A DNA stretch of 43,997 nucleotides from a virus. The position numbers and the translations under genes were made by a program. Under the pieces are notes generated by a model that saw nothing but the letters and a program-made list of their open reading frames with translations, was not told the origin of the DNA and ran no database searches. Positions within the stretch are counted from its first letter, which is position 1, and each line of letters starts with the position of its first letter. The stretch lies in the IMG/VR virus record IMGVR_UViG_3300025896_000045, positions 1 to 43,997 of that record; one strand, written 5' to 3'. Shown piece after piece: positions 1-43,997 of this stretch.

Positions 1-7
1 TAAAAAA

Positions 8-361
8 ATGATTAAAATTGTAAGACTCAAAGATAATGGTTTTGATATCATATGTGATATGTTAGAACAAACAGCAGATTCAGTAACATTAGATCAACCC
101 ATGGAATTCGAAGTTCGCAATAAAGAGCTTGCTATGAATTATTGGTTGCCTATCAATATGATTAAAGAGAATTTGGTATCTATCAAATTAGATAACATTC
201 TATGTGTGATCGAACCTACCGCAGAATTTATTGAGTTCTATGCAAATACTGTGGAACGTATCGGTGGTGTTTTATCTGGTGAAGAAGATCAGGAACACTA
301 TGAAGATATAATGGATGCTATGGATGAACTAGATAGTAATAAAGGATTGGTTATTCATTAA
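8..361 (+). CDS. Conserved phage protein, possible Sm-like fold
   Basis: A 117-aa acidic protein that I cannot name with certainty. Its N-terminal half (IVRLKDNGFDIICDMLEQTADSVTLDQPM) reads as short beta strands, with the pattern 'effect on a ligand - E - strand - P'. The same layout appears in the 102-aa protein encoded at 23528 just before gp43, and both end in an AEFIEFYAN / AEDFIKNYN motif. The two are probably paralogs. The fold resembles the LSm/Sm-like beta barrel, but that is inference. The gene lies directly upstream of the late sigma factor gene. The start is the first ATG of the frame, and the sequence upstream is cut by the window edge. Confidence 0.7.
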   Translation: MIKIVRLKDNGFDIICDMLEQTADSVTLDQPMEFEVRNKELAMNYWLPINMIKENLVSIKLDNILCVIEPTAEFIEFYANTVERIGGVLSGEEDQEHYEDIMDAMDELDSNKGLVIH

Positions 362-391
362 CATCATCAGGCAACACCGAGATGATACATC

Positions 392-988
392 ATGGCAAGC
401 CGTTTGTCAACAACTTTTAATGGTACACTTGAAATGACAACTACGAAAAAAACAAAAAACTACATAAACAATGAAGATTTCCTGAAAGCTTTGGTAGATT
501 ACAAAGCACAATCTAAGGAAGCCAAAGAGAATAACCTTCCTAAACCTATCATTCCTAATTACATTGGGGAATGTTTCATGAAAATTGCTGAAGGTTTATC
601 ACACAAACCCAACTTCATTAACTATACATACCGTGACGAAATGATGTCCGATGGTATCGAAAACTGCCTGATGTATTTTGAAAACTTTGATGAAACAAAA
701 TCGAAGAATCCATTTGCATACTTCACACAAGTTATCTACTTTGCATTTCTCCGCAGAATCCAAAAAGAAAAAAAACAACTATACGTCAAATACAAAGCTA
801 CTGAACTGTTTGGTATCCTTGATGAATTTGAAATGTTGGAATCAGAAGACGGATCATCCAAACAATTTGAACTATATGACAACATATCCGAATTCATAGA
901 AACCTATGAGGATGCCAGAAAAGCAAAGAAAGCAGAAAAAGAAGCGGCAAAGAAGCCGAAAGGTGTTGAAAAATTTATGGAGGAGTGA
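392..988 (+). CDS. 55: Late-transcription sigma factor gp55
   Basis: T4-type gp55 directs host RNA polymerase to late promoters of the TATAAATA type. The diagnostic core is visible at about residues 100-130: KSKNPFAYFTQ followed by FAFLRRIQKEKKQ, the sigma region 2-like DNA-binding helix kept in marine T4-like phages. The C-terminus is a charged tail (AKKAEKEAAKK) that could hold the clamp-interacting segment. At 198 aa it is close to the family size (T4 gp55 is 185 aa). An internal ATG at 434 (MTTTKK...) matches the usual start of homologs better, but neither start has a strong Shine-Dalgarno (SD), so 434 is a real alternative. Matching late promoters lie at 4214 and 38704. Confidence 0.93.
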   Translation: MASRLSTTFNGTLEMTTTKKTKNYINNEDFLKALVDYKAQSKEAKENNLPKPIIPNYIGECFMKIAEGLSHKPNFINYTYRDEMMSDGIENCLMYFENFDETKSKNPFAYFTQVIYFAFLRRIQKEKKQLYVKYKATELFGILDEFEMLESEDGSSKQFELYDNISEFIETYEDARKAKKAEKEAAKKPKGVEKFMEE

Positions 989-992
989 TATA

Positions 993-1439
993 ATGAAAGT
1001 TGGATTTGTTGCATCATGTTTTGATTTGTTCCATGCAGGACATATCATGATGCTTAAAGAAGCTAAACAGCACTGTGACTATTTGATTGCAGGTCTACAA
1101 ACAGACCCTACTTTGGATCGACCAGAGAAGAACCGTCCAATTCAATCAATAGTTGAACGCCACATACAGTTAGAAGCATGTAAGTACATTGATGAGATCG
1201 TGGTCTACGCCACAGAGAAAGATTTAATGGATGTATTGTTATCGTTTCCAATTGATGTTCGTATCATCGGTGAAGAATACCAACATAAGAGTTTCACAGG
1301 CAAAGAATTACCTATTGAGTTATGTTACAACAAACGCAGACACAGTTTCAGTACATCAGAATTGAGACAACGCGTAATTGATCGTGAAAGAACAAAGAAT
1401 GAGAGTAGCAATAATAACAGATCAACACTTCGGAGCTAG
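993..1439 (+). CDS. Cytidylyltransferase-like nucleotidyltransferase
   Basis: Nucleotidyltransferase-fold protein of the glycerol-3-phosphate cytidylyltransferase type, 148 aa. The N-terminus GFVASCFDLFHAGHI carries the HxGH motif (HAGH), and the family's second signature region reads SFSTSELRQR near the end (family form RTxGISTT). These enzymes join CTP or ATP to a phosphorylated small molecule and release pyrophosphate. The substrate cannot be told here. I chose ATG 993 because GGAGG lies just upstream; the longer open frame from 906 overlaps gp55 without support. It overlaps the gp47 gene by about 40 bases, so translation is probably coupled. Confidence 0.85.
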   Translation: MKVGFVASCFDLFHAGHIMMLKEAKQHCDYLIAGLQTDPTLDRPEKNRPIQSIVERHIQLEACKYIDEIVVYATEKDLMDVLLSFPIDVRIIGEEYQHKSFTGKELPIELCYNKRRHSFSTSELRQRVIDRERTKNESSNNNRSTLRS

Positions 1440-2481
1440 AAATGACTCTGTAAACTTCTTGGATTTTTACGAGAAGTTCTACAAAGATACCTTTTTTCCT
1501 ACACTAAAGAAGGAAGGCATCAAGACTGTATTAATTCTTGGTGACACATTCGACCGTAGGAAGTATGTAAACTTCTATTCACTAAAAAGAACCAAAGAAA
1601 TGTTCTTTGATGTTTTACAAAAAGAGCAAATTGAAGTTTACATGCTTGCTGGTAATCATGATACCTATTTCAAGAATACCAATGATGTTAATTCAGTAGA
1701 CTTGTTACTGAAAGAGTATGATAACGTCACGGTTATTGATACACCACAGACAATACATTTAGATTATGGCAATGATAGTCATGATGTGTGCATGATTCCA
1801 TGGATTTGTGTTGATAACTATGAACAATGCATGACTGAAATGAAAAATACATCATCTACAATATGTATGGGTCATTTTGAAATCTCTGGTTTTGCAATGT
1901 ATCGTGGTATGCCATCACATGAAGGCATAGACAGAAGCACCTTCAGAAAATTTGATATGACTTTTTCTGGTCATTATCACCACAAATCACAGGCAGATGA
2001 CATATATTACCTAGGTAATCCATATGAAATGACCTGGCAAGATTACAATGATGACCGAGGTTTTCATCTGTTTGATTTGAATACCAAGGACTTAGAGTTC
2101 ATCAAAAATCCTAATAAGATGTTTCATCGAATCATCTATGATGACAAAGTGGAATCTATCAAAGAAATTAACGAAAAAGATTTCTCAGGATATACTGGCA
2201 CATATGTTAAAGTGGTAGTAATTAACAAAACCAACCCATATTTGTTTGACAAATTCATGAATAGCCTGTATAATGTTAATCCAATAGACATTAGTATTGC
2301 AGAAGATATGTCTGATTTGTTGGATGGCACAGATGATGAATCTGTTGATGAAGCAGAAGATACGTTGACACTATTGAATAAATTTGTTGATGGTATCACA
2401 GAAGAAAACTTGGATAACGATAAATTGAAAACTCTGTTAAAAGAACTTTATGTTGAAGCATTGAACACTGAACAAGCATGA
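1399..2481 (+). CDS. 47: Recombination endonuclease subunit gp47 (Mre11-like)
   Basis: Nuclease subunit of the gp46-gp47 complex, the phage Mre11-Rad50. It resects DNA ends for recombination-dependent replication and degrades host DNA. Metallophosphoesterase motifs are in order: D8-x-H10 (ITDQHFG), G48-D49, GNHD at 85-88, then MGHFE and SGHYHH further on. The length from this start is 360 aa (T4 gp47 is 339). ATG 1399 (MRVAIITDQHFG) is preferred over the upstream open frame at 1378 because motif I belongs at the very N-terminus. The gene ends by overlapping the gp46 start by 4 bases (ATGA), consistent with equimolar synthesis. Confidence 0.96.
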   Translation: MRVAIITDQHFGARNDSVNFLDFYEKFYKDTFFPTLKKEGIKTVLILGDTFDRRKYVNFYSLKRTKEMFFDVLQKEQIEVYMLAGNHDTYFKNTNDVNSVDLLLKEYDNVTVIDTPQTIHLDYGNDSHDVCMIPWICVDNYEQCMTEMKNTSSTICMGHFEISGFAMYRGMPSHEGIDRSTFRKFDMTFSGHYHHKSQADDIYYLGNPYEMTWQDYNDDRGFHLFDLNTKDLEFIKNPNKMFHRIIYDDKVESIKEINEKDFSGYTGTYVKVVVINKTNPYLFDKFMNSLYNVNPIDISIAEDMSDLLDGTDDESVDEAEDTLTLLNKFVDGITEENLDNDKLKTLLKELYVEALNTEQA

Positions 2482-4196
2482 TATTATTTCAATATGTTAA
2501 ATGGAAAAACTTCTTATCGACTGGTGCTGCATATACAGAGATAAACTTTACCAAATCAACCAACACACTAATCATCGGACACAATGGTGCAGGTAAATCT
2601 ACCATTCTTGATGCATTATGTTTTGGTCTGTTTGGTAAACCGTTTCGTAAGATCAATAAACCACAACTGTTGAACTCAATCAATCAACGTGATTGTACGA
2701 TTGAAATTGGTTTTAATATTGGTCAAAAAAAGTATAAGATTGTGCGTGGTATCAAACCTAATGTGTTTGAAATCTACTGCAATGATGTTTTGCTGAATCA
2801 AGATGCTGCTGCAAAAGACTATCAGGAAATATTAGAGAAGAACATTCTCAAATTAAATTATAAGTCCTTTACGCAGGTAGTTATTCTTGGTTCAGCATCC
2901 TTTGTTCCCTTCATGCAATTGTCTGCGGCAGACCGTAGGACAATCATTGAAGATTTGTTAGACATCCAAATTTTCTCCACTATGAACGGTGTGTTGAAAG
3001 ATAAGATGTACAATCTGAAAGACAATATCTCTAAAGGCAGGTATGCCGTTGAGTTAATTGAAGAAAAGATTGAAATGCAGTTGGCAAACATTGAAGAACA
3101 CAAGAAACATAATGATGATGAGATTGCCAGTAAAAAGCAAGAGATTGATACATCCAAAAAACAACTAAAAGATATACTGAAACAGGTAGAGTTAATCAAT
3201 AAACATATTGATGTTTTAACTTCCAAGATCGGCGATAAAAAAGAGAAGTTGGAAAAGAAATCAAAATCGTTATTCACACTACAGGGTAAATTAGAAAGCA
3301 ATATCAAGAAGAATGAAAAAGATATTGAGTTCTATGAACATAACGATTCTTGTCCTACATGTAAACAATCGATTGAATCTAATTTCAAACAGCAACAAGT
3401 AGATGAACGTAAAGAAAAGGTTGTACTGCAACAATCAGGATTAACTGAACTGTCTGATGAGTTAAAGAATGTTCAAGGTGAAATGAAAACCATTTCGGAT
3501 ATTGTAAAACATATCAATGAACATAGTAATGAAATTACCAAACATAATGCAACCATGTTGGCAATATCAAAGTATATTAAGAAGGTGCAGGCAGAAATTA
3601 CTGCCTTGTCTGTAAAATACAATGATGCAGAAGATAGTAACCAAAAATTAAAAGACCTTCGTACAGATTTGATAATGCAAACAGAAGCATTACAAGAAGG
3701 TGCAGAAGAAAAACAATATTTGGAGTATGCAGCAACGTTATTGAAAGATACCGGTATCAAAACAAAAATCATTAAGCAATATTTGCCTGTGATGAATAAG
3801 ATGATTAATAAGTATTTGACTGCAATGGATTTCTTTGTCAACTTCAATATCAATGAAAACTTTGAAGAAACAATCAAGAGCAGACACCGTGATGAGTTTT
3901 CGTATGCAAACTTTTCTGAAGGTGAAAAAATGCGTATTGACCTGGCACTGTTGTTCACATGGAGACAGATTGCTAAGATGAAGAACTCGACCAATACAAA
4001 CTTGTTGATCTTGGATGAAGTGTTTGATTCGAGTTTAGACACAGTAGGTACTGAAGAATTTTTAAAGTTGATACATGAAATGGGAACAGATACAAACGTG
4101 TTCGTTATTTCACATAAAGGCGACCAACTGTTTGACAAATTCAGAAGCGTAATTAGGTTCGAAAAGGTAAACAATTTCAGTCGTATCAAAAAATAA
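2478..4196 (+). CDS. 46: Recombination endonuclease subunit gp46 (Rad50-like ATPase)
   Basis: SMC-like ATPase partner of gp47, 572 aa (T4 gp46 is 560). Walker A is GHNGAGKST at 34-42. A long coiled coil rich in K, E and Q spans roughly 170-420 and is interrupted by the zinc hook CPTCKQS. The ABC signature region FSEGEKMRIDLAL and Walker B LLILDEVFDS lie near the C-terminus, followed by the H-loop region FVISHKG. It binds and bridges DNA ends as a dimer with gp47. The start overlaps the gp47 stop. Confidence 0.97.
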   Translation: MILFQYVKWKNFLSTGAAYTEINFTKSTNTLIIGHNGAGKSTILDALCFGLFGKPFRKINKPQLLNSINQRDCTIEIGFNIGQKKYKIVRGIKPNVFEIYCNDVLLNQDAAAKDYQEILEKNILKLNYKSFTQVVILGSASFVPFMQLSAADRRTIIEDLLDIQIFSTMNGVLKDKMYNLKDNISKGRYAVELIEEKIEMQLANIEEHKKHNDDEIASKKQEIDTSKKQLKDILKQVELINKHIDVLTSKIGDKKEKLEKKSKSLFTLQGKLESNIKKNEKDIEFYEHNDSCPTCKQSIESNFKQQQVDERKEKVVLQQSGLTELSDELKNVQGEMKTISDIVKHINEHSNEITKHNATMLAISKYIKKVQAEITALSVKYNDAEDSNQKLKDLRTDLIMQTEALQEGAEEKQYLEYAATLLKDTGIKTKIIKQYLPVMNKMINKYLTAMDFFVNFNINENFEETIKSRHRDEFSYANFSEGEKMRIDLALLFTWRQIAKMKNSTNTNLLILDEVFDSSLDTVGTEEFLKLIHEMGTDTNVFVISHKGDQLFDKFRSVIRFEKVNNFSRIKK

Positions 4197-4239
4197 GTTA
4201 AAGTTCGATTTTGTATAAATAAAAAAGAACAACTTATTT
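4191..4239 (+). promoter_or_regulatory. Hairpin around a late promoter, next to the endonuclease VII ribosome site
   Basis: AAATAAGTT (4191-4199) and AACTTATTT (4231-4239) are a perfect 9-bp inverted repeat that encloses the late promoter TATAAATA (4214-4221). The 3' arm touches the SD GGAG (4240-4243). A transcript reading through from gp46 would form the stem. A late transcript starting near 4227 lacks the 5' arm and would leave the ribosome site open. Confidence 0.7.
4214..4221 (+). promoter_or_regulatory. T4-type late promoter TATAAATA
   Basis: Exact match to the T4 late -10 consensus, 28 bases upstream of the endonuclease VII start codon. It should be read by RNA polymerase with gp55, which is encoded in this window. 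Confidence 0.85.
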
Positions 4240-4248
4240 GGAGTTACC

Positions 4249-4707
4249 ATGGCAAGAAAGAAAAAGTATTCAGATTTACCCGAAAGAAGTCATCCAGACT
4301 ACATGAAACTATATGCAGAAAAGAATCGGGAAGAATTGAAGGAACGTCAGAAATCCTATCGTGATAAACGCATAGAGGATAATCCAAATCATTACAAAGA
4401 ACAATACAAAAAGTATGAAGAAACTCACAAAAAATGGAGAAAAGAAAATCGACATTTGGTGAGTGAGAAACAATGGAAATCTCGTGGCATTATAGACATG
4501 ACTTATGATAAGTTTTTGTTGGAGTTGGAAAAACAAAAATATAAATGTTTAATATGCAACAAGGAATTAAACAACCCTCAAGTTGACCATGACCACAACA
4601 CAGGTAAATATAGAGGCATACTTTGTGTTCCATGTAATAATGGACTAGGAATATATGAAAAGAAAAAAGATTTGTTCGAAAAATATTTGAAAGGTATTGC
4701 AAAATGA
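4249..4707 (+). CDS. 49: Recombination endonuclease VII (gp49-like)
   Basis: Endonuclease VII resolves Holliday junctions and branched DNA before packaging. This 152-aa protein (T4 gp49 is 157) has the family core in its C-terminal half: CLIC, then VDHDHNTGKYRGILC and PCNNGLG, giving the CxxC...CxxC zinc site and the DHDH catalytic histidines. The N-terminal 75 residues are a basic helical region unlike T4 gp49, so a free-standing HNH homing enzyme of the same family is an alternative. Placement behind a late promoter with a translation-blocking hairpin favours a true gp49 counterpart. SD GGAG is 5 bases before ATG. It overlaps the next gene by 4 bases. Confidence 0.82.
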   Translation: MARKKKYSDLPERSHPDYMKLYAEKNREELKERQKSYRDKRIEDNPNHYKEQYKKYEETHKKWRKENRHLVSEKQWKSRGIIDMTYDKFLLELEKQKYKCLICNKELNNPQVDHDHNTGKYRGILCVPCNNGLGIYEKKKDLFEKYLKGIAK

Positions 4708-5312
4708 GTGAAATTTTAACATTTAATACAAACGACTCAACTGTTTCGGCAGTTAAAGTAAAAACTTTTGATTTGGTTTCCGAAGATCATCCGGTATTGC
4801 ATCAAACATTACCTGAATTTAATTTTAAAAATCCACCTGTGGATCCTAATGAGTTTGCCTCTACATTGGTAGAATCATGCAAACGACATAACGGTTTAGG
4901 ATTATCTGCAAACCAATGTGGATTTAAATACCGAGTATTTGTTATGGGTTCAGGTGATGAGTATGTGGCATTCTTTAATCCTAAGGTAACAAAAATGGAA
5001 GGTGAATCTCACATGGATGAAGGTTGCCTGTCGTTCCCTCTGTTAAATCTTAGAGTTACTAGACCTAAAAGTATTGAAGTTGAATACCAGGACTTCTTAG
5101 GGCAAACAAAAACCTCCAGGTTTGAAGGACTATCCGCAAGAATCTTTCTGCATGAATTGGATCATATGAATGGTATTGTTTATACCAGCAGAGTAAAACC
5201 TTTAGCTTTGCAATTTGGATTAAAAAAGTTAAGAAAATTGGCAATTAAGTTGCGTAAGGGTCATAGACACCTCATAAACAATACTAAAGATTCTGCATCA
5301 ATTGTTTCTTAA
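4704..5312 (+). CDS. def: Peptide deformylase
   Basis: Removes the N-terminal formyl group from new proteins and is a common cargo gene in aquatic T4-like phages. All three metal-site motifs are visible: GLGLSANQ at 64-71, EGCLS at 106-110 with the cysteine ligand, and HELDH at 150-154. The first motif has Ser where cellular enzymes usually have Ala. The 202-aa protein is longer than most phage forms (often 130-170 aa) because of a 30-residue N-terminal lead and a basic C-terminal tail. Its start overlaps the endonuclease VII stop (ATGA). The last 29 bases overlap a convergent gene. Confidence 0.93.
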   Translation: MSEILTFNTNDSTVSAVKVKTFDLVSEDHPVLHQTLPEFNFKNPPVDPNEFASTLVESCKRHNGLGLSANQCGFKYRVFVMGSGDEYVAFFNPKVTKMEGESHMDEGCLSFPLLNLRVTRPKSIEVEYQDFLGQTKTSRFEGLSARIFLHELDHMNGIVYTSRVKPLALQFGLKKLRKLAIKLRKGHRHLINNTKDSASIVS

Positions 5313-5775
5313 TTGCTAAAGTTTTTTTCATAGATTCGGATCTTTTCTTCAGAGATTCTTCGGATGGCACTTTACCTTTTCTGGTAGATGCCATCTTTTC
5401 TATGTGTTCTTTTGATTTTGGTTTATTTTTAAGTTTTTGTGAAATTTTTATTTTGGTGGATTCTTTTGATATTCTACCTAAAGTTCCTTCACCACCACGA
5501 GTTTCATTATAACCTTTTTTGAACGAATCATACTCATTGATAAAATAATTTTCCATTACATTCAAACAATGTTGACCATCTTTTGATTGATAAATGACAT
5601 CCCAAATAAAATTATCCCACCCATATTTTCTAAATGCAAAATATAAATGTTGATTTCGTTTATTTAAAAAATATCGGTGACTATATTTTCTTTTTGGCCA
5701 ACAAGAATCAAACCCAATATATATTTTATTGTTCAGTTTGTTGGTAATCCTGTAAATGGAATAAATGCTTGACAT
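5284..5775 (-). CDS. GIY-YIG homing endonuclease
   Basis: A 163-aa free-standing GIY-YIG nuclease. The N-terminus IYSIYRITN...KIYIGFD gives the variant GIY and YIG strands (residues 3-23), followed by the conserved arginine region KRKYSHR and E95 in MENYFINEYD. The C-terminal half has repeated K/S-rich segments of the NUMOD3 type (SKESTKIKIS, SKEHIEKMAS, SEESLKKRSE) that bind DNA. It is inverted relative to its neighbours and overlaps peptide deformylase by 29 bases, as expected for a mobile gene inserted between host genes. No intron is evident. Its start codon lies inside the -35 box of the promoter for the next gene. Confidence 0.85.
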   Translation of the reverse strand: MSSIYSIYRITNKLNNKIYIGFDSCWPKRKYSHRYFLNKRNQHLYFAFRKYGWDNFIWDVIYQSKDGQHCLNVMENYFINEYDSFKKGYNETRGGEGTLGRISKESTKIKISQKLKNKPKSKEHIEKMASTRKGKVPSEESLKKRSESMKKTLAIKKQLMQNL

Positions 5776-5797
5776 AGTTTATGGTTTATGTTATAAT
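5769..5797 (+). promoter_or_regulatory. Consensus sigma-70 promoter for the first DruA-like gene
   Basis: TTGACA (5769-5774), 17-base spacer, TATAAT (5792-5797), with TGT before the -10 (extended -10). The -35 overlaps the first codon of the divergent GIY-YIG gene. The expected start is near 5804, leaving a 54-base leader before ATG 5858. Confidence 0.88.
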
Positions 5798-5857
5798 GTA
5801 AAAACTGAGTAAAATGGTTTACTCCCCAATATATAGATAATTTGGCAAAGAAGATTA

Positions 5858-7123
5858 ATGGCAACTCCAATAGATTATGTAAACAAACAATGGGACGAAT
5901 GGTCATCCAATAATCCCGTTGATAGTTTTGCACACATCGATACCGAAACACTTAAAAAGGTTCTTATTCAGGACTTGACTTATGCTTCTGGTATGGATGT
6001 GCGTGAATATACTTTGTACCAAAAGTGGTGTGAAGTTAAAGAGCGTTATCCAACACATGAAATGAGTACATTGTTTGGTGATGAAGTGCAGATGGTTAAT
6101 CCAGAACAGAAAAAACTAGTAGATATGGTTCGTTCTAATTTCTGGATGCCAGAAAGTCCAGATGATTACACCAATTTGAAACCTACCATGTCATTGTACA
6201 ATGGCGACCTTGCTGAAACTTGGAATGCTATTCGTACATTTTCTTCTACAATGAAGAATAATTCAAATATTGGTCGTAATCTATTCTATACTGTGACAGA
6301 TGAAGTCACTGGTAAGTACCTTGGTGTCATTTGTATATCGTCCGACTTCTTGGATCTCACTCCAAGAGACAAAGCGATTGGTTGGTCGAGAGATGTTAAG
6401 ACTCAACAACATATGATTAACCACACAGCAATCGGTTCGACCATCGTACCTTTACAACCTCTTGGTTATAACTACATGGGTGGTAAATTGCTGGCACTGA
6501 TGTGTCTTTCTGACACGGTGCAAAAAGACTGGAAAGAAAAATACAAGGACGTTCTTGTTGGTGTTACTACTACATCATTATATGGCAACACCAAAACAAA
6601 TGGTTTGTCACAGTATGATGGATTAGAACACTGGAACAAGATGGGTTTTTCTTCTGGTTCAGTTGCCTTCGAACCTAGTAGGGCAACTAAAAAAATGGTT
6701 TTTGATTGGATTAAAGAAAATTATCCACGAAAGTATTTCGAATGGTGGGAAGCAAAAAATACTCAAGGTTTGCCACTTAAACGAGATCATAAGAACCGTT
6801 CACTCAACTTTGCCTATTCAAAACTTGGTATTCCCAAGGAACTGATTCGCACTGAGCATCAAAGAGGAATCTATTTCTCTCCTCTTTATAATAACACCAA
6901 TGAGTATCTTCGCAAGGAGATTGGTGATGCAGACCTGGTAAAGTCCTTTGATACCAGTTCAGAGGCGCTTGCCAATATTTGGAAAACCAAGTATGCTAAG
7001 GGTCGTATATCAATGTTGAAGAAAAAGAATACCGTTTCCTACGAAGCGTTGTTCTATGATGACCTGATATATTTGTCCTGGGAAGATACCAAGACAAAAT
7101 ATTTACCTCAGATTGGTAGATAA
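5858..7123 (+). CDS. DruA-like protein (DUF4338 family), copy 1
   Basis: A 421-aa protein that I place in the DUF4338/DruA family, named from the bacterial Druantia anti-phage system. Family-like core segments are GKYLGVICISSD (about 150-161), PRDKAIGWS, HTAIGSTIVPLQPLGYNYMGGKLLA (about 190-215) and LVGVTTTSLYG. A second member is encoded at 30184 with the same core order. The molecular activity of DruA-type proteins is not established, and a role for phage-borne members is unknown. It has its own perfect sigma-70 promoter, so early expression is likely. The assignment rests on remembered family motifs, not a search. Confidence 0.65.
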   Translation: MATPIDYVNKQWDEWSSNNPVDSFAHIDTETLKKVLIQDLTYASGMDVREYTLYQKWCEVKERYPTHEMSTLFGDEVQMVNPEQKKLVDMVRSNFWMPESPDDYTNLKPTMSLYNGDLAETWNAIRTFSSTMKNNSNIGRNLFYTVTDEVTGKYLGVICISSDFLDLTPRDKAIGWSRDVKTQQHMINHTAIGSTIVPLQPLGYNYMGGKLLALMCLSDTVQKDWKEKYKDVLVGVTTTSLYGNTKTNGLSQYDGLEHWNKMGFSSGSVAFEPSRATKKMVFDWIKENYPRKYFEWWEAKNTQGLPLKRDHKNRSLNFAYSKLGIPKELIRTEHQRGIYFSPLYNNTNEYLRKEIGDADLVKSFDTSSEALANIWKTKYAKGRISMLKKKNTVSYEALFYDDLIYLSWEDTKTKYLPQIGR

Positions 7124-7146
7124 TTCAAGTATACCACAAAATATGC

Positions 7147-7175
7147 TTGACAAGTACACTACATATTGATATAAT
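7147..7175 (+). promoter_or_regulatory. Consensus sigma-70 promoter with extended -10
   Basis: TTGACA (7147-7152), 17 bases, TATAAT (7170-7175) preceded by TGA. The start should be near 7182, so the upstream ATG at 7184 would be almost leaderless and ATG 7235 is the better start for the downstream gene. Confidence 0.9.
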
Positions 7176-7234
7176 GTGTACTCTTGCATAACGCAAGGAA
7201 ATTCAATGACAACTTTATTATTATAGGAAATACT

Positions 7235-7513
7235 ATGACTACAGCACAAAAAACCTCCGCAAAAACCAAAATTCTGAACTTCCTGAACAAGACTGGGGGT
7301 TACAATACCCTGACCGTTGCTCAGGCACAAGCACGTTTTGGTATTCAAAATGTCTCAGCACGTATTGATGAATTGCGTCAAGAAGGTCATGTGATCTACA
7401 CCAACACCAAAACTCGTGGTGATGGTTCAAAAGTAAAATCTTACCGTATGGGCAAACCAACCAAAGCTATGGTTCGTGCTGCCCTGCAAACTGGTTACAG
7501 TCTGACTGCTTAA
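7235..7513 (+). CDS. Small helix-turn-helix protein
   Basis: A 92-aa basic protein. Residues about 10-60 (TKILNFLNKTGGYNTLTVAQAQARFGIQNVSARIDELRQEGHVIYT) read as a winged helix-turn-helix, with a recognition helix around NVSARIDELRQEG. The pattern fits the small phage HTH_39-type domain. It probably binds DNA, and the target is unknown. The start at 7235 is chosen for its upstream AGGA and because the ATG at 7184 lies at the transcription start. The gene stands alone between a consensus promoter and a strong terminator, a monocistronic unit likely to be highly transcribed. Confidence 0.8.
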   Translation: MTTAQKTSAKTKILNFLNKTGGYNTLTVAQAQARFGIQNVSARIDELRQEGHVIYTNTKTRGDGSKVKSYRMGKPTKAMVRAALQTGYSLTA

Positions 7514-7527
7514 TTAGTTTTATGCTA

Positions 7528-7564
7528 GGGAGACACCACCGTAATGGTGGTTCTCCCTTTTTTT
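7528..7564 (+). terminator. Strong rho-independent terminator
   Basis: GGGAGA-C-ACCACC pairs with GGTGGT-TCTCCC (12 bp, one bulged C) around the loop GTAAT, followed by a run of seven T. It ends the unit of the small HTH gene. Confidence 0.92.
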
Positions 7565-7579
7565 GTTTTTGGAGAAAAA

Positions 7580-8398
7580 ATGGAAATTTCAATTAAAAAA
7601 GAAGAGCTACAAAAGAAAAGCATTTTTGTAGCAACTCCAATGTATGGTGGTTTGAATCATGGTCTTTATGCCAAAGCATGTTTAGACCTACAAGCAATTT
7701 GTATGCAATACGGCATCGCAGTTAAGTTTTCATTCTTGTTTAATGAATCACTTATTACTCGTGCTCGTAATTATTTGGTAGATGAATTCATTCATCGTTC
7801 GGATTGTACACATCTGTTGTTCTTGGATGCAGACGTACACTTTAATCCACAAGATGTGATTGCATTGCTCGCACTTGATAAAGATGTTATCGGCGGACCT
7901 TATCCCAAAAAGGCAATCAAGTGGAAATCTGTACTGAAGGCAATCCAAAAGGATCCTAATATTGATATTAGTGTTCTGGAGAAATTGACTGGAGATTACG
8001 TTTTTAATCCAGTACAAGGCACACAACAATTCTCAGTTACTGAACCACTGGAAGTTCTTGAGATTGGTACCGGTTTCATGATGGTTAAACGTGAAGTATT
8101 TGAAAAGATGACTGAAGCGTATCCAACCATTCGTTACAAACCAGATCATGTTGGCCAAGCAAACTTTGATGGTTCACGTTACATTCATGCATTCTTTGAT
8201 ACTGTTATTGATACTAAAGACAGTATTACAGGTGGCGGTTCAGATCGTTACTTGTCAGAAGATTATATGTTCTGTCAAATGTGGCGCAAGATCGGCGGGC
8301 AAATTTACCTTTGCCCATGGATGAGAGCAGATCACATCGGCACTTATCACTTCCGTGGTGATATGCCGGCAGTAGCAAACTTCGTCGGAGAAATGTGA
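7580..8398 (+). CDS. Glycosyltransferase (GT-A fold)
   Basis: A 272-aa protein of the GT-A type seen in T4-like aquatic phages. It has an N-terminal strand IFVATPMYGG, NESLITRARN, and the metal-binding region LLFLDADVHF (a DxD-type site) about residues 75-84. The C-terminal part has EDYMFCQMWRKIGG and WMRADHIGTYHF. It should transfer a sugar from a nucleotide donor to an unknown acceptor, such as virion protein, phage DNA or host surface. ATG 7580 has GGAG upstream and excludes the terminator, unlike the open frame from 7544. It abuts the next gene (TGATG). Confidence 0.78.
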   Translation: MEISIKKEELQKKSIFVATPMYGGLNHGLYAKACLDLQAICMQYGIAVKFSFLFNESLITRARNYLVDEFIHRSDCTHLLFLDADVHFNPQDVIALLALDKDVIGGPYPKKAIKWKSVLKAIQKDPNIDISVLEKLTGDYVFNPVQGTQQFSVTEPLEVLEIGTGFMMVKREVFEKMTEAYPTIRYKPDHVGQANFDGSRYIHAFFDTVIDTKDSITGGGSDRYLSEDYMFCQMWRKIGGQIYLCPWMRADHIGTYHFRGDMPAVANFVGEM

Positions 8399-8736
8399 TG
8401 ACAAAAGGCCGTAAATTCGATGGTGGTAAACTTGAATACGGCCTTTTGCCTCCCTATGCACTGGAAGAAACAGTAAAAGTTCTCACTTTCGGGGCACAAA
8501 AATATGAACGTGATAATTGGCAAAAAGTGCCTGACTCCAAACGTAGGTACTTTGATGCTATGGAACGTCATGTTTGGGCATGGAAAAAAGGTGAACAACT
8601 GGATCCCGAGTCGGGTATCCATCATTTGGCACACGCAATGTGTTGCTTGATGTTTTTGTATGAACATGATACAATATACTCTGTTGAACAAATTGATAAT
8701 GAGGAAACAAATGAAAAAAACAGTGACATTGAATGA
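8398..8736 (+). CDS. dATP/dGTP diphosphohydrolase-like protein (DUF5664)
   Basis: A 112-aa all-helical protein with the family hallmarks KFDGGKLEYGLLPPYALEE (residues 5-23), VLTFGAQKYERDNW, KRRYFDAMERHVWAWK and HHLAHAMCCLMFLYE. The family is described as a dATP/dGTP pyrophosphohydrolase N-terminal domain, related in shape to MazG-like nucleotide hydrolases. It may adjust the deoxynucleotide pool or remove modified or competing nucleotides. GTG at 8395 is possible, but ATG 8398, overlapping the previous stop, is more likely. An enzyme role is family inference. Confidence 0.8.
   Translation: MTKGRKFDGGKLEYGLLPPYALEETVKVLTFGAQKYERDNWQKVPDSKRRYFDAMERHVWAWKKGEQLDPESGIHHLAHAMCCLMFLYEHDTIYSVEQIDNEETNEKNSDIE
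8647..8675 (+). promoter_or_regulatory. Probable sigma-70 promoter inside the DUF5664 gene
   Basis: TTGATG (8647-8652), 17 bases, TACAAT (8670-8675) with TGA before the -10. It lies in the 3' end of the preceding gene and would serve the N4-gp49-like gene and the sliding clamp. Confidence 0.5.
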
Positions 8737-8971
8737 AATGCAGGACCGTATTAAAAAAACTACATACACTTTAATGCCAGGTACAACTACCACAATGTGT
8801 CAACTAGAAATGGTCAATGGTTACTCGGTATGGGGTATGAGTGCATGTGTAGATGCTTCCGCGTATAATCAAGGTTTGGGTGAAAAATATTCTTATGAAG
8901 ATGCTATCAATAAACTTTGGCCACTAGAAGGTTATCTGTTATCTGAAAATCTTTATCAAGCAAGTTTGTAA
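8711..8971 (+). CDS. N4 gp49/Sf6 gene 66-like phage protein
   Basis: An 86-aa protein matching the small phage family named from N4 gp49 and Sf6 gene 66: CQLEMVNGYSVWGMSACVD, then YSYEDAINKLWPLEGYLL. Its function is unknown. ATG 8711 has GAGG seven bases upstream, so the earlier open frame at 8660 is rejected. It lies between the DUF5664 gene and the sliding clamp and is probably early. Confidence 0.85.
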   Translation: MKKTVTLNEMQDRIKKTTYTLMPGTTTTMCQLEMVNGYSVWGMSACVDASAYNQGLGEKYSYEDAINKLWPLEGYLLSENLYQASL

Positions 8972-8990
8972 TGAAATACAAGGAAAATAA

Positions 8991-9668
8991 ATGAAACTAT
9001 CAAATGAAACACTAACAATTTTGAAAAACTTTGCCAGCATCAATTCTGGCATTGAATTCAAACAAGGCAATAAGATTGCCACAATATCTGCAACCAAAAC
9101 AGTTCTAGCTAAAGCTGGACTAAAAGATCAATTTCCAGAAGATTTCTGTGTGTATGATCTGAACCAGTTTTTGTCTGTACATTCACTATACAAAGAAACT
9201 GAACTGGAATTTGATACCAGTAATGTTATCTTCAAAAGTGGCCGCAGTAAGATCAAATATCGTAAGACCAGCAAGAACATGATTGTTACGCCACCAGAAA
9301 AAGATTTGAATCTTCCTTCTGTGGATGTATCGTTCACATTAAAGGATGAGGACCTGAATACTCTGTTGAAAACAGCAAGTGTTCTGCAATCACCTTGTGT
9401 TGCCTTCGAATCAGATGGCGACAAAATCTATGTAACATCTTTTGATCCTAAAGATAATTCATCACATACAAACTCCACAGAAGTGGCAGAAGGCAACGGC
9501 AAAACATTCAAAGCAATCTTCTTGACGGAAAATCTAAAGATGATTGCCGGTTCATATGAAGTTGAAGTGTCATCAAAAGGCCTTGCATCATTCAAGAATA
9601 CCAAAGAAGATATTCAATATTGGATCGCAATCGAATCCAAAGACTCAGACCTAACTTTTAAAGGATAA
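8991..9668 (+). CDS. 45: Sliding clamp gp45
   Basis: DNA polymerase processivity clamp, which also activates late transcription together with gp55 and gp33-type coactivators. The length of 225 aa matches T4 gp45 (228). Family-like segments are the N-terminus LSNETLTILKNFASIN, the inner region KAGLKDQFPEDFCVYDLNQFLS (about 40-62), SGRSKIKYR, and the C-terminal YEVEVSSKGLASFK. It acts as a ring-shaped trimer loaded by gp44/gp62, encoded downstream. SD AAGGAA precedes the ATG. Confidence 0.95.
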   Translation: MKLSNETLTILKNFASINSGIEFKQGNKIATISATKTVLAKAGLKDQFPEDFCVYDLNQFLSVHSLYKETELEFDTSNVIFKSGRSKIKYRKTSKNMIVTPPEKDLNLPSVDVSFTLKDEDLNTLLKTASVLQSPCVAFESDGDKIYVTSFDPKDNSSHTNSTEVAEGNGKTFKAIFLTENLKMIAGSYEVEVSSKGLASFKNTKEDIQYWIAIESKDSDLTFKG

Positions 9669-9674
9669 TTAAGT

Positions 9675-9887
9675 ATGTTAACTTTCACCGATGCAGTTAC
9701 AAATCAATCAGTTTCTATTAATCCAACATATGTTGTTGCCATTTTTGTTGTGCCCGAAGGAGACCTTGCAGGCAAGACAATGATTAATCTAACTAATGGT
9801 GCTCTTGCAGTTAATGAAGCACATTTAGATGTGTTGGGTTTAATTAAAAATACACTGTCTGCCAGTGGTTGTGGTCGCTGCGGTTAA
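9675..9887 (+). CDS. Small protein, FlbD-like pattern
   Basis: A 70-aa protein. The sequence SINPTYVVAIFVV...KTMINLTNGALAVNEAHLDVLGLI has the strand pattern of the short FlbD-like fold ('NP..I..I', 'T.I.LTNG....V.E'), but that is a weak resemblance. The C-terminus GCGRCG carries a CxxC pair that could bind metal. It sits 6 bases after gp45 and is probably co-translated with it. Function unknown. Confidence 0.7.
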   Translation: MLTFTDAVTNQSVSINPTYVVAIFVVPEGDLAGKTMINLTNGALAVNEAHLDVLGLIKNTLSASGCGRCG

Positions 9888-9898
9888 TAGGAATAATT

Positions 9899-10174
9899 AT
9901 GGCAACAATTCAAACACTATTCGGAATATTTAATGATGACCAATTGACGGCACTGAAAGGTGCAATCAATGAGATGGAAACTGTGATGCATAAAATGGAT
10001 TCACAGAAACAAGAAATGAAAGATATTCTCGATGCAACTTTTGACAGTCTGAAAGTGCCTAAGAAAATTCTTCGTAAGATGGCTCGTGTACAATACAAGC
10101 AATCGTTCCAAGAAGAAATTGCGGAATCAAAAGAATTTGAAGCACTGTTTGAAGGTATGACAGAAGCAAAATGA
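9899..10174 (+). CDS. DsbA-like late-transcription accessory protein (tentative)
   Basis: A 91-aa helical, charged protein. The C-terminal half (LKVPKKILRKMARVQYKQ followed by FEALFEGM) matches the layout of T4 DsbA, a dsDNA-binding protein that assists late transcription (...DGKMFNRLLALYHK...ELYDAVF). Size and helical content also fit (T4 DsbA is 89 aa), and the neighbouring clamp gp45 is part of the late-transcription machine. The identification is by pattern only. ATG 9899 follows AGGAA; the longer frame from 9869 overlaps the previous gene. It overlaps the next start by 4 bases. Confidence 0.6.
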   Translation: MATIQTLFGIFNDDQLTALKGAINEMETVMHKMDSQKQEMKDILDATFDSLKVPKKILRKMARVQYKQSFQEEIAESKEFEALFEGMTEAK

Positions 10175-10569
10175 CGATAGAATCCCGTAGAAAGTTTATT
10201 CGAGGTGCGGGACTTCTTGGTGTATTAGCAACAGGTGTTCTGGCAGCAAAAACTGCTTCATCAACACCTGTTGTTATTAATCATAACACACACATACACA
10301 ATAAAACACCAGAAGTCGATCCAAAGATTCTTAAGCAGATTGAAGAATCTAATCCAGCAATTATTCAGTTACAAACAACATATGGTGAATTAACACCATT
10401 GACCGATACAGAACATGAAAATGTTTATATTGCGAATAGTCTTTATGGTTATTCAAAATATATTCCTGGAACAGAGAAACAGGTATTTGTAAAACTTATA
10501 GCAGGTCCTGACGGTGAGTTATATTTGGGTGTGAATGGTCAATGGAAAAAAGTGTTGACTACAATTTAA
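10171..10569 (+). CDS. Small protein with a twin-arginine (Tat) signal
   Basis: A 132-aa protein starting TIESRRKFIRGAGLLGVLA, an almost textbook Tat motif (S-R-R-x-F-I-R) at residues 4-10 followed by a 15-residue hydrophobic stretch ending near VLAAKTAS. The mature part is about 100 residues, polar, with VVINHNTHIHNKT and a C-terminal beta-rich segment GPDGELYLGVNGQWKK. It is predicted to cross the inner membrane folded and to act in the periplasm, or to stay anchored. No catalytic motif is recognised. It is strikingly placed between gp45 and gp44 and joined to its upstream neighbour by an ATGA overlap. Confidence 0.78.
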   Translation: MTIESRRKFIRGAGLLGVLATGVLAAKTASSTPVVINHNTHIHNKTPEVDPKILKQIEESNPAIIQLQTTYGELTPLTDTEHENVYIANSLYGYSKYIPGTEKQVFVKLIAGPDGELYLGVNGQWKKVLTTI

Positions 10570-10584
10570 TTGTTATTTTATATT
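10555..10584 (+). promoter_or_regulatory. Possible sigma-70 promoter before gp44
   Basis: TTGACT (10555-10560), 18 bases, TATATT (10579-10584). It overlaps the stop of the Tat-signal gene and lies just ahead of the gp44 SD GGAG. Confidence 0.4.
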
Positions 10585-10596
10585 ATGGAGTTTTGA

Positions 10597-11532
10597 ATGT
10601 CAGATCATGTATTGTGGGTAGAAAAGTATCGTCCTAAAACTGTTGAAGAATGTATCTTGCCTGATAATATCAAGGATACATTTCTTGAATATGTTAATCG
10701 TAAAGAAATTCCAAATCTTCTACTATCTGGCACAGCAGGTGTTGGTAAAACAACAATCGCAAAAGCACTTTGTAATGAAGTAGGTTGTGATTATATCGTC
10801 ATCAACGGTTCAGATGAGTCTGGTATCGATGTTTTGCGGAACAAAATTAAGAACTACGCATCTTCAATGTCTTTGGCGGGTGGTCGTAAAGTCGTTATTA
10901 TCGATGAAGCAGACTATCTAAATCCAAATTCAACTCAACCTGCATTACGTGGTGCAATCGAGGAGTTTGCGGATAACTGTTCTTTCATCTTTACATGTAA
11001 CTATAAGAATCGGATTATCGATCCTATTCATTCTCGTTGCACTGTTATTGACTTCAAGATCAATGGTAACAAAGCAAAACTTGCAACTCAATTCATGAAA
11101 CGTGTGGAGTGGATTCTTGGTGAAGAAAATATCACATTCGAAAAAGATGTGGTTGCTGCGATTATCATGAAACACTTTCCAGACAATCGCCGTATTCTGA
11201 ATGAACTTCAACGATATGGTGTTTCTGGTTCAATCGACAAAGGTATTTTGTCGTCTGTATCTGATGTGCAATTGGGCGAATTAACTAAGGCACTGAAGGA
11301 AAAAGACTTTGCAAATTGTCGTAAGTGGGTTACCAACAACCTAGACAATGATCCATCACGCATCTTCCGCAAGATTTATGATGTGTTGTATGAACTGTTG
11401 AAACCACAATCTGTTCCACAATTGGTCTTGGTTCTTTCAAAGTATCAATACCAAGCAGCATTTGTAGCAGACCATGAAATCAATCTGATTGCTTGTTTGA
11501 CTGAAATAATGGTGGATTGTGAGTTCAAATAA
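10597..11532 (+). CDS. 44: Clamp loader large subunit gp44
   Basis: AAA+ ATPase that opens and loads the gp45 clamp. Walker A is GTAGVGKTT at 45-53 and Walker B is VVIIDEAD ending at 106. The SRC motif (HSRCTVIDF) with the arginine finger lies near 145. The 311-aa length matches T4 gp44 (319). The N-terminal WVEKYRPKTVEEC is the usual clamp-loader opening. The stop overlaps the gp62 start (AATAATG), and gp44, gp62 and regA form one compact translation unit as in T4. Confidence 0.96.
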   Translation: MSDHVLWVEKYRPKTVEECILPDNIKDTFLEYVNRKEIPNLLLSGTAGVGKTTIAKALCNEVGCDYIVINGSDESGIDVLRNKIKNYASSMSLAGGRKVVIIDEADYLNPNSTQPALRGAIEEFADNCSFIFTCNYKNRIIDPIHSRCTVIDFKINGNKAKLATQFMKRVEWILGEENITFEKDVVAAIIMKHFPDNRRILNELQRYGVSGSIDKGILSSVSDVQLGELTKALKEKDFANCRKWVTNNLDNDPSRIFRKIYDVLYELLKPQSVPQLVLVLSKYQYQAAFVADHEINLIACLTEIMVDCEFK

Positions 11533-11921
11533 TGCCGGATCTTTTCAAAGAAATCATTCCGTCAATTCTTCAGACCAAGAAATCGGTCATCAATGATGAT
11601 ATTGACGTAAAAGATTATGTGCCGTTTGTAGTTAACCGAGCCATGTCCTATCATATGGACTGTGTTCTTTATGTCAACGAACTCAATCTGCGACCAAGTA
11701 TTGACAAGGATATGCAATATCAATATCTTCTAAATACAATCAGACCAATGAAACGGAAATTTCAACCGTGGCAAAAGTCAGACGTAGATAAGAATATTGA
11801 TTGTGTGAAAACCTATTTTGGTTATTCAAACAACAAGGCCAAAGAGGCTCTTAGAATTCTTACTGATGAGCAAATCGCTGAAATAAAAAGAATAACAGAA
11901 AAAGGCGGAGTGAACAAGTAA
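11532..11921 (+). CDS. 62: Clamp loader small subunit gp62
   Basis: Partner of the gp44 tetramer. At 129 aa it is shorter than T4 gp62 (187) but typical of marine T4-like phages. Recognisable features are YVPFVVNRAMSYHMDCVLYVNELN (about 28-52), NTIRPMKRKFQPW, and the helical tail YFGYSNNKAKEALRILTDEQI. It overlaps both neighbours by 1 base. Confidence 0.9.
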   Translation: MPDLFKEIIPSILQTKKSVINDDIDVKDYVPFVVNRAMSYHMDCVLYVNELNLRPSIDKDMQYQYLLNTIRPMKRKFQPWQKSDVDKNIDCVKTYFGYSNNKAKEALRILTDEQIAEIKRITEKGGVNK

Positions 11922-12328
11922 TGATAGAAATTAAAGACTTAGTTGAGGTGACGCTAACCGAAAAAGACGATTTTCTGAAAGTACGAGAAACATTAACCCG
12001 CATTGGTGTTGCATCTAAAAAAGATAAAACATTGTTTCAGTCTTGTCATATTCTACATAAACGGGGTCAATACTATGTGGTGCATTTTAAAGAACTATTT
12101 GCACTAGACGGTAAACCTGCTGATATTACAGAAAATGATCTGGCTCGTAGAAATGCAATTGCTAATTTGTTGGAAGATTGGGGACTAATTACTATTGTCA
12201 GAAAGTCACAGACAGAAGTACCAGAACCAATTTTTCTATCACAAATTAAGATTCTTTCGCATAAAGAAAAGCATGAATGGGAATTAGTACCGAAATATAA
12301 TATCGGTAAAAAGCCTTATCAAGCATAA
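11921..12328 (+). CDS. regA: Translational repressor RegA
   Basis: RNA-binding protein that shuts off translation of early mRNAs by binding at their start sites. It is a clear RegA with 135 aa (T4 122): DFLKVRETLTRIGVASKKDKTL, SCHILHKRGQYYVVHFKELF and the conserved LLEDWGLI and HEWELVPKYNIG. It overlaps the gp62 stop by 1 base. In T4, gene 44 and regA mRNAs are its targets, so the same local feedback is plausible here. Confidence 0.96.
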   Translation: MIEIKDLVEVTLTEKDDFLKVRETLTRIGVASKKDKTLFQSCHILHKRGQYYVVHFKELFALDGKPADITENDLARRNAIANLLEDWGLITIVRKSQTEVPEPIFLSQIKILSHKEKHEWELVPKYNIGKKPYQA

Positions 12329-12331
12329 ATA
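12324..12331 (+). promoter_or_regulatory. Late-type promoter CATAAATA
   Basis: Fits the relaxed late motif NATAAATA used by marine T4-like phages. It overlaps the regA stop codon and precedes the structured hsp20 leader, which a transcript starting near 12337 would contain whole. Confidence 0.5.
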
Positions 12332-12337
12332 AAAGTA

Positions 12338-12469
12338 TCTCATCGGGATGGGAACGTATTTAAAGATTCATCTTAGGACCGCTAAGTCACGAATCGTATA
12401 AAGCTGGCACAACGATATGGTGTCCCCGTAACAGTAAGCGGGATTTAACTGATATGCCTTCGGGGTATC
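12338..12469 (+). ncRNA. Structured 5' leader RNA of hsp20 (manA-type candidate)
   Basis: A gene-free stretch folds into consecutive hairpins: TCTCAT-CGGG-ATGGGA (12338-12353); GATTC/GAATC with inner CTTAG-GACCG-CTAAG (12365-12395); CCCG/CGGG (12425-12442); and a UUCG-capped hairpin at 12451-12469. It lies between a late-type promoter and the hsp20 ribosome site. As I recall, the manA RNA motif occurs in marine phages upstream of ibpA/hsp20-type genes, so a manA or similar cis-regulatory RNA is a candidate. No covariance search was possible. Confidence 0.55.
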
Positions 12470-12509
12470 TACATTTTAATAAACTCGCTTAATTTAAGGA
12501 GAAACAACT

Positions 12510-12968
12510 ATGTCTAAGACATTTAAACCACTGTTATTTTCTATGGATTCGTTCAAATCACTAGATCCATTCACAATTGGATTCGACAAACTAGTGGATG
12601 AATTTCAAGATACAATGAAAAATGTATCAAAGAACATTCCAACATATCCACCATACAATATCAAACAAGTTACCGATAATAAATATGTTATCGAGATGGC
12701 TGTTGCAGGTTTTGCAAAAACTGATATTGAAATTACACTAGATGGTAAAAATCTGGTCGTAGAAGGTGTATCAAAAGAAGCAGAAGATGCAGCTGCATAT
12801 ATCTTCAAAGGTATTGCAAATAGAAACTTCAAACACTTGTTCAAATTAACCGACAAAATCGAAATCAAAGATGCCGAAATGGCAAATGGTATGTTAAAGA
12901 TTTGGTTGGAGAACATTGTCAAAGCACAAGATGCTGTTAAAAAAATCTCGATAGGTGAACCAAAATGA
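12510..12968 (+). CDS. Small heat-shock protein Hsp20/IbpA-like
   Basis: A 152-aa alpha-crystallin chaperone that holds unfolded protein; it is frequent in aquatic T4-like phages. The N-terminus PLLFSMDSFKSLDPFTIGFDKL is IbpA-like. The crystallin domain covers about 45-140, with IEMAVAGFAKTDIEITLDG, LVVEGVSKE, and RNFKHLFKLTDKIEIKDAEMANGMLKIWL in the usual places. The normal I-x-I tail motif appears as KKISI. SD AAGGAG lies 8 bases upstream. Its structured leader (12338-12469) probably controls expression. Confidence 0.93.
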   Translation: MSKTFKPLLFSMDSFKSLDPFTIGFDKLVDEFQDTMKNVSKNIPTYPPYNIKQVTDNKYVIEMAVAGFAKTDIEITLDGKNLVVEGVSKEAEDAAAYIFKGIANRNFKHLFKLTDKIEIKDAEMANGMLKIWLENIVKAQDAVKKISIGEPK

Positions 12969-13030
12969 ATTGGTGGCCTGTAAGTGATGAGGAATGGGAA
13001 GAATTAAACTTCCCAAAACCTAAACAGTAA
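12965..13030 (+). CDS. Micro-protein coupled to hsp20
   Basis: A 21-codon open frame, MNWWPVSDEEWEELNFPKP plus KQ, begins in the ATGA overlap with the hsp20 stop. Acidic, tryptophan-rich micro-proteins coupled in this way are common in phages. There is no independent evidence of translation. It ends 4 bases before a hairpin terminator. Confidence 0.5.
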   Translation: MNWWPVSDEEWEELNFPKPKQ

Positions 13031-13034
13031 TTTT

Positions 13035-13064
13035 AGAGAGGGCTTGACAAGTCCTCTCTTTTAG
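13035..13064 (+). terminator. Terminator hairpin that contains a -35 box
   Basis: AGAGAGGGCTT (13035-13045) pairs with AAGTCCTCTCT (13049-13059) around a GAC loop: 11 bp with one G-T pair, followed by TTTTAGTTT. It would end hsp20 transcription. The TTGACA of the next promoter forms the loop region of this stem. Confidence 0.75.
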
Positions 13065-13072
13065 TTTATAAT
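13044..13072 (+). promoter_or_regulatory. Consensus sigma-70 promoter
   Basis: TTGACA (13044-13049), 17 bases, TATAAT (13067-13072). The expected start near 13079 is only about 3 bases before the ATG at 13082, so the first gene would be leaderless. The tRNA at 13286 and dCMP deaminase follow. Confidence 0.88.
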
Positions 13073-13081
13073 GGTCACATC

Positions 13082-13279
13082 ATGAAAACTTTCACTAAAG
13101 AAATTCTCAAAAAACTTCGTGTAGTTGCCACACAAGAAATCTTCTATTCATATTCTCATTGGCCAACCAAAGAGATTGATGGTGTTGAATTTCTGTCTGT
13201 GGTTAAACGCGATCCTTCTGGTCATAATACTCAGACCATTCATTGGATGCGTAAAGACTCATTTGAAGTTATTAAGTAA
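13082..13279 (+). CDS. Small basic protein of unknown function
   Basis: A 65-aa protein, lysine-rich at the start (FTKEILKKLRVV) with EIDGVEFLSVVKRDPSG and a C-terminal WMRKDSFEVIK. No family is recognised. The predicted promoter start lies directly at its ATG, so it would be translated from a leaderless mRNA unless transcription reads in from hsp20. It ends 6 bases before a tRNA. Confidence 0.6.
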   Translation: MKTFTKEILKKLRVVATQEIFYSYSHWPTKEIDGVEFLSVVKRDPSGHNTQTIHWMRKDSFEVIK

Positions 13280-13285
13280 GAAATT

Positions 13286-13364
13286 GGGCCTGAAGCTTAA
13301 ACCTGGTATAAGCATCCGACTCATAATCGGGAGATAGAGAGTTCGAACCTCTCCGGGCCCACCA
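13286..13364 (+). tRNA. tRNA with CAU anticodon, probably tRNA-Ile2
   Basis: Acceptor GGGCCTG/CGGGCCC, anticodon stem TCCGA/TCGGG with loop CTCATAA, T-arm GAGAG-TTCGAAC-CTCTC, encoded CCA. The CGACTCATAATCG context resembles bacterial tRNA-Ile2, whose C34 becomes lysidine to read AUA. Elongator Met is the alternative. Confidence 0.9.
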
Positions 13365-13376
13365 TTATATTATATT

Positions 13377-13871
13377 ATGAAAACAAAATATATTCAATCA
13401 TTCATGGTAGCAGCAGAACATTTCGCTGACTTATCCACAGCCAAGCGTTTACATGTTGGTGCAATCATTGTTAAAGATGATAGGATCATTTCCATTGGAT
13501 ACAATGGTACACCAAGTGGGTGGGACAATAATTGTGAAGATTATGATTATATGTCAGTTGATGCCGGCGGATGGATTGATGCACCCACTATTGAAAAACA
13601 ATGGCCATACACCGACCGCTTTGGACGCCGATATGCGCTGAAAACAAAACCCGAAGTACTACACGCAGAAACTAATGCAATCGCCAAACTGGCACGTTCC
13701 ACTGAATCTGGGGACGGTGCCACATTGTTTGTTACACATGCACCATGTTTGGATTGCGCTAAATTGGTATACCAGAGTGGTATTTCTACTGTATATTATC
13801 GAAATGATTACAAAACAGATACTGGAATTCGATTTCTTCAACAAGTGGGCGTCAAAATAGAAAAGGTATAG
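13377..13871 (+). CDS. cd: dCMP deaminase
   Basis: Zinc-dependent deoxycytidylate deaminase, which makes dUMP for thymidylate synthesis. It is 164 aa (T4 Cd is 193). The zinc/catalytic motif HAE (VLHAETNAI) lies near residue 100 and the paired cysteines are in HAPCLDCAKL. The N-terminus FADLSTAKRLHVGAIIVKDDRIISIGYNGTP is typical. It follows the tRNA directly and shares the promoter at 13044. Confidence 0.93.
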   Translation: MKTKYIQSFMVAAEHFADLSTAKRLHVGAIIVKDDRIISIGYNGTPSGWDNNCEDYDYMSVDAGGWIDAPTIEKQWPYTDRFGRRYALKTKPEVLHAETNAIAKLARSTESGDGATLFVTHAPCLDCAKLVYQSGISTVYYRNDYKTDTGIRFLQQVGVKIEKV

Positions 13872-13873
13872 GT

Positions 13874-13904
13874 CCTAAATATTTACAGATACATAACCCA
13901 TCTG
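13874..13904 (+). promoter_or_regulatory. Weak late-type promoter with a small hairpin at the ribosome site
   Basis: CCTAAATA (13874-13881) resembles the CTAAATA/NATAAATA late motif. CAGAT (13886-13890) pairs with ATCTG (13900-13904) immediately before the SD GGAG, a weaker version of the arrangement at 4191 and 31283. Confidence 0.35.
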
Positions 13905-13912
13905 GAGATTCC

Positions 13913-14422
13913 ATGCAAATATCAATTCGCAATTGTCCGGATAAGGCCTTCAAAGAGTATGTATTGGATGCAGTAGATTTTTATGCAAAAGAACTGATAC
14001 CAAGTAATAGAGTAAGAAACAATTGTGCATTAAAAATTAGATTCTCCAATAAAATTGATGAGCTGGGTTATGCGAGTGTATTGAAATGTAATAAATCTAA
14101 CCAGCCACGAAGTTTTCTTATCGAAATACATCCAGGTATTGGTGCCAGAAGAATATTAGAAACATTAGCACATGAAATGGTTCACGTTAAACAATATGTT
14201 AACGGAGAATTAAATGATAAATTATCGGCATGGTGTGGCATAAAAATAGATGCAACAAAGGTTGATTATTGGTCACAACCATGGGAGATTGATGCTTTTG
14301 GTAGAGAAACTGGATTACTCTATAAATATGCAACTTCACGGTGTTTGTGGGAAATATTCGATGAGTTTAGAAATCCAGAATTACCAATTGTGTCCACTCC
14401 GATAAGGTGGTTGAGTGTATAA
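13913..14422 (+). CDS. Putative zinc metallopeptidase (SprT-like)
   Basis: A 169-aa protein with the zincin motif HEMVH at 87-91, followed about 35 residues later by QPWEIDAFGRE, whose glutamate is a likely third ligand as in SprT-like and related phage peptidases. There is no signal peptide, so it acts in the cytoplasm. Host and virion targets are unknown. SD GGAG lies 6 bases before the ATG. The next gene starts 1 base after the stop. Confidence 0.75.
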   Translation: MQISIRNCPDKAFKEYVLDAVDFYAKELIPSNRVRNNCALKIRFSNKIDELGYASVLKCNKSNQPRSFLIEIHPGIGARRILETLAHEMVHVKQYVNGELNDKLSAWCGIKIDATKVDYWSQPWEIDAFGRETGLLYKYATSRCLWEIFDEFRNPELPIVSTPIRWLSV

Positions 14423-14929
14423 ATGAGTCATATAACACACGGCGAACACACTTACGGCACGAATTACATAATAACATATCAGTGGGGTGAAGGTTCTAAA
14501 TTAAACATCGGGAAATATTGTTCTATTGCAGAGAATTGCAAAGTATTTCTTGGTGGTAACCATAGAGTAGATTGGATATCAACATTCCCTTTTGGTAACC
14601 AAACAGGATCCAACGGCGATGTGAATATTGGTAATGACGTTTGGATAGGACATGGTGTTACAATTATGTCCGGCATCAACATTGGACACGGTGCTGTCAT
14701 TGCAGCAAATTCTCATGTAGTTAAAAACGTAGAGCCTTATGCAATGGTTGGTGGCAATCCCGCAGAATTAATTAAATATCGTTTTGATAAGACCATAATA
14801 GATGGCTTGTTAGAATTGCAATGGTGGGATTTACCAGAAGATGCGAAAAATGAAATAAAAAAAGACCTAAGTGCTGTGCCAGATCATAATAAATTGTTAA
14901 GTTGGATAGAAAAATACAAAAAAAGTTAA
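14423..14929 (+). CDS. CatB-type hexapeptide-repeat acetyltransferase
   Basis: A 168-aa left-handed beta-helix acetyltransferase. Hexapeptide repeats run from LNIGKYCSIAENCKVFLGG through VNIGNDVWIGHGVTIMSG to INIGHGAVIAANSHVVKNV, and the family ending AMVGGNPAELIKYRF is present. Such enzymes move acetyl from acetyl-CoA to sugars or xenobiotics. With the glycosyltransferases in this phage, a role in surface-sugar modification is likely. The translation start is coupled to the metallopeptidase stop. Confidence 0.9.
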   Translation: MSHITHGEHTYGTNYIITYQWGEGSKLNIGKYCSIAENCKVFLGGNHRVDWISTFPFGNQTGSNGDVNIGNDVWIGHGVTIMSGINIGHGAVIAANSHVVKNVEPYAMVGGNPAELIKYRFDKTIIDGLLELQWWDLPEDAKNEIKKDLSAVPDHNKLLSWIEKYKKS

Positions 14930-14959
14930 ATATATGTTGTATTTTCGCAAAAAACGCGC

Positions 14960-14988
14960 TTGCCAATTACAAAAGTTTACTATATACT
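14960..14988 (+). promoter_or_regulatory. Probable sigma-70 promoter for a short leader unit
   Basis: TTGCCA (14960-14965), 17 bases, TATACT (14983-14988). The unit it drives contains only a 31-codon frame and ends at the terminator at 15144. Confidence 0.6.
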
Positions 14989-15019
14989 CCTAACAAGTTA
15001 AAAAATTAAGAAAGAACAA

Positions 15020-15115
15020 ATGTTTTCCATACATAAACCCTTCGCAAGTCAACCAGAGTATCGCAATATTACATGCGATAATGGCTCATGGTCGGCGTTT
15101 GGAGTTTGTGTATAG
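15020..15115 (+). CDS. 31-aa leader-type peptide
   Basis: Open frame beginning MFSIHKPFASQ and ending SAFGVCV, preceded by AAGAAAG. It sits alone between a promoter and a terminator. Its last codons (GTTTGTGTA, 15104-15112) pair exactly with TACACAAAC (15138-15146), which overlaps the terminator stem, as in an attenuator. Translation is not proven. Confidence 0.45.
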   Translation: MFSIHKPFASQPEYRNITCDNGSWSAFGVCV

Positions 15116-15143
15116 ATTAAAAGTTGTTCTTAAAACTTACACA

Positions 15144-15176
15144 AACCCAGACAACCAAAAGTTCTCTGGGTTTTTT
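15144..15176 (+). terminator. Rho-independent terminator
   Basis: AACCCAGA (15144-15151) pairs with TCTGGGTT (15165-15172), followed by a T run. It separates the short leader unit from the tRNA promoters. Confidence 0.85.
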
Positions 15177-15184
15177 GTTTTATG

Positions 15185-15237
15185 TGTTGTGTAAAAACAA
15201 CAGTGTGGTTGACAAATAGAATTAGATGTTATATAAT
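15185..15237 (+). promoter_or_regulatory. tRNA operon promoter P1, copy 1, with upstream palindrome
   Basis: TTGACA (15209-15214), 17 bases, TATAAT (15232-15237). Six bases upstream of the -35 lies TGTTGT-6-ACAACA (15185-15202). The surrounding 80 bases are repeated almost exactly at 16336. Confidence 0.9.
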
Positions 15238-15272
15238 ACGTTCTGTTGTGTTGATTCAGTAAGAAATTTAAG

Positions 15273-15325
15273 TGTTGTAAAAAAACAACAGTATTGCTTG
15301 ACAAAACGATCAGGTGTGTTATAAT
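15273..15325 (+). promoter_or_regulatory. tRNA operon promoter P2, copy 1
   Basis: TTGACA (15298-15303), 16 bases, TATAAT (15320-15325) with TGT before the -10. The same TGTTGT-6-ACAACA palindrome (15273-15290) lies upstream. The expected start is near 15332. Confidence 0.88.
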
Positions 15326-15342
15326 GTTGTTTCTGTAGTGAA

Positions 15343-15360
15343 GTTCTTTAGACAATTTAA
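15343..15360 (+). promoter_or_regulatory. rRNA-type boxA antitermination element, copy 1
   Basis: GTTCTTTAGACAATTTAA resembles bacterial rrn boxA (E. coli TGCTCTTTAACAATTTA) apart from one inserted base. It lies about 11 bases after the predicted P2 start and 6 bases before tRNA-Gln. Confidence 0.7.
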
Positions 15361-15366
15361 ATCTGT

Positions 15367-15440
15367 TGGGGGTTAGTTAAATGGTATAACTATGGATTTT
15401 GATTCCATCATCATAAGTTCGATTCTTATACCCCCTGCCA
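15367..15440 (+). tRNA. tRNA-Gln (UUG)
   Basis: Acceptor TGGGGGT/ACCCCCT (first pair open, usual for Gln), anticodon stem ATGGA/TCCAT with loop TTTTGAT, T-loop TTCGATT, discriminator G and encoded CCA. Confidence 0.93.
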
Positions 15441-15540
15441 TATTAAAACACATTATGACGAAGTTATGCCTAGTGGTTCGAAACACAAAGCGGATGCGTC
15501 TTAATAAGAATCGGACTCTTAGTAGTGTGTTTCAATATGG
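15438..15540 (+). ncRNA. Folded spacer element A (family 1 closing stem)
   Basis: CCATATTAAAACACATTA (15438-15455) pairs with TAGTGTGTTTCAATATGG (15523-15540), so the CCA of tRNA-Gln and the start of the next RNA are brought together. The 67-base interior is not coding. Sister elements are at 15639, 16602, 17190 and 18027. Confidence 0.75.
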
Positions 15541-15544
15541 TAGA

Positions 15545-15641
15545 GAGTCGTTGTTGAATATGGGTACTCAAAATATCCGTTCTCGAAAGGTGCAAATCCT
15601 GGTTAAGCAAAGTGCCGAGTAATAAAAACATTGACTCACCA
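15545..15641 (+). ncRNA. tRNA-like RNA with Leu(CAA)-type anticodon arm
   Basis: It lies exactly where a tRNA is expected, between two folded spacers. GAGTCG/TGACTC can form an acceptor stem ending in ACCA. GGGTA-CTCAAAA-TATCC is a good anticodon arm with CAA. AGG-TGCAAAT-CCT resembles a T-arm but is in the wrong place, and no D-arm is seen. It may be a decayed tRNA-Leu or a tRNA-shaped RNA. Confidence 0.5.
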
Positions 15642-15731
15642 TACTAAAACATATTACTGACAATAGCGCAACGATAAGATGCCATGAGCACCTACAATAG
15701 CAGCACGATAGGATAGTATGTTTCAATATGG
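15639..15731 (+). ncRNA. Folded spacer element B (family 1)
   Basis: CCATACTAAAACATATTA (15639-15656) pairs with TAGTATGTTTCAATATGG (15714-15731). Compared with element A, CACA/TGTG has become CATA/TATG, a compensated change. The interior holds a direct repeat, CAATAGCGCAACGATAAGAT and CAATAGCAGCACGATAGGAT. Confidence 0.75.
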
Positions 15732-15737
15732 TTTAAT

Positions 15738-15829
15738 GGAAGTGTGCCAGAGTCCGGTTTATTGGAACAGTCTTGAAAACTGTCGATCCTGAAAAGGGTC
15801 CGTGAGTTCGAATCTCACCGCTTCCACCA
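15738..15829 (+). tRNA. tRNA-Ser (UGA)
   Basis: Acceptor GGAAGTG/CGCTTCC, anticodon stem ACAGT/ACTGT with loop CTTGAAA, long variable arm, T-arm GTGAG-TTCGAAT-CTCAC, CCA. Confidence 0.95.
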
Positions 15830-15836
15830 GTATTAT

Positions 15837-15928
15837 GGAGAATTGGCAGAGTGGCCGATTGCAGGAGTTTGCTAAACTTCAGACTAACGAAAGTTGGTCC
15901 ATAGGTTCGAATCCTATATTCTCCACCA
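15837..15928 (+). tRNA. tRNA-Ser (GCU)
   Basis: Acceptor GGAGAAT/ATTCTCC, anticodon loop TTGCTAA, long variable arm (AACGAAAGTT), T-loop TTCGAAT, CCA. Confidence 0.95.
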
Positions 15929-15933
15929 GATAT

Positions 15934-16026
15934 ACTCCTGTAGTGTAACGGTAGCACGACGAGATTTATATCCTCGATTCGCTAGATTGGCGGTTAGAAA
16001 GGGTTCGAATCCCTTCGGGAGTACCA
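15934..16026 (+). tRNA. Class II-length tRNA with UAU anticodon
   Basis: Acceptor ACTCCTG/CGGGAGT, D-arm GTGT/GCAC, T-arm AAGGG-TTCGAAT-CCCTT, A discriminator and CCA. The anticodon stem CGAGA/CCTCG has one A-C mismatch and loop TTTATAT, reading UAU (Ile AUA). A 22-base variable region is unusual for Ile; the identity could be Ile, Tyr-like or altered. Confidence 0.75.
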
Positions 16027-16042
16027 ATTTTAGAAAGTTATT

Positions 16043-16252
16043 ATGTTTAAAGTTTATTGGACGGACCTTATTGGTAATAGTATAGGTCGACAATTTGATG
16101 ATATGTCTGAAGCATTGAAGTTTGCTCAAGAATTGAGAAATAGTCATCATAGAAAATTTGTTACACTGTGTAGTGAGAATCCTGATAATGTGACAAAGAT
16201 GGGAGTTGCAGAAACTGGTTCTGACTATAATTGGAAAAAACGTAGAATTTAA
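16043..16252 (+). CDS. Small protein within the tRNA array
   Basis: A 69-aa protein, FKVYWTDLIGNSIGRQFDDMSEALKFAQELR..., reading as strand-helix-strand with a basic C-terminus (NWKKRRI). It is similar in style to small conserved T4-like phage proteins but no family is identified. It starts 16 bases after a tRNA and ends 1 base before tRNA-Cys, so its mRNA ends must be set by tRNA processing. Confidence 0.7.
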   Translation: MFKVYWTDLIGNSIGRQFDDMSEALKFAQELRNSHHRKFVTLCSENPDNVTKMGVAETGSDYNWKKRRI

Positions 16253-16253
16253 T

Positions 16254-16330
16254 GTGGGTGTGTAGCTGAACGGTCAGGCCAGGGATTGCAAATCCCTTTT
16301 ATGCAGGTTCAAGTCCTGTCACCCACTCCA
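16254..16330 (+). tRNA. tRNA-Cys (GCA)
   Basis: Acceptor GTGGGTG/CACCCAC, anticodon stem AGGGA/TCCCT with loop TTGCAAA, T-loop TTCAAGT, U discriminator, CCA. Confidence 0.95.
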
Positions 16331-16335
16331 AACGA

Positions 16336-16388
16336 TGTTGTGTAAAAACAACACACTGGTTGACAAATAGAATTAGATGTTATATAAT
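16336..16388 (+). promoter_or_regulatory. tRNA operon promoter P1, copy 2
   Basis: Near-exact repeat of 15185-15237: palindrome TGTTGT-6-ACAACA (16336-16353), TTGACA (16360-16365), 17 bases, TATAAT (16383-16388). Confidence 0.9.
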
Positions 16389-16419
16389 ACGTTCTGTTGT
16401 GTTGATTCAGTAAGAAACA

Positions 16420-16484
16420 TGTTGTTGCATAAAAACAACAGTGTGGAAATAGAAGTTGCCAAAACGAGTGACTTCTGATATAAT
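16420..16484 (+). promoter_or_regulatory. tRNA operon promoter P2, copy 2
   Basis: Palindrome TGTTGT-9-ACAACA (16420-16440), TTGCCA (16456-16461), 17 bases, TATAAT (16479-16484) with TGA before the -10. It is diverged from copy 1 but has the same layout. Confidence 0.8.
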
Positions 16485-16502
16485 GTTGTTTCAGTAGTTG
16501 AT

Positions 16503-16520
16503 GTTCTTTGACAATTTAAG
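16503..16520 (+). promoter_or_regulatory. rRNA-type boxA antitermination element, copy 2
   Basis: GTTCTTTGACAATTTAAG is a very good rrn boxA match without the insertion seen in copy 1. It starts about 12 bases after the predicted P2 start and ends 9 bases before tRNA-Glu. Confidence 0.8.
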
Positions 16521-16529
16521 CAATACAAT

Positions 16530-16604
16530 ACACCGTTAGACTTCTGGTGAGGTCACCACCCTTTCAAGGTGGCTAGATGGGATCGTAACCCATACGGTGT
16601 ACCA
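16530..16604 (+). tRNA. tRNA-Glu (UUC)
   Basis: Acceptor ACACCGT/ACGGTGT, anticodon stem CCACC/GGTGG with loop CTTTCAA, CCA. The T-loop is atypical (ATCGTAA instead of TTCRANN) but the T-stem ATGGG/CCCAT is intact. Confidence 0.88.
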
Positions 16605-16759
16605 TATTAAAACATATTAGTTGTCCTTTACAAGTAATTGTAATGAGAACTGCGGAATTCTGCACATACAGATTACCTAGAAAAGCGAGAAACAAATTGG
16701 AAACGATTTGCCAAGCGTAAGGCTGCGTCAGACTGGTTCATTAGTGTGTTTTAATATGG
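16602..16759 (+). ncRNA. Folded spacer element C (family 1)
   Basis: CCATATTAAAACATATTA (16602-16619) pairs with TAGTGTGTTTTAATATGG (16742-16759). The 122-base interior includes hairpins such as GCGGAATTCTGC. It runs directly into the next element. Confidence 0.7.
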
Positions 16760-16960
16760 TACCATTAATTGTGTTATTATGGAAAACTCCAGTGATCGCT
16801 GGACAGTGCTTCCCGAAATTTCTTGCTGATCGAATACTTCAAGAATATAGGAGGTGGTTGCCGAAAACCCTACGACGGTAGGACTAATAAGAACAACCCC
16901 ATTAAATGCAAACTCTAGGCGGTGAATCCTAGATATAACATGATAACACAATTAATGGTA
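16760..16960 (+). ncRNA. Folded spacer element with a perfect 18-bp closing stem
   Basis: TACCATTAATTGTGTTAT (16760-16777) and ATAACACAATTAATGGTA (16943-16960) are exact complements. Inside are TCCAG/CTGGA, CCTAC-GACG-GTAGG and TCTAGG/CCTAGA hairpins. No open frame with an SD was seen. The closing sequence differs from family 1. Confidence 0.75.
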
Positions 16961-16967
16961 TTACAAT

Positions 16968-17052
16968 GGAGATGCGGCTAAGTTGGAGAGTGGCGGCTGA
17001 CTGTAAATCAGTTCTTTCGGGTGAGTAAGTTCGAATCTTACCATCTCCACCA
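16968..17052 (+). tRNA. tRNA-Tyr (GUA)
   Basis: Acceptor GGAGATG/CATCTCC, anticodon stem GCTGA/TCAGT with loop CTGTAAA, long variable arm, T-arm GTAAG-TTCGAAT-CTTAC, CCA. Confidence 0.95.
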
Positions 17053-17082
17053 AGTTTTAATTTTTTTTATAAAGGAAATTGT

Positions 17083-17127
17083 ATGAAGCGAAAAACAAGT
17101 AAATCACGAAAACCCTCGGGGGTATAA
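17083..17127 (+). CDS. Possible 14-aa basic micro-peptide
   Basis: MKRKTSKSRKPSGV with a good SD (AAAGGA, 7 bases upstream). The frame ends inside tRNA-Lys. It may be a decayed gene start; low confidence. Confidence 0.2.
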   Translation: MKRKTSKSRKPSGV

Positions 17128-17192
17128 TTCAATGGTTAGAATATCCGGCTTTTAACCGGTCAATCAGAGTTCGAGTCTCTGTGCCCCCACCA
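17118..17192 (+). tRNA. tRNA-Lys (UUU)
   Basis: Acceptor GGGGGTA/TGCCCCC, anticodon stem TCCGG/CCGGT with loop CTTTTAA, T-loop TTCGAGT, CCA. Confidence 0.95.
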
Positions 17193-17261
17193 ATATTAAA
17201 GCACATTACGATGCCGTTCCGCGGCGGCGACCAAAAAGAGAGTAGTGTGCTTCAATATTGG
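17190..17261 (+). ncRNA. Folded spacer element D (family 1, shortest)
   Basis: CCAATATTAAAGCACATTA (17190-17208) pairs with TAGTGTGCTTCAATATTGG (17243-17261), joining the tRNA-Lys 3' end to the tRNA-Asp 5' end. The interior has GCCG-TTCCG-CGGC. G-C replaces the A-T of elements A-C in the stem (AAAGC/GCTT versus AAAAC/GTTT). Confidence 0.78.
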
Positions 17262-17334
17262 TCCGTTCATATAGTGGTTATTATATCCGCCTGTCTAGTG
17301 GAATATAGGAGTTCGATTCTCCTACGGATCGCCA
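17260..17334 (+). tRNA. tRNA-Asp (GUC)
   Basis: Acceptor GGTCCGT/ACGGATC, anticodon stem TCCGC/GTGGA with loop CTGTCTA, T-arm GGAG-TTCGATT-CTCC, G discriminator, CCA. Confidence 0.95.
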
Positions 17335-17539
17335 GAGCAAATGATGTCCGTGTGGTGTCTTTCGGGAATCACTAAGGTATCCAACGGTTGTAAGTGACGA
17401 TGGGTGTTATCGGAACTTTCAAGATTTGTTGCAACTAATCTCGGTGCTCCCGTTCTCCCGAGTTAAAATAACTGATTGTGGTTCTCCCCTTACGAGATAA
17501 AACATTCAGTAATGACGGGGCCAGAATTTAAAGTTTTAT
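17335..17539 (+). other. Gene-free folded spacer, 205 bases
   Basis: No coding frame with support. Hairpins include CGAT-GGGTGTT-ATCG, CTCGG/CCGAG and a long interrupted stem TTCT-CCCC-TTAC with GTAA-TGAC-GGGG-CC-AGAA. It has no closing stem like the other elements. Confidence 0.5.
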
Positions 17540-17619
17540 TGCGGGATAGAGGAGTTCGGTCGTCCTCGCTAGTCTCATAAGCTAGAAATCGTGTGGTTCG
17601 AATCCCACTCCCGCAACCA
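17540..17619 (+). tRNA. tRNA with CAU anticodon (Met; fMet-like ends)
   Basis: Acceptor TGCGGGA/TCCCGCA, D-stem GAGGA/TCCTC, anticodon stem CTAGT/GCTAG with loop CTCATAA, T-arm GTGGG/CCCAC-type, CCA. The CCCGCAACCA end and D-arm recall initiator tRNA, but the three G-C anticodon-stem pairs of initiators are absent. Confidence 0.9.
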
Positions 17620-17628
17620 AGTTTCAAT

Positions 17629-17707
17629 TCCGCAGAACCCGAGCAAGGTGCATGGGCGTGACTGTTAATCACTGGCTAGTAGAGTTCGATTCTCTAATGC
17701 GGAGCCA
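17629..17707 (+). tRNA. tRNA-Asn (GUU)
   Basis: Acceptor TCCGCA/TGCGGA, anticodon stem GTGA/TCAC with loop CTGTTAA, T-loop TTCGATT, G discriminator, CCA. It is separated from the previous tRNA by only AGTTTCAAT. Confidence 0.92.
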
Positions 17708-17710
17708 AGT

Positions 17711-17942
17711 TTTGTAGTTTGTGTTAGATGTTGGGAAAGCAAAGCCTCGAAAACTTTGTGAAAGAGATAATCAGCGCAAATCTGGCTAAACTAGTAATCT
17801 CTGTTACTGACTATTACTGATGTGTCCATACTGGCTGGCATGATCGAAAGATTATGTACAAGTACACCACACTGATCCGGACAGCCTGTGGGTGAACGAT
17901 GAAGATAATACGGACTTCATGCGAACTACAAATTCAATATCC
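17711..17942 (+). ncRNA. Folded spacer element G (family 2)
   Basis: TTTGTAGTTTG (17711-17721) pairs with CGAACTACAAA (17932-17942). The interior contains AGAGAT/ATCTCT, TGTCC/GGACA, GGCTG/CAGCC and TGTAC-AA-GTACA, a multi-branched RNA of about 230 bases. The closing sequences recur in the element at 19596. Confidence 0.65.
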
Positions 17943-17952
17943 CCCTTGCATA

Positions 17953-18026
17953 CGGGGTACAATGTGATAAATTGTGTGCAGTCTACAGACCCCGACTTCG
18001 TATCCTCGGTCGATAAACGAGGATAC
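17953..18026 (+). ncRNA. Two strong hairpins between spacer elements
   Basis: CGGGGT/ACCCCG (17953-17958, 17989-17994) encloses ACAAT-GTGATAA-ATTGT, which looks like an anticodon arm. Next comes a perfect 9-bp hairpin GTATCCTCG/CGAGGATAC (18000-18026). No T-arm, so not a tRNA. Confidence 0.55.
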
Positions 18027-18097
18027 ATATTAAAGCACATACTCGTCAATCTGGACCGCGGTGCCGAAAAGATTGGTGACAATGTGTGCTTTAATAT
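18027..18097 (+). ncRNA. Folded spacer element E (family 1)
   Basis: ATATTAAAGCACA (18027-18039) pairs perfectly with TGTGCTTTAATAT (18085-18097). The interior has GGACCGCGGTGCC. Confidence 0.75.
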
Positions 18098-18102
18098 AAT
18101 TT

Positions 18103-18176
18103 GGGCTGTTAGTATAATGGGATTACGGCAGCTTTGCAAGCTGTTTATGAGAGTTCGATTCTCTCACGGTCCACCA
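18103..18176 (+). tRNA. tRNA-Ala (UGC)
   Basis: Acceptor GGGCTGT/ACGGTCC, anticodon stem GCAGC/GCTGT with loop TTTGCAA, T-arm GAGAG-TTCGATT-CTCTC, CCA. Confidence 0.95.
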
Positions 18177-18183
18177 AGTTTTT

Positions 18184-18257
18184 GCCCCTTTAGTTAAATG
18201 GTATAACGGTTGATTTGTAATCATCTGTTGGCAGTTCGATTCTGTCAAGGGGCACCA
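18184..18257 (+). tRNA. tRNA-Thr (UGU)
   Basis: Acceptor GCCCCTT/AAGGGGC, anticodon loop TTTGTAA, T-loop TTCGATT, CCA. The anticodon stem GTTGA/TCATC has one T-T mismatch. Confidence 0.92.
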
Positions 18258-18469
18258 GTATCCCGACTTACACTTTTCCGTTAATAAAAGTGCGTTACTG
18301 CCGATACGAAAGAAGCACAGTTTTTATGATATTACTGCGAAGTCCCGCTATATGGGAGCCTTGAAGAATCATAGGTGTACTCAGATACCGCCAAAATAAC
18401 AATATCTGACGGACAGTGTAACCACTCAGTCTGTGGCTTATGGGAATAAGTAGCCAGACAAGATTTCTG
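18258..18469 (+). other. Gene-free folded spacer, 212 bases
   Basis: No supported gene. Structure includes GTATC/GATAC around CACTTTT-CCGTTAAT-AAAAGTG, TATGAT/ATCATA, AGATA/TATCT and GGCT-TAT-GGGA-ATA-AGT-AGCC. Confidence 0.5.
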
Positions 18470-18543
18470 CGGGATTAGTTTAGGGGCAAAACTAGAGATT
18501 TCCAATCTTTCGTCATCGGTTCGATTCCGATATCCCGCTCCAA
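18470..18543 (+). tRNA. tRNA-Gly (UCC)
   Basis: Acceptor GCGGGAT/ATCCCGC, anticodon loop TTTCCAA, T-arm TCGG-TTCGATT-CCGA, U discriminator, CCA. Confidence 0.94.
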
Positions 18544-18550
18544 GTTTATG

Positions 18551-18618
18551 CGGCAAGGTATTAACCACACAGTGGCACCCCCATTGTGACTTAGTGAGAA
18601 TCTAGGTTGCCGCTCCAG
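18551..18618 (+). ncRNA. 68-nt tRNA-like RNA with perfect acceptor stem
   Basis: GCGGCAA (18551-18557) pairs fully with TTGCCGC (18608-18614), followed by U-CCA as in phage tRNA-Gly. The middle arm is an 8-bp hairpin CACAGTGG/CCATTGTG with only CACCC in the loop. The T-arm is CTTAG-TGAGAAT-CTAGG, lacking TTC. Intact ends with an abnormal anticodon arm suggest a tRNA-shaped RNA or a decaying tRNA-Gly. Confidence 0.55.
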
Positions 18619-18626
18619 ATTCAATC

Positions 18627-18699
18627 TCGGTGTAGTTTAGTGGTAGAATTCGTGGTTTGGGACCATGAGATGGAAGTTCGATTCTTCCCATCGAGACCA
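18627..18699 (+). tRNA. tRNA-Pro (UGG)
   Basis: Acceptor CTCGGTG/CATCGAG, anticodon stem GTGG/CCAT with loop TTTGGGA, T-arm GGAAG-TTCGATT-CTTCC, CCA. Confidence 0.94.
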
Positions 18700-18701
18700 A
18701 T

Positions 18702-18776
18702 GGTAGTGTAGCATAACGGTAGTGCGCCACCTTCATACGGTGTAAAGTGTAAGTTCGATTCTTACCACTACTACCA
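18702..18776 (+). tRNA. tRNA with CAU anticodon (third copy)
   Basis: Acceptor GGTAGTG/CACTACT, anticodon stem CACC/GGTG with loop TTCATAC, T-arm GTAAG-TTCGATT-CTTAC, CCA. It could be elongator Met, initiator or Ile2; the fifth anticodon-stem pair is a C-T mismatch. Confidence 0.88.
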
Positions 18777-18785
18777 AGATTTAAT

Positions 18786-18861
18786 ACCACCTTCGTATAA
18801 TGGATGATTACCTAACGCTACGAACGTTATTACGGGAGTTCGATTCTCTCAGGTGGTACCA
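18786..18861 (+). tRNA. tRNA-Arg (ACG)
   Basis: Acceptor ACCACCT/AGGTGGT, anticodon stem TAACG/CGTTA with loop CTACGAA, T-loop TTCGATT, CCA. A34 would need host TadA to become inosine. Confidence 0.94.
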
Positions 18862-18868
18862 AGTTTTT

Positions 18869-18942
18869 GCTCCGATAGTTAAATGGTATAACTTTGGCTT
18901 GATAAGCCAACATCACAAGTTCAATTCTTGTTCGGAGTACCA
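18869..18942 (+). tRNA. tRNA-Ile (GAU)
   Basis: Acceptor GCTCCGA/TCGGAGT, anticodon stem TTGGC/GCCAA with loop TTGATAA, T-loop TTCAATT, CCA. Confidence 0.94.
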
Positions 18943-18950
18943 AGTTTTAT

Positions 18951-19024
18951 TACGGTGTAGTATAATGGCAGTGCTGCGGTCTCCAAAACCGCCAGTGGGG
19001 GTTCGATTCCCTCCACCGTAGCCA
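18951..19024 (+). tRNA. tRNA-Trp (CCA)
   Basis: Acceptor TACGGTG/CACCGTA, anticodon stem CGGT/ACCG with loop CTCCAAA, T-arm with TTCGATT, G discriminator, CCA. Confidence 0.94.
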
Positions 19025-19039
19025 ACAAAGGGAGTTATT

Positions 19040-19510
19040 ATGAAACGATTGGATTTAATGGAAGTAAAAGCGTTCATTGATGCACAGAGTCCAGAAACTA
19101 AAATTTATCTGGGTGCTGACTCAGAACGTTTTAGACTGAACGATGTGTGGTACGCTGATTACACATTAGCTGTAGTCGTTCATATTGACGGTAGACATGG
19201 TTGTAAAATCTTCGGTGAAGTTGTTCGTGAAAGAGATTATGACCAAAAGAAAAGCAAACCTTCAATGCGTTTGATGAATGAAGTATATAAAGTTTCAGAG
19301 TTGTTCCAAAAACTATCTGACGTATTGGAAGATCGTCATGTTGAAGTTCACTTGGATATTAACCCAAACGAAATGTACGGTTCTTCATGTGTAGTTAATC
19401 AAGCAATTGGTTATATCAAAGGAACTTGTAATGTTATTCCAATGGTTAAACCACAAGCGTTTGCAGCATCATATGCAGCTGATAGATTGAAACACGTTTT
19501 ATACGCATAA
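19040..19510 (+). CDS. YkuK-like RNase H-fold protein (DUF458)
   Basis: A 156-aa protein with the layout of the DUF458/YkuK family, predicted to have an RNase H-like fold. The first acidic strand is IYLGADSE, then RLMNEVYKVSELFQKL, HLDINPNEMYGSS, and a closing VKPQAFAASYAADRLKH. Acidic residues D27, E29 and D in HLDIN could form the metal site. Family members may act on RNA or DNA, but no activity is established to my knowledge. Placement inside a tRNA array makes a role in RNA processing or turnover worth testing. SD GGGAG precedes the ATG. Confidence 0.8.
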   Translation: MKRLDLMEVKAFIDAQSPETKIYLGADSERFRLNDVWYADYTLAVVVHIDGRHGCKIFGEVVRERDYDQKKSKPSMRLMNEVYKVSELFQKLSDVLEDRHVEVHLDINPNEMYGSSCVVNQAIGYIKGTCNVIPMVKPQAFAASYAADRLKHVLYA

Positions 19511-19517
19511 GTACAAT

Positions 19518-19594
19518 GGTGTTTGTAGTGTAAAGGTTTAGCACACTAGTCTGTGAAACTGGTAGAGTGGGATCGATCCCCATCAGACACCCCA
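19518..19594 (+). tRNA. tRNA-His (GUG)
   Basis: Acceptor GTGTTTG/CAGACAC with G-1 opposite C73 (the His identity element), anticodon stem CTAGT/ACTGG with loop CTGTGAA, T-stem GTGGG/CCCAT, CCA. Confidence 0.94.
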
Positions 19595-19595
19595 A

Positions 19596-19706
19596 ATTTT
19601 GTAGTCTATGTCTGGTACATAGGTAAACGGCGTTGCGGAATGGCGAAAGTCACGTTAAACATCGAAGCGCAAACTAATAGAGTTGTGTCTCTGCCTACTA
19701 CAAATT
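19596..19706 (+). ncRNA. Folded spacer element H (family 2)
   Basis: TTTGTAGT (19598-19605) pairs with ACTACAAA (19697-19704). Inside are CTATGT-CTGGT-ACATAG and TTGCG/CGCAA. It shares closing stem and the exit sequence CTACAAATTCAAT with the element at 17711, while interiors differ. Confidence 0.68.
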
Positions 19707-19710
19707 CAAT

Positions 19711-19784
19711 GCCTCGGTAGTTTAATGGTAGAACGCCATCCTTACACGGTGGATATGGGAGTTCAATTCTCCAACGAGGTACCA
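19711..19784 (+). tRNA. tRNA-Val (UAC)
   Basis: Acceptor GCCTCG/CGAGGT, anticodon stem CCATC/GGTGG with loop CTTACAC, T-arm GGAG-TTCAATT-CTCC, CCA. The seventh acceptor pair is G-A. Confidence 0.92.
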
Positions 19785-19786
19785 AT

Positions 19787-19862
19787 GCTGCTTTAGCTGA
19801 TGTGGTCATAGCAGGCGCCTGAAGAGCGTCGGAACGTGGTTCGATTCCACGAGGTAGCACCA
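19787..19862 (+). tRNA. tRNA-Phe (GAA)
   Basis: Acceptor GCTGCTT/AGGTAGC, anticodon stem GGCGC/GCGTC with loop CTGAAGA, T-arm CGTGG-TTCGATT-CCACG, CCA. Only 2 bases separate it from tRNA-Val. Confidence 0.94.
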
Positions 19863-19914
19863 AATTTTATGCATATATACTATTGCTCAATAAGAGTAAT
19901 TTAAGGGAGTTATC

Positions 19915-20211
19915 ATGCGATTTTTAAAAACGATGATGTTCCTATTATGCCTGACAAGCACAATAGTGTATGCAGATGCACCAACGCCGTATGAGTTACA
20001 AAAACCAGTAAAGTGTGCGAAAGCAAAAGACTTATTGGAATATTTTGAAAGTGAATATGGAGAGAAAATGACATGGGTTGGTAAAGAAGATTCTTCCGAT
20101 TCATTCATTGCAATTTTAATGAATAAAACAAATACAACTTGGACGATTGTTCAATACACTCCACAAGTTGCATGTGTATTAGGTTCTGGTAAACAAGCCA
20201 GTCCTATTTGA
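19915..20211 (+). CDS. Small exported protein
   Basis: A 98-aa protein with a clear Sec signal peptide: basic MRFLKT, hydrophobic MMFLLCLTSTIV, and cleavage after the AxA-like VYADA around residue 20-22. The mature part is about 77 residues with two cysteines (KCAKAKD and VACVLGS) that may form a disulfide in the periplasm. No family is recognised. SD AAGGGAG lies 7 bases upstream. It sits between tRNA-Phe and tRNA-Arg. Confidence 0.78.
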   Translation: MRFLKTMMFLLCLTSTIVYADAPTPYELQKPVKCAKAKDLLEYFESEYGEKMTWVGKEDSSDSFIAILMNKTNTTWTIVQYTPQVACVLGSGKQASPI

Positions 20212-20218
20212 TGAAAAT

Positions 20219-20293
20219 GCTTCGGTAGCATAATGGTTAATGCCGCTGCCTCTAAAACAGTTTATGTGGGTTCAATTCCCACCCGATGCACCA
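20219..20293 (+). tRNA. tRNA-Arg (UCU), imperfect copy
   Basis: Acceptor GCTTCGG/CCGATGC with one T-T mismatch, anticodon stem GCTGC/ACAGT weak (one C-A), loop CTCTAAA, T-arm GTGGG-TTCAATT-CCCAC, CCA. A cleaner UCU tRNA lies at 20898. Confidence 0.85.
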
Positions 20294-20310
20294 ATTATAA
20301 GGAGAAGTTT

Positions 20311-20331
20311 ATGAAAGAGTTTTTCGCATAG
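20311..20331 (+). CDS. Six-codon leader peptide MKEFFA
   Basis: ATG with a perfect SD AAGGAG 6 bases upstream, stopping at TAG 20 bases before an SD-hiding hairpin of the next gene. It could be a regulatory leader or the remnant of a gene. Confidence 0.35.
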   Translation: MKEFFA

Positions 20332-20350
20332 ATTACACACCCGCCATAAA

Positions 20351-20398
20351 TTCTTCTTGTTAACCTGAGTAATAAATTATTTTAAATAACAAGGAGAA
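20351..20398 (+). promoter_or_regulatory. Hairpin hiding the ribosome site of the gene at 20404
   Basis: TTCTTCTTGTTA (20351-20362) pairs with TAACAAGGAGAA (20387-20398): 12 bp with one T-G pair. The SD AAGGAG is wholly inside the 3' arm, so translation should be low unless the stem opens. Confidence 0.75.
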
Positions 20399-20403
20399 TT
20401 ACA

Positions 20404-20805
20404 ATGAGTATCGAATTAAAAATCAAATCAAAACATCTAAGTCTAGAAGCAAAAGTCATTCGTTTTGAAGAACAGAAATTACAGAAACAAATTCAGTGGC
20501 ACACCAGTAGAGAAAAGAAACAAGCATGGGAAATAAAAGATGCTTGGCCATTATGTTTAAAAATTGGTAGTCTCACATCACACAGAAAATATGATGTTCG
20601 TAATGAGAATAGATCGACATTTCTGGCCAGAGCATATCTTGCAGGACAATCTTATAACAAAGTAGAGAATAAGAGAAAACCAGAAAAAGAAGGCACGTTT
20701 GAGTTGGTCGTATTACCTAGGGTTTTAAAGATGGTTCAGAAATATGGTGGACGTAAAACCAGGGAATTAACGCTTGACAAACTCAAAGAATGGTGTTATA
20801 ATTAA
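20404..20805 (+). CDS. Basic protein of unknown function
   Basis: A 133-aa lysine/arginine-rich protein: SIELKIKSKHLSLEAKVIR, then HTSREKKQAW, a middle segment FLARAYLAGQSYNKVENKRK and a C-terminal LTLDKLKEWC. Charge and context (within tRNA genes) suggest nucleic-acid binding, but no family is recognised. Its ribosome site is sequestered in a 12-bp hairpin, and a consensus promoter for the following tRNAs lies in its last codons. Confidence 0.75.
   Translation: MSIELKIKSKHLSLEAKVIRFEEQKLQKQIQWHTSREKKQAWEIKDAWPLCLKIGSLTSHRKYDVRNENRSTFLARAYLAGQSYNKVENKRKPEKEGTFELVVLPRVLKMVQKYGGRKTRELTLDKLKEWCYN
20774..20802 (+). promoter_or_regulatory. Consensus sigma-70 promoter inside the end of a gene
   Basis: TTGACA (20774-20779), 17 bases, TATAAT (20797-20802) with TGT before the -10. 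The start near 20809 is 6 bases before tRNA-Leu(UAG). It should drive the last four tRNAs, the phosphoesterase and the GroES-like gene. Confidence 0.88.
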
Positions 20806-20814
20806 AGAATAAAT

Positions 20815-20891
20815 GCGGGAGTGGCGAAATTGGTAAACGCAGCGGTCTTAGAAGCCGTAAGCTGAGAGTTCGAGTCTCTCCTTCCGCACCA
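20815..20891 (+). tRNA. tRNA-Leu (UAG)
   Basis: Acceptor GCGGGAG/CTTCCGC, anticodon stem GCGGT/GCCGT with loop CTTAGAA, T-arm GAGAG-TTCGAGT-CTCTC, CCA. The variable arm is short for Leu. Confidence 0.93.
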
Positions 20892-20897
20892 AATACT

Positions 20898-20973
20898 CTG
20901 GCGTTCGTATATCGGATTAATACAGCGCTCTTCTAAAGCGCGAAGGGGGGTTCGATTCCCTCACGCCGGACCA
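20898..20973 (+). tRNA. tRNA-Arg (UCU)
   Basis: Acceptor CTGGCGT/ACGCCGG, anticodon stem GCGCT/AGCGC with loop CTTCTAA, T-loop TTCGATT, CCA. Confidence 0.93.
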
Positions 20974-20992
20974 ACTATATTATGGAGGCAAT

Positions 20993-21562
20993 ATGCCAGC
21001 AGTATTTCTTGTCAGTGACACACATTTTGGGCACGCTGGTGTTTGCCGATTTACGCATGAAGATTCCGGAGTAAAGATTCGACCATGGACTGATCCAGAT
21101 GAAATGGATGAAGAAATTGTCAAAAGATGGAATGATACAGTACGACCAAACGATAAAGTTTACCACCTTGGTGATGTTGTTATTAACCGTAAGGCACTTA
21201 ACATCATGTGGCGACTCAATGGTGACAAAGTTCTTATTCGTGGTAACCATGATATCTTCCGCGACGAAGAATATCGTCAACACTTTCGTGAGCTTCGTGC
21301 GTATCATATAATGAACGGAATGATTCTTTCACACATTCCTATTCATGAAGAAAGTATTGGTCGTTTTGGAACAAACATCCATGGACACCTTCATACAAGG
21401 CGTGTCATGAAAGATGGTAAAATTGATCCAAGGTACCATTGCGTTTGCGTTGAACAAACAGATTTTGCACCTATTCTTTTCGAAGATGTTGTTAAGAGAA
21501 TCCTAGCGGAAGGTGGTTCTGTTGGTTTCAAAGAAAGAACAGTCCGGTCCTCTGCTGATTAA
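20993..21562 (+). CDS. Calcineurin-like metallophosphoesterase
   Basis: A 189-aa single-domain phosphoesterase. Motifs: VSDTHFGHAG at 8-17, HLGDVV near 60, IRGNHD near 80, LSHIPIH near 118 and NIHGHLHT near 132, covering all metal ligands. The family hydrolyses phosphodiesters or phosphomonoesters; small phage forms may act on cyclic phosphates or nucleotides. The substrate is unknown. It has GGAG upstream and lies between tRNA genes, so RNA-end processing is possible but unproven. Confidence 0.9.
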   Translation: MPAVFLVSDTHFGHAGVCRFTHEDSGVKIRPWTDPDEMDEEIVKRWNDTVRPNDKVYHLGDVVINRKALNIMWRLNGDKVLIRGNHDIFRDEEYRQHFRELRAYHIMNGMILSHIPIHEESIGRFGTNIHGHLHTRRVMKDGKIDPRYHCVCVEQTDFAPILFEDVVKRILAEGGSVGFKERTVRSSAD

Positions 21563-21650
21563 ACAGTACGATATATCCAGAATTTACTGGTGAAATTATA
21601 CGACGGTATAATCTACGGACATCTCGGGTGTGAGAAACACCCACGAATTT
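21563..21650 (+). ncRNA. Three-hairpin leader upstream of tRNA-Leu(UAA)
   Basis: CCAG-AATTTA-CTGG, ATTATAC-GACG-GTATAAT and GGGTGT-GAGAA-ACACCC lie in an 88-base gap. All three are perfect stems. They are not followed by T runs, so not terminators. Confidence 0.55.
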
Positions 21651-21735
21651 GCGAGTGTGGTGAAATAGGTAGACACAACAGACTTAAAATCTGTCGCTTT
21701 CGGGCGTGCCGGTTCGATTCCGGCCATTCGCACCA
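21651..21735 (+). tRNA. tRNA-Leu (UAA)
   Basis: Acceptor GCGAGTG/CATTCGC, anticodon stem CAGA/TCTG with loop CTTAAAA, class II variable arm, T-arm GCCGG-TTCGATT-CCGGC, CCA. Confidence 0.95.
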
Positions 21736-21757
21736 GTTTAGCACTATATAAAGATAT

Positions 21758-21832
21758 GCGGGCATAATTCAGTGGTAGAATGCTTCCTTGCCAAGGAAAA
21801 TGTCGAGAGTTCGAATCTCTCTGCCCGCTCCA
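21758..21832 (+). tRNA. tRNA-Gly (GCC)
   Basis: Acceptor GCGGGCA/TGCCCGC, anticodon stem TTCC/GGAA with loop TTGCCAA, T-arm GAGAG-TTCGAAT-CTCTC, U discriminator, CCA. Confidence 0.95.
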
Positions 21833-21842
21833 TGATTAACTT

Positions 21843-22097
21843 ATGAAAGACAACATGAACATTAGACCATTATCAAATAAAGTTGCAGTTAAACGTATGG
21901 CTGCAGAGAAAGCAACAGCATCAGGCATTATTCTCAAACGTACAGAAGAACCAGATCGTGCATTAGTTACTGCAATTGGTCCTGACGTTACCGAAGTTTC
22001 AACTGGTGATGTTGTATTGCTGAATTGGAACAAAGCAACTAAATTTGATGATGATATGTTTATCATCAGTATTGATGAAATCGTTTTAGTTTACTAA
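21843..22097 (+). CDS. GroES-like co-chaperonin
   Basis: An 84-aa Cpn10-fold protein, shorter than GroES (97). MNIRPLSNKVAVKR matches the GroES N-terminus, and ATASGIILKRTEE is the mobile loop with the GroEL-binding hydrophobic triplet (IIL). The roof region is reduced, and the ending FIISIDEIVLVY fits. It may replace host GroES for folding the major capsid protein, the role of T4 gp31. ATG 21855 (MNIRPL) is an alternative start that aligns better with GroES. Confidence 0.85.
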   Translation: MKDNMNIRPLSNKVAVKRMAAEKATASGIILKRTEEPDRALVTAIGPDVTEVSTGDVVLLNWNKATKFDDDMFIISIDEIVLVY

Positions 22098-22103
22098 TCG
22101 ATT

Positions 22104-22271
22104 ATGTCTGACGGCGGCAAAGGAAGTAACCCAAGACCTTTCAGTGTTGATCCAAAAACATTTGAAAGTAATTGGGACAACATCTTCAAGAAAACACCTA
22201 AAGAGATTGATGATTCAAAGGCCGAAGATGAAGCCTTTGAATCAATCATGAATAAAAAAACTACGGGTTAG
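22104..22271 (+). CDS. Small conserved phage protein (MSDGGKG type)
   Basis: A 55-aa protein, MSDGGKGSNPRPFSVDP then FESNWDNIFKK, followed by an acidic tail. Small proteins with the same opening and an NWD-IF core recur in many phages; function unknown. It begins 6 bases after the GroES-like stop, and its end overlaps the 3' end of the convergent gene by 4 bases. Confidence 0.7.
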   Translation: MSDGGKGSNPRPFSVDPKTFESNWDNIFKKTPKEIDDSKAEDEAFESIMNKKTTG

Positions 22272-22279
22272 TACCTGTA
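22254..22279 (-). terminator. Possible terminator for the inverted gene pair
   Basis: On the minus strand TACAGGT-ACTA-ACCCGTA (one A-C mismatch) is followed by G and seven T. The stop codon of the minus-strand gene lies in the hairpin. Confidence 0.45.
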
Positions 22280-22813
22280 ATATTTAATCATCCACCACAA
22301 TCCATATATTAAACCAGAGACAACAGTTACACTCGTTGCGACTGTTGCCCATAATTCCACATTATTCCAAAATATCTCACGTTTTCTTTCTTTGATTCGT
22401 GATTGTCTTTTTTCTTCCAATACACGTTCAGTTTCTGCTTTGATCTTTGCTTGATCTGCTAAACGGCGTTTCTCTAGTATCTCATCACGTTTACGTTCCA
22501 TTGCAAACCAAACTTCTGCTGAATCCAATTCATAGATAATCATATTCTTCAATGATTCTTCATCGTCCTTTAATTGTTTTTCTTTCAAAACAATATCTAA
22601 TGCCATCATTGTAACATCTTCTGTACAATTTGGATCATTAGCAGCACGTTGTGCTTCAATCGCAGCAACTTTTACTTCTGATGAACTCTTAAAAAAACTA
22701 CCCAAATCTTGCGTTACTGATTGTATATCTTTACCTAATGCTATTGCTTGTTTGATTCCTTTTATAGCAGCTTGAGCAGCAGTAAAAGCCAATCCTATTG
22801 TTACTGGATCCAT
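22268..22813 (-). CDS. Coiled-coil protein with C-terminal membrane anchor
   Basis: A 181-aa protein from ATG 22813 (MDPVTIGLAFTAAQAAIKGIKQAIALGKDIQ...). An amphipathic N-terminal segment is followed by a long charged helix (about 75-145, rich in K, E, R) and one transmembrane segment near the C-terminus (VATSVTVVSGLIYGLWWMI). Proteins with this opening and layout occur in T4-like cyanophages; function unknown, and a membrane or virion role is possible. The longer frame from 22849 overlaps its neighbour and lacks an SD. It is cotranscribed with the gene at 22825 from a late promoter. Confidence 0.75.
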   Translation of the reverse strand: MDPVTIGLAFTAAQAAIKGIKQAIALGKDIQSVTQDLGSFFKSSSEVKVAAIEAQRAANDPNCTEDVTMMALDIVLKEKQLKDDEESLKNMIIYELDSAEVWFAMERKRDEILEKRRLADQAKIKAETERVLEEKRQSRIKERKREIFWNNVELWATVATSVTVVSGLIYGLWWMIKYYRY

Positions 22814-22824
22814 CTTATTCTCTC

Positions 22825-23370
22825 TTAAAGGAGTGTTGTAAACATCCAATAAGCATTACCCAACAAAATTGCACCAAACACACCCACACATACACTTGCC
22901 CAAAACAGTCCCATGCTCACCGATAATATAGCAGCGGATAATAACACTATTGAAATTTGTAATGCAGAACCTGCGAAAGTGTACCAAGGACTACGTTGTT
23001 TGGCTTCAGCACGACCTTCTTCCAACTTAATTGCTTTTGCCATTAACTCCTTCTTACCTTCGCCTGTAAGTGGGTTGCTTTCATAACTCTCTGCTTTACG
23101 TCTATACTTCTCTGCATTAATTTTATTACCCAAATCTTCGGCCTGTGCTGATGCCAATTCATATGCAGTCTGTTTAATACTTTTTGCTTGGTAGAATGAC
23201 CAAGTATCATTTGCTTGAATCGTATTTGTTAATACTTTACTACTATTACTATTTCCAAAATAAGTATTAATTGCTAATAAAGCAGCAATAACGGTGATTG
23301 CCCATCCTGCCCTATCTTTGATATGTGCTTCACGTTCCGATCTAGATGGTTTTTTAATTTCTTCTGACAT
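22825..23370 (-). CDS. DUF4337 membrane protein
   Basis: A 181-aa protein. One N-terminal transmembrane segment (AGWAITVIAALLAINTYF) is followed by the DUF4337 signature NDTWSFYQAKSIKQTAYELA (about 54-73), a charged helical part, and two C-terminal transmembrane segments (LQISIVLLSAAILSVSMGLF and ASVCVGVFGAILLGNAYWMF). SD AAGGGA precedes the start. Function is unknown. A late promoter 34 bases upstream implies a role in assembly, lysis or the envelope. Confidence 0.8.
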   Translation of the reverse strand: MSEEIKKPSRSEREAHIKDRAGWAITVIAALLAINTYFGNSNSSKVLTNTIQANDTWSFYQAKSIKQTAYELASAQAEDLGNKINAEKYRRKAESYESNPLTGEGKKELMAKAIKLEEGRAEAKQRSPWYTFAGSALQISIVLLSAAILSVSMGLFWASVCVGVFGAILLGNAYWMFTTLL

Positions 23371-23403
23371 TCATATTCCCTTACACATTTTGACACCATC
23401 ACG

Positions 23404-23411
23404 TATTTATA
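23404..23411 (-). promoter_or_regulatory. T4-type late promoter TATAAATA on the minus strand
   Basis: TATTTATA on the plus strand reads as an exact late -10 on the minus strand, 34 bases upstream of the DUF4337 start. Confidence 0.8.
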
Positions 23412-23435
23412 ATTGATTATTGCCACAAGTGTGAC

Positions 23436-23464
23436 TTGACTTTAATGTATTAGTGTAGTATAAT
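23436..23464 (+). promoter_or_regulatory. Sigma-70 promoter for the gp43 block
   Basis: TTGACT (23436-23441), 17 bases, TATAAT (23459-23464). It is divergent from the minus-strand late promoter and drives the Sm-like gene, gp43 and probably the genes down to gp41. Confidence 0.85.
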
Positions 23465-23527
23465 TAGGTGTAGTTTTTCAGACGTTATAAGTAAAACCTC
23501 ACCAACTCACATTATCATGGAGATTAT

Positions 23528-23836
23528 ATGAATATTATTGTACTAAAACTAACCTCAAACGAAGAAGTTCTGGCAGAAATTGAATCCCAGACGGACACCA
23601 AATACGTTCTTAAAAACCCTGTAGGTGTTGCAATTGTGCGAGGTAAAGATGGCCAACCTAGCGTAGGTTTCGCGCCATTTCCACTTCATGCCGAACAAAA
23701 AACTGATGCCATTATATCTATCGATAAAACTCATGTAGTATATCAGTATATTCCTGCTGAAGATTTTATTAAAAATTATAACCAGATTTTTGGTTCAGGA
23801 ATTGTATTGCCTTCACAACAAATTATTACAGGTTAA
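23528..23836 (+). CDS. Sm-like small protein upstream of gp43
   Basis: A 102-aa protein: NIIVLKLTSNEEVLAEIESQTDTKYVLKNPVGVAIV...ISIDKTHVVYQYIPAEDFIKNYNQIFG. The strand order (LKLTSNEEVLAEI - YVLKNP - VGFAPFP - VVYQYIP) resembles an LSm/Sm-like barrel and is conserved in marine T4-like phages. Its paralog is encoded at position 8. If it is a true Sm-like RNA-binder it could be a phage translational regulator, but that is inference. SD GGAG is upstream. It overlaps the gp43 start by 1 base. Confidence 0.78.
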   Translation: MNIIVLKLTSNEEVLAEIESQTDTKYVLKNPVGVAIVRGKDGQPSVGFAPFPLHAEQKTDAIISIDKTHVVYQYIPAEDFIKNYNQIFGSGIVLPSQQIITG

Positions 23837-26376
23837 TGAAAAACTTCTATACTAATGTCCAGAATGTCGGTGGAAATATTCTCTACCGAGGAATCATGGA
23901 TGGAAAAAGAGTAAAGCAGAAGATCGAATATTCTCCATCCCTTTATGTACCATCCAAGAAAAAGGAAACACAATTCAAGACACTTGATGGGCAATATCTA
24001 GACAGGAAACTATTTGGTAACATCTATGAAGCCAGAGATTACGTTAAACAATTTGACGGGGTTTCGGGTGGAGTAAAAATCTATGGTAATACCAGATATG
24101 AATATGCTTACATTGCAGAACAACACACCGAAATGGTTGAGTGGGACCAAGATAAGATTCTAACTGCAATTATCGATATTGAGGTCGGATCAGAAAATGG
24201 TTTCCCTGATCCATATTTGGCCAATGAACCTATCACAGCAATTGCCATTACCTATATTGGTGGTCAGACCATCGTATTTGGTTGTGGTGATTATGTAGTA
24301 CAAGGTGAAGAAATCTACATCAAATGTAGAGATGAGTGGACTCTTTGTAAGAAGTTCATGGAAGTATGGACTAAGAAGTGTCCAGATATTATCACGGGTT
24401 GGAATACCAAGTTCTTCGATATTCCATACATTATCAATCGGTTTCGCAAGATTCTAGGTGAAGATGAAACTCGTAAATTATCTCCATGGTTCTATATCAA
24501 AGAACGTAAGACAAACATCAATGGTCGTCAACTGATTGCCTATGAAATGGTTGGTGTATCTTCTCTTGATTATATCGAACTATACAAATGGTATGCACCA
24601 GGTGGAAAGTCACAAGAATCCTATCGACTGGATGCTATTGCACAGGTTGAATTGGGTGAAGGTAAAATCTCGTATGATGAATATGAGAGCTTGCATCAAT
24701 TGTATCGTTTGAACTATCAAAAGTTTATTGAATACAACATCAAAGACGTTGCACTGATTTTACGATTGGAAGATAAGTTGAAACTGTTGGAGTTGGCAAT
24801 GACTCTGGCATATGATACCAAATGTAACTATGAGGATGTATTTGCACAAACTCGTATGTGGGATTCACTGACATATTCTTATCTGTTACAGAAAGATATT
24901 ATTGTTCCTCCACGAGAGACTCAGGACAAAGATTCTGCATTTGAGGGTGCCTATGTTAAAGAAGTTCAAGTAGGTAAACATGATTGGGTTGCATCGTTCG
25001 ACTTGAACAGTCTGTATCCTCACTTGATGATGCAATATAACATTTCACCAGAAACATTGATTGAACCTAGAAATTATACAGAAGAAATGCGTAAAGTTAT
25101 TTCTGCTGGTGTTTCTGTGGATAAGATGTTAATGAAACAGGTCGATACAACCGAACTTGTTAATGTTACATTGACTCCTAATGGTCAATTCTTCCGTACA
25201 GATAAACAAGGTTTCTTGCCTGCGATGATGGAAGAAATGTATGAAGATCGTAAGAAGTTCAAGAATTTGATGTTGAAGGCAAAGCAAGAGTATGAGGATG
25301 AAAAAGATGATTCTAAGAAGTATGATATCGAAAAACGTATTGCACGATTCGATAACCTACAACTCGCAAAGAAAGTGTCTCTAAACTCTGCATATGGCGC
25401 CTTGGGTTCACAATACTTCAGATTCTATGATCTACGCAATGCACTAGGTGTAACATCAGCAGGACAGTTATCCATTCGTTGGATTGAAGCAAAGATCAAT
25501 GACTGGATGAATAAGATCATTGGTGGTGAATCAAAAGACTATGTTATTGCCTCTGATACAGATTCGATTTATCTTCGTATGGGTGAATTGGTCAATAAGT
25601 TTATCAAAGACACATCAGATAAACAAAAGGTCATTGCACTCATGGATAAAATCTGTGAAGAAAAGATTCAACCATATATCGACAAGAGTTATACTGAGTT
25701 GGCAGAATATGTCCACGCATATGCACAGAAAATGCAAATGAAACGTGAAGGCCTTTCGGACAAAGGTATCTGGACTGCCAAGAAACGTTATATTCTAAAT
25801 GTATATAACAATGAAGGTGTTCAATACAATGAACCAAAGATGAAAGTGATGGGTCTTGAGATGATTAAGTCCTCAACACCTTCAGTGATTCGTGGTAAGA
25901 TGAAAGAATCAATTCTGTTAATGGTAAATGGCACTGAAGATGATATCCACAAATTCATTAAAGACTTTAGGGAAGAATTCAAGAAGTTGCCACCAGAAGA
26001 TATTTCATTTCCTCGTGGCATGAATGGTCTAAGGAACTATTCTGATCCAGTAACATTGTATAAGAAAGGTACTCCGATTCATGTTAAGGGTGCAATTCTT
26101 TATAATCACTTCCTGAAACAACATGATTTGACCAAAAAATATCCTCTAATCCAAGAAGGCGAAAAGATTAAGTTTTGTTATCTAAAGATGCCGAATCACT
26201 TTAAAGATATGGTAGTTTCGTATCCTTCGCGTTTACCTAAAGAATTTGGGCTTGACAACTACATCGATTATGATGTACAATTTGATAAATCGTTTCTTGA
26301 ACCCATTAAAGTCATTCTTGACTGTATGAAGTGGACGACAGAAAAAACAAATTCACTAGAGGACTTTTTCGGATGA
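23836..26376 (+). CDS. 43: Family B DNA polymerase gp43
   Basis: Replicative polymerase with proofreading, 846 aa (T4 gp43 is 898). Exo motifs: D114-x-E116 in IIDIEVGS, then GWNTKFFDIPY. Polymerase motifs: DLNSLYPHLM (motif A), KKVSLNSAYGALGS (motif B) and ASDTDSIYL (motif C). The C-terminal tail ENSLEDFF-like KTNSLEDFFG is the clamp-binding peptide. The stop overlaps the start of the downstream membrane-protein gene. Confidence 0.98.
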   Translation: MKNFYTNVQNVGGNILYRGIMDGKRVKQKIEYSPSLYVPSKKKETQFKTLDGQYLDRKLFGNIYEARDYVKQFDGVSGGVKIYGNTRYEYAYIAEQHTEMVEWDQDKILTAIIDIEVGSENGFPDPYLANEPITAIAITYIGGQTIVFGCGDYVVQGEEIYIKCRDEWTLCKKFMEVWTKKCPDIITGWNTKFFDIPYIINRFRKILGEDETRKLSPWFYIKERKTNINGRQLIAYEMVGVSSLDYIELYKWYAPGGKSQESYRLDAIAQVELGEGKISYDEYESLHQLYRLNYQKFIEYNIKDVALILRLEDKLKLLELAMTLAYDTKCNYEDVFAQTRMWDSLTYSYLLQKDIIVPPRETQDKDSAFEGAYVKEVQVGKHDWVASFDLNSLYPHLMMQYNISPETLIEPRNYTEEMRKVISAGVSVDKMLMKQVDTTELVNVTLTPNGQFFRTDKQGFLPAMMEEMYEDRKKFKNLMLKAKQEYEDEKDDSKKYDIEKRIARFDNLQLAKKVSLNSAYGALGSQYFRFYDLRNALGVTSAGQLSIRWIEAKINDWMNKIIGGESKDYVIASDTDSIYLRMGELVNKFIKDTSDKQKVIALMDKICEEKIQPYIDKSYTELAEYVHAYAQKMQMKREGLSDKGIWTAKKRYILNVYNNEGVQYNEPKMKVMGLEMIKSSTPSVIRGKMKESILLMVNGTEDDIHKFIKDFREEFKKLPPEDISFPRGMNGLRNYSDPVTLYKKGTPIHVKGAILYNHFLKQHDLTKKYPLIQEGEKIKFCYLKMPNHFKDMVVSYPSRLPKEFGLDNYIDYDVQFDKSFLEPIKVILDCMKWTTEKTNSLEDFFG

Positions 26377-27455
26377 TATTCTTTACCTTTTTGACGGCAA
26401 TTGCATTATCTGGTATTGCCGCATACTATTCAGTGATTGGTCTGACCTCCATATTTGTGGGTGCTTTCTGGCCAATTATTTTTATGGGTGCAACACTTGA
26501 AGTCGCCAAATTGGTAACAACATCTTGGTTATATCGAAACTGGAATACAGCACCGAAAATGTTCAGACATTACCTGACTTTTTCGGTGTTGATTCTTATG
26601 TTGATTACTTCAATGGGTATTTTTGGATTCTTATCTAAGGCACACATTGACCAATCTGCATCATCTGGTGATGTGGTTGCTAAAGTTGCATTGATTGATG
26701 AAAGGATTCAAATTGAAAAAGATAATATTCAGGCATCGAAGCTGGCGATTAAACAGTTGGATGAAGCAGTTAATCAGGTTATGGGCAGGTCAACGGATCA
26801 AAGGGGTGCCGAGAAAGCGTCCCAGATTAGACGTTCCCAACAAAAAGAAAGAAGTGCGTTGCTATCTGACATGGCTCAAACACAAAAAAAGATTAATGCA
26901 TACACTGAAGAAAAATCGCCACTAGCATCAAGTATTCGTAAACTAGAAACTGAAATTGGTCCTTTGAAGTATGTTGCTGATGTATTCTATGGAACTGGTT
27001 CAGATAGTATTGACAAAGCAGTGCGCTTGGTAATTCTTTTGATTATGATTGTGTTTGATCCATTGGCAATTCTACTGTTGGTTGCTGCAAATATGTCACT
27101 GATCGAAAGGAAGAAAAAGGTCAATGAAGAACAAGAGGATGAACCAAAATATGTTGCTGATGTTACTATGCCTGAACCAGAAGAATATGAAGATGTGGAA
27201 GAACCAATACCCGAAGGTCTGATTAAATTGTTTCAAGACGGCAAAGAACGTGATCGTAAACATCAGCAAAGTGTAGAAATTGACAAAGATAATTTAGCAT
27301 TTGTTATTGATGAATCTTCAGGTGAATCTATACCATCATTTACAGGAACAACAAAAGGTTTATTGCCTGAGAAAGATCCACCCGGATCAAAGAAATTAGA
27401 ACCTAAGTATGATTACAATGAAGCATATTCGTTTCGTGAAAAAGGAAAAACATGA
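26373..27455 (+). CDS. Membrane protein with coiled coil
   Basis: A 360-aa protein from ATG 26373, which overlaps the gp43 stop. Three N-terminal transmembrane segments (FFTFLTAIALSGIAAYYSV, SIFVGAFWPIIFMGATLEV, YLTFSVLILMLITSMGIF) precede a periplasmic or cytoplasmic coiled coil (about 100-200), and a further membrane segment lies near 215-240 (LVILLIMIVFDPLAILLLV). The acidic C-terminal tail has EEQEDEPKY. Homologs follow gp43 in several marine T4-like phages; function unknown. Position suggests it might tether replication to the membrane. Confidence 0.85.
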   Translation: MIFFTFLTAIALSGIAAYYSVIGLTSIFVGAFWPIIFMGATLEVAKLVTTSWLYRNWNTAPKMFRHYLTFSVLILMLITSMGIFGFLSKAHIDQSASSGDVVAKVALIDERIQIEKDNIQASKLAIKQLDEAVNQVMGRSTDQRGAEKASQIRRSQQKERSALLSDMAQTQKKINAYTEEKSPLASSIRKLETEIGPLKYVADVFYGTGSDSIDKAVRLVILLIMIVFDPLAILLLVAANMSLIERKKKVNEEQEDEPKYVADVTMPEPEEYEDVEEPIPEGLIKLFQDGKERDRKHQQSVEIDKDNLAFVIDESSGESIPSFTGTTKGLLPEKDPPGSKKLEPKYDYNEAYSFREKGKT

Positions 27456-28528
27456 GCATTTTAGATAAAATTAAAAAGAATAGTAGCATTAAAGAGTCTG
27501 CTATTTTGGCGAAGTCGAAGTTCTTTACTGGTAAAGATATGATTTCAACTGCGGTACCAATCATCAATGTGGCACTGTCTGGTAAACTTGATGGTGGTTT
27601 AACTCCAGGTCTTACAATGTGGGCAGGTCCATCCAAACACTTTAAGACAGCATTTTCGTTATTGATGGCAAAATCTTATTTGGACAAATATGAAAACGCA
27701 GCGTTACTATTCTATGACAGCGAATTTGGTACTCCTCAATCGTATTTTGATTCGTTTGGTATCGATCCCAACCGAGTATTACATACTCCTATTATGGATG
27801 TTGAGCAACTCAAGTTCGATATTATGGGTCAACTGACCAATTTAGAACATGATGATAAACTAATTATCATTATTGATTCGATTGGTAACCTAGCATCAAA
27901 GAAAGAAGTTGATGATGCACTTGACGGCAAATCTGTTGCTGATATGACTCGTGCAAAACAAATCAAATCATTGTTCCGTATGGTAACTCCATATCTGACA
28001 ATGAAAGATATTCCAATGATTGTTGTAAATCACACATACAAAGAAATTGGTTTGTATCCTAAAGACATTGTTGGTGGTGGAACAGGTTCATATTATTCCG
28101 CAGATAACATCTTCATTCTTGGTCGTCAACAAGAAAAAGAAGGCACAGAAGTTGTCGGTTATAATTTTATTATTAATGTAGAGAAAAGTCGTTATGTTCG
28201 TGAAAAATCTAAGATACCTGTTTCTGTATCTTTCGATGGTGGTATCAGTAAGTGGTCTGGTCTTTTGGATATTGCTCTCGAAAGTGGTCATGTAATTAAA
28301 CCAAGCAATGGTTGGTACTCACCTAGAGATGAAGATGGTGTTTATGCAGATAAGAAGTATCGTCTAAAAGAAACTGACACCAAAGAATTCTGGATGCCAA
28401 TTCTGAAACAGAAATCATTCCAGGAATATGTTGAGAACAAATATAGTGTTGCATCAGGAGAAATTATGCAAGGTGATATTAGTGCGGCATTTGATGTTAA
28501 CACCATGAACGGTACGGAGGCAAAATGA
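27452..28528 (+). CDS. uvsX: UvsX RecA-like recombinase
   Basis: Strand-exchange ATPase for recombination-dependent replication, 358 aa (T4 UvsX 391). Walker A is GPSKHFKT at 59-66, the phage form of the RecA P-loop. LLFYDSEFGTP follows, and Walker B region is LIIIIDSIGNLASKKE. DNA-binding loop segments include GGGTGSYYSADNI. It overlaps both neighbours by 4 bases. Confidence 0.96.
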   Translation: MSILDKIKKNSSIKESAILAKSKFFTGKDMISTAVPIINVALSGKLDGGLTPGLTMWAGPSKHFKTAFSLLMAKSYLDKYENAALLFYDSEFGTPQSYFDSFGIDPNRVLHTPIMDVEQLKFDIMGQLTNLEHDDKLIIIIDSIGNLASKKEVDDALDGKSVADMTRAKQIKSLFRMVTPYLTMKDIPMIVVNHTYKEIGLYPKDIVGGGTGSYYSADNIFILGRQQEKEGTEVVGYNFIINVEKSRYVREKSKIPVSVSFDGGISKWSGLLDIALESGHVIKPSNGWYSPRDEDGVYADKKYRLKETDTKEFWMPILKQKSFQEYVENKYSVASGEIMQGDISAAFDVNTMNGTEAK

Positions 28529-28845
28529 TTGAAGGTACAGATTACTGTTTTATCTATCCCAAAAACGATAAAGTTACAGTACATATTAAATTATTAACCG
28601 GGACATATGTCGATACTGTATTCAAGTATGGTAAGGTTAAATTTAAAGAAGAAAATGATCAGGTCTATTTACTTTTTGCTTATGATGTGTTAGAATCTAC
28701 TGTATCAAAGCCAAAAAAGTTGGAGAAAGATACCGACTTCAAAAATTACCTAGGTGATTTATTGGTGCAAATTATGTCGGGCAATTTAGAACAGGATATT
28801 ATTGATGAAGCTGGAACAGACGATACTGAAGAATCTGGTATTTAA
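28525..28845 (+). CDS. Conserved protein between uvsX and gp41
   Basis: A 106-aa acidic protein, EGTDYCFIYPKNDKVTVHIKLLTGTYVDTVFKYGKVKFKEE with a beta-rich first half and an acidic tail (LEQDIIDEAGTDDTEESGI). It regularly sits between uvsX and gp41 in marine T4-like phages; function unknown. Its last 41 bases overlap the gp41 start region. Confidence 0.82.
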   Translation: MIEGTDYCFIYPKNDKVTVHIKLLTGTYVDTVFKYGKVKFKEENDQVYLLFAYDVLESTVSKPKKLEKDTDFKNYLGDLLVQIMSGNLEQDIIDEAGTDDTEESGI

Positions 28846-30184
28846 TGAGGACTACCTGAGAAAGGTAGTTCCTTTTTTGAAAGAAGAATATTTTACAGAT
28901 AGAACCGATAGAGTAATTTTTAATGAAATCGTCTCATTCACGGATACTTACAACACTACACCTACAATTGAAGCAATCCAATTGGCCATTAAAGAAAAGA
29001 GAAATCTCACAAATGATGAGGTGGAGAACTGTGAAAAGTATCTACAAGAGATTGAGAAAACTAGCAAAGAAACATCACAGAATGAATGGCTCGTCGATAA
29101 GACGGAAAAGTTTTGCCAGGAAAAGGCCATTTACAATGCTGTCTTGGGGTCTATTTCTATTCTCGATGGAAAAGACAAGACAAATGATAAAGGTTCAATC
29201 CCGAAGATTTTGTCGGATGCGTTATCGGTCAGTTTTGACAGTTCCGTTGGTCATGATTACTTAAATGATTCGGATGATCGATATGAATTCTACCATAGAA
29301 AAGAAGAAAAAATCCCATTTGATCTGGACTATTTTAACAAAATTACTAAAGGTGGTTTGCCGAATAAAACTCTTAACATTGCTCTGGCGGGTACGGGTGT
29401 GGGTAAGAGTTTATTCATGTGTCATGTTGCTGCCTCATGTATGGTACAAGGCAAAAATGTACTCTACATCACCATGGAAATGGCTGAAGAAAAGATTGCA
29501 GAACGTATTGATGCGAATCTATTGAATGTAACACTCGATGACCTTGGCCAATTGTCAAAAGAGATGTATGACAAAAAGGTCGAACGTGTAAAAGAAAAGA
29601 CTACTGGTAAGTTGATTATCAAAGAATACCCAACTGCATCAGCCTCAGCAACACATTTTAGAACATTATTGAATGAACTCAATCTCAAGAAGTCTTTCGT
29701 TCCTCACATTATTTTTATTGATTATCTCAACATATGTTGTAGTTCAAGAATTAAAGCCGGATCTAACATCAATTCATACACTTACGTTAAATCAATCGCA
29801 GAAGAATTGCGAGGTTTGGCCGTTGAGTTCGGAGTACCAATTGTATCTGCAACACAAACAACAAGATCGGGCTTTACTTCTTCCGACCCAGGACTCGAAG
29901 ATACAAGTGAGTCTTTTGGTTTGCCCGCTACTGCTGACATGATGTTTGCCTTGATTACGTCCGAAGAACTAGAATCTCTCGGTCAAATTATGGTAAAACA
30001 ATTGAAGAATAGATATTCTGATCCTACATTTCACAAACGATTCACAATTGGTGTGGATAGAGCAAAGATGAAATTGTATGATGTAGAACAATCAGGCCAA
30101 GACGGCATCTCTGATGCAGGACATAGTGGATCTGGTGGACCAAGGCCAGCACCTAAAAAATCATTTGATGGATTTAAAGTATAA
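28805..30184 (+). CDS. 41: Replicative helicase gp41
   Basis: DnaB-family hexameric helicase of the primosome, 459 aa (T4 475). The N-terminal ILKNLVFNEDYLRKVVPFLKEEYF matches the T4 N-terminus. Walker A is AGTGVGKS at 195-202. MEMAEEKIAERIDANLL, HIIFIDYLNICCSS (Walker B) and VSATQTTRSGF follow. ATG 28805 is preferred to TTG 28802. A classical terminator structure lies inside its first 30 codons. Confidence 0.96.
   Translation: MKLEQTILKNLVFNEDYLRKVVPFLKEEYFTDRTDRVIFNEIVSFTDTYNTTPTIEAIQLAIKEKRNLTNDEVENCEKYLQEIEKTSKETSQNEWLVDKTEKFCQEKAIYNAVLGSISILDGKDKTNDKGSIPKILSDALSVSFDSSVGHDYLNDSDDRYEFYHRKEEKIPFDLDYFNKITKGGLPNKTLNIALAGTGVGKSLFMCHVAASCMVQGKNVLYITMEMAEEKIAERIDANLLNVTLDDLGQLSKEMYDKKVERVKEKTTGKLIIKEYPTASASATHFRTLLNELNLKKSFVPHIIFIDYLNICCSSRIKAGSNINSYTYVKSIAEELRGLAVEFGVPIVSATQTTRSGFTSSDPGLEDTSESFGLPATADMMFALITSEELESLGQIMVKQLKNRYSDPTFHKRFTIGVDRAKMKLYDVEQSGQDGISDAGHSGSGGPRPAPKKSFDGFKV
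28848..28878 (+). terminator. Intrinsic terminator inside the gp41 coding region
   Basis: AGGACTACC (28848-28856) pairs with GGTAG-T-TCCT (28864-28873) around TGAGAAA, followed by a run of six T (28873-28878). It begins 2 bases after the stop of the upstream gene but within gp41 codons 15-25. Confidence 0.8.
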
Positions 30185-31287
30185 TGTTTACTAAAGAAGA
30201 TGCAATTCATTGTGCAAAAGTGTTTCATGATTATTTTGGTAATTTTGAACGCATTGATGAGTACATGCGAGATCAGAAACTAAATTCACTGGCAGATTTG
30301 CCTACCAATCCTCTATTCCCGATTGAAGATGAATTGTTTTCTGATTTCACCATGCACCCAAATGATATGGATTTTGAGGTGTGTGAAATTGATAATGAAA
30401 CATGGACGAATCTGCTTAACATTACATCATCACATGTAAACATTGCACCTGTTGGTCGCAATGTGAAGTTGGCAGTACGCGAGAAAACTACTGGAAAGTA
30501 CGTTGGTTTCATTCGTCTTGGTTCACCTGTAATCAACTGCAAACCAAGAAATGAAATGCTTGGACAAGTGTTTACGCAACAACCTGAGTGGGGCAAACGA
30601 TTCAATGACTCATCAATGATGGGTTTTGTTATTGTACCTGCACAACCATTCGGGTATAATTACTTGGGTGGCAAACTACTTGCTGGTATTTGTACATCAC
30701 ACGCCGTTCGTGAAATTGTCAACAAGAAATACAATATGAATTTGTGTCTCTTTGAAACAACAAGTTTGTATGGTTCATCCAAGAATGTATCACAGTATGA
30801 CGGCATGAAACCTTTTATTCGTTATAAGGGGTTGACAGATAGTGATTTCTTGCCTATGATGCATGGTAAACCATATTCTGACCTCCGTGATTATGTACAA
30901 AACAAAGTTGGTCCTTTGGTCGAAGATGGTGCATCAAGTAAGAAATTAAAAATCAGTATGAAAATCATTTCAATGACAAAGGCGGCACTGAAAGGTACAC
31001 CTGAATTGGAAGGTTTTATGAAAACTATTACTGATGCAAAGAAACTGACTGAACAGAAACGTTACTACATTTCACACTATGGTTATAAAAACATGGTTGA
31101 CTATGTTACCTGCAAAACAGATACATTAATCAAAGATGATACCTATGATAAATTTGAATTGGAAAATGTCATTGCGTGGTGGAAAAACAAAGCAAGTAAT
31201 CGTTTCGATACATTAAAGGCAGATGGTCGATTGAGAACTGAATTGGAAATCTGGACTTCCGGTAAACCTATTGATATCATCAGATAA
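30184..31287 (+). CDS. DruA-like protein (DUF4338 family), copy 2
   Basis: A 367-aa paralog of the protein at 5858. Shared core: GKYVGFIRLGSP, PRNEMLGQ, MGFVIVPAQPFGYNYLGGKLLAG (about 145-167), then ETTSLYGSSKNVSQYDGMK. The first copy has IGW where this has LGQ, and N- and C-terminal parts differ, so the two likely have separate partners or targets. It follows gp41 with a 1-base overlap and is part of the replication operon. Function unknown. Confidence 0.65.
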   Translation: MFTKEDAIHCAKVFHDYFGNFERIDEYMRDQKLNSLADLPTNPLFPIEDELFSDFTMHPNDMDFEVCEIDNETWTNLLNITSSHVNIAPVGRNVKLAVREKTTGKYVGFIRLGSPVINCKPRNEMLGQVFTQQPEWGKRFNDSSMMGFVIVPAQPFGYNYLGGKLLAGICTSHAVREIVNKKYNMNLCLFETTSLYGSSKNVSQYDGMKPFIRYKGLTDSDFLPMMHGKPYSDLRDYVQNKVGPLVEDGASSKKLKISMKIISMTKAALKGTPELEGFMKTITDAKKLTEQKRYYISHYGYKNMVDYVTCKTDTLIKDDTYDKFELENVIAWWKNKASNRFDTLKADGRLRTELEIWTSGKPIDIIR

Positions 31288-31312
31288 ATATCCATTACAT
31301 ATATTAATGGAT
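31283..31312 (+). promoter_or_regulatory. Late-type promoter and ribosome-site hairpin
   Basis: GATAAATA (31283-31290) fits NATAAATA. ATCCATTA (31290-31297) and TAATGGAT (31305-31312) form a perfect 8-bp hairpin whose 3' arm contains the only SD-like bases (TGGA) before ATG 31319. A late start near 31297 would remove the 5' arm. Confidence 0.6.
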
Positions 31313-31318
31313 TAAAAA

Positions 31319-32419
31319 ATGCCAGCAATTCCAACAAAAGTAACTGATGCGCCATCATCTGGTATCTCCGGTGCGGGTTCAATAACGGCTTTGGCCGAAA
31401 GTTTGCAAGCCTATGCTTGTGCAACCAGACAATTCTTGGGTAAAGAGTTGACTGATGTTGCGCAGATAACAGAAAAGACAATTGGTGATGCAGATTGTGA
31501 CCGATCTTTATCTGCTTGCATGAAAGGTTTGGATGAAGGATGGTTTCATAGTGTAATAGTCACAACAAATGCAATCTTTCATGATGTTCCTGATAGTAAA
31601 TCACAAAAATTCACTTTTTATCGTGGTGGAAAATTAGTAGAACAAATTTATTCTGAGTTTGGTAAATTCAGAAAAGAGAGTGGTGTAACAGGTGATGATA
31701 AATGGAATCCTGCTGATATTTGGATGGCAAAAAAAGGATTTGTTTTCAAAAAAGATTGGACAACATTAACTGAATATAATCGTTACATATATGACCAATT
31801 TGCATTAACAAATTTGGTGGGCATTTCACTTAAAAAGATCCCAAAAGGTGAAGCACATTCCAAAATTTATAATAATGGTTTACCACTAATTGCTGAATTT
31901 AATGGAATAAAATTAGGACCTAATATGTTAGATTCTAAAGATATATACATAAAATTTAAATCTGAAGGTAAAGAAGGTGAAATTCAATTAAGAAATTTTT
32001 CAAGTAGACCCGTTACAAGTTCTTGGCAAGGTGAAATTAAAGGAAAAACTGCAGCCGGTGGTAAAATTGGTGGTGGTCTTGTTATGAGAGCTGCGATTGA
32101 ATCTGGAATAGATAAAAGTAAATTGACATTACCTAACGAATTTACTGGCCAAATTGCAAAGCCTTCAGATGCAACATTTAAAAAATTTGCAATGATGTTT
32201 AAAGAATTGTCGGGGTCAAAAGCAAAATTGGAGGATCTAATTCTTCAAGCAAAAATGGGCCAAAGAAAAGATCAGACATGGTGGATGTCAAAATATTTGG
32301 GTGTTGATTATGTATATACAACAATGAAATCGGGTAAAATTGGTGATGTTGCTAAATGGTTATATGAATATGGTTCATCAGCAACAAAAAATAGTAGCAT
32401 TTTTATAAAGTATAGTTAA
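31319..32419 (+). CDS. Protein of unknown function behind a late-type promoter
   Basis: A 366-aa soluble protein. The N-terminal 25 residues are low-complexity (PTKVTDAPSSGISGAGSIT). The centre contains KFTFYRGGKLVEQIYSEF and KWNPADIWMAKKGF, and the C-terminal part has lysine-rich helices with KTAAGGKIGGGLVMR. No family is recognised. The gene uses more AT-rich codons than gp41, especially after 31800. A late promoter implies a virion or late role. Confidence 0.72.
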   Translation: MPAIPTKVTDAPSSGISGAGSITALAESLQAYACATRQFLGKELTDVAQITEKTIGDADCDRSLSACMKGLDEGWFHSVIVTTNAIFHDVPDSKSQKFTFYRGGKLVEQIYSEFGKFRKESGVTGDDKWNPADIWMAKKGFVFKKDWTTLTEYNRYIYDQFALTNLVGISLKKIPKGEAHSKIYNNGLPLIAEFNGIKLGPNMLDSKDIYIKFKSEGKEGEIQLRNFSSRPVTSSWQGEIKGKTAAGGKIGGGLVMRAAIESGIDKSKLTLPNEFTGQIAKPSDATFKKFAMMFKELSGSKAKLEDLILQAKMGQRKDQTWWMSKYLGVDYVYTTMKSGKIGDVAKWLYEYGSSATKNSSIFIKYS

Positions 32420-32420
32420 T

Positions 32421-32702
32421 ATGGCACTTACAGACTTTGACAAGATTATGAAAGAATACCAACATCTAGACAATGATTTTGGTTTCTCTGCGGTATCAGA
32501 AGAAGAATACAATAAAGTAATTACTGATACCACATCAACAGCAGACAATTATAAAGCACGCCTAGATGAATTGGAGAAGATGATTGTTCCCTTCCTAAAT
32601 AAATTACATAGTACAGGGGATAAAGAATATATCTATTGGCCTAATCGCAAACCAGCAATTGAAAAACAAATAGAGAAGATACTAAAACTAACAAGAGGTT
32701 GA
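32421..32702 (+). CDS. Small conserved T4-like phage protein
   Basis: A 93-aa helical protein: DFDKIMKEYQHLDNDFGFSAVSEEEYN, a linking helix LDELEKMIVPFLNKL, and KEYIYWPNRKPAIEKQIEKILKL. This pattern is frequent in marine T4-like phages; function unknown. The start lies 1 base after the previous stop. Confidence 0.82.
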   Translation: MALTDFDKIMKEYQHLDNDFGFSAVSEEEYNKVITDTTSTADNYKARLDELEKMIVPFLNKLHSTGDKEYIYWPNRKPAIEKQIEKILKLTRG

Positions 32703-32704
32703 TT

Positions 32705-33415
32705 ATGTCTGCAACAGTGATTATACCAACTACGGGTGCTCCGGAGTTGCGTAAAGCAATTGAAAGTGTTTTGAATCAAAGTTATGACACCATATGTTAT
32801 GTTGTTTGTGATGGTGAAGATAATTTGGGAAAAGTAAAAGTGATTACTGGTGAATATGCCGGTAATAAAAATTTAAAAGTCAGTGTTCTACCCATCAATG
32901 TCGGCGCCAATGGTTTTTATGGTCACCGAGTCTATGCAGCATTCACACATCTAGTCAATACTGAACATGTCTTATATTTGGACCAAGATAATTGGTTTCA
33001 TCCAGACCATGTACAATCTTGTGTTGATACAATCAAAGAACGAAATTTAGATTGGTGTTATACGTTGAGAAAAGTGGTGGATAAACAGGGTCAGTTTATT
33101 TGCAGAGATGATTGTGAATCACTAGGTAAGTGGCAATCTTATCATGGCATTAATCATGTTGACACAAATAGTTATTGCCTTTTAACAAAGGTTGCGATAC
33201 AATTGGCGTCTGCATGGCATGGTGGTTGGGGACAAGATCGTGTTTTCTTGGCAACCGTTTCTAAGTATTTTCCTAACTATGATTGCACAAAAAAATATAG
33301 CGTCAACTATCGAGTTGATGGAAATGCCGGATCAGTTACTGGTGATTTCTTCCTAAATGGCAATGAAGTGATGAACAAAAAATATAATGGAGTTTTCCCA
33401 TGGAATACAATTTAA
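32705..33415 (+). CDS. Glycosyltransferase family 2
   Basis: A 236-aa GT-A enzyme. TVIIPTTGAPELRKAIESVLNQSYD is the N-terminal donor-binding region, VVCDGED follows, and LYLDQDNWFHPDH carries the metal-binding D-x-D. Late elements are HGGWGQDRVFLATVSKYF. It should add sugar to an unknown acceptor and is first in a run of overlapping surface-sugar genes. ATG 32705 follows AAGAGG; the frame also opens with TTG at 32699. Confidence 0.85.
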   Translation: MSATVIIPTTGAPELRKAIESVLNQSYDTICYVVCDGEDNLGKVKVITGEYAGNKNLKVSVLPINVGANGFYGHRVYAAFTHLVNTEHVLYLDQDNWFHPDHVQSCVDTIKERNLDWCYTLRKVVDKQGQFICRDDCESLGKWQSYHGINHVDTNSYCLLTKVAIQLASAWHGGWGQDRVFLATVSKYFPNYDCTKKYSVNYRVDGNAGSVTGDFFLNGNEVMNKKYNGVFPWNTI

Positions 33416-34269
33416 TTATCGGCGCAGCAACCGGTTATAACTACAATCAACTCAAACCTTGGGTAGAATCTATTGGTAAAGTTTGTGATGAATACACCGA
33501 TAAGGTATTGTTTGTTGGTAATATGTCAGAAGAAACCAGAACGAAACTCATCGAACAGAATTTTCTTCTGATTGAAATGCCTAATGTTCCAGGTGTGCCA
33601 GTTCATGTTGCACGATTTCTTGCAATCTATGACTACCTAAGAGATTCGCATCGACAATACAAATATGTGGTTACCACGGATGTAAAAGATGTCTACTTTC
33701 AAACCAATCCATTTAATTGGATTGATAAAGTAATCTTTCCAGGTTCAATGTGTCGTTTGGTTGTTGGTTCAGAAAGTATGTTATATAAAGATGAACCTTG
33801 GGGCAATGAGAATCTTTTGCAGGCTTATGGTCCGTATGTGCATAGCACATTCAAAGAAAATAAGATATATAACGTTGGAGTGATCGGTGGTCATTCTGAG
33901 TATGTAAAAGACTTAGTGTTCAACATATTCACTAATGCAATCAACAGGCCTATTCCTATCGTTGACCAAGCGGTCTTTAATGTATTAATTCAGACCAAAC
34001 CATATAAAGATGTAATATACTTTGCAGAACAATCTGATGGTTGGGCTTGTCAGGCCGGCACAACTGCCGATCCATCTAAGATTGAACAATTCAGACCATT
34101 CTTGACTGAAGCAGAACCAATTTTCGAAAACGGTGCGGTATTAACAAGTAAACGTAAACCATTTTGTATCGTACATCAATATGATCGTGTACCAGAATGG
34201 AAGAAATTCATACAAGCAAAATACAAACAAGAAGATCCAAATAACTTTTTTACATATAGGACAACATAA
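33400..34269 (+). CDS. Glycosyltransferase-like protein
   Basis: A 289-aa protein with a GT-A-like layout: NLIIGAATGYNYNQLKPWVESI, HVARFLAIYDYLRD, and VVTTDVKDVYFQTNPFNW, where DVKD is the likely metal site. VGVIGGHSEYVKDLVFNIF and IPIVDQAVFNVLIQ follow, like GT families that scan donor sugars. It overlaps its upstream neighbour by 16 bases and the methyltransferase by 1. Confidence 0.75.
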   Translation: MEYNLIIGAATGYNYNQLKPWVESIGKVCDEYTDKVLFVGNMSEETRTKLIEQNFLLIEMPNVPGVPVHVARFLAIYDYLRDSHRQYKYVVTTDVKDVYFQTNPFNWIDKVIFPGSMCRLVVGSESMLYKDEPWGNENLLQAYGPYVHSTFKENKIYNVGVIGGHSEYVKDLVFNIFTNAINRPIPIVDQAVFNVLIQTKPYKDVIYFAEQSDGWACQAGTTADPSKIEQFRPFLTEAEPIFENGAVLTSKRKPFCIVHQYDRVPEWKKFIQAKYKQEDPNNFFTYRTT

Positions 34270-34838
34270 TGAGTGATGTGATTAAATTTAACACCGAAAC
34301 ACAGGCATTCGGTATTTCACCTGGTAATTTCAAATGTTCAGGTTATGGTATTGCAGAACTAATCAAGGATATTCCTAATCCAAGAGGAATTGAAATTGGA
34401 TGTGATGTTGGTGACACTACAGAATTTCTGTTGAAAACACATCAGACTTTAATTCTTGATGGTGTTGATCCATACGAAAACTATGTTGATTGGAACGGTA
34501 ACAACCTAAACGAACGACAAGTTGTTTATGATAATTTCATGCAACGAGTAAAACCATTCGGTACACGATTCAATTTGTTCCGTGAATATTCAGATGATGC
34601 TGCAAAAGAAATTGCAGATGAACATTACGACTTTATCTTTATTGATGGTTTACACACTTACGAACAATTGACCAAAGATTGTGCAAACTACTATTCTAAA
34701 GTAAAAACTGGTGGCATCTTTGCAGGACATGATTATAATGCCATTGAAGGTGTTCGGCGTGCTGCTGATGAAATGGCTGCAAGTGTTGGTAAAAAGATTC
34801 TTAAAACCGAATGTGATGTTTGGTACTGGGTAAAATGA
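34269..34838 (+). CDS. SAM-dependent methyltransferase
   Basis: A 189-aa class I methyltransferase of the Methyltransf_24 type. SAM-binding motif I is GIEIGCDVGDTTEFLL at about 40-55, the acidic loop is LDGVDPYE, and motif IV is YDFIFIDGLHTYEQL followed by GGIFAGHDYN. It probably methylates a sugar in the surface-glycan pathway encoded around it. Confidence 0.88.
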   Translation: MSDVIKFNTETQAFGISPGNFKCSGYGIAELIKDIPNPRGIEIGCDVGDTTEFLLKTHQTLILDGVDPYENYVDWNGNNLNERQVVYDNFMQRVKPFGTRFNLFREYSDDAAKEIADEHYDFIFIDGLHTYEQLTKDCANYYSKVKTGGIFAGHDYNAIEGVRRAADEMAASVGKKILKTECDVWYWVK

Positions 34839-35524
34839 AAAAGTGCATAGTATTATCGGGTGAATATAGAACCTTTGATAAGACATGGCAAAACATCCAA
34901 AAATTCATTGAGTTGAATAATTTGGATGTTTATTGTCATTTGTGGTCATCAGGTTCAAAAGATGAAGTTAATAATATCAAAGAACGATTAAAACCAAAGG
35001 GTATGTTGGTTGAAGATCCTAAAAAATATTCTAAAACATTTAATGATATTGAAGATCATATTCGTTCGACCAATCCAAAAGGTCCTAACCAAGACCGTCT
35101 TGCAGGTAATGCTTCGATGCATTATGCTAGAAAAAAGGCATTTGTTTTAATCAAAGAAGAATATGATGTGTTGGTCTATTGTAGATATGACATAGCAATT
35201 ACACCATTTGAATTTCATGCAAACATTCCTGTATTGTTAACACCAACAGAGGAATCATATAATATTATTTCTGATATTTTTGCAATCATGCCGTTTGAAT
35301 TTGCACCAGACTACTTTCTGTATAATGAATATGAAAATTTACATTCAACACCTTTCGATGAAGAATTCTTGGACTGGTTGCGCGATGTAAAAAATTATGG
35401 CGATGAAAATATCAGAATACATAAAGAAGAACGTTATTGTCCACATATGGTGTTGTTGAGACACCTTGTTATGAATGATGTTCCTTATACTCTATTAAAT
35501 TTCCCTGTACAATTACAACGATGA
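34835..35524 (+). CDS. Glycosyltransferase-like protein (SG-R-F / RYD type), copy 1
   Basis: A 229-aa protein with the opening KKCIVLSGEYRTFDKTW, then VYCHLWSS, and the core VLVYCRYDIAI, where RYD takes the place of a metal-binding DxD. It is paralogous to the next gene. Such proteins occur in glycan clusters of phages and giant viruses, but their acceptors are unknown. ATG 34835 overlaps the methyltransferase stop. Confidence 0.75.
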   Translation: MKKCIVLSGEYRTFDKTWQNIQKFIELNNLDVYCHLWSSGSKDEVNNIKERLKPKGMLVEDPKKYSKTFNDIEDHIRSTNPKGPNQDRLAGNASMHYARKKAFVLIKEEYDVLVYCRYDIAITPFEFHANIPVLLTPTEESYNIISDIFAIMPFEFAPDYFLYNEYENLHSTPFDEEFLDWLRDVKNYGDENIRIHKEERYCPHMVLLRHLVMNDVPYTLLNFPVQLQR

Positions 35525-36195
35525 AAATTGCGTTATGTTTTTCTGGTCAATCCAGATCATTTGAAAAAGGTTATGAGTATTACAAACGTAATCTATTAGA
35601 TCATTACGATGTGGATGTCTATATTCATTCCTGGAAGTTTCCAGAGAGTGAAAAGATGATTGAATTATACAGACCAATTGCCTGTCAGTTTGAAGAACCA
35701 TTTGTTAATGATTCTAATCAGAGATACACCAATACTCCAAACACATTCAAATATCCTCCACAATCAACATTCAATATGTTCTATTCGATGTTTGAATGTA
35801 GTATGCTGATTGGCCAACAGTATGATTGGGTCATTAGGTCACGACCTGATTATGCACTGAATGTGAAGATTCCGTTTGAAGAACTAGATAACACCAAATT
35901 ATACATTCCTAATTGCAGAATGGTACCAGAAAGAGATTTTGGTAATGACCAATTTGCATTTGGTGGTTGGGAAAATATGTTGTCATACATGTCAACATAT
36001 GCTCGTTTGGATCATTATTATAATCAAGGCGCACAATTCATTGGTGAAGATTTAATGCAAGCAAACTTACGTTATAATAATCTCTGTGGAGAAAATCTTG
36101 TTTATGTCAATATGAACAATCCATTTCCACCAGGTAAACACAATGGAACTTGGCATTCTCTGATTAGAGATGATTACGAACAATGGCCAAAGTAG
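35521..36195 (+). CDS. Glycosyltransferase-like protein (SG-R-F / RPD type), copy 2
   Basis: A 224-aa paralog of its upstream neighbour: KIALCFSGQSRSFEKGYEYYKRN, VDVYIHSWKFPES, WVIRSRPDYALN and FGNDQFAFGGWENM. It overlaps the upstream stop by 4 bases and the downstream kinase by 13. Function is inferred from fold and context. Confidence 0.76.
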   Translation: MKIALCFSGQSRSFEKGYEYYKRNLLDHYDVDVYIHSWKFPESEKMIELYRPIACQFEEPFVNDSNQRYTNTPNTFKYPPQSTFNMFYSMFECSMLIGQQYDWVIRSRPDYALNVKIPFEELDNTKLYIPNCRMVPERDFGNDQFAFGGWENMLSYMSTYARLDHYYNQGAQFIGEDLMQANLRYNNLCGENLVYVNMNNPFPPGKHNGTWHSLIRDDYEQWPK

Positions 36196-36926
36196 TAAAG
36201 GAATTTAAAGGACATTCTGGAAGTAAAGTATATCTCATGGAAGATATGGACATACTTTACGTTATGAAGATTGGTAATGTAGAAAGGAACATAGAGAGAT
36301 TAAAAGACCTTCATGATAAAGGTTATTCTGTTCCCAAATTGTATTGTTGTGATGAAGATTGTGTTTCTATGGAATACATCCATGGAATGGATATGAAGAA
36401 CTACCTAATCCATAATAATATAAACCAATTAAGCCAGTTTATAATTAAGACCTTAAGCAGTTTTGGTGTTTCTTCAACATCAAAATACTACACCGATATA
36501 TATGACAGCAAGATTTCATGGATTGATGGAACAGAAGGTTTTCCATTCAAAAAAGAAGAATTAATAGCAAGATTACCAGAATATCTACCCCAATCTACAT
36601 ATCATGGTGATATGACACTAGAAAACATCATGTCTGGTGATGACCAATTTTATATGATTGATGCTGTATCGATTGAATATGATTCATACATATTTGATAT
36701 AGCAAAGATGAGACAGGATTTGGAATGTAAGTGGTTTATCAGAAACGATGACGTTAAACTGGATGTTAAGTTAAAGAATCTCCAAGATAGAATACTAGAA
36801 CAGTTTCCATTAGCAAACAATGATTACCTTCTGATACTGATGTTATTGCGAGTCTATAAGCATACAGTAAAAGGTGATCCAGAGCATGAATTTATAATGA
36901 AAGAGATTAAAAGATTATGGAAATAA
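36183..36926 (+). CDS. Choline kinase / APH-like phosphotransferase
   Basis: A 247-aa kinase of the aminoglycoside/choline kinase fold. The catalytic loop is YHGDMTLENIMSG (HGD..x..N, about 140-152) and the metal-binding aspartate is in YMIDAVSIEYDS. The nucleotide-binding lysine is likely in YVMKIGN, and VSMEYIHG is the hinge. Its tight coupling to the downstream nucleotidyltransferase resembles LicA-LicC, where choline is phosphorylated and then activated with CTP. The actual substrate is unproven. Confidence 0.82.
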   Translation: MAKVVKEFKGHSGSKVYLMEDMDILYVMKIGNVERNIERLKDLHDKGYSVPKLYCCDEDCVSMEYIHGMDMKNYLIHNNINQLSQFIIKTLSSFGVSSTSKYYTDIYDSKISWIDGTEGFPFKKEELIARLPEYLPQSTYHGDMTLENIMSGDDQFYMIDAVSIEYDSYIFDIAKMRQDLECKWFIRNDDVKLDVKLKNLQDRILEQFPLANNDYLLILMLLRVYKHTVKGDPEHEFIMKEIKRLWK

Positions 36927-37945
36927 TTGTACCTGCAGCTGGATTGTCCACTAGATTTCCGGATATGAAACCAAAATATCTGCTGTATGATTACAAACAT
37001 GAATTGATGTTGGCGAATGCGATTAAACCATATCTGAGTAAAGGCATCAAGGTTAATATTGGCATTTTAAAAGAACATGATGTGAAGTATAATGCATCAG
37101 AATTTTTAAAATATGAATTTGGTGCGAGTATCAATGTTGTTGTCTTAGATGAACCCACCAAAGGTCCAGCTGATACTGTATACCAGATTCTGATGAAAAC
37201 GGGTTTACATACATCACCAATTCTAATTAAAGATTGTGATAGTTTCTTCAATCATGATATTGATACTGGAAACTATGTTTGTGTTTCGAAAATCTATCAA
37301 CACGAAGTATTGAAGAAGTTATCTTCTAAAAGCTTTGTGGTTTCGAACGAACAAGATATCATTACCAATATTGTTGAGAAACGAGTTGTTTCGGATACAT
37401 TCTGTGTTGGTGGTTACAAATTCTCTAGTGCAGCATTGTACAAAGAGACATATCAACAAATTTCACAACAGAATGAAATTTTTGTTTCTGATGTTATTGG
37501 TAGATGCATCAATTCGGGTTCAATCTTTACTGAAAAGGTTGTAACTGATTATGCCGATGTTGGTACTGCACAAGATTGGTTTGAGTACAACGACAAACCA
37601 GTAATCTTCTGTGATATTGATGGTACAATCATCGAGGCACAATCTCGTGTTGGTAAAAATGATTATTCGACACCACCAGTTGTGTTGACTAAAAATGTCG
37701 AACGACTTTTGGAGTTACATAAAAACGGTGCTCAAATTATCTTTACGACCGCACGACAATCATACCATATGAAAGTCACCAGGAAAATATTGGACGATCT
37801 AGGATTCATTAATTGTAGTCTGATAATGGACCTGAAGAATGCTCGTAGGATCGTAATTAATGACTTCAACAATGCGAATCCATTCCCAAGAGCAGAAGCA
37901 ATCAACATAGTTAGAAATTCGGATACATTATGCAATTACCTATAA
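36917..37945 (+). CDS. Nucleotidyltransferase fused to a HAD phosphatase
   Basis: A 342-aa two-domain protein. Residues 1-230 are a sugar/choline-phosphate nucleotidyltransferase: IIVPAAGLSTRFPDMKPKYL, the acidic site DCDSFF, and DYADVGTAQDW. Residues 230-342 are a HAD phosphatase: FCDIDGTIIEAQ (DxDGT), FTTARQSYH and ARRIVINDFNNANPFPRA. The fusion could activate a phosphorylated compound and remove or recycle a phosphate. It overlaps the kinase gene by 10 bases. Confidence 0.85.
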   Translation: MEIIVPAAGLSTRFPDMKPKYLLYDYKHELMLANAIKPYLSKGIKVNIGILKEHDVKYNASEFLKYEFGASINVVVLDEPTKGPADTVYQILMKTGLHTSPILIKDCDSFFNHDIDTGNYVCVSKIYQHEVLKKLSSKSFVVSNEQDIITNIVEKRVVSDTFCVGGYKFSSAALYKETYQQISQQNEIFVSDVIGRCINSGSIFTEKVVTDYADVGTAQDWFEYNDKPVIFCDIDGTIIEAQSRVGKNDYSTPPVVLTKNVERLLELHKNGAQIIFTTARQSYHMKVTRKILDDLGFINCSLIMDLKNARRIVINDFNNANPFPRAEAINIVRNSDTLCNYL

Positions 37946-38637
37946 TTCCAGATAAAAACCTATTCATCGTAACCTCGGCTATCAAACCGGTGATTGGAGT
38001 TTTTGGCTCTGATGAAAGATTCGAACAAACAATCATATCTCTGAAATCTATACGAAATAAGGTTCCAGATGCAATCATAATGTTGGTTGATTGTTCGGTA
38101 TCAACATTGACACAGAAAGAAAAGAATTTACTGACTGAAAACTCTAATATTTTCCTGAATCTGTCATCGGAACCAAATTGTGCCAACTTTTCAAAGATGG
38201 GCATGAAAAGTCATGCAGAAAATGCCATGTTGTTTTTCACATTACAGACATTGAAGAACAACAAAGATATCAGTAACATATTAAACACAGTCAAAAGAAT
38301 TTTCAAGTTTTCTGCAAGATCGGAGTTGGATGATACATTTGATATTACTGAATATGATAATCTTTTTGGTAAATTTGTATTCAAAGATCGCCTTCCCACA
38401 TGGATGTCAAATGTTCAACATGGCGCAGACAAACTGTTTATTACCAGGATGTTTTCATTTTGCCCATCATTGATTGACACATATTTGCAGGTTATACAGA
38501 AAAATATGCAGGTTTTGGATACCTTGGATACTGAACACGCACACTATGTAAACATTCCTAAAGAGAACCTGGTTGAATTCCAGATGATACATTGTCACGG
38601 ATGGCTTGCGGGAAATGGTGAAATCGAATATTATTGA
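37930..38637 (+). CDS. Glycan-cluster protein, possible glycosyltransferase
   Basis: A 235-aa protein: NLFIVTSAIKPVIGVFGSDERFEQTIISLKSIR, the strand IIMLVDCSVS, and KSHAENAMLFFTLQTLK. KFSARSELDDTFDITEYDN recalls the 'R-L-DxF' segment of some phage glycan enzymes. No catalytic motif can be named securely. It overlaps the preceding gene by 16 bases and ends the glycan operon. Confidence 0.65.
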   Translation: MQLPIIPDKNLFIVTSAIKPVIGVFGSDERFEQTIISLKSIRNKVPDAIIMLVDCSVSTLTQKEKNLLTENSNIFLNLSSEPNCANFSKMGMKSHAENAMLFFTLQTLKNNKDISNILNTVKRIFKFSARSELDDTFDITEYDNLFGKFVFKDRLPTWMSNVQHGADKLFITRMFSFCPSLIDTYLQVIQKNMQVLDTLDTEHAHYVNIPKENLVEFQMIHCHGWLAGNGEIEYY

Positions 38638-38670
38638 CAACTATATATCGATCCCAACAATTCTATTTTC

Positions 38671-38699
38671 TTGCCATTTTTGGCCAGATGAGTTATAAT
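38671..38699 (+). promoter_or_regulatory. Sigma-70 promoter of the virion cluster
   Basis: TTGCCA (38671-38676), 17 bases, TATAAT (38694-38699). The late promoter follows 5 bases later. Confidence 0.7.
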
Positions 38700-38703
38700 A
38701 TTG

Positions 38704-38711
38704 TATAAATA
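38704..38711 (+). promoter_or_regulatory. T4-type late promoter TATAAATA
   Basis: Exact late -10 consensus, 48 bases before ATG 38759 of the virion-internal gene cluster. Confidence 0.85.
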
Positions 38712-38758
38712 ACCTAACAAGGCAACCATAGTGTGTTGCATTTCTTAAAGGTATTCCA

Positions 38759-39976
38759 ATGAAATCATTTATCTCCTTCTTAAAAGAAGAAACTGAAGAA
38801 TCTAGTCAGTTGAAGCACATTCATCATGCTGAAGATCGTCCACTGATGCATGGCCATGCGGGTTTTGAACACGCATTTGGTGCTTTACAACAGGCTCACG
38901 AACATATTAAATCTGGTCACCAGAGTAGTAACCTAACGATGAAATATGATGGTTCTCCATCAATTGTATTTGGTCACCACCCTAAAACTGGTAAATTCTT
39001 TGTTGCAACGAAGTCGGCATTCAACAAGAATCCAAAGATCAATCATACCGAAGCAGATATTGACAAGAACCATGGCCACGCGCCAGGCCTTGCACATACA
39101 CTAAAACATGCTCTGAAACATCTACCTAAAGTTACACCAAAAACTGGTGTTTACCAAGGTGACCTGATGCATCATGCAGATACCAAAACCTTACATGAAG
39201 GTTATATGGTTGAAGCAAAATCGAGTAGGGTTTCGTTTACTCCAAACACCATCACTTATACTGCACACGGTCCAGAAGCAGAAAAGATCAAGAAATCTAA
39301 AGTTGGTGTAGTTGTTCATCAACAATATCATGGTTCAGATATTGATAAGATGCACGCTTCTGCTCATCCTGATATGAGCAAATTTAAAGAACATCCAGAC
39401 GTTCACTTACATGGTGCAGAACACGATACCAGTAAAGTTAAACACAGTGAACACAATGAAAAGACATTCCAGAAGCATATGACTGCTGCAAAAGAAATTC
39501 ATGATACACATGGTCATAAAATGTATGATGCGGTTCATCCAAAACACTCAGGTGAAACTGGACATCTATCAACATACATCAACCATACTGTAAGACACGA
39601 TGAAGTTCCAAGCGTTGAGGGTTTCAAGAAACACCTGAAATCACAACATGATAAGATGGCGTCCAAAGTTAAAACAGAAAAAGCAAAAACAGAAAAGACC
39701 AAACAAGGTGAATCTGAACTTGCACACGTTGAAAAACACAAAGCACACTATGGTAATCTGTTTGCAATGCATCACCACCTGCACCAAGCAAAAAATGCAT
39801 TGGTCAATTCTTTAGAGACACATGAAGGTAGATATCAACACCACATTGAAGGTAAGAAATCTAAACCAGAAGGTTTTGTGGTTAATCACAAACCAGAAGG
39901 TGGAAAAGAAGAACCTACTAAGTTAGTCAATCGTGCAGAATTTGCGAAGCAGAATCTATTAAAAGTTAGAAAATGA
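38759..39976 (+). CDS. Ligase-like virion-internal protein (KxDG motif)
   Basis: A 405-aa, very histidine-rich protein. The first 12 residues (MKSFISFLKEET) resemble the capsid-targeting peptide of T4 internal proteins with an LxE cut site after FLKE. The core carries a nucleotidyltransferase-like signature, MKYDGSPSIVFG (K62-x-D64-G65), followed by FVATKS at 81-86, GVYQGDLMH at 130-138 and KVGVVVH at 181-187, matching in order motifs I, III, IV/V of DNA/RNA ligases. I recall the family as DUF6267. Ligase activity is inferred. ATG start follows AAAGG. It overlaps the next gene by 4 bases. Confidence 0.7.
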   Translation: MKSFISFLKEETEESSQLKHIHHAEDRPLMHGHAGFEHAFGALQQAHEHIKSGHQSSNLTMKYDGSPSIVFGHHPKTGKFFVATKSAFNKNPKINHTEADIDKNHGHAPGLAHTLKHALKHLPKVTPKTGVYQGDLMHHADTKTLHEGYMVEAKSSRVSFTPNTITYTAHGPEAEKIKKSKVGVVVHQQYHGSDIDKMHASAHPDMSKFKEHPDVHLHGAEHDTSKVKHSEHNEKTFQKHMTAAKEIHDTHGHKMYDAVHPKHSGETGHLSTYINHTVRHDEVPSVEGFKKHLKSQHDKMASKVKTEKAKTEKTKQGESELAHVEKHKAHYGNLFAMHHHLHQAKNALVNSLETHEGRYQHHIEGKKSKPEGFVVNHKPEGGKEEPTKLVNRAEFAKQNLLKVRK

Positions 39977-40599
39977 TATCCTTTAAGGACTTTTTAGTTG
40001 AAGAACAAAAACCAAAAACACTTCATGCATTTGACATGGATGAGGTGTTGTTTCACCACGACAATTCAAAAGTAAAAGTTCATGTAAAAGACAAAGAAGG
40101 CAATCACGTTAAATCATTAACGAATCAGGAATTCAATTCACACAAATTGGAACCAGGTCATAAGTATGATTTTAGTGAGTTTCGTTCGTCTAAGGTATTC
40201 AAAAAATCAGCACATCCAATTCACAAAATGATTAATAAATTAAAGGCGATACATAACAATAAGCAACACGTTAATATCGTAACTGCTCGTGGTGATATGG
40301 ATAATAAACAAGAGTTTTCAAAAACTTTAAAAAAACATGGTATAGATACACATAAAGTACATGTTCGCCGAGCAGGTAACTTGAATGCTCCTAGTCCAGG
40401 TGAAGCAAAACATGAAGTAATTAGTGACTTGATTAAAAAACATGGTTACAAAAAGGTTCATTTATATGACGATTCTGAGGATAACTTGCATCACTTCCTA
40501 AAATTAAAGCATGAACATCCAAATGTTGAATTGCATGCTCATCATATTGAACATAATCCAGATACTGGCCACGTTAAAACTACAACTACCGTCAAATGA
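39973..40599 (+). CDS. HAD-type phosphatase, virion-internal
   Basis: A 208-aa protein. The start MISFKDFLVEEQ has the same capsid-targeting form as its neighbours (LVE site). The HAD motif I is HAFDMDEVLF (D21, D23), motif II is NIVTARGD and motif IV is HLYDDSEDNLHHF. It is rich in His and Lys. HAD domains next to kinases and ligases often remove 3'-phosphates in nucleic-acid repair. The substrate is inferred only. Confidence 0.8.
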   Translation: MISFKDFLVEEQKPKTLHAFDMDEVLFHHDNSKVKVHVKDKEGNHVKSLTNQEFNSHKLEPGHKYDFSEFRSSKVFKKSAHPIHKMINKLKAIHNNKQHVNIVTARGDMDNKQEFSKTLKKHGIDTHKVHVRRAGNLNAPSPGEAKHEVISDLIKKHGYKKVHLYDDSEDNLHHFLKLKHEHPNVELHAHHIEHNPDTGHVKTTTTVK

Positions 40600-42404
40600 A
40601 ATCGTTTTTAGAATTAGTAGAAGAAACAAAACCACCAGAACATCATCATGTGATGACTTTTGGTCGAATGAATCCACCTACAACTGGACATCTTAAATTA
40701 ATTGACAAAGTAAAAGAGATTGCAAAGAAACACAATGCAACTCATACTGTTGTCACATCACATTCACAAGATGCAAAAAAAAATCCACTGTCAGCTGAAC
40801 AAAAAGTTAAACACCTAAAACGTTATTCACCAGGTACAAACTTCCAAGCATCTACCAAAGAACATCCAACATTTTTACATCATGCCGCAGAACTACACAA
40901 GAGTGGTGTGACTCACCTTCATATGGTAGTTGGTTCGGATCGTGTGAAAGAAATGAAAGAGAAGTTACACAAGTATAATGGACACCATGAAGGTGCATTA
41001 TACAACTTCAAGAAAATCACTGTACATTCTGCGGGTGAACGTGATCCTGATGCTGAAGGTACAGAAGGTATGTCTGGCACAAAGATGCGTGAACATGCTA
41101 AAAGCAAAGATGTTAAATCCTTTAAACAAGGTGTTCCATCACACGTTTCTGATACACATGCAAAAGAATTAATGCATGATACTCGTAAGGGTATGGGACT
41201 GCATGAATCTGTATATCATGGTATATTCAAAGCAATTTTTGTTACTGGTGGACCTGGTTCAGGTAAAGATGTTGTTATCCGTGAAGCAATTGCAGAACAA
41301 CGTGCTGTTGAATTGAATTCTGTACAAGCATTTGACTATTTGGCAGATAAACAGAAGTTATCCGAAAAGACTAGTGACTATCGTAGAGAAGCAATTCGTA
41401 ACCGCACACCATTAATCATCAATGGTCCTGCAAATGACAACGAACGCATCTTATACATTAAAGAAGAATTGGAAGAACTTGGTTATTCCACATTGATGGT
41501 TTTTGTGGACACCAATGAACAAGCAAGCAAAGAGAGAAATGAAAAACTGACTAAAATGGTTTCTGAGTCGGTTCGCCATGATAAATGGTTACAATCACAA
41601 AGAAACAAAACAACTTTCTCCAAGAAGTTTGAAGATTTCATCTATTTTGACAACAGTGCGTCGTTCGTCGATGACGAAATAATGACGGAAACATACCAGC
41701 AAGTTAATGCATTCATTGATGGAAAATCATATAATGATGTAGCATTCTCATGGTTGGAGAACCAAGGTAAACTGAATATCAACGGTTCAATTAAATCTCT
41801 CTATAAGGAAAATAAAAATGTTAACAAAGTTAGTAACCAAGATTCTAAGACTATTCACAAAACCAGAGGTGTTACCATCACCGCCGGTAGAGGTCCAAAA
41901 GCAGACGGTCCAGACGATTTCGCTCCAGACAATCAAGCAACCGACCCCAATGCCGGCAACATCAAGTGGGACGCAAACAAAAAAAGAGGCGGGTACACGT
42001 TCAAAACCTACACCGAAGCCAAAGGGTCAGCCAAAGAGCCCACCATCAAAGTCTACCCCGAGCCCAAAGAAACCAAGTTCAGCAAAGACAAAGAAAAAAT
42101 AAAGAATTCGAAATGGTTAAATAGTCCATCAGGTGCCATTAAAGCTCCAGGAATTGGACCAGAATATGACACCCGCACCCAAGGAACAGTATATCCTATG
42201 TCAGGTATGGGTGATGTGACGTACCGAGAAGAAACAAACTTCAAGTCTTTCAGAAGCAAAATCAAAGAAGCCATCGATGACCCAGGTGCAAACGACATGG
42301 GTGTTGGTGGTGTCTTAAATGGTGCTTCGAATAAAGAACCTTTAGTTACACCTCAAGATGTTAAAAATGGTGGTTTACTAATAAAGAAAAAAAAGAATCG
42401 TTAA
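40596..42404 (+). CDS. Nucleotidyltransferase-kinase fusion, virion-internal
   Basis: A 602-aa protein. The start MKSFLELVEETK repeats the capsid-targeting form. Residues 18-170 are a nucleotidyltransferase of the NMN-adenylyltransferase type: FGRMNPPTTGH at 22-32 and GMSGTKMR at 158-165. Residues 212-390 contain a P-loop kinase: TGGPGSGKD (Walker A at 218-225) and IINGPAND. NadR shows the same order of domains. The C-terminal 180 residues are disordered, Pro/Lys/Gly-rich, with FRSKIKEAI as another protease-like site. A block at 41880-42110 has GC-rich codons unlike the rest. Confidence 0.82.
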   Translation: MKSFLELVEETKPPEHHHVMTFGRMNPPTTGHLKLIDKVKEIAKKHNATHTVVTSHSQDAKKNPLSAEQKVKHLKRYSPGTNFQASTKEHPTFLHHAAELHKSGVTHLHMVVGSDRVKEMKEKLHKYNGHHEGALYNFKKITVHSAGERDPDAEGTEGMSGTKMREHAKSKDVKSFKQGVPSHVSDTHAKELMHDTRKGMGLHESVYHGIFKAIFVTGGPGSGKDVVIREAIAEQRAVELNSVQAFDYLADKQKLSEKTSDYRREAIRNRTPLIINGPANDNERILYIKEELEELGYSTLMVFVDTNEQASKERNEKLTKMVSESVRHDKWLQSQRNKTTFSKKFEDFIYFDNSASFVDDEIMTETYQQVNAFIDGKSYNDVAFSWLENQGKLNINGSIKSLYKENKNVNKVSNQDSKTIHKTRGVTITAGRGPKADGPDDFAPDNQATDPNAGNIKWDANKKRGGYTFKTYTEAKGSAKEPTIKVYPEPKETKFSKDKEKIKNSKWLNSPSGAIKAPGIGPEYDTRTQGTVYPMSGMGDVTYREETNFKSFRSKIKEAIDDPGANDMGVGGVLNGASNKEPLVTPQDVKNGGLLIKKKKNR

Positions 42405-42417
42405 CACGGAGAAAACT

Positions 42418-43827
42418 ATGATTAATAAAAAAGTGGCAGCTGTCGCTGATGCTGTTAGAGATATTTTACAACAAGAAGCAAAAGAGTTGTCGGCCAAGCA
42501 GAAGAAGATTGCTGCTGTTGCTGGTGATCCAAAGAAGATTGATGCAGAAGATTTTAAAAAACTTCGTGGTGAAGAGCACGAAATTACTATGACAGATGAG
42601 GAAACTGATTTGGAGAAAACTCGCAGAATCAGTAGAGAACAGATGCAGAAGTCTCATGCAGATTTTAAATCAGCTGGCGAAAAGTCTCGTGCAGATTATC
42701 AAGCAAATAAAAATAAACCACAAAGAGCTGATATATTTGGCCACGATGTAAAACGTCAATCCGCTGGTTATTCGGGATCGGGCGCAAGTGTAATGCAACA
42801 TGCTGCGAATGCTGTTGGTAAAGTGGGTTCATCCATCAAAAAAATGTTTAAAAAAGAAGATATGGACGATTCGAACACATCTTCAAACTATTTTGCTAAA
42901 ATCATGGAAAAAGTTGCTGAGCGTGAATTGGATGAAGCATTCCCTACTGTTTCCGATGTTCGTAAAAAAGCAAATACACCACAACCAAGTGGCGCTGCAG
43001 GTATCAAACAAGGTACCCGTTACGGTGGTGGTCGCCAAGCACCTGATGTAGAACCAGAAGAAGATGACGAAAAGAAACCATTTACTCGTATGAGTGGTGC
43101 TCACAAAAATCGTAGAGTTGATACCAAAGATTATAAAAAAGAAGAAGTTGAACCTCCATTTGATGCTCCTTATAAAAAGACTCAAGGTAATGTGAAAGAT
43201 AAGTCCGGTGCAGTTCATACACCTGCTTCTCGTGCAAAAGATTCTGCACAAAAAGGCATGAAAACTTTTGCTCAAAAGAGAAAAGAATTGGAAGAAGCTT
43301 TATCAAAAAAAGCACCGCCAGCAGATTGGATTCATGATTTTGTCCATAGTGACAATCCACAGTTTGCTGGCAAATCAACAAAACAACGCCAGCAAATGGC
43401 TCTAGCAGCTTACTATGCAAAGCAACGCAATGAAGAAGTTGAAGAACTAGATGAAATTTCTGCTAATTTGGCATTAAATGTATCGCAAGCTCGTCGTAGT
43501 CAAGCAGAAAAAAATAAATCACCAGAAACATTGGCGAAAATGAAATCTGCAACAAGTTCATACACTAAGCGTTCCAGTGCTGAACGTGCAAAGGCTAGTC
43601 AATCAGATATCAATAAAGGTTTTGCTAGTGATGCAGCTGCAAATCGTAAAAAAGGTTTGAGTAACGAAGAATATGAACTTGATGAGGGTCGTGGACCAAC
43701 AAGTCAAATCGATCAACCATTTATTACTGATGATTCCAAACCATTGCAAAATGCAAAAGATTTGGCCAAGTCAACAATGAAGCGTATTAAGTCTGAAATG
43801 ATGGGTAAAACCGGAACTTCTGAATAA
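42418..43827 (+). CDS. Virion-internal or scaffold-like protein with repeated protease sites
   Basis: A 469-aa charged, largely disordered protein (Lys, Ala, Glu rich). It contains repeated ELDE/ELEE sequences (RELDEAF, ELEEAL, ELDEIS, ELDEGR), each fitting the LxE recognition of T4-like prohead protease gp21. One folded segment, WIHDFVHSDNPQFAGKSTKQ then RQQMALAAYYAKQ, is shared by many T4-like phage proteins. The protein is probably cut during head maturation into peptides. SD ACGGAG precedes the ATG. Confidence 0.72.
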   Translation: MINKKVAAVADAVRDILQQEAKELSAKQKKIAAVAGDPKKIDAEDFKKLRGEEHEITMTDEETDLEKTRRISREQMQKSHADFKSAGEKSRADYQANKNKPQRADIFGHDVKRQSAGYSGSGASVMQHAANAVGKVGSSIKKMFKKEDMDDSNTSSNYFAKIMEKVAERELDEAFPTVSDVRKKANTPQPSGAAGIKQGTRYGGGRQAPDVEPEEDDEKKPFTRMSGAHKNRRVDTKDYKKEEVEPPFDAPYKKTQGNVKDKSGAVHTPASRAKDSAQKGMKTFAQKRKELEEALSKKAPPADWIHDFVHSDNPQFAGKSTKQRQQMALAAYYAKQRNEEVEELDEISANLALNVSQARRSQAEKNKSPETLAKMKSATSSYTKRSSAERAKASQSDINKGFASDAAANRKKGLSNEEYELDEGRGPTSQIDQPFITDDSKPLQNAKDLAKSTMKRIKSEMMGKTGTSE

Positions 43828-43835
43828 GGCACAAA

Positions 43836-43997
43836 ATGAGTAATAAAGCAAAAATATTAAAAGGTATTGTCAAAGGTGAGCCTGCAAAGGCCACTTTTGG
43901 CACCGACCCTAAAGACCCTTGGTCAGCTAAAGCAAATATTGCTGAAGATGCTGCATTAAACAAATTTCTTTTGTCTCGGGGCATTAATCCCAACTTT
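43836..43997 (+). CDS. Partial protein at the window end
   Basis: An open frame from ATG 43836 runs off the window. The visible 54 residues begin SNKAKILKGIVKGEPAKATFG and continue DPKDPWSAKANIAEDAA. Its position makes a structural protein likely, but no family is recognised. Confidence 0.7.
   Translation, partial: MSNKAKILKGIVKGEPAKATFGTDPKDPWSAKANIAEDAALNKFLLSRGINPNF

Follow-up and report, generated by a model that had tools for sequence, protein, structure and literature searches.

The internal proteins of phage T4 (IPI, IPII and IPIII) carry a 10-residue N-terminal capsid-targeting tag, with an aromatic residue at position 4, F at 7, a hydrophobic residue at 8 and E at 10, and in IPIII the residues at these positions (4, 7/8 and 10) matter (PMC9026906). 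Virion-packed cytidylyltransferases are also already known. Members of this transferase group were detected by mass spectrometry in the virions of cyanophages S-SM1 (T4-GC190; PMC3037559), S-SZBM1 (S-SZBM1_140; PMC9146016), S-CREM2 (ORF154; PMC10665884) and S-SCSM1 (ORF91; PMC9602691). According to the authors of the last two studies, carry-over may explain the detection (PMC10665884, PMC9602691), and the S-SCSM1 authors name their protein NMNAT (PMC9602691). Further points of reference are T4 Pnkp (PseT) and the RNA ligases Rnl1 and Rnl2 of T4 tRNA repair, and NadR, which combines an NMNAT with a ribosylnicotinamide kinase.

We compared these systems with a locus in the window, the whole 43,997-nucleotide stretch of viral DNA analysed here (IMG/VR record IMGVR_UViG_3300025896_000045). 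Three neighbouring genes, P1 to P3, overlap at ATGA at both junctions and include the following features.

38704..38711, plus strand: T4-type late promoter element TATAAATA, starting 55 nt before the P1 ATG
38759..39976, plus strand: P1, 405 aa, DUF6267; predicted ligase-type covalent nucleotidyltransferase
38759..38788, plus strand: capsid-targeting peptide of P1, MKSFISFLKE; strict motif, low entropy at positions 4, 7, 8 and 10
38942..38953, plus strand: P1 motif I, K62-Y-D64-G65, with K62 the candidate adenylated lysine
39973..40599, plus strand: P2, 208 aa, HAD phosphatase of the T4 Pnkp-phosphatase kind
39973..40002, plus strand: capsid-targeting peptide of P2, MISFKDFLVE; strict motif
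40596..42404, plus strand: P3, 602 aa, nucleotidyltransferase, degenerate kinase and disordered tail
40596..40625, plus strand: capsid-targeting peptide of P3, MKSFLELVEE; strict motif
40638..41213, plus strand: P3 NMNAT/NadD-like nucleotidyltransferase domain, with PPTTGH and SGTKMR
41214..41780, plus strand: P3 Pnk-like P-loop kinase domain, with GKD and lacking D35 and R126
41781..42401, plus strand: P3 tail, predicted disordered from pLDDT

The association extends beyond the window. DUF6267 and transferase genes are adjacent or fused in relatives, with P1 joined to the nucleotidyltransferase in six loci and all three enzymes in one ORF (transferase, P2, P1) in the relative L074. DUF6267 occurs in 464 phage records and the transferase in 531. 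Upstream of the cluster, the neighbours at 34–38 kb resemble glycan or phospho-alcohol modification genes.

Capsid-targeting tags and late expression

The sequence-only reading had recognized T4-like capsid-targeting N-termini with an LxE cleavage site on all three proteins, and the ORFs begin as it described: MKSFISFLKEE in P1, MISFKDFLVEE in P2 and MKSFLELVEET in P3. Defined strictly as an aromatic residue at position 4, F/Y/L at 7, L/I/V at 8 and E at 10, the tag occurs in 3 of the 63 window ORFs, against a mean of 0.023 when the residues are shuffled and none at 293 internal methionines. Across 214 loci it was found at 212/2257 ORF starts compared with 12/12161 internal methionines, and in the T4 control (part of T4, 137 ORFs) it picked out only IPII and IPIII. 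Four relatives of 105–176 kb each contain two to four strict motifs, almost all inside the P1–P3 cluster; a genome-wide spread of the tag was rejected, as these large relatives have it in the cluster and close neighbours only. Entropy minima fall at positions 4, 7/8 and 10 of the P1 tag and at 4 and 10 of the P2 tag, and positions 4 and 10 are among the minima in P3, which has L7/V8 where the IPIII type has F7/I8. The candidate cleavage sites are L8-K-E10 in P1, L8-V-E10 in P2 and either L7-V-E9 or V8-E-E10 in P3.

The late promoter element TATAAATA lies within 150 nt upstream of P1 at a near-fixed distance in 81 of 135 unique upstream regions from relatives, against a background of 0.015 per 150 nt and 0/71 upstream of P3; in the window it also precedes an endonuclease VII gene. 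Late expression of the P1 cluster, as predicted from sequence, fits this conserved T4-type element. A gp21-type prohead protease (PF03420) was present in all five searched relatives larger than 120 kb (G001, G002, G003, G004 and G009). The 105-kb relative G008, which like the window covers part of a genome, yielded none.

The cyanophage virion transferases begin in a similar way: MKKFSAFLNEA in S-SM1 T4-GC190, MRFRQFIIEA in S-SZBM1_140, MKNFSSFLTEA in S-CREM2 ORF154 and MKSFLQFLKEA in S-SCSM1 ORF91. For the DUF6267 protein, S-SZBM1_141, an untagged relative, is absent from the S-SZBM1 mass-spectrometry table. SSCSM1_90, the virion protein adjoining the S-SCSM1 transferase, proved not to be DUF6267 and so gives no direct virion evidence for P1. 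Capsid targeting is nevertheless well supported by the specificity of the motif, conservation at positions 4, 7, 8 and 10, the late promoter, the gp21 of relatives and the tagged virion relatives. Because three neighbouring genes carry the T4 address tag, the phage very probably packs their products in its head.

Predicted activities of P1, P2 and P3

P1 is a full-length member of PF19782 (DUF6267; 329.6 bits against a gathering score of 27, E 4e-98), a family without a function on record, and its AF2 model has a pLDDT of 90. K62, D64 and G65 are invariant among 49 sequences, and ligase motifs I-Ia-III-IV-V occur in order in 130/131 P1 relatives and in 0/494 background sequences; the same ordered-motif test recovered 29/29 Rnl2 proteins and T4 DNA ligase (1/1). 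The best PDB fold match is RNA editing ligase 1 (E 0.65), and two of the ten best matches are Rnl chains. Neither the P1 sequence profile nor that of its N-terminal core matched a ligase in the PDB, the sole RNA-ligase match in a Pfam scan of the 49 relatives was weak (0.017), and hhalign comparisons with T4 Rnl1, Rnl2 and DNA ligase were without significance (P 0.055–0.34). The Rnl1 and Rnl2 alignments landed on motif IV of P1. The proposed KxDG ligase-like domain thus holds for its ordered, invariant motifs but not for a significant fold or profile match, and we consider DUF6267 to be probably a ligase-type nucleotidyltransferase. This assignment appears to be new: we found no earlier report of it in the literature searched. 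A cellular origin of DUF6267 is unsupported: most of its genome-contig matches lie in metagenome bins, and these matches probably represent phage sequence.

The identification of P2 as a HAD phosphatase is borne out by its DxD/T/K/DD motifs (D21/D23, T104, K146 and D166/D167), invariant in relatives, and by phrog_415, which matches P2 in 18/18 members and also the T4 PseT phosphatase domain (3e-24). Searching the PDB with the P2 sequence profile gave nothing useful.

In P3, PPTTGH and SGTKMR are invariant or nearly so in relatives, and the transferase domain matches CTP_transf_like (1.6e-7) and phrog_3041 (3e-66). NadD (Foldseek, 9e-5) gives the best single-domain fold matches besides kinases. 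The kinase domain has a P-loop, GGPGSGK, which relatives also keep unchanged or nearly so, and a PHROG profile common to the kinase half of T4 PseT; with the P3 sequence profile, the PDB yielded a Walker-A match to adenylate kinases and otherwise nothing useful. Its catalytic residues have eroded. Of 45 clade sequences, 43–45 have lost the Walker-A Ser/Thr and the counterparts of T4 D35 and R126: Walker-A reads GKD in 44/45, R126 is kept in 2/45 and the D35 column is mostly V or I. Stand-alone kinase relatives from pelagic phages, by comparison, have intact catalytic residues in 7/7 cases. From these losses, a working 5'-kinase in P3 is unlikely. We found no earlier report of the degenerate kinase or of the capsid tag in the literature searched. 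From residue 397 on, the tail has pLDDT values under 50 apart from one short stretch. Of the nucleotidyltransferase and P-loop kinase first proposed for P3, the NMNAT/NadD-like transferase and the Pnk-like fold with its P-loop stand, but the other Pnk catalytic residues are missing. It is not obvious what an NMNAT-like transferase would do in end repair.

Function of the packaged enzymes

We propose that P1–P3 are a cargo operon that a T4-like (Kyanoviridae-type) phage of aquatic habitats expresses late. Their 10-residue N-terminal peptides would bind them into the prohead core, where a gp21-type protease would cut just behind the glutamate of (L/V)xE; the mature enzymes would stay among the head DNA and enter the host together with the genome. 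The cargo would comprise a ligase-type covalent nucleotidyltransferase, a Pnkp-type HAD phosphatase and an NMNAT-like nucleotidyltransferase with an attached non-catalytic kinase, perhaps a binding module. We infer this packaging, cleavage and injection, as well as the ligase chemistry and the substrate. The enzymes would most likely act as infection begins, repairing or altering nucleic-acid ends or some small nucleotide that originates from these ends, and so counter host nucleases. We hold this explanation as a whole with moderate confidence; nucleic-acid ends as the substrate are a more tentative part of it. That T4-like marine and freshwater phages pack a nucleic-acid mending kit, including DUF6267 as a new ligase family, for repair or anti-nuclease action before gene expression is a doubtful extension. 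The heal-and-seal set of ligase, phosphatase and kinase that the sequence-only reading envisaged survives in the ligase motifs and the Pnkp-type phosphatase but not in the kinase; as the P3 kinase is degenerate, the "heal" half is incomplete here.

The leading alternative, that a virion NMNAT-like enzyme restores NAD after a host NAD-depleting defence while the phosphatase and DUF6267 act on related nucleotides, draws on the NMNAT motifs and NadD fold matches of P3, on the NMNAT name given to virion relatives (PMC9602691) and on jumbo phages with fusions of a HIGH-transferase and a P-loop kinase for NAD salvage (PMC7824862). As in NadR, a P-loop kinase domain lies behind a HIGH-type transferase in P3. 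However, the NadR model TIGR01526 scored 16.3 bits against a cut-off of 341, no ribosylnicotinamide kinase is among the fold matches listed for P3, and its degenerate kinase resembles Pnk and adenylate kinases. We saw no nicotinamide phosphoribosyltransferase adjoining P3, and NAD rebuilding does not account for a Pnkp-type phosphatase or a ligase-type DUF6267. The NadR-like option retains its transferase, and we regard NAD rebuilding as unlikely. Two candidate parallels were dropped: Namat/NARP1, as Namat is a Nampt-type enzyme, and T4 nrdC.11, which is RlaP, a different nucleotidyltransferase.

Quite improbable is a nucleotide-sugar or small-metabolite pathway, such as ADP-heptose or CDP-alcohol synthesis, with packaging a mere side effect of the tag. 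Pfam and annotators do label the P3 transferase a cytidylyltransferase, phrog_1238 ("phosphoheptose isomerase") is a weaker match for P2, and the 34–38 kb neighbours have a modification-gene character; yet the late promoter element directly before P1 sets the cluster apart from those genes, several lineages have DUF6267 and the transferase as a fusion, and the pathway gives the tags no reason. Least probable are structural or DNA-condensing head proteins, ex-enzymes that now serve as scaffold inside the head or as filler that binds DNA: the degenerate kinase and long disordered tail of P3 and the non-enzymes among T4 internal proteins would suit this, but even highly divergent relatives retain all the catalytic motifs of P1, P2 and the transferase, and filler would need none.

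Comparison with known systems

Our preferred reading, packaged end-mending cargo, relates to the described systems in several ways. The HAD phosphatase and P-loop kinase match PseT PHROG profiles, and DUF6267 has the ligase motif order. In the window, however, phosphatase and kinase lie on separate proteins, the kinase is without catalytic residues in the clade, and the set adds an NMNAT-like transferase and capsid tags. The cyanophage virion transferases (T4-GC190; S-SM1_190, S-SZBM1_140, S-CREM2_154 and S-SCSM1_91) have a domain homologous to that of P3 and the same kind of tag, and in S-SM1 and S-SZBM1 the DUF6267 gene adjoins the transferase. The window version differs in its fused degenerate kinase and disordered tail, and its DUF6267 and HAD proteins are tagged, whereas the DUF6267 proteins of S-SM1 and S-SZBM1 are not.

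The capsid-targeting peptide offers a simple reason why "metabolic" nucleotidyltransferases recur in cyanophage virion proteomes, and the strict motif provides a sequence test for listing head cargo in T4-like phages. DUF6267 gains its first functional hypothesis. With the T4 internal proteins the locus shares the tag, the late promoter element and, in the genomes of its relatives, a gp21-type protease; cleavage and injection of the window proteins are predictions. T4 packs small internal proteins, among them the nuclease inhibitor IPI, whereas the cargo here would be three enzymes from one operon. The T4 cargo idea would thereby reach beyond a few small proteins and take in an enzyme cassette, parts of which occur in hundreds of abundant aquatic phages.

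Probable capsid-targeting tags on a three-gene cluster

The window, a fragmentary IMG/VR virus record of 43,997 bases, carries T4-type replication genes (SbcC-like gp46, endonuclease VII, clamp loader, DNA polymerase, UvsX, and DnaB-type helicase) and 26 tRNA genes (15367-21832), among them a CTA-anticodon tRNA (20219-20293; ARAGORN 'Pyl') that is a possible amber suppressor. The cluster studied here comprises three ORFs, joined by ATGA overlaps and classified with Pfam and PHROGs, and an upstream element:

38704-38711: T4-type late promoter element TATAAATA, upstream of P1
38759-39976: P1 ORF, DUF6267 (E 4e-98)
39973-40599: P2 ORF, HAD-type protein (phrog_415, 6e-11)
40596-42404: P3 ORF, cytidylyltransferase-like domain plus weak P-loop matches

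Judged by eye, histidine and lysine seem unusually abundant in P1, P2, and the folded part of P3 (38759-42404). Further upstream lie an APH/RIO-like kinase gene (36183-36926) and, after it, a gene joining nucleotidyl transferase and HAD domains (36917-37945); together with adjoining glycosyltransferase- and methyltransferase-like genes they resemble a set for surface or phospho-alcohol modification.

The sequence-only reading likened the N-termini of P1-P3 to the T4 capsid-targeting sequence, and this likeness is borne out. In T4 IPIII, residues 4 and 7 serve targeting and residues 8 and 10 processing (PMC9026906). A strict motif built from these mutational data, M..[FY]..[FYL][LIV].E, occurs at 3 of 63 window ORF starts; residue shuffles give 0.023 on average, and none of the 293 internal methionines has it. 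Across 214 loci it is found at 212/2257 unique ORF starts versus 12/12161 internal methionines, the former not being a genome-wide rate because the loci were picked for carrying this cluster. Four relatives of 105-176 kb contain it 2, 3, 4, and 2 times, always within the P1-P3-type cluster or a few kb away. In T4 (part of the genome, 137 ORFs), the motif picks exactly IPII and IPIII, missing IPI, which has a longer tag. Positions 4, 7, 8, and 10 vary least in P1 N-termini, as do 4 and 10 in P2, and the least variable positions of P3 include 4 and 10. Strict tags begin 83 of 116 unique P1 N-termini, 13 of 33 in P2, and 17 of 42 N-termini of the main P3 architecture; the remainder are mostly near misses (e.g., MKSFLDILKEE, MIHFKHLREE).

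Near the cluster, another 76 ORFs, belonging to other families, also start with strict tags (loci L016-L213 and phage loci), including ...AWQRSAGKDPEGGLNRKG, ...CWTGYKRVPGTKP, ...EEHTSEWMSSSDL, a P-loop protein in L093, and a DMDE-type HAD in L077, which together provide a candidate list of head cargo. One relative ORF (L048, 4991-5977) opens with the tag and has its P2-type HAD fused downstream of a segment that bears a zinc-protease-like motif (HELVHH).

Probable late expression and head processing, and virions of relatives

The late promoter element of T4, TATAAATA, lies within 150 nt upstream of P1 in 81/135 unique relatives, of P2 in 2/39, and of P3 in 0/71, with a background rate of 0.015 per 150 nt; this is the pattern expected of a P1-led operon. 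Because upstream regions are related, 81/135 overstates independence, although the contrast with P3 is unaffected. Of the 60 nearest cases, 55 begin 45-54 nt ahead of the P1 ATG. The window's endonuclease VII gene is also preceded by TATAAATA, and the window as a whole shows no excess (4 observed, 3.8 expected).

All 5 searched relatives above 120 kb encode a gp21-type protease (PF03420), set in a T4-like head gene order, and at the major capsid N-termini of four relatives we infer that LNE or LTE precedes the mature part. The window ORF following P3 (42418-43827, 469 aa) has no convincing match in Pfam or PHROGs; its several internal LxE-like sites (ELDEA, ELDEI, ELDEG) are of a kind that a core or cargo protein processed by gp21 might have.

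Homologues of the P3 transferase were detected in purified virions of S-SM1 (as T4-GC190; PMC3037559), S-SZBM1 (2 peptides; PMC9146016), S-CREM2 (3 peptides; PMC10665884), and S-SCSM1 (PMC9602691). Their recorded N-termini are MKKFSAFLNEA, MRFRQFIIEA, MKNFSSFLTEA, and MKSFLQFLKEA, respectively; three of the four carry the strict motif, and the other is a variant one residue shorter. The DUF6267 proteins of S-SM1 and S-SZBM1 begin without a tag, and that of S-SZBM1 is absent from the text and table of its virion paper (PMC9146016). These few cases fit tag-dependent packaging, with the caution, raised by the S-CREM2 and S-SCSM1 authors, that such virion proteins could be carry-over (PMC10665884, PMC9602691). 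Late promoter and tags together point to P1-P3 as probable head cargo delivered at infection.

Predicted activities of P1, P2, and P3

Across 49 P1 relatives, K62, D64, G65, P67, K85, Q133, D135, N163, E371, G372, V374, K388, and R392 are invariant, matching covalent nucleotidyltransferase motifs I, Ia, III, IIIa, IV, and V in order and strand position, with a mostly helical insert of ~190 residues between IIIa and IV. The ordered pattern, drafted after the P1 alignment had been seen, is found in 130/131 P1 relatives versus 0/494 background ORFs; among controls it recovers 29/29 T4 Rnl2 relatives, T4 DNA ligase, and 4/34 Rnl1 relatives. The predicted P1 model is confident (pLDDT 90), but Foldseek against PDB gave no significant match: RNA editing ligase 1 ranked first (E 0.65), and Rnl of the Pnkp1/Rnl/Hen1 complex fourth and tenth. 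In a viral structure library, once the family and its transferase fusions are set aside, the first matches, also not significant, include Edafosvirus Ligase 2 and a mimivirus RNA ligase. The proposed ligase-like character of P1 is supported by motif order but by no significant fold match; DUF6267 is therefore likely, though not proven, to be a ligase-type covalent nucleotidyltransferase.

P2 keeps all four HAD motifs, and 18/18 P2 relatives match phrog_415, a profile shared with the T4 PseT phosphatase half (3e-24), in agreement with the suggested HAD phosphatase. For P3, the transferase stands, with NMNAT-type motifs intact; the P-loop kinase stands as kinship but probably not as activity. 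The P3 model matches ATP sulfurylase, adenylate kinases, polynucleotide kinases, and NadD, with a predicted disordered tail from residue 397, and its kinase half groups with T4 PseT and stand-alone kinases of pelagic phages. In the window's clade (n=45), however, Asp replaces the Walker-A Ser/Thr in 44 sequences, Leu replaces R126 (T4 Pnk numbering) in 43, and the D35 column holds mainly Val or Ile, whereas seven stand-alone kinases retain all three. These Pnk/Zeta-toxin-like kinases (L001 5986-6648, HTVC008M gp129; L070, L076, L079, L087, L092, L093) adjoin DUF6267 and transferase genes.

A probable shared process and its possible relation to T4 repair

Among 50,697 phage records, 464 encode DUF6267 and 531 encode the transferase, most of these being cyanophages. 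The two genes adjoin or nearly adjoin in the records read. Six loci encode DUF6267-transferase fusions, and a single ORF in L074 combines transferase, HAD, and DUF6267. Such adjacency and fusion make it most likely that DUF6267 and the transferase serve one process.

Capsid targeting in T4 is already known, as are cytidylyltransferases in virions; our literature search found no paper linking the two and none naming DUF6267. New here are a multi-enzyme operon whose products bear the tag, the interpretation of DUF6267 as ligase-type, and a kinase active site lost specifically in this clade.

The main rival to nucleic acid repair is that the cluster rebuilds NAD. Repair by a heal-and-seal set, as originally proposed for P1-P3, we regard as possible rather than probable, because the kinase of the window's clade is degenerate and because the partner conserved best, an NMNAT-like transferase, is one that repair would not need. 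What the cluster would share with the T4 heal-and-seal set is a ligase-type P1, a Pnkp-type phosphatase in P2, and a Pnk-type kinase that pelagic relatives keep intact.
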